Positions 1 through 46,425 of a DNA stretch of 46,425 nt are shown piece by piece (the first letter of the stretch is position 1; the number at the start of each line of letters is the position of its first letter). Source of the stretch: Pseudomonadota bacterium (GTDB lineage: Bacteria > Pseudomonadota > Alphaproteobacteria > Rhodospirillales > Magnetospirillaceae); contig JAJZUL010000026.1 of the NCBI GenBank assembly GCA_021848545.1, forward strand, positions 1 to 46,425, given 5' to 3'. Position numbers and translations under genes: made by a program. Under the pieces are notes generated by a model that made no database searches, was not told the origin of the DNA, and saw nothing but the letters and a program-made list of their open reading frames with translations.

Positions 1-57
1 AGGATAGCCAAGGGCGCGGACGCGCCCGCCCGGCGATTGAGGGAAATATACATAATG

Positions 58-87
58 CAGGGGAAGCGGGTTCACCCGATTCCCCTG
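58..87. terminator. Intergenic hairpin near the window start
   Basis: An inverted repeat with 8-bp outer arms (CAGGGGAA / TTCCCCTG), one mismatch and a 5-bp inner stem (CGGGT / ACCCG). No T-run follows directly, so it could be a terminator for a gene left of the window or a plain intergenic hairpin. Nothing else is recognised in bases 1-201. Confidence 0.4.
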
Positions 88-201
88 GCCCGCATCGCCA
101 ATCTTTTATATCGACAAACCGCGATGCCATGGCACCATCGGATTCAGGCGTCTCCGCGCTTCCCCCAGCGACAACAAGCCTGATTTTCTTATGGTGAAAG
201 C

Positions 202-996
202 ATGAACCCTGAGCGGGAAGGCCCGGTTTCCACCGGCATGGATGGGGGAACGACGGCGGCCAACCATTGCCGGCAGGCGGCCAACACCGCCATCCGCGCT
301 TTCGTCAGCCTGCTGATGGAAGCCGAAAGCGACGGCCGGATTCCCCTGGCGGCCGTCGCCCGGATCGCCGAAATCATGGTGGCGAAAAACGGGCCGATGG
401 CCGATTTCTATCGCCGGGCCGAAGCCGCCGTTCGCGCCGACGGCGAGCGCGGCGCCAACGCGTTCAAGCGGACGGAGCACCTCAACCGCCTGATCGCCGA
501 ACCCTTCGCCCATCTGCTGGATTCGCCCGACGGCGGCGTCGACCGGCGACATCTGCGCGCCTTCTTCGCCGCCATCCGCGCCTTGTTGGGCGAGGATTCC
601 TATCTCGATCTGCAAAAGGCGGCCGAAACCTTGGCCGAACGCCATCGCGGCGAAGACCGGCTGGTGGATTGGATGGCGTTCCACAAGGACCCCGATTCCC
701 GGGCCATCGTCGACGACGTGCTGGTCACTTTGGCCCGCGCCTTCCACAATTTCGAATTACGCTGGGACTGGCTGCTGGCGCGGGTGAACGCCCCGGACCT
801 GCCGGCCGCCGGCGACCCGCCGCCGCCTTTGTCGGAACCCCGGTTGGCGCGGGTGCTGCTGGCCTTGTTCTCCAGCATGCGCGCCGAAAGCTTCGATACC
901 GAACGCGCCCGGGCCTTTGCCGCCCGCTGGGGCGCCATGCCGGAAAAAGTGTTCGGCGCCTTGTTCGTGGAATTGAAGCGGCGGGCGGATTCGTAG
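202..996 (+). CDS. Hypothetical protein, 264 aa
   Basis: I do not recognise this family. The protein looks soluble and mostly helical, with no signal peptide or membrane segment, and is rich in Ala, Arg and Asp. High GC at third codon positions and a full-length open frame support it as real. The ATG at 202 follows a weak GGTGAAAGC ribosome site. The gene stands alone on the plus strand and converges with the permease gene on its right, with a strong hairpin between their stops. A role cannot be assigned; the visible features are an acidic middle part and a proline-rich linker near residues 195-212. Confidence 0.7.
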   Translation: MNPEREGPVSTGMDGGTTAANHCRQAANTAIRAFVSLLMEAESDGRIPLAAVARIAEIMVAKNGPMADFYRRAEAAVRADGERGANAFKRTEHLNRLIAEPFAHLLDSPDGGVDRRHLRAFFAAIRALLGEDSYLDLQKAAETLAERHRGEDRLVDWMAFHKDPDSRAIVDDVLVTLARAFHNFELRWDWLLARVNAPDLPAAGDPPPPLSEPRLARVLLALFSSMRAESFDTERARAFAARWGAMPEKVFGALFVELKRRADS

Positions 997-1006
997 CCGC
1001 GCAGAC

Positions 1007-1043
1007 CCGGACCATGCCGCGACGCGGTCGCAGCATGGTCCGG
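1007..1043. terminator. Bidirectional terminator hairpin
   Basis: A near-perfect palindrome between convergent genes. It has an 11-bp outer stem (CCGGACCATGC / GCATGGTCCGG), a C/A mismatch, a 5-bp inner stem (GCGAC / GTCGC) and a GCG loop. Its position between two stop codons suggests it ends transcription from both sides. Confidence 0.7.
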
Positions 1044-1054
1044 CCGCCGAACAA

Positions 1055-1660
1055 TCAGCCGATCAGGGGTTTGCCCACCGGCAGCACGTCACGACCGCAA
1101 AGGTCGTGCAGAATGACGTGAAGCGCCATGTACCACGCGGCCAGGGCGCAAACGATCAGATCCCAGGCCGCCGCGTCCAGAAAAGCGGGATAGCCCCAAT
1201 TCACCAGATCAAGGCCGGCGAAGCCCAGCAGCAGGGTGGTGAAGGTCACGAACATGGCCTTGCTGATCTTGAACGAACCGATCCACAGCATGGCGGTGAA
1301 CAGGGTCCAACCGAACAGGAAGAACCCCAGATCATGGTCGTTCAAAGCCAGCATCTTGTTGTTCGTGGTCGAGCCCAGCAGATAGGCGCACAGGCTGATC
1401 CAGAAGGCGCCGTACCCGACGAAGGCGGCGTAGCCGAAATTGTTGCCGGTCTTTTGTTCCTGAAGGCCGGCGATCAATTGGCAGCCACCGCCGAAAACGA
1501 AGCCCAGCCAGATCACCGGACCGATGCCGATCCATCCCAGATTATGGAATTGCAGCAGCATCGTGGTCATACCGAAGCCGCCGAGGCCAACCACGGCGGG
1601 GTTGCCCAGTTTGTACGGGGCGGCCGCCGCTCCCGCATTCGCTGTTTCGATCGTGGACAT
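1055..1660 (-). CDS. satP: Acetate/succinate permease, GPR1/FUN34/YaaH family
   Basis: Predicted inner-membrane transporter for acetate or succinate. The family signature lies near the N-terminus (GNPAVVGLGGFGMTT, residues 19-33), followed by about six hydrophobic helices. The polar pairs and the GAFW motif (near residue 84) are typical of the AceTr family. Length 201 aa is normal for the bacterial members. The start follows an AAAGGGAACACAGGG leader. It is monocistronic as far as can be seen: the next gene upstream on the same strand (PsiE family) is about 300 bp away. The exact substrate cannot be read from the sequence. Confidence 0.88.
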   Translation of the reverse strand: MSTIETANAGAAAAPYKLGNPAVVGLGGFGMTTMLLQFHNLGWIGIGPVIWLGFVFGGGCQLIAGLQEQKTGNNFGYAAFVGYGAFWISLCAYLLGSTTNNKMLALNDHDLGFFLFGWTLFTAMLWIGSFKISKAMFVTFTTLLLGFAGLDLVNWGYPAFLDAAAWDLIVCALAAWYMALHVILHDLCGRDVLPVGKPLIG

Positions 1661-1956
1661 CCCTGTGTTCCCTTTGTTTGTTTCCGGGTAAGACTGATCC
1701 CTTGGGGGATTTTTCGTTCCCTGCCGCCTTGAGGCCGGCCCGCATGGACGACCTCATCATCAGCAGCGAAAAACAGCATAGAAAAAATCAGGTCCGTTGC
1801 CACCACATTTCAACAAGTCTTACAATCGTCCGGCTCCCTGTGCGCATCTTCTATTGGTCGGCGAAACATGCCGGGCTACATGCGCGTCGCTTGTTTGAAT
1901 TTGTCGAAACAATGTCAATCCGCCACCTGCGGTCGCGCGATATGCCCGGACATTTG
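1661..1956. other. Intergenic leader of the permease gene
   Basis: About 296 bp without a gene, less GC-rich than its surroundings. It contains an inverted repeat TTGTTT-N10-AAACAA at 1891-1912 that could be a regulator site about 230 bp upstream of the permease start. I find no convincing sigma-70 or sigma-54 promoter; one TTGACA box lacks a good partner. Confidence 0.3.
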
Positions 1957-2424
1957 TCAGGGCTCCGTCTCCCGCCCGACTTTTTTTCTGTCACCGCTGG
2001 AGATCAGCCAGTAGAGCACGCCCAGCGACAGCCCCATCCCCCCCAGGCCCAGCAGCATCTCCAGGCTGGCGGTCTTGTAATCCAGCAGGATCAGTTTCCG
2101 CGCCAGGGCGAGAATGGCGATCAGGACGACGACCCGCACCTGGATCGCCCCCGACCGGGTCCTGAGCGCCAGAACGATGGAATGGTTGAATTCCAGCAGG
2201 ATCAACACCGTCAACAGCGAGCCGAAGGCATCCTGCAGGACGTCGGTGTCCAGGAATTTCATGCCCAGCCAAGCGTCGCCGGCGACATCGATCACCGCCA
2301 GCACCGTCGCGTAAACGACCATCAGCGAGATCACCACCACCAGAAACGTCAAAATCGCGTGCTCGAACCGCTCATACGGCGTGCGCTTGCTCTGGCCCGG
2401 TTTCAAGAATTCGGGAGTTTCCAT
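1957..2424 (-). CDS. PsiE-family phosphate-starvation-inducible membrane protein
   Basis: A 155-aa protein with four hydrophobic segments (roughly residues 22-45, 65-88, 95-112 and 122-142), matching the size and layout of the PsiE family, whose molecular function is unknown. The start at 2424 (METPEF) places the whole conserved part in the product. The frame stays open for another 124 codons upstream, but that stretch reads through a repetitive intergenic element and has no membrane or family features, so I exclude it. Family assignment is by topology and general similarity, hence moderate confidence. Confidence 0.65.
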   Translation of the reverse strand: METPEFLKPGQSKRTPYERFEHAILTFLVVVISLMVVYATVLAVIDVAGDAWLGMKFLDTDVLQDAFGSLLTVLILLEFNHSIVLALRTRSGAIQVRVVVLIAILALARKLILLDYKTASLEMLLGLGGMGLSLGVLYWLISSGDRKKVGRETEP

Positions 2425-2758
2425 CCGCCCTGTACTCCGATTGCGAGGCTGCCGTCCGACGGGTTGGATGGTAGGACATAAGGGAAGCAGCGTCATTTGT
2501 TGGTTCGCCTCAAGCGCCGGCGCTCGCGCTTGGCTGTCCTCACTCGCTTGCGCTCGCTCCGGCGCGCGAGTCTTGGTGCTCCGCTCCGCTTCGGGCGCAT
2601 AGTCGTCGCTCCGCTCCTCCGGGTGGCGTGGCTCGACAGTGGGGCATATCAGGTGTTTGATTTGACCTCGGGATTGTTGGTTGGACAGGTTGGCGCGGGC
2701 AGGGTAAAAAGCGCTTTTCCGGTGCCGCCTTTTTTCGCGTCGCAACCGGGTAACGCCT
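2425..2758. repeat. Intergenic repeat-like region upstream of alaS
   Basis: About 334 bp with no gene. Bases 2511-2640 are packed with short CGCTC/GCTCC direct repeats and inverted repeats, including the perfect palindrome AGCGCCGGCGCT at 2513-2524 and the pair GCGCCGG (2514-2520) / CCGGCGC (2559-2565). On the minus strand it translates to a HPEERSDD-type peptide, a hallmark of dispersed intergenic repeats in alphaproteobacteria. The last 120 bp form the alaS leader; no clear promoter is visible. Confidence 0.5.
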
Positions 2759-5404
2759 ATGACGACGTCTCGGACCATGCAGACAGCGAACGACATCCGC
2801 CGCGCCTTTCTCGATTATTTCGCCCGCAACGATCACGAGGTGGTGGCGTCCAGCCCGCTGGTGCCGCGCAACGACCCCACCCTGATGTTCACCAATGCCG
2901 GCATGGTGCCGTTCAAGAACGTCTTCACCGGCGCCGAGAAACGCGATTACGTGCGCGCCGCCAGCGCCCAGAAATGCGTGCGGGCGGGGGGCAAGCACAA
3001 CGACCTCGACAATGTCGGCTATACCGCCCGCCACCACACCTTTTTCGAGATGCTGGGCAATTTCTCGTTCGGCGATTATTTCAAGGAACGGGCCATCGAA
3101 CTGGCCTGGACCCTGATCACCCGCGAATTCGCCCTGGATACCGACCGGCTGCTGGTCACCGTCTATCACGACGATGACGAGGCCTTTTCCGCCTGGAAGC
3201 GCATCGCCGGCCTGCCGGACAGCCGCATCCTGCGCATCAGTACGTCGGACAATTTCTGGGCCATGGGCGATACCGGCCCCTGCGGCCCCTGTTCCGAAAT
3301 CTTCTACGATCACGGCGACCATATTCCCGGCGGCCCGCCCGGCAGCGCGGACGCCGACGGCGACCGCTTCGTCGAGATCTGGAATCTGGTGTTCATGCAG
3401 TTCGACCAGGTGGACCGCGACACCCGCCGCGCCCTGCCCCATCCGTCGATCGATACCGGCATGGGCCTGGAACGTCTGGCCGCGGTCCTGCAAGGCAAGC
3501 ACGACAATTACGACATCGATCTGATGCGGACCCTGATCGAGGCGTCGGCCGTCGCGTCGGGGACCGAGCCGGACGGACCGCACCGCGCCTCGCACCGCAT
3601 CGTCGCCGACCATTTGCGCTCCACCTGCTTCCTGATCGCCGACGGGGTGCTGCCGTCCAACGAGGGACGCGGCTACGTGCTGCGGCGGATCATGCGCCGG
3701 GCCATGCGCCACGTCCACCTGATGGGCTGCGACGATCCCATGATGTGGAGCCTGGTCCCCGCTTTGGTCGGCGAGATGGGCGAGGCCTATCCCGAATTGC
3801 GCCGGGCCCAGGCCCTGATCACCGAGACCCTGAAGCTGGAGGAAACCCGCTTCAAGGCCATGCTGGACAAGGGCCTGCGGCTGCTTGAGGACGAAGTCGC
3901 CCGTCTGCCGTCGGGCACGCCGTTCCCCGGCGAGACCGCCTTCCGTCTGTACGACACATACGGATTCCCCCTCGATCTGACCCAGGACGCCCTGCGCCCG
4001 CGCGGCATCGCCGTCGATACCGACGGGTTCGACACCGCCATGGCCCACCAGCGGGCCGAAGCGCGCAAGGCCTGGGCCGGGTCCGGCGAGGCCGCCACCG
4101 AATCGGTATGGTTCGAACTGCGCGAGCAGGCCGGCGCCACCGAATTCCTCGGCTACGACACCAACGAGGCCGAAGGCAAGATCCTGGCCCTGGTGCAGAA
4201 CGGCACCGTCACCGACACGGTCCAGCCCGGCGGCACCGCCGCCCTGGTGACCAACCAGACCCCGTTCTACGGCGAATCCGGCGGCCAGACCGGCGATACC
4301 GGCATCATCACCGCCGGCGCCGCCCGGCTGGTAGTCACCGACACCCAGAAGAAAGCCGGCGATCTGGTGGTCCATCTGGGCACGGTCGAAGGCGGCCCCC
4401 TGCGGGTGGGCGCCGACATCCATCTTGCCGTCGACGCGGCGCGGCGCGACGCCATTCGCGCCCACCATTCCGCCACCCACCTGTTGCACGCGGCCCTGCG
4501 CCGCAGCCTGGGCGACCACGTCACCCAGAAGGGATCGCTGGTGGGACCCGACCGGCTGCGGTTCGACATCAGCCATCCCAAGGCGCTGGAGGCCGACGAA
4601 ATCCGCGCCGTCGAGCACCGAGTCAACAGCCAGATTCGCGCCAACCGCACCGTCGCCACCCGCCTGATGCCCCGCGACGCCGCCGTCGAGGCCGGCGCCA
4701 TGGCCCTGTTCGGCGAGAAATACGGCGACGAGGTGCGGGTGGTGACCATGGGCGATGCCGATGCCACGTTTTCGGTGGAATTGTGCGGCGGCACCCATGT
4801 CCGGCGCACCGGCGATATCGGCGCCTTGAAGATCGTCGGCGAAAGCGCGGTGGGGGCCGGCGTGCGCCGCATCGAAGCGGTCGCCGGCGAAGCCTTTCTG
4901 GATTGGGCCGAGGAACGCGAAACCCTGCTGGCGCGCGCCGCCGAGGCCCTGAAGGCCGCGCCCGCCGACATTCCCGGCCGCATTGCCCAGATGATCGAGG
5001 AACGGCGCCGGCTGGAACGCGAACTGGCCGAGACCCGCCGGCAATTGGCCACGGGCGGCGGCGGCGGCGAAACCAAACAGGTGGCCGGCATCACCTTTGC
5101 CGGACGGGCGCTGGACGGCGTCCCCGCCAAGGATCTGAAGGGCATGGCCGACGAGATCAAGAAACAGATCGGATCGGGCGTGGTCGCCCTGGTGTCCAGC
5201 GATGGCGGCAAGGCGTCGCTGGTGGTGGCGGTCACCGACGATCTGACCGGACGCTTCAACGCCGTCGATCTGGTCAAGGCCGGGTGCGAGGCCCTGGGCG
5301 GCAAGGGCGGCGGCGGCCGTCCCGACATGGCCCAGGCCGGCGGCCCCGACGGCGCCGCGGCCCCGGCCGCCCTGGCCAAAATCGAGGCGATGCTGGCGGG
5401 CTGA
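2759..5404 (+). CDS. alaS: Alanine--tRNA ligase
   Basis: Charges tRNA-Ala with alanine in the cytoplasm. The class II core shows [17 protein letters not shown] near residues 92-108 and [10 protein letters not shown] near 180. The editing domain has HHSATH (about 569-574) and CGGTH (about 676-680), the metal-binding residues that clear mischarged tRNA. The C-terminal part contains a coiled-coil stretch and the glycine-rich C-Ala domain. At 881 aa it is full length. The true start may be the in-frame ATG at 2777 (MQTANDIRR), which fits the usual family N-terminus; neither start has a strong ribosome site. A hairpin terminator follows. Confidence 0.97.
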
Positions 5405-5419
5405 TCGGCGCTCGCGCGT

Positions 5420-5455
5420 CTAGAGCCGTTTCCGATCAATCGGAATCGGCTCTAG
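5420..5455 (+). terminator. Terminator of alaS
   Basis: Inverted repeat with arms CTAGAGCCG / CGGCTCTAG, one T-T mismatch and inner arms TTCCGAT / ATCGGAA, followed by CTTTATTA. It lies 16 bp after the alaS stop. A similar GAGCCGTTTCC hairpin follows speE at 8052. Confidence 0.7.
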
Positions 5456-5508
5456 CTTTATTACTCGGCCCGTCCCGGGCCGCACTCAAACGCCGCGCGG
5501 GCTTGTCG

Positions 5509-5542
5509 CATTTTCCGACTGATCCTGTCAGATCGGAAAATG
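5509..5542 (-). terminator. Terminator of the ABC transporter gene
   Basis: Perfect 10-bp stem CATTTTCCGA / TCGGAAAATG with a further CTGA/TCAG pairing inside, two bases beyond the stop codon of the minus-strand ABC transporter gene. The TTTT lies inside the stem, so termination strength is uncertain. Confidence 0.55.
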
Positions 5543-5544
5543 CT

Positions 5545-7323
5545 CTATCTCATGTCATCGCGGTCCAGCATGCCGCGGAAGCGGCCGTCGGGGCGATTGG
5601 CCAGATCGTCCCAGCCCCCCTGTTCGACCACGCGGCCCCGTTCCATGACGGCGATGCGGTCGGCGCCGCGCACGGTGGACAGGCGGTGGGCGATGACCAC
5701 CAGGGTCGTGCGCCCCCGCAACCGGGCGATGGCATCCAGGATGCGGCGCTCATTGTCGCCGTCCAGCGCGCTGGTGGCCTCGTCCAGGATCAACAGCGCC
5801 GGGCGGCGCAGCAAGGCCCGCGCCAGGGCCAGACGCTGACGCTCGCCGCCCGACAGGAAATGGCCCCGATCCCCCACCACCGTATCGAGGCCGGCGGGCA
5901 GGCGGCCGACGAAATCCGCCGCCGCCAGATCCAGGGCTTCGCGCATGGCCGCTTCGTCCGCGTCCTCGGCGACCCAGGCGAGGTTGGCGCGGATGGTGTC
6001 GTGAAACAGGAACACGTCCTGGGGCACATAGGCGGTGCGGCCGCGCCAGGCGCGCATCAGCGCCTCGTCCAGAACGACGCCGTCGATGACCACGCGTCCC
6101 CGTTCGGGCATGACGAGACCCGCCAGCAGATCGGCCAGGGTGGTCTTGCCGGCGCCCGACGGCCCCACCACCGCCACGGTTTCGCGGGCGCGAATGTCGA
6201 GATCGATTCCGGCCAGCGTCTCGGCCCCGGCCTCGTCATAGCGGAACCCGACCCCCTCAAGACGCAGGTCGCGGTCGAGAGCCGGCGCGCGCCGGGCCGG
6301 CATGTCCGGTTCCGCCGCCTCGGCGCATTGCGCCAGCAAAGCCATGACCCGTTCATAGGCCGGCAGGGCGTTGGCGAACTGCAACAGGGTCTGATTGACC
6401 TGGGACACCAGCGGCATCATCCGCCCCACCACCACCACCAGCAGCACGGTCTGGGCGGCGGGCAGGGCCGCCACCCGCACCGCCAGCCAGGCCAGAATCC
6501 CCAGCAGCAGGGCGCCGGCGACATCGAAGCCGCCGCGGAACAGGGCCTGATTGCGGATGAAATCCAGACGCTCGGCCCGGCGCCGGTCAACGGTCTCGGT
6601 GAAGGACCGGGCGTGGTGCCCTTCGCGGCCGTAGCTTTTGGCCACCCGCAAACCGGCCAGGAACTCGGCGGCCGATGCCGCCAGGGCCATGTTGGCGTGC
6701 TGGGTCCGGCGCCCGAGATGGCGCGCGCGCCCCGCCGCCCGGAACAGAACCGGCGGCAACAGCACCGCCGCCACCGCCACCGGCACGGCCAGGGTGGGCG
6801 ACACCCAGATCGCCACGGCCAGATGAATCGCGGTCATGGCCAGGGCCAGACACAGACGGGTGAAGGCCAGGGTGGCGGCGCCGACCCGGTCGATTTCGCC
6901 GGTCACCGTTTGCAGCACGTCCGACGCCTTGAGCAGCATCACCACCCGCCACCGGGCCGCGGTCAGGGCGATGAAGGTGCGGTTGCGGAGATCGTCGACG
7001 AATCCCAGCCGCAATTGCGCCATGGCGATGTCGCGCCGTCCCGACAACAGGGCGCGCACCCCCACCAACCCGATGAACAGGGCAAGAACCGCCGGCAGCC
7101 CCGGCTTCACCCCCATCGTCCGGAAGGTGCCCGACAGCCAGTTCAGTTCGCCGCCGTGACCGGCGGCGATGCCGGCCATGGCCAGCAGCGGCACCAGCAT
7201 CAGAAGCGCGAAGCCATCGGTCAGGGCGGCCGCCGCCAACAGGACCGACGCCGACCCGATCCGCCAGGGATTCCATCCCCACAGCGCCCGCCAATAGCGG
7301 CGAAATCCATAATCCGGCGGCAT
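5545..7323 (-). CDS. ABC transporter, fused permease and ATP-binding protein
   Basis: A 592-aa half-transporter that should act as a homodimer in the inner membrane. Residues about 20-310 form the six-helix transmembrane domain. The nucleotide-binding domain covers about 340-585, with Walker A GPSGAGKTT, signature LSGGERQRLALARALL, Walker B LLILDEATSALD and the switch histidine in AHRLST. This order is that of type I exporters of the MsbA/CydC/LapB kind. The substrate is unknown: no partner permease, membrane-fusion protein or peptidase domain is nearby. It is transcribed alone and converges with alaS. Confidence 0.92.
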   Translation of the reverse strand: MPPDYGFRRYWRALWGWNPWRIGSASVLLAAAALTDGFALLMLVPLLAMAGIAAGHGGELNWLSGTFRTMGVKPGLPAVLALFIGLVGVRALLSGRRDIAMAQLRLGFVDDLRNRTFIALTAARWRVVMLLKASDVLQTVTGEIDRVGAATLAFTRLCLALAMTAIHLAVAIWVSPTLAVPVAVAAVLLPPVLFRAAGRARHLGRRTQHANMALAASAAEFLAGLRVAKSYGREGHHARSFTETVDRRRAERLDFIRNQALFRGGFDVAGALLLGILAWLAVRVAALPAAQTVLLVVVVGRMMPLVSQVNQTLLQFANALPAYERVMALLAQCAEAAEPDMPARRAPALDRDLRLEGVGFRYDEAGAETLAGIDLDIRARETVAVVGPSGAGKTTLADLLAGLVMPERGRVVIDGVVLDEALMRAWRGRTAYVPQDVFLFHDTIRANLAWVAEDADEAAMREALDLAAADFVGRLPAGLDTVVGDRGHFLSGGERQRLALARALLRRPALLILDEATSALDGDNERRILDAIARLRGRTTLVVIAHRLSTVRGADRIAVMERGRVVEQGGWDDLANRPDGRFRGMLDRDDMR

Positions 7324-7402
7324 GGTCCTCTTGATAGCCCGTTTGTACCGTCGCTGCGGGCTTGACCGGATTCCGATGAGCGGGACTCACCGGAATTCGG
7401 TA

Positions 7403-8017
7403 TTACGGCCCGGCGATCACATAGCCCTGGGACCGCAGATAGGCGTCGGCGGCGCCCCGGTCGGGCGCGGGAAAGCCGGCCGCCGCCAGATCGCGGATTT
7501 GTTTCGAGGCCAGAAGCTGCTCGACCGGCTTTTTCAGGCATTGGCCGAAAATCCCCGGCAGGGCCGCATCCAGGCCCATCACCGGCGCCGACCGGTAATG
7601 ATTGAAGAAATAGCCGATGGTATCGCCATTGGCCTTGACCGCATCGACGACGCAGGTGACCTGCACCCGGCCCGAGGGATGGCGAATTTTGGCGCTGCCG
7701 GTGATCCGCGTCACCACCTGCGGATCGATGTCGGGGCGGTTGACGGCGACCCCGCGGAAGGCCCGGCCCAGCACGCCCACCGCCGCCCGTTCCAGGGCCG
7801 CGCCCTCGGGCGCGCCGTCACCGGAACTGAGGGGATCATTGTCGACGAGCCTAGCCGCAAGGGTGGGTTCGGACATCTGCACCAGCACCCGGCCCGGCAA
7901 GGGCAGGGCCAGACCCGGCGGCGCCGTCAGCCGGACCTGATCGGGCGCCGGCGGCGAGGCGCACCCCGCCAGCATCGCCACCGCCATCATCGCCGCCATA
8001 CCAATCGATCGCCGCAT
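7403..8017 (-). CDS. Putative lipoprotein, 204 aa
   Basis: The N-terminus MRRSIGMAAMMAVAMLAGCASPP is a clear lipoprotein signal with lipobox LAGC, so the mature protein should be anchored by Cys-19 in the envelope. The rest is soluble and carries no domain I recognise. I chose the ATG at 8017 because an ACGGGGA ribosome site precedes it; the frame is open to 8083, but the added part reads through a terminator hairpin. Downstream on the same strand is the ABC transporter gene 79 bp away, so a shared transcript is possible but unproven. Confidence 0.75.
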   Translation of the reverse strand: MRRSIGMAAMMAVAMLAGCASPPAPDQVRLTAPPGLALPLPGRVLVQMSEPTLAARLVDNDPLSSGDGAPEGAALERAAVGVLGRAFRGVAVNRPDIDPQVVTRITGSAKIRHPSGRVQVTCVVDAVKANGDTIGYFFNHYRSAPVMGLDAALPGIFGQCLKKPVEQLLASKQIRDLAAAGFPAPDRGAADAYLRSQGYVIAGP

Positions 8018-8051
8018 GGAAATCCCCGTCATGAAAACCGGGCCATCATAA

Positions 8052-8079
8052 AGCCGTTTCCATTCAAACGGAAACGGCT
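8052..8079 (-). terminator. Terminator of speD-speE
   Basis: Perfect 10-bp stem AGCCGTTTCC / GGAAACGGCT with an 8-nt loop; in the speE direction it is followed by TTTAT. It sits 44 bp after the speE stop and before the lipoprotein start. Confidence 0.65.
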
Positions 8080-8123
8080 CCAAACCAACAAATCACAGTG
8101 CGATGACATTATCGGACAGCCGG

Positions 8124-8981
8124 TCACGCCGTGACCAGGACCTCGACATAGCGGGGCAAAGCGAAAGCCGCCTTGTGGACGTCCGGCGTGTAATAGCGGG
8201 TCGGTATCGGGGCGGCGGCGAATCTGGCCCGCAGGGTTTCAAGCGTCTCCGCCCGCGGCCGCAACGATGGCGAAGCCCAGCCCAGAGCCATGACGCCGCC
8301 GACATAGGTGGGCACCGCCGCCACGTAAAAACCGACATCGGCGAAATGGACCCGGCGCCGGCGGTAGGTGTCGGTGATCTCGCCGCCCTGGAGAAAGGGC
8401 ACGCCGTTCTGATTGACGAGAATGCCCTCGTCGGTCAGGCGCCGGGCGCAATCGCCGTAGAAATCCTGGGAAAACAGCACCGCTCCGGGACCGATGGGAT
8501 CGGTGGAATCGACGATGATCACGTCGAACCGCTCGGTGCCGTCGCGCATGAAGGCGGCGCCGTCGGCGATGGCCACCTCCAGGCGGGGATCGTCGAAGGC
8601 GCCATCGGACACCATCGGCAGATAACGGCGGCACAGATCGATGACCGAGGCGTCGATTTCGACCAGCACCACCCGTTCGACCTGAGCATGGCGCAGCACC
8701 TCGCGCACCATGCCGCCGTCGCCGCCGCCGACCACGCAGACCGAACGGACGCCGCCATGGGCGTAGATCGGCGTATGGGCCAGCATCTCGTGATAGACGA
8801 ATTCGTCGCCCGCGGTGACCTGGATCACCCCATCCAGGGCGAGAACCCGGCCGAAACCGGGAGTCTCGAAGACCCGGATATCCTGCAGACCGTCCTGGAC
8901 GCGATAAATGTCCCGCGTTACCCGGAACCCCTGACGCCAATCGTCATACAGGCGTTCCGAGTACCAGGATTCATCGCTCAC
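8124..8981 (-). CDS. speE: Spermidine synthase
   Basis: Transfers the aminopropyl group from decarboxylated S-adenosylmethionine to putrescine. The Rossmann-fold motif GGGDGG is at residues 85-90, and DSTDP (158-162) contains the conserved active-site aspartates; the N-terminal beta domain ends in DGVIQVTAGDEFVYHEML. Length 285 aa is normal. Its ATG overlaps the speD stop in an ATGA, so the two are translationally coupled and make spermidine together. Confidence 0.95.
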   Translation of the reverse strand: MSDESWYSERLYDDWRQGFRVTRDIYRVQDGLQDIRVFETPGFGRVLALDGVIQVTAGDEFVYHEMLAHTPIYAHGGVRSVCVVGGGDGGMVREVLRHAQVERVVLVEIDASVIDLCRRYLPMVSDGAFDDPRLEVAIADGAAFMRDGTERFDVIIVDSTDPIGPGAVLFSQDFYGDCARRLTDEGILVNQNGVPFLQGGEITDTYRRRRVHFADVGFYVAAVPTYVGGVMALGWASPSLRPRAETLETLRARFAAAPIPTRYYTPDVHKAAFALPRYVEVLVTA

Positions 8982-9457
8982 GGAACCAATCCCCGCCGAT
9001 TTTCCGCCAAAGTGACGTAATCGGGCCGGAAGGCTTCCTTGAGAATGGGAATCGCCTTATGCGGATCGCAATCCCCGCACATGAACACGTCGAGCGCGGC
9101 AAAGCCGCGTTCCGGCCAGGTGTGGATGGAGATATGGCTTTCCGCCAGGACCAGCACCCCGGAAACGCCGCCATTGGGCTGGAAGTGATGCAGATGACAA
9201 TGCAGGATCGTCGCCCCCGCCTCCACGGCCGAGCGACGCAGCGCCTCCTCGATAGCCGCCAGATCGTCCAGACGCTCGGCGCCCCAAAGGTCGATCAGCA
9301 GATGTGTTCCCGCGAATTTCACGCCATCGCGGCTGACGTAATAATCTTTTTCATTATCGATCACGGGCCAGTTCTGCCCGTCATCGGTGGCGCCTTGGGT
9401 AGCCCTCGGATTGGCTTCCGAGTTCATCCCCAGTTTGGCGGCAAGAGCGTGTGCCAT
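8978..9457 (-). CDS. speD: S-adenosylmethionine decarboxylase proenzyme
   Basis: Makes decarboxylated SAM for SpeE. It is the small prokaryotic pyruvoyl enzyme: self-cleavage is expected between Glu-106 and Ser-107 in LAESHISIHTWPE, with His-112 and Cys-127 (FMCGDC) at the spacings of the active-site His and Cys in the Thermotoga-type enzyme. The ATG at 9457 follows a strong GGAGGGGAGCT ribosome site. This gives an N-terminal extension of about 44 residues before the conserved core. It overlaps speE by four bases. Confidence 0.93.
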   Translation of the reverse strand: MAHALAAKLGMNSEANPRATQGATDDGQNWPVIDNEKDYYVSRDGVKFAGTHLLIDLWGAERLDDLAAIEEALRRSAVEAGATILHCHLHHFQPNGGVSGVLVLAESHISIHTWPERGFAALDVFMCGDCDPHKAIPILKEAFRPDYVTLAENRRGLVP

Positions 9458-9505
9458 AGCTCCCCTCCAAGCCAGCAGATGGACCAGAAGATGAATAAGC
9501 CGCGG

Positions 9506-9534
9506 GTTATCCCCCAAACCGACCGCACTTGCAA
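9506..9534 (-). promoter_or_regulatory. Candidate sigma-70 promoter of speD-speE
   Basis: On the minus strand TTGCAA and GATAAC are separated by 17 bp, each matching four of six consensus bases, about 50 bp upstream of the speD start. The match is moderate and could be chance. Confidence 0.35.
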
Positions 9535-9638
9535 GGAAAAACGGCTCCACCCGTGCCGCAGACGGCCAATGGCGAGGAAACCTGGAGCCTTCGGATTTGA
9601 TGCGACCGGCTTGCAACAAGCGTTAGTGCAGAAAAGCC

Positions 9639-12600
9639 TTAATTCAAGGAGGACAGGCCGCCCTTTTTCACCTTCTTCTCCCACTCGTTCATGAAACTCT
9701 GAAAGCCTTCCACCTGATTGATAATGCCGGGAATGGCCTGATAGTTGATGATCCCCTGCTCGGGCGGGCTGGTCAGCAGATTGAACGCCTTGGCTTCGGG
9801 CGTCTTGGCCATCATCGGCCCGTAAAGACGGCGGATACGGGCCAGAGTGGGTTCGTCCTTGGCCAAGGTCAACGCGGTGGCGAGATCGATCAGATCATGC
9901 CGGGTGGTCTTGTCCGGCACCTTGCCCGGCGAGGGCGGCGGTATTTCGCTTTCGATGGCCAGCGCGTCGTCGGACCAATCCCGGAGCTTCCAGTAGATTT
10001 CGACCCGAAGCCGGTTGGCGGTGGGTGAAAGGTCGTTGATGATCAACGCCAACGCTTCCGACGAACGCCCGAGATCAGCCAACGCCTTGACCCGAAGATA
10101 GCGCCGCTGATTGTACAAGGCCGGCGGCATGTTGGGCACTTCGCTTTCATTGAGCGCATTGAGCGCGCCGCCGGCATCGGCGTTCTCAAGGTCGAGGAAG
10201 GCGAGGCGCGCCCCCACCTTGGCCTTTTCCACGCCGGACAGGCGGTCTTTGACCTGGTGTTGCAGCAATTGCGCCGCCTGACCCAACAGATCGACGGAGG
10301 CCAGCCGGTCGGCCAGCTTGCGGATCATCTCGTCGCCCAGCGGGCCGGGTGGATTCAGTTGCTGGAACTCGTTGAACAAACCGATCGCCACCACCGGCTG
10401 CAACTTGTCGGCGCCGCCCTTGAGGAACAGATCCTCGAAGGTATCGGTCATCAACTTCGACACCGACTTGATATCGGGATCGGAGGCGAAATTATCCACC
10501 AGGAACTGCCACATCTTCAGGGCGTTGCCGTATTGGTGGTCGGCGGCCATCAATTCACCCAGCCGCTTCAGAAGCGTGTATTCGAACTGGCCGCCGCGCC
10601 AAGCGAACCGCAGATGCTGAAGGCGGTTGATGGCCTGGGTGGTGGTGATCTGTTTCAGGCGCAACTGCAATTCGGCCAGCCGCCGGGCGGCGAAGGCGCG
10701 ATCGGGTTGCGACAGGCCGTCCGCCGCCTTGCGGTAGTCGCTTTCCGCCGCGCTGTAATCATGATTGATTTCGGCCGCCCAGCCGGACAGAAAGGTGATC
10801 GCGTCGTCGTCGCGCGGGCTTAAGCCCGCCCCCCTCATGGCGGCGATGATGGCGTCGGCGGCGGTGCCGTCGCCGGCCTTGATCTCGGCCCGCGCGGCGG
10901 TTTTACCCATGGCCATGCGCAGGGGCGCCGTCCACTGGGGCATGGCCGCCGCCGCCGGGGCCAGGGCCGCCGCCTGGGCGGCGGGATCACCCAGGCGCGC
11001 CCGCGCCGCCGCCAGCCACAGCGCCACCTTGGGATCATGGGCCAGGGCCGGTATCGACAGGTCGGCGACCGCCTCCTTGTTGCGGTGCATCAGATAGTCG
11101 GCCACCCCGCGCACGGCGTGGAAATCCGGCAATTCCGCCAGTTTGGGATCGTCGCGCGCCGCCACCGACAGCACGCCCAGGGCTTCGGCCCCCATGCCGT
11201 TGGCGACGGAATGCCGGGCCATTTCCATATGCACGCTTCCCCGGAGCCGGGGAGGCAGGCTGACCGCCTTGTCGAGCAGGCGGCGCTCCACGTCGTAATA
11301 ATGACCGAGCCCGCCCTCTTTCCAGCCGGCCAGATCCAAAGGCGGCCCCGTGGGCACCTCCTCCGCCTTGACCCGCTCCTGCGGCGTCGGCGGGGCGGGA
11401 CCGGCCAGCGGCGGCAGGACCGGCGGCGGGGTATGGGACATTTCCAGCCCGCCCGGCATGGCCACCTGGACGTTGCCGTGGGTGGTATCCAGCCAGACCC
11501 GGTCGGCCCGGGGCACCATCGCCACCCCTTGGGCCGACGGCAGGACCTTGGCCTCGGGCAGATCGAGACCGGGATCGACCCCGTTTCCGGCGTCAAGCAC
11601 CGGCACCACATGCATGACGTCGCCGATCTGGGGGTCCCTTACCAGCAGTTCGCCATGGGCGGGGTCCTTCACCCCGATGATCAGACGGCCGCGATTTTCG
11701 AAATCGAATTGCTTGCGGACCGGCGCCACCATCGCCGGACGCGGGTTCCCCCGCACCAGATCGATCCGCCACCGCGATCCGTCCTTGTCCGCCTTGTAGG
11801 GGACCGGCGCGTACCCCGGCCGGACCAGCAACCGCACGGCGCCGCCATCGCCGGCCGGAACCGTTTGCGCGGCCAGAACCACGTTTTTGCCGTCCCGGAC
11901 CAGGGCGCCGGTATCGACAACGACGGGGTTGTCGAACACCAGCCACACCCAGCCGGCCCGGCGGAACGCCGCCAGGCGCGTGGGCTGGTCGAAGGCGAAG
12001 GGAAGCGAAACCGTCGCCGGCAACGGCGCCGCCGCGGGGGCCGGCTGCGCCGGGAACATCTCCGCCACGGCTTTTGCCGGCGTAACGACCGGCTTCGGCA
12101 CTTCCACCTTCGCCGGCCGAGGCCGCGGCTCGGGGTCAGGCTTGGACGCCGGTTCAGGCGCCGGTTTGGGCTTATGCCCGGATTTAGCCGGCTTGGGTTT
12201 GATGTTTCCGGATTTGGCCGGTTCGGTCCGGGGGACAGCCGCCGCTTTGGCTTTGGGATCGGCCTTGGATTGGGCCGCGCCGTGACGGGGGGGCAGCATG
12301 TCCACCACCAACCGGCTTCCTTCGGCGAAATAGCGGATTCCCGTCCCTTTGGGCACGGCCAGGGCCACCGTCAGATCGCCGGCCTTATCACCGCCGGCCT
12401 TGATCACGCTCACGCCGGAGGGCAGCGACGTCGTCAGCGCCATCGGGCTGATCCGTCCCGGACGACCGAAACGGATGGTGACCCGCTCGGGGTTGACGGC
12501 GATCCGATAGGGCACCCGGCGCGGCCATTGGAACACCAGCCGGCTGTAGCCGCGATGCCGCGCCCCACGCACCACCACCAAAGGCGCCTTGGCCGGCCGT

Positions 12601-13073
12601 TCCGGTTTCGCCGCCGAGTCCCGGACCAGATCGACCACCGTCGAGCGATGAACCAGGAAGTGCCGGATCTTGACGGGAATTTTAAGCGTAAAGGTCAGGG
12701 TATGGCGGTCGCGGCTTTCCTCCACCCCCCTGAGGTAGGGCGACAGCGGCGCCAGCAGCGCCCGCGGATCGCCGGCGACGGGACGGCTGAAATGCAGCAC
12801 CAGCCGGTCGCCGGCGTGATGGACCGACCACAGGACCGGACCCGGCCAGTCGAACACCATGCGCCCGAATGTGGGATGGGTCGCCCCCCGGGGCGTAGCC
12901 GCCGCCGCCGGAACGGCGGCCGAGCCCAACAGAACCAGAAGCGAAATCGTGATCGCCACCAGGGCGGCCCGTCCGGCGCAATTTCGGATCAAGGGCTTTC
13001 GATTCGGGCGATGACATCCCCGGCCCGACCCCCGCTCCCACCATCTGCCGCGTTTCTGCCCCCGGCCAATCAT
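9639..13073 (-). CDS. Large exported TPR-repeat protein
   Basis: A 1144-aa protein with an N-terminal signal or anchor (about residues 33-58, hydrophobic and ending in AAAA), so it should lie in the periplasm. Residues about 60-270 hold two beta-rich segments with repeated patterns (FGRMVFDWPGPV, YSRLVFQWPRRV) resembling AMIN-like domains. A Pro/Lys/Ala-rich linker spans about 270-345 and is followed by a further beta-rich part. From about 600 to the C-terminus it is helical with tetratricopeptide-like repeats. It starts 6 bp after the cheZ stop, without a clear ribosome site, so it is probably translated with cheY-cheZ. A role in motility is suggested only by position. The start is uncertain. 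Confidence 0.8.
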   Translation of the reverse strand: MIGRGQKRGRWWERGSGRGCHRPNRKPLIRNCAGRAALVAITISLLVLLGSAAVPAAAATPRGATHPTFGRMVFDWPGPVLWSVHHAGDRLVLHFSRPVAGDPRALLAPLSPYLRGVEESRDRHTLTFTLKIPVKIRHFLVHRSTVVDLVRDSAAKPERPAKAPLVVVRGARHRGYSRLVFQWPRRVPYRIAVNPERVTIRFGRPGRISPMALTTSLPSGVSVIKAGGDKAGDLTVALAVPKGTGIRYFAEGSRLVVDMLPPRHGAAQSKADPKAKAAAVPRTEPAKSGNIKPKPAKSGHKPKPAPEPASKPDPEPRPRPAKVEVPKPVVTPAKAVAEMFPAQPAPAAAPLPATVSLPFAFDQPTRLAAFRRAGWVWLVFDNPVVVDTGALVRDGKNVVLAAQTVPAGDGGAVRLLVRPGYAPVPYKADKDGSRWRIDLVRGNPRPAMVAPVRKQFDFENRGRLIIGVKDPAHGELLVRDPQIGDVMHVVPVLDAGNGVDPGLDLPEAKVLPSAQGVAMVPRADRVWLDTTHGNVQVAMPGGLEMSHTPPPVLPPLAGPAPPTPQERVKAEEVPTGPPLDLAGWKEGGLGHYYDVERRLLDKAVSLPPRLRGSVHMEMARHSVANGMGAEALGVLSVAARDDPKLAELPDFHAVRGVADYLMHRNKEAVADLSIPALAHDPKVALWLAAARARLGDPAAQAAALAPAAAAMPQWTAPLRMAMGKTAARAEIKAGDGTAADAIIAAMRGAGLSPRDDDAITFLSGWAAEINHDYSAAESDYRKAADGLSQPDRAFAARRLAELQLRLKQITTTQAINRLQHLRFAWRGGQFEYTLLKRLGELMAADHQYGNALKMWQFLVDNFASDPDIKSVSKLMTDTFEDLFLKGGADKLQPVVAIGLFNEFQQLNPPGPLGDEMIRKLADRLASVDLLGQAAQLLQHQVKDRLSGVEKAKVGARLAFLDLENADAGGALNALNESEVPNMPPALYNQRRYLRVKALADLGRSSEALALIINDLSPTANRLRVEIYWKLRDWSDDALAIESEIPPPSPGKVPDKTTRHDLIDLATALTLAKDEPTLARIRRLYGPMMAKTPEAKAFNLLTSPPEQGIINYQAIPGIINQVEGFQSFMNEWEKKVKKGGLSSLN

Positions 13074-13079
13074 CGGATG

Positions 13080-13721
13080 TTAGTCGAAGCTTGCCAGCAA
13101 CCTGTCGATCTCGGCCTGGTTGGTGGCGTTGTCGGGAAGCTGCGGTCCGTTGAGCAGATCCTCGTCGGTCACCGGCCCTTTGGGCTGCGCCTCCGCCGCG
13201 GGCGCCATCTCGGCGCCGAAAACCTGGATCATGGTGTCGATGCGTTCCTCGATGGCCTTCAGCATCCGCACCACCTTGGTAATACGCTGACCGGTCAGAT
13301 CCTGGAAATTGCACGATTCGTAGATGCTGGTGGTGACCTCGGTCAACCGTTCGGCTATCTCCGGCTCCAGCACCGGCGCCAACCCTTCCAGCTTTTCAGC
13401 GGCATCGAGGATGCAGTTGGTCGCCTGTTCGGTGGCGCCGACGATGGCGTCCAGTTCATCGGTCGCGGTAGGGATGAAATCGCTGCGGATTTCGTCGGGC
13501 CGCAACGCGGCGATTTCCGCCCTGGCGGAATGGATGTAATCCGCGAGTGACGACAGCTCGTGATAGAGCTTGAGATCGGCGGCGCTGATATCGCCGCCCA
13601 TCGACCCCAGCAGGGCGTGAACCACATCGCCCAAATCCTCGATCCGGACGGTATCGCCGTACTCCGTGCGGATCGCATCCAGACGCAGAGCGAGATCCTG
13701 ATCCATAGTGGTTCCCGCCAT
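13080..13721 (-). CDS. cheZ: Chemotaxis protein phosphatase CheZ
   Basis: Dephosphorylates CheY-P and so ends the motor signal. The core is a long helical hairpin; NFQDLTGQRI holds the active-site pair Asp-141 and Gln-145, with the same spacing as Asp-143/Gln-147 of E. coli CheZ. The C-terminus (AEIDRLLASFD) is the amphipathic CheY-binding helix. Length 213 aa is close to the enterobacterial protein. It lies directly downstream of cheY, as expected for a pair acting on each other. The annotated start (MAGTTMDQ) has a nearby alternative at MDQDLAL. Confidence 0.9.
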   Translation of the reverse strand: MAGTTMDQDLALRLDAIRTEYGDTVRIEDLGDVVHALLGSMGGDISAADLKLYHELSSLADYIHSARAEIAALRPDEIRSDFIPTATDELDAIVGATEQATNCILDAAEKLEGLAPVLEPEIAERLTEVTTSIYESCNFQDLTGQRITKVVRMLKAIEERIDTMIQVFGAEMAPAAEAQPKGPVTDEDLLNGPQLPDNATNQAEIDRLLASFD

Positions 13722-13739
13722 GTCCGACGCCCTGAACCC

Positions 13740-14126
13740 TTAGAACTCGCCCAGAACGCTGACCATCTTGGTCTTCAACGTTTCGGCGTTGAACGGCTTG
13801 ACGATGTAGTTGGAAACGCCCGCCTCCTTGGCGGCGATGACGTTTTCCGACTTGGATTCCGCGGTCACCATGATGAAGGGCGTGTCCTTCACTTTGGGAT
13901 CGGCCCGCACTTCGCGCAAAAGCTGAAGGCCGGTCATCGGCTCCATGTTCCAGTCCGAGATGATCAACCCGTAACTGCCGACGCGCAGCATCTGCAGCGC
14001 CATGGAACCATCCGTCGCCTCGTCCACATTGTTGAACCCCAACTGCTTGAGGAGGTTCCGCACGATCCTCAGCATCGTCTTGTAATCATCGACGATCAGG
14101 ACGTTGATGTTCTTATCGACAGCCAT
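13740..14126 (-). CDS. cheY: Chemotaxis response regulator CheY
   Basis: A single receiver domain of 128 aa with no output domain. The acidic pair Asp-13/Asp-14, the phosphoacceptor Asp-58 (ISDWNM), Thr-88 and Lys-110 (VKPF) are all present. ISDWNMEPMTGL is the classic CheY wording, so it most likely carries the receptor signal to FliM. A good AAGGGAG ribosome site lies 7 bp before the ATG. cheZ follows after 18 bp and the TPR gene after that. Confidence 0.95.
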   Translation of the reverse strand: MAVDKNINVLIVDDYKTMLRIVRNLLKQLGFNNVDEATDGSMALQMLRVGSYGLIISDWNMEPMTGLQLLREVRADPKVKDTPFIMVTAESKSENVIAAKEAGVSNYIVKPFNAETLKTKMVSVLGEF

Positions 14127-14351
14127 CCATCAGCTCCCTTGAAGCATTAGCGGCCACGCACCCACTGAAATCCGGTCAGCCCGTGAATATCTTACTTAAG
14201 TCTTCCAGTGGAAACGGCGCAAGGAATTTTTCAATCCGACCTGTAAATTCGCACATCTCAGCCGCACCAACGACGGCGCGACAAAATAGGGTGAATGTTC
14301 CGCAAAAATCAACCACCCCTCAATCTTGGCGCCGTCGGCGCCCAAACCGCC

Positions 14352-15119
14352 TTACGGCGTCGAGCCCGGCGCCACCGGCTGGGGCACCGGCAATTGCCGG
14401 CGCTGCGCCAGATCGGCGGTCAAGGTCCTGGCCTTGGCCGGTTTCATCTGAGCCAGAATCGGCGCCACGTTCCGTTCGTTCATGCGCCCGATCACTTCCA
14501 GAAGAACGGGCATGTCGAGTTGGTCGAAAATCCGGGCGGCGTCCTGAGGTTTCATGTTTTCATAGATTTTGACCAGGGATTTGATCCGCTTGTCTTCCTG
14601 GGCATTATACTGCTTCAGCAGACCGTCGATGGACGTCTGGAGATTCTTGAGCTCCGCCACCTTGCGGTCGATCTGCTGGCTGGCGGCCTTGAGCATGATG
14701 GCGCGCTGATCCAGTTCCTTGGCCCGCGCGTCGAGGGCCTTGCGCCGCTGGGACAGTTTCTGAAGAACGTCCATTTCGCTTTGGGACATGCCCGATGGAC
14801 CCACCGGCGGCTGGGCCGGAACGGCCGGCCCGGTACCGGCGACCGGCAAGGCCGCCGCGCCCGACATGGGGGGCTGGGGCGGAATCTGCTGAGCCGCCAC
14901 TTGCGTGCCGATACCGACGCTTCCCGAAACCGCCGACAGGCCCTGCCATATATCATGGATGCGCACGGACAGCATCAGCGCCGCCGCCCCCATCAGAACG
15001 GGCAGCAGGCGCACGAAAGGCGTGCGCGCGGGCTTCTTTTTCGCCTTCGCCTTCATCCCGGAAGTCGCTGCCGGGCGGCTTCGGGGCTTGTCCCCGGCGC
15101 CGGTGGAAGATTGCGCCAT
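14352..15119 (-). CDS. MotE-like flagellar protein with MgtE N-terminal-type domain
   Basis: A 255-aa protein with a basic cytoplasmic N-terminus, one membrane segment (about residues 36-54), a Pro-rich linker and a coiled coil (about 110-175). A C-terminal MgtE-N-like domain (about 178-240) follows, containing KIYENMKPQDAARIFDQLD. This layout is that of MotE, known in rhizobia as a chaperone for the motor protein MotC. Here it follows fliL, fliM and the DUF6468-type gene on the same strand, which supports a motor role. Whether it folds a MotC-like partner is inference, since none is in the window. Confidence 0.8.
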   Translation of the reverse strand: MAQSSTGAGDKPRSRPAATSGMKAKAKKKPARTPFVRLLPVLMGAAALMLSVRIHDIWQGLSAVSGSVGIGTQVAAQQIPPQPPMSGAAALPVAGTGPAVPAQPPVGPSGMSQSEMDVLQKLSQRRKALDARAKELDQRAIMLKAASQQIDRKVAELKNLQTSIDGLLKQYNAQEDKRIKSLVKIYENMKPQDAARIFDQLDMPVLLEVIGRMNERNVAPILAQMKPAKARTLTADLAQRRQLPVPQPVAPGSTP

Positions 15120-15126
15120 GCTCGCC

Positions 15127-15819
15127 TTACCTCATCGATTGCAAGGCACGCAGCAACTCGCGCTCGGCCTCGGACCGCTCATCAACATCGACCTCTTCCG
15201 AGGCGGCGCCCGCCGCCGCGACCGTCGCCCGTTGCGCCGCCTTGCTTCCGGTCGGCTTGGACCCCGCCGGGCGCGCAGGCGCCCGATTCAACGAATCCGC
15301 GGCCTCCGCCGCCGGGCGCGCAGGCGCCCGATTCATAGAATCGGCGGCCTCCGCCGCCGGGCGCGCAGGCGCCCGATTCACAGAATCGGCGGCCTCCGCC
15401 GCCGAGCGCGCAGGCGCTCTATTCAATAAATCGGCGGCCTCCGCCGCCAAGCGCGCAGACGCCGGCCCGTTTTGCGGCCGCACCTCGATCCGGGCCGAAC
15501 GGACGGCGTTTTCCAGCCGGTTGGCCATGGTATCGGCGCGCTCGATCATAAATGCAAGATCGTCGCGCAGGGATTGCGCCTTTTCGACCCGGTCCTGAAG
15601 CGCGCCGCCCGCTTCCTCGGCAGCGCGGCGCAATTTGGGGATGGCGGTCTCGGCGCGCAGGGTCGCCTCGTTGAAACTGACGATGGTCTTGGCCAGATCG
15701 CTGCGGTTGCGTCTGAGCGATCCCAGACGGCTGTTGAGCGCGATGGCGTAGCCGATGGTCGCCACCAGCAGAACGGAAACGACAAGGTCGAGTACCAGTC
15801 GCCAGTCCATCTCCGTCAC
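15127..15819 (-). CDS. DUF6468-type flagellar-cluster protein with tandem repeats
   Basis: A 230-aa protein with an N-terminal membrane segment (about residues 8-28) and a coiled-coil region to about 110. Four near-identical 15-residue repeats (AAEAADSxNRAPARP type, about 120-185) and an acidic C-terminus follow. The N-terminal half matches the unnamed family found beside fliM in many alphaproteobacteria (DUF6468, from memory). It starts at a GTG overlapping the fliM stop (GTGA), so it is coupled to fliM; the ATG at 15810 is an alternative. Function unknown; a motor accessory role is inferred from position. Confidence 0.75.
   Translation of the reverse strand: MTEMDWRLVLDLVVSVLLVATIGYAIALNSRLGSLRRNRSDLAKTIVSFNEATLRAETAIPKLRRAAEEAGGALQDRVEKAQSLRDDLAFMIERADTMANRLENAVRSARIEVRPQNGPASARLAAEAADLLNRAPARSAAEAADSVNRAPARPAAEAADSMNRAPARPAAEAADSLNRAPARPAGSKPTGSKAAQRATVAAAGAASEEVDVDERSEAERELLRALQSMR
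15271..15460. repeat. 45-bp tandem repeat, four units plus a partial
   Basis: Units begin at 15271, 15316, 15361 and 15406, each opening with GCGCGCAGGCGC, with a partial fifth at 15451. The unit length is a multiple of three, so unit gain or loss keeps the host reading frame. Units differ by only a few bases. Confidence 0.95.
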
Positions 15820-16991
15820 CCTTCCCCGATGATCTTTTCGTCGACCCGGATGGCGATGTGCTGTCCCTTGCGCCCCATGCGGCCACGGAACATGTTGATG
15901 TCGCCGCAGCGCATCTCCACCCCGGAATCGGGCAGGGCGTTGAGCATGAACTTCGACCCCACCTTCCAGGACAACACGTCGTTCAGGCTCATCACCTGTT
16001 CATCCAGGACCGCCTTCATCTGCACCTCGGTCAGCCACAATTCCTCGGCCAAGTGGGTCTCCCAGATCGAATCGCGACCGAACTTCTCGCCCATGAACAT
16101 CTGCAGCAGCAACTCGCGCACAGGTTCCAGGGTCGCGTAGGGCAGCAGCAATTCCAGACGGCCGCCGCGATCCTCCATGTCGATCCTGAGCTTGGCGACG
16201 ATGGCGGCGTTGGACGGGCGCGAGATGGTGGCGAAGCGCGGATTGGTCTCCAGACGGTCGAAACGGAAGGTCACCGGCGACAGGGGGTCGAACGCGGCCG
16301 ACAGGTCGGACAGCACCACATGGACCATGCGCTCGACCAGATTGCGTTCGATGGTGGTGTAGGGCCGGCCCTCGATCCGCATCGCCGCGGTGCCGCGCCG
16401 ACCGCCCAGCAACACGTCGACGATGGAATAGATCAGGGACGAATCGACGGTGAGCAGGCCGTAATTGTCCCATTCCTCGGCCTTGAACACGGCGAGCATC
16501 GCCGGCAGCGGGATCGAATTCAGGTAATCGCCGAAGCGAAGCGACAGGATATTGTCCAGCGACACCTCGACATTGTCCGAGGTGAAATTACGCATGGAGG
16601 TGGACATCATCCGCACCAGGCGGTCGAACACCACCTCCAGCATCGGCAGGCGTTCGTACGAAACCAGGGCCGAATTGAGGATCGCCTGGATGCCCGATTT
16701 ATCGTCGCCCAGCGCATGGCCTTCGTCGAAGCCCAGCAGCGAATCGATTTCGTCCTGGTTGAGGACGCGGGCGGCTTCCTTGGGGACGCCGCCGGCTTCG
16801 CCCTCGGCCGCCGCCTCGTCGCCGCCGGCCCCCAGCATGGCCTCCCATTCGGCGGCCATGGCGTCGGCATCTTCGCCGCCGCCGCCGCCGCCGCCGTCAT
16901 CGTCGCCGCCGGCCATGGCGGCCCATTCCCGCATGAGGGCTTCCTCATCCTCATCGGACCGGCCGGCTCCACCTTCGTCCATCGCCGCCAT
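15816..16991 (-). CDS. fliM: Flagellar motor switch protein FliM
   Basis: C-ring component that binds CheY-P and sets rotation direction. The CheY-binding motif LNQDEIDSLLGF is at residues 77-88, not at the extreme N-terminus as in E. coli. It is preceded by about 75 acidic, glycine-rich residues with two similar motifs (REWAAMAGG and AEWEAMLGAGG). The middle domain and C-terminal SpoA domain follow to residue 391. The start at 16991 has a good GGAGGGG ribosome site 8 bp upstream. It lies between fliL and the DUF6468-type gene, overlapping the latter. Confidence 0.95.
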   Translation of the reverse strand: MAAMDEGGAGRSDEDEEALMREWAAMAGGDDDGGGGGGGEDADAMAAEWEAMLGAGGDEAAAEGEAGGVPKEAARVLNQDEIDSLLGFDEGHALGDDKSGIQAILNSALVSYERLPMLEVVFDRLVRMMSTSMRNFTSDNVEVSLDNILSLRFGDYLNSIPLPAMLAVFKAEEWDNYGLLTVDSSLIYSIVDVLLGGRRGTAAMRIEGRPYTTIERNLVERMVHVVLSDLSAAFDPLSPVTFRFDRLETNPRFATISRPSNAAIVAKLRIDMEDRGGRLELLLPYATLEPVRELLLQMFMGEKFGRDSIWETHLAEELWLTEVQMKAVLDEQVMSLNDVLSWKVGSKFMLNALPDSGVEMRCGDINMFRGRMGRKGQHIAIRVDEKIIGEG

Positions 16992-17015
16992 TGCGCAACA
17001 CCCCTCCGCCGTCCG

Positions 17016-17552
17016 CTATTGGATCAGCATTTCCCGGAACAGCACGTCCCTGACCTTCATCGGCGCCACCGCCGCATTGACCCGTTGCAACAATTCCTCC
17101 CGCAACAAATGCATCCCGGCCGCGCCCTCCAGATCCTCGATCCGCAATTCCCGCAGATAAACCTGGAAGGAATCGACGATCAGCGGCATCACCGCCTTGA
17201 CCCGGGCCTCGTCCGCCGGATTGGTCAGCTCCAGGGCGACCTTGATCTTAAGGAAGGATTGGCGCCGCCCGTTGCTTTGCAGATTGACCAGCATGGACGG
17301 CAGATCCATGAAGGTGATGTGAACCGGCTCGGAAGGCGCCTTGGCCTGGGTGGAGGGCGCCTTGCTCGAAAACATGCCCGTGATCCCGGCGAGCGCGCCG
17401 CTGAAATAAAGGCCGGCGCCGCCGCCGATCAACAGCAGAAGCGGCAACGCGATCATCAGGATCTTCTTTATCGGAAACTTGCGATCCGATGATCCCGGCA
17501 GCTCCTCGGAGCCCTCGCCTTCGTCGAAATCCTCTTCAAGATCTTCCGCCAT
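17016..17552 (-). CDS. fliL: Flagellar basal body-associated protein FliL
   Basis: Single-pass inner-membrane protein that supports the stators at the basal body. It has an acidic cytoplasmic N-terminus, one membrane helix (about residues 31-52) and a periplasmic FliL domain to residue 178. That domain ends in the typical MKVRDVLFREMLIQ. I place the start at the ATG at 17552, after AGGTGGGG; a GTG one codon upstream is possible. fliM follows after 24 bp. It is first in the minus-strand motor operon, divergent from flgF. Confidence 0.92.
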   Translation of the reverse strand: MAEDLEEDFDEGEGSEELPGSSDRKFPIKKILMIALPLLLLIGGGAGLYFSGALAGITGMFSSKAPSTQAKAPSEPVHITFMDLPSMLVNLQSNGRRQSFLKIKVALELTNPADEARVKAVMPLIVDSFQVYLRELRIEDLEGAAGMHLLREELLQRVNAAVAPMKVRDVLFREMLIQ

Positions 17553-17731
17553 CACCCCACCTGTCGGTCCAGACCGCTCGTGCTCCGCCCCATCCAGACC
17601 GCGCGTGTCCGTTCGACCGGCACCGGGGCAAGGCTCCCGGTGCGGATCAGGGTCAGTTTGAAGGTAGCCCTCGCGGAGTTAACAGAAGGTTGCGAATACC
17701 ATTGCGGGCCCCTCCGGTAAAGTCCGGCCAT
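17552..17731 (-). CDS. Possible 59-aa ORF overlapping the fliL start
   Basis: An open frame whose last 40 codons have the strong G/C third-position bias of real genes here, ending in a TGA that overlaps the fliL ATG (TGATG), as coupled genes do. The ATG at 17731 has only a weak GGGTGG site. The product is basic, without membrane segments or a family I know. It may be a small operon leader or just biased noncoding sequence. Confidence 0.25.
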   Translation of the reverse strand: MAGLYRRGPQWYSQPSVNSARATFKLTLIRTGSLAPVPVERTRAVWMGRSTSGLDRQVG

Positions 17732-17964
17732 TTGGGCCACCCGCGCCGCCCGGCCGAAAAAACTCGGCAGAAACTGCCCGGCAAGCGCTGCCCGACCATC
17801 AGGCCGCCGTTCGCGCCAACCAACCATCAACACATTGAAAAACAACAAAAATGCGTGGTTTTCCCGGGGCGTTCGCACAAGCTGGCGGGCGTGGCACACC
17901 CCATGCAATACCCAAGGCCGAGCGCTTCGGGCGAACGCCCCCCGGACTTGGGAAACAGAGAACC
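17556..17964. other. Divergent fliL / flgF intergenic region
   Basis: About 409 bp between two divergent flagellar operons. It contains the possible small ORF on the fliL side, an A-rich stretch near 17840-17852 and a sigma-54-type promoter for flgF. I find no matching promoter for fliL. Confidence 0.5.
17892..17907 (+). promoter_or_regulatory. Sigma-54-type promoter upstream of flgF
   Basis: TGGCAC-N5-ATGCA keeps the invariant GG and GC dinucleotides exactly 10 bp apart. The expected transcript start is near 17918, leaving a leader of about 47 nt before the flgF ATG. Sigma-54 control of rod and hook genes is common in flagellate proteobacteria. Confidence 0.55.
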
Positions 17965-18699
17965 ATGGACGATACCACTTACATCGCTCTGTCGCGGCAA
18001 ATGGCCTTGTGGCGGGAAATGTCGGTCGTAGCCAACAACATGGCCAACGCCAACACCACCGCCTACAAAAGCCAGCAGATGATGTTCCGCCAATATCTGA
18101 TGCCGTTCCATGCCACCAACCCGGCCCTGGGCCGTCATCTGGCCTTCGTCCAGGATGTGGGCATTTTGCAGGATCCCGACGAGGGGCCGCTGACCAGCAC
18201 CGGGAACCCGCTGGATTTCGCCATCCATGGCAGCGGTTATTTCCAGGTCCAGACGATGGCCGGCATGCGCTACACCCGCAACGGCCATTTCAGCCTCGAC
18301 CAGAACGGCATCCTGGTGAATGACGAAGGCGACGCGGTGATGAACACCAACAACCAGCCCATCATCATCGCCCCCAACGAGGCCAAGGTCACGGTCGCCT
18401 CCGACGGCACCGTCTCGACCGAGAACGGCATCATCGCCCGCATCAAGGTGGTGCGCTTCCCCAACGCCCAGGACATGCACCGGATCGGCAGTTCCATGTA
18501 CGAGACCACCCAGGCGCCGGAAACGATCCTGCGCCCCGACGTCGTCCAGGGAATGCTTGAACAATCCAACGTCAAGCCGGTGATCGAGATGACCCACCTG
18601 ATCTCGATCATGCGGCAATACCAATCGAACCAGAAAATCATCGACGAGGAAAGCAACCGGCGCGACGAGGCGATCAGGGTGCTGTCGGGCGTCCAATAA
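17965..18699 (+). CDS. flgF: Flagellar basal-body rod protein FlgF
   Basis: Proximal rod subunit exported through the flagellar type III apparatus. The N-terminal rod motif with VANNMANANTTAYKSQQ (about residues 22-38) and the C-terminal EMTHLISIMRQYQSNQKII are diagnostic of the FlgE/F/G family. The central NPLDFAIHGSGYFQVQT is typical of FlgF. The ATG at 17965 follows GGAAACAGAG; it is preferred over upstream starts because the rod motif begins right after it. It is the first gene of flgF-flgG-flgA-flgH; flgG follows after 23 bp. Length 244 aa is normal. Confidence 0.95.
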   Translation: MDDTTYIALSRQMALWREMSVVANNMANANTTAYKSQQMMFRQYLMPFHATNPALGRHLAFVQDVGILQDPDEGPLTSTGNPLDFAIHGSGYFQVQTMAGMRYTRNGHFSLDQNGILVNDEGDAVMNTNNQPIIIAPNEAKVTVASDGTVSTENGIIARIKVVRFPNAQDMHRIGSSMYETTQAPETILRPDVVQGMLEQSNVKPVIEMTHLISIMRQYQSNQKIIDEESNRRDEAIRVLSGVQ

Positions 18700-18722
18700 G
18701 GCTGACGGAGGAATAAACAACC

Positions 18723-19508
18723 ATGCGCGCTCTCGACATTGCCGCCACCGGCATGCTGGCCCAGCAGACCAACGTGGAAGTGATCTCCAACAACATCGCC
18801 AACATGAACACGACCGCCTATACCAGACGGCGGCCGGAATTCGCCGATCTTCTGTACCAGAACCTGCGCCGGGTCGGATCGACCTCGTCGGATACCGGCA
18901 CCATCGTGCCGACCGGCATCCAGATCGGCCTGGGCGTGAAAACCGCCGCGGTCTATCGCATCACCCAGCAGGGGTCGCTGGTGAACACCAACAACCCGCT
19001 GGATCTCGCCGTCCAGGGCCGCGGCTACTTCAAGATTCTGCTGCCGTCGGGCGATTACGCCTATACCCGGGACGGATCGTTCCAGCTTTCGGCCACCGGC
19101 CAGATCGTCACCCATGACGGCTACGAGGTGATGCCCGGCATCACCGTCAATTCCAACGCCACCGGCATCACCATCAATTCCTCGGGACAGGTGTTGGAAA
19201 GCCAGTCCGGGGTCGTCACGCCGACCAACCTGGGCCAGCTCACCCTGTCCAATTTCGCCAACGAGGCCGGCATGGAAGCCATCGGCAACAATATGTATCT
19301 GCCGACCCCGGCATCGGGCACGCCCCAGGATTCGAACGCGGGCCAACCCGGTTACGGCACCATCCAGCAAGGATTTCTTGAGACTTCCAACGTCAATGTG
19401 GTGTCGGAGATCACCAACCTGATCAGCGCCCAGCGCGCCTATGAGATGAATTCCAAAGTCATCCAGGCCGCCGACGAAATGCTGAGTACCGTCAACCAGA
19501 TGAAGTGA
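18723..19508 (+). CDS. flgG: Flagellar basal-body rod protein FlgG
   Basis: Distal rod subunit. It shows MRALDIAATGMLAQQTNVEVISNNIANMNTT-type N-terminal heptads, NPLDLAVQGRGYFKI and the C-terminal VVSEITNLISAQRAYEMNSKVI, all standard for FlgG. Length 261 aa matches the family. A GACGGAGGAA ribosome site precedes the ATG. Its stop lies just before the flgA start, so the two may be coupled. Confidence 0.97.
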   Translation: MRALDIAATGMLAQQTNVEVISNNIANMNTTAYTRRRPEFADLLYQNLRRVGSTSSDTGTIVPTGIQIGLGVKTAAVYRITQQGSLVNTNNPLDLAVQGRGYFKILLPSGDYAYTRDGSFQLSATGQIVTHDGYEVMPGITVNSNATGITINSSGQVLESQSGVVTPTNLGQLTLSNFANEAGMEAIGNNMYLPTPASGTPQDSNAGQPGYGTIQQGFLETSNVNVVSEITNLISAQRAYEMNSKVIQAADEMLSTVNQMK

Positions 19509-19519
19509 CGAGGTCGGCC

Positions 19520-20473
19520 ATGCTGCGCCTTCTTTTCGCTCTGTTGCTCGCCCTGTGGGCGCTGCCGGCCCAAGCCGACCAATTGCCGCCGCAATTGCGC
19601 TCGGGGGCGACGATCGTCGGCGACACCATCACGCTGGGCAATTTGTGGCGGAATCTGGGAGACAAGGCCCAAATCGCCATTGCCGCGGCGCCGCAGCCGG
19701 GCCAGCGGATCACTTTGGATTCGCGGTGGCTGGCCATGGCCGCCGCCCAGAACCATATCGCGTGGCGCCCCGAAAACCCCTTCGTCCACATCACCATCCA
19801 GCGGGCCGGCCAGACCGTGTCGTCCGACGTCATCGCCGCCGCCCTGCGCAAGGCCCTGATCAATCAGGGCATGGCCCCGGGATCGGAAATCCACATCTAC
19901 GACCGCGCCGATCTGTCGGTGGTCATCCCCGAAGACGAGGCGCCGATCGTGGCGGTCCACGAAATGAATTACGATTCCTCGTCCCACAGCTTCACCGCCA
20001 CCATCGAGGTGCCGGCGGGCTCGCCGTCGGCGGTGCGGGTGCGGGTTTCGGGACGCGCATACGCCGTCGCCCGCGTGCCGGAACTGAACAGCGCCACCGG
20101 CCAGGGCGACGTGATTTCGGCGAACGACCTGCATTGGGTCAAGGTCCGCGAAGACCGGCTGCAACAGGACGTCGCCACCGATCCCTCTCAGATCGTCGGC
20201 ATGGAGCCGCGTTATCTGATCCGGGCCGATCAGCCGATCCGGCTGGGCGATCTGAAGCAGCCGGTCCTGGTCCGGCGCGATTCGCTGGTCACCATCGTGC
20301 TGCGCACCCCCTATATGACCCTGACCGCCCAGGGCAAGGCCGACGCCGACGGCGGCAAGGGCGACGTCATCCAGGTCACCAATCTGCAAAGCAAGAAAGT
20401 CGTCGCGGCGACGGTTGAATCGCCGGGAACGGTGGTGATCTCCCCCCACCCCATTCCGACCTTGACCAATTGA
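19520..20473 (+). CDS. flgA: Flagellar P-ring assembly chaperone FlgA
   Basis: Periplasmic chaperone for P-ring formation by FlgI. It has a Sec signal peptide (MLRLLFALLLALWALPAQA), a SAF-like middle part and the conserved C-terminal FlgA domain with VTIVLRTPYMTLTAQGKADADG and GDVIQVTNLQSKK. I chose the ATG at 19520, preceded by GACGAGG and giving a clean signal peptide. A GTG at 19505 overlapping the flgG stop is an alternative that would add five residues. flgI itself is not in the window. Confidence 0.93.
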   Translation: MLRLLFALLLALWALPAQADQLPPQLRSGATIVGDTITLGNLWRNLGDKAQIAIAAAPQPGQRITLDSRWLAMAAAQNHIAWRPENPFVHITIQRAGQTVSSDVIAAALRKALINQGMAPGSEIHIYDRADLSVVIPEDEAPIVAVHEMNYDSSSHSFTATIEVPAGSPSAVRVRVSGRAYAVARVPELNSATGQGDVISANDLHWVKVREDRLQQDVATDPSQIVGMEPRYLIRADQPIRLGDLKQPVLVRRDSLVTIVLRTPYMTLTAQGKADADGGKGDVIQVTNLQSKKVVAATVESPGTVVISPHPIPTLTN

Positions 20474-20510
20474 ACCGTTTGCGGCACATGCCGTCTTGAT
20501 AGAGGTTGCC

Positions 20511-21299
20511 ATGAGTGATCGATTCCACCGTCCGCGTTCCGCCCGCCTTTCGCGGATGCTGGTCCGCGCCGCCGTTCTGGGCGGCATGGTGGCGTCGCTG
20601 TCGGCCTGCGGCAACATGATGACCCGCCTGTCCCAGGTCGGCAGCGGCCCGCAATTGTCGCCGATTCAGAACCCGACCCTGGAAAAGGGCTACCAGCCGG
20701 TATCGATGCCCATGCCGACGCCGCAGCCGCCGCCCAACAATCCCAATTCCCTGTGGCGCACCGGCGCCAGGGCCTTTTTCAAGGACCAGCGCGCCAGCAA
20801 GGTGGGCGACATCCTGACCGTCAACCTGTCGATCTCCGACAGCGCCAGCTTCTCCACCAATCTGGCGCGCGCCCGCAACACCGCGGACTCCGCCAACGCC
20901 ACCAATCTGCTGGGTTTCGAAGGCGATCTGTCCAAGATCCTGCCCAGCGGCGTCAACCCGGCCAGCCTGCTCAATGTCGGATCGACCGGCAGCACCACCA
21001 ACACCGGCTCGACCGGACGATCGGAAACCTTGACCTCGAACATCGCCGCGACCATCACCCAGGTTCTGCCCAACGGCAATCTGGTCATATCCGGCAGCCA
21101 GGAAATCCGGGTGAATTACGAGATGCGCGACCTGACCATCCAGGGCATCGTCCGGCCCGAGGATATCAGCACCGAAAACACGGTGACCTACGACAAGATC
21201 GCCGACCTGCGCGTCTATTACGGCGGCCAGGGCGTCATCAGCGACTTCACCCAACCGCAATACGGCCAGGAAATCCTGGATATCCTGTTCCCGTTCTAA
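20511..21299 (+). CDS. flgH: Flagellar L-ring protein FlgH
   Basis: Outer-membrane ring lipoprotein that surrounds the rod. Signal peptide with lipobox LSAC near residue 36. The conserved KVGDILTVNLSISDSASF and the C-terminal block ending in YGQEILDILFPF are typical of FlgH. The ATG at 20511 follows AGAGGTTGCC. It is the last recognised gene of the flg operon; what follows is a repeat-rich intergenic region and then galU. Confidence 0.95.
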   Translation: MSDRFHRPRSARLSRMLVRAAVLGGMVASLSACGNMMTRLSQVGSGPQLSPIQNPTLEKGYQPVSMPMPTPQPPPNNPNSLWRTGARAFFKDQRASKVGDILTVNLSISDSASFSTNLARARNTADSANATNLLGFEGDLSKILPSGVNPASLLNVGSTGSTTNTGSTGRSETLTSNIAATITQVLPNGNLVISGSQEIRVNYEMRDLTIQGIVRPEDISTENTVTYDKIADLRVYYGGQGVISDFTQPQYGQEILDILFPF

Positions 21300-21310
21300 T
21301 CGCCCTCAAT

Positions 21311-21446
21311 CGCCGGGCGCTCACTCCGTTCGCTCGGGCTTTCGCGGCATCAGCCGCGCGGCGCCTTGCGAATTTAATATCCGCCCTCGCCGGGCGCTCA
21401 CTCCGTTCGCTCGGGCTTCGCGGCATAAGCCGCGCGGCGCCTTGCG
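21311..21446. repeat. Duplicated intergenic element, two direct copies
   Basis: Copies at 21311-21370 and 21388-21446 both begin CGCCGGGCGCTCACTCCG and end GCGCGGCGCCTTGCG; they differ by only a few bases. Each is itself rich in inverted repeats (GCCGCGCGGC). Composition recalls the element upstream of alaS. Confidence 0.85.
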
Positions 21447-21450
21447 CCTA

Positions 21451-21471
21451 GCGATGAGCTTCGCTCATCGC
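21451..21471. terminator. Hairpin after the flg operon
   Basis: Perfect 9-bp stem GCGATGAGC / GCTCATCGC with a TTC loop, but no T-run after it. It may end flgH transcription or belong to the repeat region. Confidence 0.45.
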
Positions 21472-21603
21472 GGTTGAGGATGATCGGGTCCATTGGTGGA
21501 AACGGTTTGGGGCGTTGCGTCCCGGGATGGGCCGTGGCAAAACAACGCGCGGGGAGGTACTTGCCGCCCCGACGCTTTGTTACGTTTCGAGGAGAGTCCG
21601 CCG

Positions 21604-22476
21604 ATGGCCCGTCGCGTGCGCAAGGCGGTGTTTCCGGTCGGCGGCATGGGAACCCGCTTCCTGCCGGCCACCAAGGCGATGCCCAAGGAAATGCTGCCGG
21701 TGGTGGACAAGCCGCTGATCCAGTATGCGGTCGAGGAGGCCGCTGCCGCCGGCATCGAGCATTTCATCTTCGTCACCGGCCGCGGCAAGAACGCCATCGA
21801 GGATCATTTCGATCACGCCCTGGATCTGGAACGGACCCTGGCCGAGCGCGGCCGCACCGATCTTTTGGAGACGGTCACCGCGTGGATGCCCAAATCGGGC
21901 AAGGTTTCCTATACCCGCCAGCAGGAACCCCTGGGCCTGGGCCACGCGGTGTGGTGCGCCCGCGATCTGGTGGAGGACGAACCCTTCGCCGTGCTGTTGC
22001 CCGACGATCTGATCCTGAGCCCGACCCCCTGCCTGAAGCAGATGACGGCGGTCCATACCGAAGTGGGCGGTCATGTCGTGGCCATTTCCGATATCCCCCG
22101 CGATCAGACGCGGCGCTACGGCATCCTGGATGTCGAAACCGATAACGGCCGCGTGGCCAAGGCCAGGGGACTGGTGGAAAAGCCGGCGCCGGAAGTCGCG
22201 CCCTCGACCCTGTCGATCATCGGCCGCTATATCCTGCACCCCGCCATTTTCGAGCATCTCGACCGCATGGAGAAAGGCGCCGGCGACGAGATCCAACTGA
22301 CCGACGCCATTTCCCGGACCATCGGCATGGTGCCGTTCCACGGCCTGCGCTTCGACGGCATCCGCTACGATTGCGGCGACAAGGTGGGCTGGCTGGAAGC
22401 CAACATCGCCTTTGCCCTGGCCCGCGACGACATGGGCGACGCCGTGCGCGAGGCGCTGCGGCGCTTCACCCTCTGA
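21604..22476 (+). CDS. galU: UTP--glucose-1-phosphate uridylyltransferase
   Basis: Forms UDP-glucose from glucose-1-phosphate and UTP. The nucleotide-binding motif GGMGTRFLPATKAMPKEMLP is near the N-terminus (about residues 13-32), and the acidic LLPDDLIL motif and DGIRYDCGDKVGWLEAN near the C-terminus are typical. Length 290 aa is normal. The ATG at 21604 has a GAGGAGAG ribosome site. It is followed by ugd and pgm on the same strand, together making UDP-glucose and UDP-glucuronate for polysaccharides. Confidence 0.95.
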   Translation: MARRVRKAVFPVGGMGTRFLPATKAMPKEMLPVVDKPLIQYAVEEAAAAGIEHFIFVTGRGKNAIEDHFDHALDLERTLAERGRTDLLETVTAWMPKSGKVSYTRQQEPLGLGHAVWCARDLVEDEPFAVLLPDDLILSPTPCLKQMTAVHTEVGGHVVAISDIPRDQTRRYGILDVETDNGRVAKARGLVEKPAPEVAPSTLSIIGRYILHPAIFEHLDRMEKGAGDEIQLTDAISRTIGMVPFHGLRFDGIRYDCGDKVGWLEANIAFALARDDMGDAVREALRRFTL

Positions 22477-22518
22477 CCGGGCGGAAATCCGGGACAACGA
22501 CAACAACAACAACGAAAC

Positions 22519-22535
22519 GGGCCGCGACGCGGCCC
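22519..22535 (+). terminator. Small hairpin between galU and ugd
   Basis: GGGCCGC-GAC-GCGGCCC, a 7-bp stem after an ACAACAACAAC-type stretch and 25 bp before the ugd start. No T-run; it may reduce rather than stop read-through, or stabilise the message. Confidence 0.35.
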
Positions 22536-22559
22536 CCAATGTGACGGAAAGGATGTGGG

Positions 22560-23864
22560 ATGCGCATCGCCATGATCGGAACCGGTTATGTCGGCCTGGT
22601 TTCGGGAACGTGTTTTTCGGAATTCGGCATCACGGTCGATTGCGTCGATAACGATGCCGGCAAGATCGAGCGGCTGAAGAACAACGTGATGCCGATCTAC
22701 GAACCCGGGCTCGAGGCGCTGGTGGCCGACAACGTCAAGGGCGGGCGCCTGGCCTTCACCACCGATCTGAAAAGCGCGGTGGCCGCGGCCGACGCCGTGT
22801 TCATCGCCGTGGGCACCCCGTCGCGGCGCGGCGACGGCCATGCCGATCTGTCCTATGTCCACGCCGCCGCCCGCGACATCGCCGACGCGCTGGACGGCTA
22901 TACGGTGGTGGTGACCAAATCGACGGTGCCGGTGGGCACCGGCGACGAGGTCGAGGAGATCATCCGCCAGCGCCGGCCCGACGCCGATTTCGACGTGGTC
23001 TCCAACCCGGAATTCCTGCGCGAGGGGTCGGCGATCAACGATTTCATGCGCCCCGACCGGGTGGTGATCGGCACCGAATCCGAACGCGCCCGGGCGGTGA
23101 TGCGGCAGCTTTACCGGGTTCTCTATCTGATCGAGACGCCGATCGTGTTCACCTCGCGCCGGACCTCGGAACTGATCAAATATGCCGGCAACACCTTCCT
23201 CGCCACCAAGATCACCTTCATCAACGAGATCGCCGATCTGTGCGAGAAGGTCGGCGCCGACGTCCACGACGTCGCCCGCGGCATCGGCCTGGACGGGCGC
23301 ATCGGCAAAAAATTCCTCCACCCCGGCCCCGGTTACGGCGGGTCGTGCTTCCCCAAGGACACGCTGGCCCTGGTGCGGACGGCACGGGATTACGACGCGC
23401 CGCTGCGCATCGTCGAAACGGTGGTCGCGGTCAATGACGAACGCAAGAAACGCATGGCCGACAAGATCATCGCCGCCTGCGGCGGGTCGGTCGCCGGCAA
23501 ACGGATCGGGGTGCTGGGCCTGACCTTCAAGCCCAATACCGACGACATGCGCGACAGCCCGGCCCTGGACATCGTCCCGGCCCTGATCGAAGCCGGCGCC
23601 AGCTTGCGCGCCTTCGATCCCGAAGGCATGGACGAAGCCCGCAAACTGCTGCCCGACCTGCCCTTTTGCGACGATGCCTATTCCGCCATGGAGGGCGCCG
23701 ACTGCCTGGCCATCCTGACCGAGTGGAACGAATTCCGGGCGCTCGACCTGGACCGGGTCCGCGCCCTGCTCAAAAATCCGATCATCGTCGATTTGCGCAA
23801 CATCTACGAACCGGAGATGATGCGTGAAGCCGGTTTCACCTATGTCTGTGTCGGACGCGGATAG
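22560..23864 (+). CDS. ugd: UDP-glucose 6-dehydrogenase
   Basis: Oxidises UDP-glucose to UDP-glucuronate with two NAD+. The N-terminal Rossmann motif IGTGYVGLVSGTCFSEFG (about residues 6-23), the catalytic-cysteine motif PGYGGSCFPKDT (about 260) and LTFKPNTDDMRDSPA (about 322) are all present. Length 434 aa is typical. An AAAGGATGTGGG ribosome site precedes the ATG. It sits between its substrate supplier galU and pgm, whose start is 3 bp after its stop. Confidence 0.96.
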   Translation: MRIAMIGTGYVGLVSGTCFSEFGITVDCVDNDAGKIERLKNNVMPIYEPGLEALVADNVKGGRLAFTTDLKSAVAAADAVFIAVGTPSRRGDGHADLSYVHAAARDIADALDGYTVVVTKSTVPVGTGDEVEEIIRQRRPDADFDVVSNPEFLREGSAINDFMRPDRVVIGTESERARAVMRQLYRVLYLIETPIVFTSRRTSELIKYAGNTFLATKITFINEIADLCEKVGADVHDVARGIGLDGRIGKKFLHPGPGYGGSCFPKDTLALVRTARDYDAPLRIVETVVAVNDERKKRMADKIIAACGGSVAGKRIGVLGLTFKPNTDDMRDSPALDIVPALIEAGASLRAFDPEGMDEARKLLPDLPFCDDAYSAMEGADCLAILTEWNEFRALDLDRVRALLKNPIIVDLRNIYEPEMMREAGFTYVCVGRG

Positions 23865-25493
<1,629 letters not shown>

Positions 25494-25508
25494 ACCGGAG
25501 CCATCGCC

Positions 25509-25997
25509 ATGGACACCAAGGATCTGGCCGATGCGGCCTATGATCGCGCCTTCGACCTCGACGTGAAGGTGGGGTGCTGTCCCCAATGCGTGCTGACCGC
25601 CATCAAGGAGACGGTGGGCGGGATCACCGACGAGCTCATCAAGGCCAGCCACGGCCTGTCGGGGGGCGGTTCGCTCGACGGCGGCGGCACCTGCGGCGCC
25701 CTGTCCGGCGGTCTGCTGGCCCTGGGAACGCGGCGCGGCCGCGATGCCGACAAATTGACGGCGGGGCGCGGCATGGCCAATTTCGAGATCGGCCAGCAAT
25801 TGACCGAGCGCTTCCGCCAGGAATACGGCGCCACCACCTGCGAGGGATTGCAGCTCCGCTTTTCCGGCCGCACCTGGGATTTCTGGAAGGCCGAGGAATA
25901 TAAGGGCTTTTCCGACGCCCGTGGCGACCGGTGCGCCCGTGCCTCCGGTCTGGTGGCGCGCTGGGTGGTCGAGATGCTGGCGGAAAAGCCGGATTAA
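25509..25997 (+). CDS. C_GCAxxG_C_C family putative redox protein
   Basis: A 162-aa soluble protein with six cysteines (23, 24, 27, 62, 111 and 142). The central GGGTCGALSGGLLALG matches the C_GCAxxG_C_C family, thought to be redox-active or metal-binding but without a defined reaction. It starts 15 bp after pgm, so it is likely co-transcribed with the sugar-nucleotide genes although no functional link is known. Its stop is only 10 bp from the stop of the convergent DUF123 gene. Confidence 0.85.
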   Translation: MDTKDLADAAYDRAFDLDVKVGCCPQCVLTAIKETVGGITDELIKASHGLSGGGSLDGGGTCGALSGGLLALGTRRGRDADKLTAGRGMANFEIGQQLTERFRQEYGATTCEGLQLRFSGRTWDFWKAEEYKGFSDARGDRCARASGLVARWVVEMLAEKPD

Positions 25998-26007
25998 CCC
26001 GGATTTC

Positions 26008-26526
26008 TCACACCGGCGGCGGCGGCCGCCAGAAACAGGCGACCGGCGGCCGGCGCCAGAGGACGGCCGGGCCGTTCGCCAGCAATGCCGGCAAATCCTC
26101 GATCCCGGTCTGCTCGGGAATCGCCACCAAATGGGCCGCGCAGGTGGGGCAATCGCTGGCCCCGAAACCGGGCGCGGGCAGGACGGCCCCGGCCAAGGCC
26201 AGGGCGGCGGATGTCAGCGCGCATTCATTCCCCCCGACATAGGCGAGAACCGCCGCCGCGCCCGCCAGATTGGTCAGACGATCCACATGCCAGTGAATGG
26301 GTTTGGCGCCTTTCAGATGATGGCGGATTCGCGCGCGGATCCCCCCCGCCCCGCGCGCGCTGCCGGCATAAAGATAGCGGCCTTCGCCCAGAGTGACCGG
26401 CGCCCGGCCCGATATTTCGATCGTGGCCGAGCTCAAAAGATCGATCACCAGCAGATAGGCGCCGGATGCGGCCGGAAGCTCTTCGGCTTCGGCGACGACC
26501 TCCAGCATGGGGGACGGCTCCGTCAT
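26008..26526 (-). CDS. GIY-YIG nuclease-like protein, DUF123 family
   Basis: A 172-aa protein. SGAYLLVIDL and GRYLYAGSARG form the GIY-YIG-like pair (residues about 21-30 and 49-59), followed by IRARIRHHL and HWHVDRLT. The WHVD motif and the late cysteines in SDCPTCAAHL fit the DUF123 group of small GIY-YIG proteins. It starts within the nitroreductase stop (ATGA overlap), so the two are coupled. Nuclease activity is not proven for this group. Confidence 0.85.
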   Translation of the reverse strand: MTEPSPMLEVVAEAEELPAASGAYLLVIDLLSSATIEISGRAPVTLGEGRYLYAGSARGAGGIRARIRHHLKGAKPIHWHVDRLTNLAGAAAVLAYVGGNECALTSAALALAGAVLPAPGFGASDCPTCAAHLVAIPEQTGIEDLPALLANGPAVLWRRPPVACFWRPPPPV

Positions 26527-27179
26527 GCCAGAATGGTGAAAACCTCTTCGGCGGGCAGACGCGATTTGGGCAGGCGGGCATTGACGTCGCTCAACGCCCG
26601 ATAGCCCAAAGCCACCGCCGCCACGGCGGTGAATCCCTTTTCGCGCAGGCCGAACTCCACGTCCATCGCCCTGGTGTCGATGCCCTCCAGCGGGACCGCG
26701 TCGATTCCCAGCGCGCCGGCCGCCAGCAGGATGCTCCCCATGTTCAGATAAAGCTGCTTTTCCATCCAGTGCTGCGCGTCCTTGAGGTCGTAGCGATGGA
26801 TGTTGACAAAGGTCGCGCGCCCCGCCCGCGTCCGGTCCTTGAACGCCGGATCGGCGAAGCGGCCGTCCGCCGCTTCCCGGTCCAGGATATGCTCCATATA
26901 GGATTCGTCGATGGCGGTACGGGCGCAGAACAGGACCACATGGGACGCCGCCAGCACTTTGGCCTCGTTGAAAGCGAACATGCCCTGGACGCCCTTGGCC
27001 ATGCGCTTGCGCCCCGCCTCGCTGGCGGCGATGACGAAATGCCAGGGCTGGGAATTCACGCTGGACGGGGCGTAGCGCAGCAGGGTCAGGATCTGCTCGA
27101 ACAGCGCATCGGGGATGGTCTTGCCGGCCTCGAATTCCTTGGTGGAATAACGGGCCAGGGCAATGTCGCTGAAATTCAT
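26523..27179 (-). CDS. Oxygen-insensitive NAD(P)H nitroreductase
   Basis: FMN-dependent reductase of the NfsB-like family, 218 aa. The N-terminal RYSTKEFEAGKTI and APSSVNSQPWHFVI motifs bind FMN, and LNMGSILLAAGALGIDAVPLEGID is the typical C-terminal half. It probably reduces nitroaromatics or quinones; a dihydropteridine reductase role is also known in the family. It ends inside the start of the DUF123 gene. Upstream lies the divergent, AT-rich leader of a chemoreceptor gene. Confidence 0.92.
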   Translation of the reverse strand: MNFSDIALARYSTKEFEAGKTIPDALFEQILTLLRYAPSSVNSQPWHFVIAASEAGRKRMAKGVQGMFAFNEAKVLAASHVVLFCARTAIDESYMEHILDREAADGRFADPAFKDRTRAGRATFVNIHRYDLKDAQHWMEKQLYLNMGSILLAAGALGIDAVPLEGIDTRAMDVEFGLREKGFTAVAAVALGYRALSDVNARLPKSRLPAEEVFTILA

Positions 27180-27605
27180 CTATCCACTCGCTCAATGAAG
27201 GCCGGCGCCAGAGTAAGCGGAGTTCGCCCCAACCGCCAGAGGGCGATTTTGGTCGATGCCCCCCCCGAATCGCCTCTCGTCATAGCCCCGAAATCGCACC
27301 CCGGCCAACATACATACAATCCCTATACATTCGAACATCAACTTTTTGATGAAATTATCCGAATGGTTCGAGCGTAATAACCATACGCCCTCTTTCAATC
27401 CGCAAACATGGCCGGATAATACATGTGTTTCACACATAAACACCACATGCGTGTATTTTTCCATTTTCAACACATTTCATATAACCTTCTCACTAACTCA
27501 CATACATATTTGTATTACTTATGAACTGTCCGTTGAAAGCGCGAAGTTTTTATTTCATTTAATAATTGCAGATCGCAGCGTTGTCCGGCCGAAAGGTGAA
27601 CCGTG
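27180..27605. promoter_or_regulatory. AT-rich divergent control region before the chemoreceptor
   Basis: About 426 bp without a convincing gene. Bases 27300-27575 are strikingly AT-rich for this genome and contain eleven ACAT tetramers between 27308 and 27507. There are two palindromes: ATGTGT-TTC-ACACAT (27423-27437) and ATACA-N4-TGTAT (27502-27515). GCCGGATAA at 27411 resembles a flagellar sigma-28 minus-10 box with one extra base, but no good partner is seen. A GAAAGGTG ribosome site closes the region. Confidence 0.55.
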
Positions 27606-29597
27606 ATGTCCACATATTTGCGCAATGTTTCCATCCGACTTCGGATAACGCTGGTGGTTCTGCTGCCGCTGGTCCTGGCGGTGATCCTGATGACGGGGGC
27701 GGAGCTTCGGTCCCTGAACCGGGTCATGCGGCAATCCGAACGCCATGCGCTGAACAACGCCTTGGCGACGGTCCACGCCGAGTTGAAGGGATATGGCCGG
27801 GAACTGGCCGCCATATCGGCGACGGTCGCCGACATGCCGGCGGTGACATCGGCGTGGCAGGCCGGCGACCGCGCCGCCACCGAGACGCAATTGCGGCCGG
27901 TCCTGGCGCAACTGAAGCGTCAATACCATGTCGGCCAGATGGTGCTGCACAACCCGCAGGCCATCACCTTCCTGCGGGTCCAGTTGCCCAAGGTCTTCGG
28001 CGACAATCTCACCAAGGTCCGGCCCGACGTGGTGGCGGTGCTCCATGACGGCAAGACGCGGTCGGGACTGTCCTACGGCGCCAAGGTGGGACTGGGCATA
28101 CGCGGTCTGGAACCGGTCATGGCCGGCGGTAACGTCGCGGGCGTGGTCGATACCGGCATCGCGTTCGACCAGAAATCGGGGCGCGCTTTCGTCGAGCGCA
28201 TCAAGCGCGAACTGGGAATCGAGGTCGCCCTGTACGGATCGCGCCACGGCAGGACGGTGACCCTGGCCTCCAGCCTGCCCGTCGATCTGCTGGCGCACGG
28301 CCAATTCGGCCAACTCATCAAGGGCGGCGTGCTGCGCCGCACCGGCGAGTTCGGCGGCCAGCCCCTGGAAATCCGCGCCGCCGCCCTGAAGAACATCATG
28401 GGCAAGCCGGTCGTGGTTCTCGCCATCGGCATCAACCGCACCCCCTATCTGGCGGCGCGGCGGGCGGCGATGATCAATGTGCTGGCGCTGGCGGTTCTGT
28501 GTCTGGCGATCGGCGCGGTGGCGGCCTGGGCGGCGGCCCGCAGCCTGACCCGGCCGCTGGAGCGCCTGCGCACGGCCACCCTGGCCCTGGCGGGCGGCGA
28601 TCATGACGTCTCGGTCTCGGCCGCCGACGTCAAGCGCGGCGACGAGGTCGGCGATCTCGCCCGGGCGCTCAATGTCTTCAAGACTTCGATGCGCGATGCC
28701 GCCGACCTGTCCGATGAACGCGACAAGGCGGCGCAGATCGCCGCCGAGCGCGCCAGCCGGGTCGAAGGCATGATGGCCGCGTTCAAGACCACCATGGGCG
28801 GCGCCGCCGCCAACCTGTCCTCGTCGGCCAACGACATCCTGGCTGCCGCCAACTCCCTGAGCGGCGGTGCCACCGAGACCAGCGGCAAGAGCGCCGCGGT
28901 GGCCTCCCTGGCGGAAAACGCCACCACCAACGCCCAATCGGTATCGGCCGCCGCCGAGAACCTGTCGGATTCGATTTCCGAAATCGCCCGTCAGGTCGAC
29001 AAATCCACCGCCATTTCGTCGCGCGCCGTCGATGGCGTCACCCATGCCAGCGACGTGGTGTCCGGGCTTGCCGACACCGCGGCCCGCATCGGCGAGGTGG
29101 TCAATCTCATCAACGACATCGCCAACCAGACCAATCTGCTGGCGCTGAACGCCACCATCGAGGCGGCGCGGGCCGGCGAAGCCGGCAAGGGCTTCGCCGT
29201 GGTGGCGGCCGAGGTCAAGAATCTGGCCAATCAGACGGCGCGGGCCACCGACGAGATCACCGGCCAGATCGGCGCCATCCAGGGATCAAGCCGGGAGGCG
29301 GTGAGCGCGATCCGTGAGGTCAGCGGGATCATCGCCGAAATCAGCGAGATTTCCACGGCCATCGCCTCGGCCATCGTCGAGCAGAACAGCGCCACCCAGG
29401 CGATCTCGCAAAACGCCCAGGGCGCGACCGCCGCGACCCAGCAGGTCAGCGCCGAGATCGTCGACGTCAACCACAAGACCGCCGATGTCGGGGCGGCGGC
29501 GGAACAGGTTCACAGCGTCGCCCGCAACCTGCTGGTGCGGTCGGACGAAATCATGAACACCGTCCACACCTTCCTGTCGGAGGTCGAAGCGGCGTAA
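27606..29597 (+). CDS. Methyl-accepting chemotaxis protein
   Basis: Transmembrane chemoreceptor of 663 aa. TM1 spans about residues 13-34 and a periplasmic sensor about 35-285; its [14 protein letters not shown] and [10 protein letters not shown] wording recalls a double-Cache type. TM2 is about 288-311, HAMP about 312-365, and the cytoplasmic helical hairpin has the conserved tip [20 protein letters not shown] (about residues 500-520). There is no CheR-binding pentapeptide at the C-terminus. The ATG at 27606 has better spacing to AAAGGTG than the GTG one codon before. The ligand is unknown. No kinase gene is nearby, so it must use CheA from elsewhere. Confidence 0.95.
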
Positions 29598-29618
29598 CGG
29601 CGTAACGGCGTAACGGCG
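29591..29618 (+). repeat. 8-bp tandem repeat spanning the chemoreceptor stop codon
   Basis: Three copies of GGCGTAAC plus GGCG. The first TAA is the stop codon; because the unit is 8 bp, the next two TAA triplets fall in the other two frames, so all three frames are closed within 20 bp. Confidence 0.9.
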
Positions 29619-29622
29619 ACCG

Positions 29623-29644
29623 GCCGGGGGCGAAACGCCCCCGG

Positions 29645-29645
<1 letters not shown>
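29623..29645. terminator. Bidirectional terminator between the chemoreceptor gene and thiC
   Basis: Perfect 10-bp GC stem GCCGGGGGCG / CGCCCCCGGC with an AAA loop between convergent genes; its last base is the first base of the thiC stop codon. No long T-run on either side. Confidence 0.65.
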
Positions 29646-31525
<1,880 letters not shown>

Positions 31526-31552
31526 TCATGTCCGGTGAGCGGAGAGCGGTCC

Positions 31553-31642
31553 GATCCCTTCGCCGGCATGACCCGGAGCAGGTGCAAAGGGTCGCCGGCC
31601 CGACAGCCAGCCTCTCAGCCCCGTCTCACGGGACTCCCCTTC
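31553..31642 (-). ncRNA. TPP riboswitch (THI element) of thiC
   Basis: The conserved blocks occur in order on the minus strand: GGGGAGTCCCG, CTGAGAGG, ACCCTTTGCACCTG and GGGTCATGCCGGCGAAGGGA. They form the pyrimidine- and pyrophosphate-sensing arms. About 60 nt separate it from the thiC start, where the ribosome site AAAGGCG is a likely target of ligand-dependent masking. Confidence 0.93.
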
Positions 31643-31709
31643 GGTGATATCGCTAAGAGAGTGGGCGTGACGACGCGGCGGAGTCAAGGCCGCCGCATCG
31701 AAAACGTCC

Positions 31710-32129
31710 TTATTCCTCGCCTTCGGCTTGCGCCTCGGCGGTGGGACCGGAATCGGTGCCCTTGGCTTCCGGATCGCGATCGATCAGCTCGATCACCGCC
31801 ATCGGGGCGGCGTCGCCGTAGCGGAAACCGGCCTTGAGCACGCGGGTATAGCCGCCCGAACGGGTGCGATAGCGTTCGGCCAGAGAGGAAAACAGCTTGG
31901 CCACCACCTTGTCGTCGCGCAGATAAGCGTGAACCAGACGGCGATCATGCAGGGTGCCGTTCTTGGCCCGGGTGATCAGCTTTTCGGCGATCGGACGCAG
32001 ATCCTTGGCCTTGGGCAGGGTGGTCTTGATCTGCTCGTGCTTCAACAAAGCGATCGCCAGATTGGCGAACAGCGCCTTGCGGTGCGCCTTGCTGCGGTTC
32101 AGTTTGCGGCCACTCATGCCGTGACGCAT
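31710..32129 (-). CDS. rplQ: 50S ribosomal protein L17
   Basis: Large-subunit protein near the exit tunnel. The N-terminus [25 protein letters not shown] is typical; the acidic C-terminal tail (about residues 120-139) is an extension common in alphaproteobacteria. A GAGGAGGCGAAT ribosome site precedes the ATG. Last gene of the ribosomal superoperon, 131 bp after rpoA; a weak hairpin (31675-31696) follows the stop. Confidence 0.97.
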
Positions 32130-32240
32130 ATTCGCCTCCTCTTTCCCTTGGCCTCGTCAGGCGAGGACCGATCGCACATCCGCGCCGCCCGGTTCCGGTA
32201 CGACGCGGTGGGGCCGGAATGGCCCCGACAACAACACCCG

Positions 32241-32264
32241 CTGAAAACCGTTTCCGGTTCTCAG
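32241..32264 (-). terminator. Hairpin at the rpoA stop
   Basis: CTGAAAACCG / CGGTTCTCAG arms with one mismatch, overlapping the rpoA stop codon in the rpoA-rplQ gap. A second small hairpin (GGGGCC-N5-GGCCCC) is at 32210-32226. They may lower read-through into rplQ or protect the rpoA message. Confidence 0.35.
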
Positions 32265-33277
32265 TAGGGCTCTTCCAGCTTCTTGGCCAGTTCCTCGATG
32301 TTCTCGGGCGGCCAATTGGGGATGTCCATGCCCAGATGCAGACCCATCTGCGACAGAACTTCCTTGATCTCGTTCAGCGACTTGCGGCCGAAATTGGGCG
32401 TGCGCAGCATTTCCGCTTCGCTCTTCAGCACCAGGTCGCCGATATAGATGATATTGTCGTTCTTCAGGCAATTGGCGGACCGGACCGACAATTCCAGCTC
32501 GTCGACCTTGCGCAGCATGTTCTTGTTGAACGGCAGATCGTCCTTGCGCTCCTCCTCGACCACCTGGGTGGGCTCGTCGAAATTGATGAAGAGCTGCAAC
32601 TGGTCCTGAAGAATGCGGGCGGCCAGGGCCACCGCGTCGTCGGGATTCACCGCGCCGTTGGTTTCGACCACCATCGACAGCTTGTCATAATCGGTGACCT
32701 GCCCGACGCGGGTATTCTCGACCTTGTAGGCGACCTTCTTGACCGGCGAGAAGATGGCGTCGATGGGGATCAGGCCGATCGGCGAATCTTCCGGCCGGTT
32801 CTGCGACGACGGCACGTAGCCCTTGCCGGTCTCGACGGTGAATTCGATCATCAGCGTGGCGCCCTGATCCAGGGTGCACAGCACCAGATCGGGGTCCATG
32901 ATATCGATGTCGTGGCCGGCTTCGATCATGCCCGCGCGCACCTCGCCCGGGCCGGTGGCCTTGAGATGCATCCGCTTCGGCCCCTCGCCATGCATGCGCA
33001 GGCCCAGGGTCTTGATGTTGAGGATCAGGTCGGTAACGTCCTCGCGCACCCCCGGGATCGACGAGAATTCATGCAGAACGCCCTCGATCTGGATGGCGGT
33101 GACCGCCGCCCCCTGCAGGGACGACAGCAGAATCCGCCGCAGGGAATTGCCGAGCGTCATGCCGAAGCCGCGCTCCAGTGGCTCCGCGACCACCGTGGCG
33201 ACGCGTTGGGGATCATGGCCGGCCTCGACGTGAAGCTTGCTCGGCTTGATGAGTTCCTGCCAATTTTTCTGAATCAC
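32261..33277 (-). CDS. rpoA: RNA polymerase subunit alpha
   Basis: Alpha subunit, 338 aa. The N-terminal dimer domain shows [25 protein letters not shown], and the C-terminal domain that contacts UP elements and activators ends with [15 protein letters not shown] and LNEIKEVL. The start is a GTG at 33277 ([11 protein letters not shown] follows); the frame is open 20 codons further but that part is not conserved. It lies between rpsK and rplQ as in most proteobacteria, although the 140-bp rpsK gap is wide. Confidence 0.97.
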
Positions 33278-33417
33278 GAGCGTGACCTCAATGCTAGGAA
33301 CGAAATTCTGCAACCAACCGGACGGCCGCGACCGCACCGGTCGCCAGTCCCCCGCCCGACACCGACGAAAATCGTGTCAAGGCCGGAACCGGCACCGGCG
33401 CGCGGCCGAAAGCCCGG

Positions 33418-33810
33418 TCAGACGCGGCGACGCTTGCGCGGACGGCAACCGTTATGGGGAATGGCGGTAACGTCGCGGATCGAAGTGATGGCGAAGCCCG
33501 CCGTCTGAAGGGCGCGCAACGCCGATTCGCGGCCGGCGCCGGGGCCCCGCACCTCGACTTCGAGGGTCCGCATGCCATGCTCCATCGCCTTCCGGCCGGC
33601 ATCCTCGGCGGCGACCTGCGCCGCGTACGGGGTGGATTTGCGCGACCCCTTGAAGCCCTGCATGCCCGACGAGGACCAGGAAATGGTGTTACCCTGGGCG
33701 TCGGTGATGGTGATCATGGTGTTGTTGAACGTCGAGTTCACATGCGCCACACCGGAAGTGATGTTCTTGCGCTCGCGGCGCCGCGGACGCGCGGCAGCTG
33801 GCTTTGCCAT
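33418..33810 (-). CDS. rpsK: 30S ribosomal protein S11
   Basis: Platform protein of the small subunit, 130 aa. [19 protein letters not shown] and the basic C-terminal [13 protein letters not shown] are diagnostic. The ribosome site AAGGAAATCTCCCG precedes the ATG. It lies 31 bp after rpsM. Confidence 0.98.
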
Positions 33811-33841
33811 CGGGAGATTTCCTTACTTCGTCGCTTTTTTC

Positions 33842-34219
33842 TTACCGGGTCGCTTTCTTCTTGCCGGCGATCGGCTTGGCCGGCCCCTTGCGCGTACGCG
33901 CATTGGTGTGGGTCCGTTGGCCACGCACCGGCAGGCCGCGACGATGACGCAGACCGCGATAGCAGCCCAGATCCATCAGACGCTTGATGTTCATCGCCAC
34001 CGTGCGGCGGAGATCGCCTTCCACATGATAATCGTGGTCGATGATCTCGCGAATGCGCAGAACCTCGTCGTCGGTCAGCTGGTTGACCCGCCGCTCGTCG
34101 GGAATCCCGAGCTTGCCGCAAATCTCGGCGGCCTTGGAGCGGCCGATGCCGTGAATATAGGTCAGCGCGATGCAAACGCGCTTGTTGGTCGGTATGTTGA
34201 CGCCGGCGATACGGGCCAA
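33842..34219 (-). CDS. rpsM: 30S ribosomal protein S13, TTG start
   Basis: Head protein of the small subunit contacting the P-site tRNA, 125 aa. The conserved N-terminus [14 protein letters not shown] begins directly after a TTG codon at 34219, preceded by AAGGGAG; the nearest in-frame ATG upstream adds residues with no match to S13. The C-terminal basic tail GKKKATR is normal. It follows adk after a 244-bp gap and heads the alpha part of the cluster. Confidence 0.96.
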
Positions 34220-34403
34220 GGCTGCGTACTCCCTTGAACAAGACAATCGCCGGGCGGTCAATACCCGGCTTGGCCGGTCACCAGAGGCAACCGACCTTAA
34301 ACGAACGATTATGCCAACCCCCGAAGCGGCCGGCCCGAAACAAACAGCCATGCCGGGCCTCGCCCAGCATGGGGGAAACCGAAGGTGCGGGATTATAGGG
34401 CGA

Positions 34404-34445
34404 TTCGCCGGAGAGTCAACCGATTCCGGCCAGCTCTCCGGCGAA
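34404..34445 (-). terminator. Large hairpin between adk and rpsM
   Basis: Perfect 12-bp arms TTCGCCGGAGAG / CTCTCCGGCGAA with an 18-nt loop, starting 18 bp after the adk stop. No T-run follows. It may be a terminator or processing site separating the spc-like and alpha-like parts. Confidence 0.55.
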
Positions 34446-34463
34446 AACGCGAACCGCTCCGCC

Positions 34464-35108
34464 TCAGCCGAGGATCGCCGCCAGGTCGGCGGTGACCTTG
34501 CCGATATCCTGGGTCCCGTCCACCACCTTGAGAATGCCCTGCTTCTCGTAATAGGGCAGCAGCGGGGCGGTCTGGGCGTGGTAAGCGTCGAGGCGCTTCT
34601 TCACCGTCTCGGCATTGTCATCGGCCCGGCGGGTGAATTCGGTGCCGCCGCAGCTGTCGCAGACCCCGTCCTTCTTGGGCTTCTGATACTTGTCGTGATA
34701 GCCGGCGCCGCACTTGGCGCAGGTGAAGCGCCCGGTGATGCGCTCGATCAGAAATTCGTCGGGAACGCGGATTTCGATGGCATGACCCATGGTCAGATTC
34801 ATGCTCTTCAGCATCGCGTCCAGGGCTTCGGCCTGGGCCACGGTCCGGGGGAAGCCGTCGAAAATCACGCCGCTCTTGGTGTCGGGCTGCTTGAGGCGGT
34901 CCTGGATGATACCGATGACGATATCGTCGGTCACCAGCTGGCCGGCATCCATCACCGCCTTGGCCTTCTTGCCGACTTCCGAACCGGACGCCACGGCGGC
35001 GCGCAGCATGTCACCGGTGGACAATTGCACCAGACCGTACTTGTCCATCAGCCGCTTGGCCTGGGTCCCCTTGCCGCCGCCGGGCGGCCCCAACAGAACG
35101 AGATTCAT
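34464..35108 (-). CDS. adk: Adenylate kinase, long zinc-type
   Basis: Balances ATP, ADP and AMP. P-loop [10 protein letters not shown] is at residues 7-16. The LID domain has the Cys4 set CAKCGAGY and VCDSCGG, so it should bind structural zinc, unlike the E. coli enzyme. Length 214 aa is standard. A GGGGAGGATA ribosome site precedes the ATG. Its place between secY and rpsM is a usual alphaproteobacterial arrangement. Confidence 0.97.
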
Positions 35109-35189
35109 TATCCTCCCCTTTCGGGCTGTGTGTGTTGTTCATGGTGCCGCGCGGGAAACGAAAACGTCCCCGGTGCCGCGGCCACAGGC

Positions 35190-36536
35190 CTAACCGCGCC
35201 GTCCCCGCAACCGGGACTTCTTGATCAGACCTTCATATTGGTGTGCCAGCAGGTGAGACTGGATCTGCGAGACCGTGTCCATGGTCACCGTCACCACGAT
35301 CAGCAGGCTGGTGCCGCTAAAGTAGAAGGGCAGCGACCACTTGGCAATGGCGAACTGCGGCACAACGCAAAGCACCGTCAGATAGATGGCGCCCACCGCG
35401 GTCAGACGGGTCAGCACGAAATCCAGATAGTCGGAGGTATTCTTGCCGGGCCGGATGCCGGGGATGAACCCGCCGTATTTCTTGAGATTGTCGGCAGTCT
35501 CGGTCGGGTTGAACACCACCGCCGTATAGAAAAACGAGAAGAAGACGATCAGCCCGCCATAGATCGACAGGTACAGCGGGCTGCCCTGGCCCAGATAGGC
35601 GGTGAGGGTGCTCAGCCATTCCGGCCCGCCGTTGGCCGCGAACTGCGCCACGGTCATGGGCATCAACAGGATCGAGCTGGCGAAGATCGGCGGAATGACG
35701 CCCGAGGTGTTCAGCTTCAAGGGCAGATGCGAGGATTCCCCGCCGAACATCTTGTTGCCCTGCTGCCGCTTGGGATATTGGACGATCACCTTGCGCATGG
35801 CCCGCTCGACATAGACCATGATCGTGACCATCGCCACCACCCCGATGATCAGCCCGACGATCACCGTCGCCGGCAGGGCGCCGGTGCGTCCCAGTTCCAG
35901 GGTGGCGATCACCGCATGGGGCATCTGGGCGATGATGCCGGCCATGATGATCAGCGAGGTTCCCTGGCCGATGCCCCGCGCCGTGATCTGCTCGCCCAGC
36001 CACATCAGGAACATGGTGCCCCCCACCAGGGTCACCACCGTGGTGAAGCGGAACAGCCATTGATTCTGCATGATCACCGCCGGACCATGAACGCCGTTCA
36101 TGCCCAGAAGACCGGCGGCGATGCCGTAAGCCTGCAAGGCGGCGATCACCACCGTCAGATAGCGGGTCTGCTGGTTGATCTTCTTGCGGCCGGCCTCGCC
36201 TTCCTTCTTCAGCGCCTCCATGGACGGCAACACCGATTCCATGAGCTGCATGATGATGGAGGCCGAGATGTACGGCATGATGTTCAGCGCGAAGATGGTC
36301 ATGCGCTGGAGCGCGCCGCCGGACAGCATGTCGAACATGCCGAGGATGCCGCCGCCGTGTTGCCGGAACAGATCCGCCAGAACCTGGGGATTGACGCCGG
36401 GCATCGGAATCCAGGTTCCCAGCCGATAGACGATCAGAGCGCCCAGGGTGAACCAGATGCGTTTCTTGAGATCGGTCGCCTTGGCGAACGCGCCAAGATT
36501 CATGTTGGCGGCAAGCTTTTCGGCGGCGGAAGCCAT
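35190..36536 (-). CDS. secY: Protein translocase subunit SecY
   Basis: Central pore of the Sec translocon, ten membrane helices over 448 aa. Typical SecY wording includes RLGTWIPMPGVNP, YISASIIMQLM, FKLNTSGVIPPIFASSI-type helix 7 (here LPLKLNTSGVIPPIFASS) and the C-terminal loop GFIPGIRPGKNT. A GGAGAATAGG site precedes the ATG. It is preceded by an unusually long 128-bp gap after rplO that contains hairpins. Confidence 0.97.
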   Translation of the reverse strand: MASAAEKLAANMNLGAFAKATDLKKRIWFTLGALIVYRLGTWIPMPGVNPQVLADLFRQHGGGILGMFDMLSGGALQRMTIFALNIMPYISASIIMQLMESVLPSMEALKKEGEAGRKKINQQTRYLTVVIAALQAYGIAAGLLGMNGVHGPAVIMQNQWLFRFTTVVTLVGGTMFLMWLGEQITARGIGQGTSLIIMAGIIAQMPHAVIATLELGRTGALPATVIVGLIIGVVAMVTIMVYVERAMRKVIVQYPKRQQGNKMFGGESSHLPLKLNTSGVIPPIFASSILLMPMTVAQFAANGGPEWLSTLTAYLGQGSPLYLSIYGGLIVFFSFFYTAVVFNPTETADNLKKYGGFIPGIRPGKNTSDYLDFVLTRLTAVGAIYLTVLCVVPQFAIAKWSLPFYFSGTSLLIVVTVTMDTVSQIQSHLLAHQYEGLIKKSRLRGRRG

Positions 36537-36600
36537 CCTATTCTCCGGCTTAGATCAGACGGTCCCAAAGGCGCTCGACGGCGAGCGCAGGCGCACGGAC

Positions 36601-36657
36601 GCCGCCCCACGATACCGGGGGCGGCCATCCATGCGCGGTACATAACCCGAGGATGGC
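36601..36657 (-). promoter_or_regulatory. Alternative hairpins between rplO and secY
   Basis: Hairpin A pairs GCCGCCCC (36601-36608) with GGGGCGGC (36618-36625). Hairpin B pairs GCCATCC (36624-36630) with GGATGGC (36651-36657). The two share bases 36624-36625, so they would compete. The layout looks like an attenuator but may be chance in GC-rich DNA. Confidence 0.3.
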
Positions 36658-36664
36658 GGGCGGA

Positions 36665-37147
36665 TCAAGCCTCGCCCGCCGCCGCCGCGCCGGTAATCCT
36701 GACCGCGCCACCCAGCCCCTCGACGGCCTTCACCGCGGCAGCCGAAGCGCCGGCGACGACGATGGTCACCTTGCTCTTGATCTCACCGCGCGCCAGCAGG
36801 CGCACGCCGTCCTTGGACTTGCCCACCAGCCCGGCCTTCAGCAGGATTTCGCCGGTGATTTCAGCGCCCGCATCGACCTTGCCGGCCTCGATCGCCGCCT
36901 GCAGACGGCCGAGATTGACCTCGGCATAGTCCTTGGCGAACAGATTGTGGAATCCGCGCTTGGGCAGACGCCGGTAGATGGGCATCTGGCCGCCTTCGAA
37001 GCCGTTGAGCGCCACGCCGGTCCGCGAGGTCTGGCCCTTGACGCCCTTGCCGCTGGTCTTGCCCTTGCCGGAGCCGATACCGCGACCCAGCCGCTTGGAC
37101 TTATAGCGCGCGCCTTTGTTGTCGCTGAGCTCGTTGAGCTTGGTCAT
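36665..37147 (-). CDS. rplO: 50S ribosomal protein L15
   Basis: Late-assembling large-subunit protein, 160 aa. The glycine/lysine-rich N-terminal [19 protein letters not shown] and [18 protein letters not shown] are diagnostic. I chose the ATG at 37147 (MTKLNELSD) because AAAGGATG is well spaced to it; an ATG three codons upstream sits too close. It lies between rpmD and secY. Confidence 0.96.
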
Positions 37148-37167
37148 GCTGTTCATCCTTTAAGACC

Positions 37168-37356
37168 CTAATCCTCGACGCGGACCAGGTGCCTGACCTT
37201 GTTGATCATGCCGCGCACCGCCGGGGTGTCGGTCAATTCCGACGTGCGGTGCATCTTGTTCAGCCCCAACCCCACCAGGGTCGCCCGCTGATCGGCGGGC
37301 CGCCCGATCGGGCTGCCGACCTGGGTGACGCGGACGGTCTTTTCAGCCTTGGCCAT
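37168..37356 (-). CDS. rpmD: 50S ribosomal protein L30
   Basis: Short L30 of 62 aa; [26 protein letters not shown] is the family signature region. A GGGAGGGCTGTGGC ribosome site precedes the ATG. It lies between rpsE and rplO. Confidence 0.96.
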
Positions 37357-37370
37357 GCCACAGCCCTCCC

Positions 37371-38012
37371 TTACGCCGCGCCGGCGGCGGCATTGGCGCC
37401 GTCGCGGCGACCGATGATGTCACCGACCTTCTTGCCGCGCTTGGCCGCGATGGACCGGGGCGAGGTCAGCCCCTCGAGGGCGGCGAACGTCGCCTTGACC
37501 ATATTGTGGGGGTTGGACGTCCCCAGGCACTTGGCCACCACGTCGGCCACGCCCATGGTCTCGAACACGGCGCGCATCGGACCGCCGGCGATGATGCCGG
37601 TACCCGCGGGAGCGGCCCGCAGAACCACGCGACCCGCCCCGAAATGGCCGAACGTGTCGTGGTGGAGCGTGCGGCCTTCGCGCAGCGGCACCTTGATCAT
37701 GTTGCGCTTGGCCTGATCGGTCGCCTTGCGGATGGCTTCCGGCACTTCACGCGCCTTGCCCGAACCGAAGCCGACCCGGCCCTTGGCGTCGCCGACCACC
37801 ACCAGAGCGGCAAAGGCGAAGCGCCGGCCGCCCTTGACCACCTTGGCCACGCGGTTGATGTGGACCAGCTTGTCGACGAATTCCGACTCTTCCCGCTCGG
37901 GCCGGCCGCCGTCGGGACCGCCGCGACCGCGGCCGCGTCCCTCGCCATCGCCGCCGCGACCGCGACGGCCGCGCTCGGGAGTGTCACTTCCGGAATTGGG
38001 TGTCCGTGCCAT
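37371..38012 (-). CDS. rpsE: 30S ribosomal protein S5
   Basis: Small-subunit protein involved in decoding accuracy, 213 aa. The conserved part begins near residue 43 ([22 protein letters not shown]) and includes [16 protein letters not shown] and ASPR-type C-terminal motifs. The first 42 residues are a low-complexity extension of Arg, Gly, Asp and Glu ([16 protein letters not shown]). The ribosome site GAGGAAGC precedes the ATG. Confidence 0.97.
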
Positions 38013-38024
38013 CGTCTCGCTTCC

Positions 38025-38387
38025 TCAGAAAGACAGCCCGCCTTCGCGGGCCGCATCGGCCAGCGCCTTGACGCGGCCGTGATAGATGTAACCGCCGCGA
38101 TCGAACACCACCTCGGTGATGCCGGCCGCCTTGGCCCGCTCGGCGATCAGCTTGCCGACCGCCGCGGCGGCGGCCGTATCGGCGCCGGTCTTCAGACCGG
38201 CCCGAAGATCCTTGTCCATCGACGACGCGGCGGCCACGGTGCGGCCCTGCGAATCGTCGATGACCTGGGCATAGATGTGCTTGCTCGACCGGAACACCGA
38301 CAGCCGAACACGGCCGCCGGACTTCTTGGCGAGGAGGATACGGGAGCGCCGTTTGCGGCGCTCGAACAGAGTTTTCGGCGTCATCAT
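38025..38387 (-). CDS. rplR: 50S ribosomal protein L18
   Basis: Binds 5S rRNA; 120 aa. [25 protein letters not shown] and the ending [28 protein letters not shown] are diagnostic. I take the first of two adjacent ATG codons, after AGGGAACACCGTT. It lies 11 bp after rplF. Confidence 0.97.
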
Positions 38388-38398
38388 AACGGTGTTCC

Positions 38399-38932
38399 CT
38401 ACTTCTTCTTGCCTTCCTTGCGGAGAATAGTCTCGGTCGCATACTTGATGCCCTTGCCCTTGTAGGGTTCGGGACCGCGCCAAGCCCGGATTTCCGCGGC
38501 GACCTGCCCGACCTGACGCTTGTCATGGCCGGAAATCGAAATCGCCGTCGGCTTTTCGCACTTGATGGTGATGCCGTCCGGGATCGGATAATCCACATCG
38601 TGGGAATAGCCGAGTTGGAGCTGCAGCGTCTTGCCGGCCACCGCCGCGCGGTAACCGACGCCGTTGATTTCCAGATCGACGGTGAAACCGGCCGACACGC
38701 CCGTGACCATGTTGTTGATCAGGGCGCGGGTGGTCCCCCACATCATGCGGGCGCGCTTGCTTTCGTTGCGGGGCTTCACCCACAACTCGGCGCCGTCGAG
38801 GGTGGCCTCGATATCATCGGACAACGGCATGCTGGACTCGCCCAGCTTGCCCTTCACCGTGATGGCGCCCGACGCGATCTGTACGTTGACCCCGGTCGGA
38901 ACCGCGACCGGATATTTGCCGACTCGCGACAT
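38399..38932 (-). CDS. rplF: 50S ribosomal protein L6
   Basis: Two-domain protein near the factor-binding site, 177 aa. It opens [16 protein letters not shown] and ends in the family signature [24 protein letters not shown] strong AAGGAGGTCCCGTC site precedes the ATG. Confidence 0.98.
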
Positions 38933-38944
38933 GACGGGACCTCC

Positions 38945-39343
38945 TTAGAACACTTGGCAGAGGACTTCGCCGCCGACATGGGCGGTGCGAGCCTCCGTAT
39001 CCGACATCACGCCGCGCGGAGTCGACAGGATCGAGATACCAAGTCCGTTGGCGACCCGCGGCAGGTCGCCGATCTTGGAATAGACCCGCCGGCCCGGCGT
39101 GGATACGCGCCGGACCTGCGAAATCACCGGACGGCCGTCGTGATACTTCAGCTCGATGGTGAGTTCAGCCACGCCGGGGCGCAGTTCCTGGCTCGAATAG
39201 CCGCGGATATACCCTTCGCGCTTCAGCACTTCGAGCACGTTCGCACGCAGCTTCGAGGCCGGCGAGGTGACCGTGGACTTGTTGGCGCGCTGGCCGTTCT
39301 TGATGCGTGCCAGCATATCGCCGAGGGGATCGGTGAGCGACAT
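38945..39343 (-). CDS. rpsH: 30S ribosomal protein S8
   Basis: Binds the central domain of 16S rRNA; 132 aa. It begins MSLTDPLGDMLARIKNGQ and contains the signature STPRGVMSDTEAR. The ATG at 39343 follows GGGAAACTGGGAG. It is separated by 13 bp from rpsN. Confidence 0.97.
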   Translation of the reverse strand: MSLTDPLGDMLARIKNGQRANKSTVTSPASKLRANVLEVLKREGYIRGYSSQELRPGVAELTIELKYHDGRPVISQVRRVSTPGRRVYSKIGDLPRVANGLGISILSTPRGVMSDTEARTAHVGGEVLCQVF

Positions 39344-39356
39344 CTCCCAGTTTCCC

Positions 39357-39662
39357 TTACCAGCTCGACTTGACCATGCCGGGGATCTGCCCCAGCGACG
39401 CCAGTTCCCGCAGCTTGTTGCGGCAGACGCGGAACTTGCGGTAATTGCCGCGCCCGCGGCCGGTGAGTTCGCAGCGCAGGCGCACGCGGACCTTGGCACC
39501 GTTGCGCGGCATCTCGGCCAGCTTGAGGGACGCTTCGAACCGGTCTTCCGGCGAAGCCTCGCGGTCCATGACGACGGCTTTCAGCCGCGCGCGACGGCCG
39601 GCCTGATTCTTGGCCATGCGTTCGCGCTTCTTGTTGCGCTCGACGGAGCTTGTCTTTGACAT
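39357..39662 (-). CDS. rpsN: 30S ribosomal protein S14, zinc-free type
   Basis: Head protein of 101 aa. This is the long form without the CxxC zinc motif: the conserved [26 protein letters not shown] has only isolated cysteines. The ATG at 39662 gives the usual [13 protein letters not shown] start. It lies between rplE and rpsH. Confidence 0.97.
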
Positions 39663-39678
39663 TCCCGAACTCTCCTGC

Positions 39679-40221
39679 TCAGCCGGCAAAGGGCATTTCG
39701 AAGCCCTTGAGAAGCGCCTTGGCTTCCGCATCGGACTTGGCGGTAGTGACGAAGATGATGTCCATCCCCCGGATCGATTCGACTTTGTCGTAATCGATTT
39801 CGGGGAAGATGATCTGCTCCTTCAGGCCCATGGCGAAATTGCCGCGACCGTCGAAGCTCTTGCCCGAAACGCCGCGGAAATCGCGCACGCGGGGCAGGGC
39901 GATGTTCACCAGCCGGTCGAGGAATTCGTACATGCGATCGGCCCGAAGCGTCACCTTGCAGCCGACCACCTGCCCTTCGCGCAGCTTGAACTGGGCGATG
40001 GACTTCGTGGCCTTGGTCACCACCGGCTTCTGACCGGCGATGGCGGTGAGTTCCGCCAGGGCGGATTCGATCTTCTTGGCGTCCTGGGCGGCTTCGCCCA
40101 CCCCCATGTTGATGACGATCTTTTCCAGCTTCGGCACCTGCATGGGGTTCTTGTACGAGAATTGGTCGCGCAGAGCGGGCCGGACGACCGTATCGTAATG
40201 TTCGCGCAAACGTGCAGCCAT
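39679..40221 (-). CDS. rplE: 50S ribosomal protein L5
   Basis: Binds 5S rRNA and contacts S13 in the subunit bridge; 180 aa. [20 protein letters not shown] and [29 protein letters not shown] are diagnostic. A GGAGAGAGACC site precedes the ATG. Confidence 0.98.
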
Positions 40222-40234
40222 GGTCTCTCTCCGC

Positions 40235-40555
40235 TTACCGGTCGATGGTCTCGCCCGAACGCCGGGCGATGCGGACCTTGCGGCCGTCGTCGAGAATCTT
40301 CACGCCGATCCGGGTGGGACGATCGTCCTTGGGATCGAGATGGGCGACGTTGGACACGTCGATGGGGGCCTCGCGCTCGATGATGCCGCCCGGCTGGGAC
40401 GCCGTCTGGCGCTGATGGCGCTTGATCATGTTGACGCCCTGGACGACGACGCGGTTGTCCTTGGGGCTGGCCGACAGAACCTGGCCCTTCTTGCCCTTGT
40501 CCCGGCCGGCGATGACCATGACACGGTCGCCTTTTTTCACATTCATGCCGGACAT
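40235..40555 (-). CDS. rplX: 50S ribosomal protein L24
   Basis: Assembly initiator with a KOW motif ([20 protein letters not shown]), 106 aa. The ATG at 40555 overlaps the rplN stop (TGATG) and is 7 bp from GGAGG inside the end of rplN; a GTG one codon earlier is possible. The genes are translationally coupled. Confidence 0.96.
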
Positions 40556-40923
40556 CACAAAACCTCCGGGGCGAGCGAGATGATCTTCATGAACTTGCGC
40601 GCGCGCAGTTCGCGGGTCACCGGCCCGAAGATACGGGTGCCGATCGGTTCGCCCTGCTTGTTGATCAGGACCGCGGCATTGCTGTCAAAGCGGATGGCGG
40701 TGCCGTCGGGGCGCCGGATTTCCTTGGCCGTGCGAACGATCACGGCGCGGTGCACGTCGCCCTTTTTGACGCGGCCGCGCGGGATCGCCTCCTTGATCGA
40801 CACGACGATGACGTCGCCGACCGAGGCGATGGTGCGGTGCGATCCGCCAAGGACCTTGATGCACTGCACCCGGCGGGCCCCCGAATTGTCGGCGACATCC
40901 AGGTTGGTTTGCATCTGGATCAT
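40555..40923 (-). CDS. rplN: 50S ribosomal protein L14
   Basis: 122-aa protein at the subunit interface. [28 protein letters not shown] and the ending [10 protein letters not shown] are diagnostic. AAGGAAGACGACCC precedes the ATG. It starts 31 bp after rpsQ. Confidence 0.98.
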
Positions 40924-40954
40924 GGGTCGTCTTCCTTAGCTCAAGCCGGAGCCG

Positions 40955-41194
40955 TCAAACGACGGGCTCGACGATTACTTCCCAACACTTCGACTTCGAG
41001 AGCGGGCGGCATTCGCGGATGCGAACCTGCTGACCGGCCTTGAACTCGTTGTTCTCGTCATGCGCGTGGTACTTCTTCGACCGACGGATGAACTTCTTGT
41101 AGATCGGGTGCATGACGCGCCGTTCGACGCGCACCACCACGGTCTTGTCCATCTTGTCGCTGACCACCACGCCTTGAAGAATGCGCTTCGGCAT
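40955..41194 (-). CDS. rpsQ: 30S ribosomal protein S17
   Basis: 79-aa primary 16S-binding protein. It begins [21 protein letters not shown] and contains [12 protein letters not shown] chose the ATG at 41194 after AAAGGGATTTGGAT; an in-frame TTG two codons upstream is less likely. It lies between rpmC and rplN. Confidence 0.97.
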
Positions 41195-41210
41195 ATCCAA
41201 ATCCCTTTCG

Positions 41211-41435
41211 TCAGGCGGTGGCGCGGGCGCGCTGGCCCATGATGGTCTTGATGGTCGCGACTTCGCGACGCATCTGGCGCATCTGGGCGGTGTTTTCCAA
41301 CTGACCGGACGCCTGCTGAAAGCGCAGATTGAACTGCCCCTTCTTCAGTTCGACCAGCCGATCCTTCAGCTGGTCGTCGGTCTTGGTGCGAAGCTCGCTT
41401 GCCTTGCTCGCCTGTTTTGCCTTGTTGGCGGCCAT
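41211..41435 (-). CDS. rpmC: 50S ribosomal protein L29
   Basis: 74-aa helical-hairpin protein at the exit tunnel. [27 protein letters not shown] and the C-terminal [10 protein letters not shown] are typical. The ATG at 41435 has GGAGG seven bases upstream and lies 2 bp after the rplP stop. Confidence 0.96.
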
Positions 41436-41437
41436 GA

Positions 41438-41854
41438 TCACGCCTCCCCGATCCGGGTGATGAACTTGGTGCGGATCGGCAGCTTGGCCGAAGCCAGTTC
41501 CATACCGCGACGAGCCAGATCCTCGGCCACGCCGTCCACCTCGAACAGGATGCGGCCGGGCTTGACCCGGGCCACCCAGAATTCGGGCGACCCCTTGCCG
41601 GAACCCATGCGGACTTCGGCGGGCTTGGAGGAGACCGGCACGTCCGGGAAAATGCGGATCCACACCCGGCCCTGACGCTTCAGATGGCGGGTCAGCGCGC
41701 GACGCGCCGCCTCGATCTGACGAGCGGTGATCCGCTCCGGCTCCAGGGCCTTCAGGCCGTAGGCGCCGAAATTCAGCGCCGAACCGCCCCGGGCCTCGCC
41801 GTGGATACGGCCCTTGTGGGCTTTGCGATATTTGGTGCGCTTAGGCGAAAGCAT
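41438..41854 (-). CDS. rplP: 50S ribosomal protein L16
   Basis: 138-aa protein near the A-site t[19 protein letters not shown], the [19 protein letters not shown] signature (here beginning VRMGSGKG) and the C-terminal part are intact. AAGGAATCCCAGGG precedes the ATG. Confidence 0.98.
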
Positions 41855-41872
41855 CCCTGGGATTCCTTTTGC

Positions 41873-42556
41873 TTAGCGGCTGGCCGGGGCCAGTTCGCCC
41901 GAAGCCCGCTTGTCCTGGGCCATGGGGTCGTGAGCGAGGATTTCGCCCTTGAACACCCAGACCTTGATTCCGCACGTGCCGTAGGTGGTCTTGGCGGTGC
42001 CCACACCGTAATCGATGTCGGCGCGCAGGGTGTGCAGCGGCACGCGCCCCTCGCGGTACCATTCCATACGGGCGATTTCCGCGCCGCCGAGACGGCCCGA
42101 GCAATTGATCCGGATGCCCTGGGCGCCCAGACGCATGGCCGACTGCACCGCCCGCTTCATGGCGCGGCGGAACGACACCCGACGCTCCAGCTGCTGGGCG
42201 ATGGATTCGGCCACCAGCTGCGCTTCCAGTTCCGGCTTGCGGATTTCGACGATGTTGAGGTGAACCTCGCCACCGGTCATCCGCGCCAGATCCTTGCGCA
42301 GAACCTCGATGTCAGCGCCCTTCTTGCCGATCACCACGCCGGGCCGCGCCGTGTGAATGGTGATGCGCGCCTTTTTGGCCGGGCGCTCGATCACCACCCG
42401 CGACACGCCGGCCTGAACCAGCTTCTTGCGCAGATAGGCGCGCAGCTTCAGGTCCTCGTGCAGCAGTTTGGCGTAGCCTTCGTCGGCGAACCACCGGGAA
42501 TCCCAGGTGCGGTTGATACCGACGCGCAGACCGATCGGATTGACTTTCTGGCCCAT
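41873..42556 (-). CDS. rpsC: 30S ribosomal protein S3
   Basis: 227-aa protein at the mRNA entry channel. [20 protein letters not shown], the KH-domain GKKGADIE (GXXG loop) and [15 protein letters not shown] are diagnostic. GGGGAGTAAGTC precedes the ATG; rplV ends 3 bp upstream. Confidence 0.98.
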
Positions 42557-42559
42557 GAC

Positions 42560-42946
42560 TTACTCCCCGGTCCCTTCTTCGCGCTCACGCACGATGACCG
42601 TCAAATTCGAGAACGGCTTCTCGATGCGGCCGACCCGGCCACGGGCGCGGGCGCGCCACCGTTTCATCACCATCGCCTTGCCGACGAACGCCTCGGCCAC
42701 ATACAGCCGGTCGACGTCGAGCTGATGGTTGTTCTCGGCATTGGCGACCGCCGACTGCAGCACCTTCTGCACGTCCTTGGCGATACGACGCTTGGAGAAG
42801 CCAAGCTGGTGGATCGCCGTCTCGGCCTTGAGGCCGCGGATCGAGCCTGCCACCAGGTTGAGCTTGCGCGGGCTGGTCCGGATCGAGGCCGAGAACGCCT
42901 TGGCCTCGTTGTCCGAAAGCACCCGCTCTGCGGGTTTCTTGCCCAT
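42560..42946 (-). CDS. rplV: 50S ribosomal protein L22
   Basis: 128-aa tunnel protein. [17 protein letters not shown] and the C-terminal hairpin [23 protein letters not shown] are typical; the hairpin loop that macrolide mutations affect is of normal length. GGAGATAAGG precedes the ATG. Confidence 0.97.
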
Positions 42947-42948
42947 CC

Positions 42949-43227
42949 TTATCTCCTCTTCGCCTTCTTATCGACGCCGTGGCCGAAATAAGTCCGGGTC
43001 GGCGAGAATTCGCCGAACTTGTGGCCGACCATGTTTTCGGTGACCAGAACCGGAATGTATTTTTGACCGTTATGGACGCCGAAAGTCAGACCCACGAACT
43101 GCGGCAGGATCGTCGAGCGACGCGACCAGATTTTGATGACTTCGTTACGGCCGGCCGAGCGGACCTTGTCCGCCTTCTTCAGCAGGAAACCGTCAACGAA
43201 CGGGCCTTTCCATACGGAACGAGCCAT
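42949..43227 (-). CDS. rpsS: 30S ribosomal protein S19
   Basis: 92-aa head protein. It starts [21 protein letters not shown] and ends in [22 protein letters not shown] strong AAGGAGGGACGAGAAA site precedes the ATG; rplV follows after 2 bp. Confidence 0.98.
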
Positions 43228-43241
43228 TTTCTCGTCCCTCC

Positions 43242-44072
43242 TTACTGCTTCTGTTGACGGCGGCGCATGATCAGCCGATCCGTCTTCTTGTTGACGCGGG
43301 TCTTCTTACCCTTGGTGGGCTTGCCCCAGGGGGTGACCGGATGACGACCGCCCGAGGTCCGGCCTTCGCCGCCGCCATGGGGGTGATCGATCGGGTTCAT
43401 GGCCACGCCGCGGACATGGGGACGCATGCCCAGCCAACGCTTCCGACCGGCCTTGCCGATGTTCACGTTCTGCTGGTCGGGATTGGACACCGCGCCGACC
43501 GTGGCCATGCATTCGGCCCGAACCATGCGCAACTCGCCCGACGACAGGCGCAGCTGGGCGTAGCCCTGATCCTTGCCCACCAGCTGGACGTAGGTGCCGG
43601 CCGAACGGGCGATCTGACCGCCCTTGCCCGGCTTCATCTCGACATTGTGGACCACGGTGCCGACCGGGATGTTCTTCAGCGGCATCGCGTTGCCGGGCTT
43701 GATATCGACCTTCTCGCCCGCCACCACCGTATCGCCGGCGGCCAGACGCTGCGGCGCCAGGATATAGCGCTTCTCACCGTCCTCGTAAGCGATCAGGGCG
43801 ATGAAGGCGGTGCGGTTGGGATCGTATTCCAGCCGCTCGACGGTGCCGGGCATGTCGAACTTGGACCGCTTGAAATCGATCAGGCGGTAGCGCCGCTTGT
43901 GCCCGCCGCCGCGGAACCGCACGGTGATGCGCCCCGTGTTGTTGCGTCCGCCATGGCCGCGCAGACCCTCGGTCAGCGACTTTTCGGGCTTGCCCTTCCA
44001 CAGGCCGGAGCGATCGACGATGACGAGCTGCCGACGGCCGGGCGAAGTGGGGTTGAACGTTTTCAGTGCCAT
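43242..44072 (-). CDS. rplB: 50S ribosomal protein L2
   Basis: 276-aa core protein required for subunit joining and peptidyl transfer. [20 protein letters not shown], the signature [21 protein letters not shown] with the conserved histidine, and the basic tail are intact. GGAGTCTGACGCC precedes the ATG. Confidence 0.98.
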
Positions 44073-44076
44073 GGCG

Positions 44077-44385
44077 TCAGACTCCCGTCGTCACGTCGAT
44101 GTTCTGGCCTTCGGCCAGGGTCACGACCGCCTTCTTCACATCGCTGCGCACACCGACGCGGCCACGGAAGCGCTTGACCTTGCCCTTGAGCACCGAGGTG
44201 TTGACGGCGGTCACTTTGACCCCGAACACGCCTTCGACGGCGGCCTTGATCTCGGGCTTGGTGGCGTCGAGCGGCACCCGGAAGGTGACCTGCCCGTGCT
44301 CGGAGCCGAGCGTGGCCTTTTCGGTGATCACCGGAGCGCGAATGATGTCGTACATCCGCTCCTTCGAGACGATGACCTTGGTCAT
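44077..44385 (-). CDS. rplW: 50S ribosomal protein L23
   Basis: 102-aa exit-tunnel protein that docks trigger factor and [29 protein letters not shown] and [18 protein letters not shown] are typical. Its ATG overlaps the rplD stop (ATGA). Confidence 0.97.
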
Positions 44386-44999
44386 TTCAGCCGCGCCTCC
44401 AGGGCCTCGACCGCGTCCTTGGTCAGAACCAGGGTATCGCGGCGCAGTATGTCGTAAACATTGGCGCCGGCCGACGGCAGCACGTCCACATGGGGCATGT
44501 TGCGCGACGCCAGGGCGAAGTTGCCGTCGAGCTGGCTGTCGATCACCAGCACCGAGCCCCAGCCCAGCGCCTTCAGGCGAGTGGCCAGATCCTTGGTCTT
44601 GGGCGTATCGACGGCGGCGCGGTCCAGCACCACCAGACGGCCATCGGCGGCCTTGGCCGACAGCGCGACCCGCAGCGCCAGCTTGCGGACCTTCTTGGGC
44701 ATGTCGAAAGCGTGGCTACGCACCACCGGCCCGAAGATCGTCGCGCCGCCGCGGAACTGGGCGCTGCGCAACGAACCCTGACGGGCCCGGCCGGTGCCCT
44801 TTTGCTTATAGGGCTTCCGGGTGGTGCCGGAAATCTCGGACACGCCCTTGGTCTTGTGGGTGCCGGCCCGGCGCTTGGCCAACTGCCAGGTCACCATGCG
44901 GTGGAGCAGGTCGCCCCGCACCGGCACGCCGAACACCGTCTCGGCGAGATCGATCTCACCCACGGGCGCGTTGTCGAGACTGATAACGGTCGTCTTCAT
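44382..44999 (-). CDS. rplD: 50S ribosomal protein L4
   Basis: 205-aa protein whose loop lines the exit tunnel. [34 protein letters not shown] is the typical basic loop. In E. coli L4 represses this operon; whether that holds here is unknown. GAGGAGAGAGACG precedes the ATG. Confidence 0.97.
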
Positions 45000-45010
45000 C
45001 GTCTCTCTCC

Positions 45011-45748
45011 TCAGGCGCCGGCGTCGGGGGCGGGCGCTTCGGCCGGAGCAGCGTCGGCCGCGGCCGGAGCGCCGGCCGTCTTGAGACCGGCCGGGAACGG
45101 CACGCCTTCGGGAAGCTTGCGCTTGGCCGCGTCGCGCACCAGCAGCCAGCCGCCGTCGGAACCGGGCACCGACCCCTTGACCAGGATCAGGCCGCGATCG
45201 GCGTCGGTGGAGACCACTTTCAAATTCTGGGTGGTCACCCGCACATCACCCATATGGCCGGCCATCTTCTTGCCCTTGAACACCTTGCCGGGGTCCTGGC
45301 GCTGACCGGTCGAACCATGCGAACGGTGGGAAACCGACACGCCGTGGGTCGCTTCCAGACCCCGGAAATTGTGCCGCTTCATACCGCCGGCGAAGCCCTT
45401 GCCGATGGAGGTGCCGGTGACATCCACGAACTGGCCGACAATGAAATGATCGACCGACAATTCGGCGCCGACATCCAGCATGGCGTCGGCGCTGACGCGG
45501 AATTCGACCACCGTCTTCTTGGGTTCGACCTTGGCGGCGGCGAAGTGGCCGCGCATGGCACGCCCCACATTCTTGACCTTGGCCTGGCCAGCGCCAAGCT
45601 GAACGGCGCAGTAGCCGTCTTTTTCCTCAGAGCGGGTCGAGACCACCTGACAGGTGTCAACCTTCAACACGGTAACCGGCACATGGGTGCCGTCCTCGGT
45701 GAAGATTCTCGTCATGCCGACCTTCTGGGCGATGAGACCGGATCGCAT
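45011..45748 (-). CDS. rplC: 50S ribosomal protein L3
   Basis: 245-aa early assembly protein. [13 protein letters not shown], the [17 protein letters not shown] and [23 protein letters not shown] segments are diagnostic. The last 25 residues are a low-complexity Ala/Pro tail beyond the usual end. AAGGACG lies 8 bp before the ATG. Confidence 0.97.
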
Positions 45749-45769
45749 CGTTGTGACGTCCTTATGACC

Positions 45770-46078
45770 TTAGAGCTTGATCTCGACATCGACACCCGAC
45801 GCCAGGTCGAGCTTCATCAGCGCATCGACGGTCTGGGGCGTGGGATCGACGATGTCCAGAAGCCGCTTGTGCGTCCGAATCTCGAACTGCTCACGCGACT
45901 TCTTGTCGATATGCGGGCTACGGTTGACGGTGAACTTCTCGATCCTGCTGGGAAGCGGGATCGGTCCGCGCACCTGCGCACCGGTCCTCTTGGCGGTATT
46001 GACGATCTCGCGGGTGGACTGGTCCAGCACGCGGTGATCGAACGCCTTGAGGCGGATGCGGATGTTTTGGCTCTCCAT
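45770..46078 (-). CDS. rpsJ: 30S ribosomal protein S10
   Basis: 102-aa head protein, also NusE, a partner of NusB in antitermination. It begins [22 protein letters not shown] and contains [26 protein letters not shown]. No strong ribosome site is visible before the ATG. First gene of the ribosomal block in this window, 182 bp downstream of the EF-Tu gene. Confidence 0.98.
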
Positions 46079-46215
46079 TTCACGTCATCCGATAAATCGG
46101 ATCGGCGCCCCGAAGCGGGACGCCGATCGCAGGGAAATTCGTTTCGGTTCAAAGAACCTTCCGCAGTCAGTCTGCTTTCCAACCGGAAAGCCGCGCTCTT
46201 ACGGAAAAGGCCGAG

Positions 46216-46249
46216 GCCGAGGGGCGGGTTATACAACCTGCCCCTCGGC
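46216..46249 (-). terminator. Terminator after the EF-Tu gene
   Basis: 15-bp arms GCCGAGGGGCGGGTT / AACCTGCCCCTCGGC with one mismatch and an ATAC loop, 12 bp after the EF-Tu stop; on the minus strand a CTTTTCC run follows about 10 bases later. It separates tuf from rpsJ, at least partly. Confidence 0.65.
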
Positions 46250-46260
46250 TTGGCAAGGGG

Positions 46261-46425
46261 TTACTCGACGATCTTGGCCACCACGCCGGCGCCGACGGTA
46301 CGGCCGCCTTCGCGGATGGCGAAACGCAGGCCCTCGTCCATGGCGATGGGGGCGATCAGCTCGACCTGCATCGACACGTTGTCGCCCGGCATCACCATCT
46401 CCGTGCCTTCCGGCAGGGTCACCAC
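46261..46425 (-). CDS. tuf: Elongation factor Tu, C-terminal fragment
   Basis: The last 54 codons and the stop of EF-Tu; the gene continues past the window edge. The translation includes [16 protein letters not shown] and ends [19 protein letters not shown], the standard C-terminal domain III. EF-Tu delivers aminoacyl-tRNA to the ribosome. Its place before rpsJ is the usual str-S10 junction. Confidence 0.97.

Follow-up and report, generated by a model that had tools for sequence, protein, structure and literature searches.

The locus described here raises the question of what a 1144-residue, apparently exported TPR protein does when its gene stands directly behind cheY and cheZ, and whether its place beside these two signalling genes means that their products act together. 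The window, that is, the whole stretch of DNA that was analysed, comprises 46,425 nucleotides of contig JAJZUL010000026.1 (assembly GCA_021848545.1, Magnetospirillaceae, Rhodospirillales).

The locus and the predicted architecture of the large protein

The order cheY, cheZ and 1144-residue open reading frame, all on the minus strand, was confirmed as proposed in a sequence-only reading of this DNA, and the spacing given there for cheZ and the TPR gene (within 7 bp) was counted as 6 bases, with 18 bases between cheY and cheZ. The three genes form the end of a flagellar cluster with the order fliL-fliM-DUF6468-motE-cheY-cheZ-TPR (Table 1). The start codon of the large frame is uncertain, being either the ATG at 13073 or the in-frame TTG at 12992, the latter directly ahead of a hydrophobic stretch (residues 36-52, followed by AAA-AT) which was recognised by inspection and is a putative export signal. 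Scans of positions 9000-18000 for promoters (3 sites versus 1.3 in shuffled sequences) and terminators (8 versus 7.6) were uninformative on operon limits. The MotE product passed the MgtE_N cut-off narrowly with its C-terminal domain (26.2 versus 25.9 bits) and has an N-terminal membrane segment by inspection; against the NCBIfam spirochaete FlbB equivalog it scored 32.2 bits, not reaching the cut-off of 110, and it is a related protein, not an FlbB equivalog. From its position, the DUF6468 gene may be the equivalent of PflI.

Table 1. Coordinates in the window of the cluster genes and of the predicted regions of the large protein
Feature	Position	Strand	Basis
Large TPR gene, likely motor spoke (FssB/MotK/PflA-like)	9639..13073	-	1144-codon ORF; present in 54/55 family genomes; AF2 mean pLDDT 84.5
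TPR solenoid, residues 581-1104, ~14 helical hairpins (counted by eye)	9762..11333	-	model; TPR families in relatives; fold-search matches to TPR structures
Fourth beta domain, about residues 450-540	11454..11726	-	model; no fold given
AMIN-like domain 3, about residues 352-442	11748..12020	-	model; inside PilQ alignment range
Proline/alanine/lysine-rich disordered linker, residues 264-348	12030..12284	-	pLDDT <50
AMIN-like domain 2, about residues 165-261	12291..12581	-	model; PilQ likeness; weak Pfam AMIN-like match at 165-193
AMIN-like domain 1, about residues 57-152	12618..12905	-	model beta domain; PilQ AMIN region 3jc8_Qa Z 13.2
Predicted export signal region, residues 32-58	12900..12980	-	hydrophobic stretch ending AAA, by inspection; model helix 33-49
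cheZ	13080..13721	-	PF04344 63.7 bits (cut-off 30.7); FQDLTGQ motif
cheY	13740..14126	-	PF00072 100 bits, passes; closest NCBIfam model CheY PRK10610, E 1.8e-47, below the model's cut-off
motE/flgY/flbB-like E-ring gene, 255 aa	14352..15119	-	MgtE_N 26.2 bits (cut-off 25.9); FlbB model E 8.7e-8, below cut-off
DUF6468 gene, at pflI position	15127..15819	-	PF20072 90.5 bits
fliM	15816..16991	-	TIGR01397 above cut-off
fliL	17016..17555	-	PF03748 73.8 bits
flgF, divergent neighbour	17851..18699	+	TIGR02490 above cut-off
flgG-like rod gene	18723..19508	+	Flg_bb_rod, LlgE_F_G_D1 and Flg_bbr_C all above cut-off

In the AlphaFold2 model the large protein is predicted to consist of three AMIN-like beta domains, with a disordered linker before the third, and then of a further beta domain and a TPR solenoid. 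The AMIN-like segments, linker and TPR repeats suggested earlier from the translation are thus seen in the model and supported by relatives, since in alignment A1 (24 members including the window protein) TPR_2 was matched at E ≤0.1 in 18 of 24 and the AMIN-like family in 15 of 24. For the window protein itself, in the profile searches that had been proposed, the AMIN-like family was the only Pfam match, at 18.5 bits and below the cut-off of 27, and no Pfam TPR family matched at E ≤1. There was no NCBIfam or PADLOC match, and the family libraries by themselves leave the protein without a name.

Comparison of the beta part with known structures placed the AMIN region of PilQ first (3jc8_Qa, Z 13.2, next row 4.4), with an rmsd of 23.2, 226 aligned across several domains and 3jc8 being an architectural model. 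This likeness bears on a reading in which the protein would be a secretin- or amidase-like cell-wall or outer-membrane factor with PilQ-type AMIN domains, standing in a flagellar cluster by chance, a reading also in keeping with the many weak matches beyond the class that fall on the AMIN region, the ORFs concerned being about 400-560 aa long. Neither an amidase nor a secretin domain was found by Pfam or NCBIfam, however, and together with the close co-occurrence with fliM described below this makes such a factor exceedingly improbable.

For the whole model, generic TPR structures led the VIA list, with PilQ 3jc8_Qa fourth (Z 13.8); 9HMF was not among the best 50 rows, which excludes nothing. 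Foldseek against the PDB ranked 9hmf_K first of all chains at E 3.6e-8, but with a TM-score of 0.15/0.20 and an rmsd of 34.5, 9HMF being the motor scaffold of Campylobacter jejuni (PMC12222027). The PDB profile search returned chiefly BamD and other TPR proteins, PilQ being weak at E 0.0095. TPR folds matched numerous unrelated proteins in both fold searches.

Distribution of the TPR gene and its linkage to flagellar genes

Of 55 genomes of the window's family, 54 carry the TPR gene, several of them in a copy truncated at a contig end, and it was matched, in some cases weakly or partially, in 151 of 289 genomes sampled from the class, which is more than chance would give; the window's own genome has a single match and no second copy. 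Beyond the class, 299 genomes from the phylum gave weak partial matches only, and plasmid records gave two partial matches (Sphingobium and Erythrobacter) and no named MotK copy. Co-occurrence with fliM was close: 143 of the 151 TPR-positive genomes carried it (odds ratio 127 over the 289 class genomes), the exceptions being eight genomes with the TPR gene but no fliM match and 17 with fliM but no TPR match.

Placement covered, among the matches listed, 140 of the 151 genomes with the TPR gene and 142 of the 160 with fliM, the last eight fliM matches being left out, and both genes could be placed in 130 genomes, sharing one contig in 102 and lying on different contigs in 28. On the shared contigs fliM lay upstream of the TPR gene, on the same strand and within 12 kb, in 100 of 102 cases (median gap 3.8 kb). 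Some of the split cases have the two genes deep inside separate contigs (G116, G330 and G163), and in G186 they are 1 Mb apart.

Gene labels in these loci, and in the Caulobacter-like loci described below, came from small profiles built on the named loci. In the 100 fliM-linked loci (the window, 15 and 84 others, with L134-L137 and L152 left out) motE was found upstream of the TPR gene in 100, DUF6468 in 99 and fliL in 97, the fliM and motE figures being conditional because the loci were picked for an upstream fliM. Of at least 547 named loci the best 80 were used, and motE was upstream in 63 of these, of which 59 also had fliM and 47 had both cheY and cheZ in between. The remaining 17 include 15 with less than 3 kb upstream and two with more and no motE, namely L079 (Roseospira marina), with 7.7 kb upstream of the TPR gene that hold no cluster gene, and L121, with 5.6 kb in which cheZ is present and motE is unmatched. 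G184 (L152) has fliL-fliM-DUF6468-motE and no TPR gene in the 17 kb covered.

In the Alphaproteobacteria the TPR family is associated with fliM, and its usual place is in the fliL-fliM cluster, downstream of motE. A gene lying mostly far from motility genes, or in non-flagellate relatives, is thus not what the 143 of 151, 100 of 102 and 100 of 100 counts describe, and the sequence-only suggestion of a motor component stands as the most likely reading given the co-occurrence with fliM and the linkage to fliM and motE.

Optional members of the cluster: cheY, cheZ and the MotB-like pair

The window CheZ carries the motif FQDLTGQ, and FQD[I/L/V]TGQ occurs in 52 of 52 CheZ ORFs of the named loci; the catalytic Asp and Gln of CheZ lie within FQD-x-TGQ. 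With 51 bits against the NCBIfam equivalog PRK11166 (cut-off 257, not reached), the window CheZ is a member of Pfam family PF04344 and not a PRK11166 equivalog. CheZ had been called less common in alphaproteobacteria, which the class sample does not support, PF04344 being matched in 102 of its 160 fliM-positive genomes. These counts are at E ≤0.001 and come to 110 over all 289 genomes (107 above cut-off). In the excerpts of PMC8563088 alphaproteobacterial CheZ is an orphan gene adjoining an orphan cheY, and the Azorhizobium cheY-cheZ pairs have cheZ beside an orphan cheY, as in the window.

Among the 100 loci in which fliM and motE precede the TPR gene, CheZ was present in 55 and absent in 45, CheY and CheZ both being absent in 36. 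The cheY-cheZ pair is therefore a frequent, optional insertion in a long conserved flagellar cluster, and of the conservation that was to be checked, co-occurrence with fliM held in most genomes that have the TPR gene and the cheY-cheZ-TPR order only in part. The notion that a periplasmic scaffold is coupled here to genes of cytoplasmic signalling is not sustained by these loci. The two genes adjoin the spoke gene because all are motor genes of one long-conserved flagellar cluster, and sharing it implies no physical contact between CheY or CheZ and the spoke; CheY would be an ordinary response regulator and CheZ its phosphatase, both probably acting at the cytoplasmic FliM switch.

The same counts weigh against a further idea from the earlier reading, that of a polar organiser or chemotaxis-array anchor, a periplasmic protein that would position the flagellated pole and couple it to CheY/CheZ signalling. 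Although cheZ shares the cluster in 55 loci and DUF6468 stands at the position of pflI, a reported flagellar-positioning gene (PMC10954123), this idea is very unlikely, since the cluster occurs without CheZ, or without both proteins, in the numbers just given, the model predicts no cytoplasmic domain in the large protein, and deletion of CC_2058/FssB in Caulobacter leads to paralysed flagella, with filaments made and cells non-motile, which is a stator-type phenotype (PMC7885107, in part).

In 55 of the 100 loci, genes for MotB-type membrane proteins, two of them in 54 loci, separate motE (or cheZ) from the spoke gene; in a Thalassospira example both proteins have the plug segment, and one of them has an OmpA domain as well. 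The profiles used, BL1 and BL2, were made from nine loci, and BL2 also caught the BL1-type proteins of two, so that the labels of members may be mixed. A stronger MotB match was present elsewhere in the genome in 20 of the 21 pair-carrying genomes searched, and a literature search on MotB-like paralogues gave no match. The pair is the least explained part of the cluster. It is conceivable, if unlikely, that in many alphaproteobacterial motors the spoke is the base of a second, stator-like module, in which the pair would serve as an alternative stator, or as an anchor that makes no torque, held to the wall by the spoke; if so, the window's own lineage would be without this module, and its three AMIN-like domains might supply the wall grip instead. 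Optional inserts such as cheY-cheZ and the MotB-like pair show motor accessories added to one conserved cluster.

A likely motor spoke and its known counterparts

With a probability of about 0.83, the product of the large gene is a periplasmic flagellar-motor scaffold, predicted to be exported by Sec, and represents the Rhodospirillales form of the CC_2058/FssB-MotK-PflA kind. Membership among E-ring spokes is most likely because of the linkage to fliM and motE, the place of the family after motE in Caulobacter-like genomes and the FssB phenotype. By analogy with the studied relatives, the TPR solenoid would dock on the MotE-built E-ring around the MS-ring and extend outward to the stator ring, while the AMIN-like domains would grip peptidoglycan or a partner, the outcome being that the MotAB stators would be held and engaged. 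Alternatively, the protein might not be a structural spoke but might chaperone or stabilise some other motor protein of the periplasm, the role first proposed for MotE toward MotC. This would accord with the reported stability links of MotE with MotC or MotK (PMC10954123, PMC13023049), but MotK is stable without MotE (PMC10954123), and the size, the several AMIN-like domains and the likeness to the 9HMF scaffold fit a structural part better, so that such a role is highly improbable.

On the spoke reading, Magnetospirillum-like and other Rhodospirillales have a likely motor spoke of the Caulobacter/Cereibacter/Campylobacter kind and their flagella are predicted to carry a spoked E-ring, and the gene order gives a means of finding the spoke gene elsewhere in the class. 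The description of the component as uncharacterised does not hold for its kind, which has been studied as MotK (PMC10954123), CC_2058/FssB (PMC7885107) and PflA (PMC12222027, PMC11870540). A Rhodospirillales protein is not described in the excerpts used of PMC13023049, PMC10954123, PMC11870540, PMC7885107, PMC11580411, PMC12222027, PMC2829493 and PMC8563088; PMC11870540 reports a search of Alphaproteobacteria in which MotC, MotK and CC_2058 served as queries, and its data may therefore include such members. Homology to CC_2058, MotK and PflA would rest on family, position and fold, and the comparisons that follow draw on the same excerpts.

CC_2058/FssB of Caulobacter crescentus is Sec-exported and, like the window protein, combines TPR with an AMIN-like N-terminus, and its gene adjoins motE CC_2059 (PMC7885107, PMC10954123, PMC13023049), the published order being CC_2059-CC_2058, that is, motE and then the FssB gene (PMC13023049). 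The TPR family was found in 54 of 60 genomes of the family marked as Caulobacter-like by FlgE, and in 19 of 30 loci its gene immediately follows motE; most of these relatives have open frames of about 940-1190 aa (1144 aa in the window), with the first AMIN-like region mostly unmatched, the second usually matched weakly, and matching then from about position 250 on. Unlike in the window, the short flanks of the Caulobacter-like loci showed neither cheY nor cheZ.

MotK of Cereibacter sphaeroides (Fla2) is a periplasmic protein, also with an AMIN-like N-terminus and TPR, that works with MotE and MotB2; MotK and MotE are essential for rotation, and MotK binds MotB2 (PMC10954123). It differs in having 652 aa, one AMIN-like domain and a gene placed after motA, and is set beside the window protein by description (PMC10954123).

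PflA of Campylobacter jejuni shares the succession of beta-sandwich, linker and TPR superhelix and forms the spoke from the E-ring protein FlgY out to the stators (PMC12222027, PMC11870540, PMC13023049). Its beta-sandwich has been likened to the AMIN domains of PilQ 3JC8 (PMC11870540), a structure that also matches the window protein. PflA differs in its single AMIN-like domain, in binding PflB via linker and beta-sandwich, in the low TM-score of the 9HMF match and in length, the 9hmf_K chain having 773 residues as against 1144 and three AMIN-like domains in the window protein. The Borrelia collar proteins FlcA and FlcB lie in the periplasm and interact with FlbB, which corresponds to MotE, and FlcB is called TPR-rich and PflA-like, so that this spirochaete collar may be likened, by description only, to the same kind (PMC13023049).

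A flagellar gene cluster leading to a probable motor-spoke gene

In the window, the arrangement of cheY, cheZ and a large ORF described in the sequence-only reading proved to be real, all three lying in that order on the minus strand, and since a motE-like gene, a DUF6468 gene, fliM and fliL lie upstream on the same strand, the cheY-cheZ part constitutes the terminal portion of a flagellar cluster, with flgF and a flgG-like gene divergent from its fliL side. The large ORF likely encodes a flagellar-motor spoke of the FssB/MotK/PflA-like kind and is called here the spoke gene.

Features of the cluster and predicted parts of the spoke protein (AlphaFold2)
Feature	Position	Strand	Remark
fliL	17016-17555	-	
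fliM	15816-16991	-	
DUF6468 gene	15127-15819	-	
motE-like gene	14352-15119	-	upstream of cheY
cheY	13740-14126	-	18 bases from cheZ
cheZ	13080-13721	-	6 bases from 1144-codon ORF
spoke ORF	9639-13073	-	1144 codons
beta domains	residues about 57-152, 165-261, 352-442, 450-540		
disordered linker	residues 264-348		
solenoid	residues 581-1104		about 14 helical hairpins

The 225-base gap between motE and cheY (14127-14351) is far longer than the cluster's other gaps and may contain a promoter of its own; a promoter scan found no sigma-70-type site in it. Genes for spermidine synthase and S-adenosylmethionine decarboxylase (8124-9619) follow 19 bases downstream of the spoke gene on the same strand, their place being taken in a number of relatives by two small rod-gene matches. 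Translation of the spoke gene may in truth begin at an in-frame TTG at 12992, immediately ahead of the hydrophobic stretch; the ATG at 13073 adds an Arg-rich extension of 27 residues.

The window CheZ scores above its Pfam cut-off and keeps FQDLTGQ, the motif carrying the catalytic Asp and Gln of CheZ. In the set of named loci, the 80 best among at least 547 relatives, all 52 CheZ ORFs have FQD[I/L/V]TGQ. Two more CheZ-like genes with FQDITGQ lie elsewhere in the window's genome (G000:C52:40181-40687, L002; G000:C21:17177-17698, L003).

Occurrence and gene order among relatives

The link with flagella held when 289 genomes were drawn evenly from the class: 143 of the 151 genomes with the spoke gene also had fliM (which occurs in 160 in all), 8 had the spoke gene only, 17 fliM only and 121 neither. 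Six of the eight (G097, G099, G177, G204, G245 and G275) have a hook-gene match, and the missing fliM may therefore be an assembly gap; of the other two, G152 has a CheZ match some 1.3 kb ahead of its TPR match, both on one contig, and G269 has a weak TPR match (E 5.5e-8). Within the window's family the gene occurs in 54 of 55 genomes, the lone exception being a 0.9-Mb genome, and in a phylum draw of 299 genomes every strong long match fell inside the class, with only partial matches (E above 1e-6) outside it.

Both genes were placed in 130 genomes, on different contigs in 28 and on one contig in 102; in 100 of the latter the two share a strand, with fliM upstream and no more than 12 kb away (exceptions G140 and G186). 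At the 100 loci selected for this order, the window's among them, motE and fliM are always upstream, DUF6468 in 99 and fliL in 97. The sequence-only reading had suggested checking whether the cheY-cheZ-TPR order is conserved: cheY and cheZ are both present at 40 of these loci and neither at 36 (CheZ present at 55, absent at 45). The named set fits this picture: motE is upstream at 63 of its 80 loci, with both cheY and cheZ between at 47 of those; 15 of the remaining 17 loci extend under 3 kb upstream, and no motE was found upstream in the two that extend further, L121 and L079 (Roseospira marina). The 7.7 kb upstream in L079 holds no cluster gene.

Two Caulobacter-like genomes, G116 and G330 (L134, L135), show a relocation inside the flagellar gene set: the spoke gene does not follow motE and is off the fliM contig, with flgB/flgC-type rod genes nearby. 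Its neighbours are fliP-, flgB- and flgC-like ORFs by inspection in G116 and two rod-gene matches in G330. G184 (L152) has fliL-fliM-DUF6468-motE and no spoke gene within the 17 kb covered.

MotB-like genes precede the spoke gene at 55 of the 100 fliM-linked loci, two of them at 54. In Thalassospira (L088, about 6300-8000) MotB-plug genes lie directly upstream, one encoding a 241-aa protein above the cut-offs for MotB_plug and OmpA, the other a 294-aa protein that narrowly passes MotB_plug (24.1 bits against a cut-off of 24) and is without the OmpA domain. The pair is absent from the window's cluster, the genome having one MotB_plug match elsewhere. A stronger MotB match lies elsewhere in 20 of 21 pair-bearing genomes searched; in G258 (99% complete) the adjoining pair gives the only MotB_plug matches, and one of the two may thus be a stator B subunit.

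Predicted build of the spoke protein

The AMIN-like and TPR domains read from the sequence were recovered at the level of the family, TPR_2 in 18 and AMIN-like in 15 of 24 aligned members (E up to 0.1), while Pfam gave little information on the window copy by itself. The AlphaFold2 model (55 aligned sequences; mean pLDDT 84.5, pTM 0.51), in which the domains are mostly confident but their relative placement is not, begins with an N-terminal hydrophobic helix. The separately folded beta part had a single outstanding structural match, the PilQ AMIN region of 3jc8, itself an architectural model (Z 13.2, next row 4.4; Foldseek E 2.2e-4). When the complete model was searched with Foldseek against 350,542 chains, 9hmf_K ranked first (E 3.6e-8), aligned over 888 columns but with TM 0.15/0.20 and rmsd 34.5. 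The 773-residue length of this chain points to PflA; 9HMF is described as a periplasmic scaffold model of the Campylobacter jejuni motor, and PflA as a beta-sandwich, a linker and a TPR superhelix (PMC12222027).

Proposed function and comparison with known motors

Most likely, MotE would form a ring at the MS-ring from which the TPR solenoid would reach out to the stators, while the AMIN-like domains would grip the wall or a partner, so that the stators would stay engaged. What the analysis shows is the predicted domain build, the place in the cluster and the occurrence together with flagella; the docking on the ring, the grip on the wall and the hold on the stators are inferred. CheY and CheZ work in the cytoplasm, at the FliM switch, and need not contact the spoke.

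The Caulobacter hook-protein cut-off was passed in the class draw by G116 and G330 only, and by one of 14 control genomes, taken to be Caulobacter vibrioides. In the family of G116 and G330 the spoke gene occurs in 54 of 60 genomes and directly follows motE at 19 of 30 loci (flanks about 1.5 kb or less), the same order as that published for CC_2059-CC_2058 in Caulobacter (PMC13023049, PMC11870540). CC_2058 has been named FssB, and its deletion is described as leaving filaments yet no motility, resembling a motB mutant (PMC7885107). MotK is reported as an AMIN-like and TPR protein that is required with MotE for rotation and binds MotB2 (PMC10954123), and a published proposal has the E-ring built by MotE and regards MotC, MotK and CC_2058 as PflA counterparts (PMC13023049). 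By gene order, family, fold and published descriptions, the window protein is likened to CC_2058, MotK and PflA.
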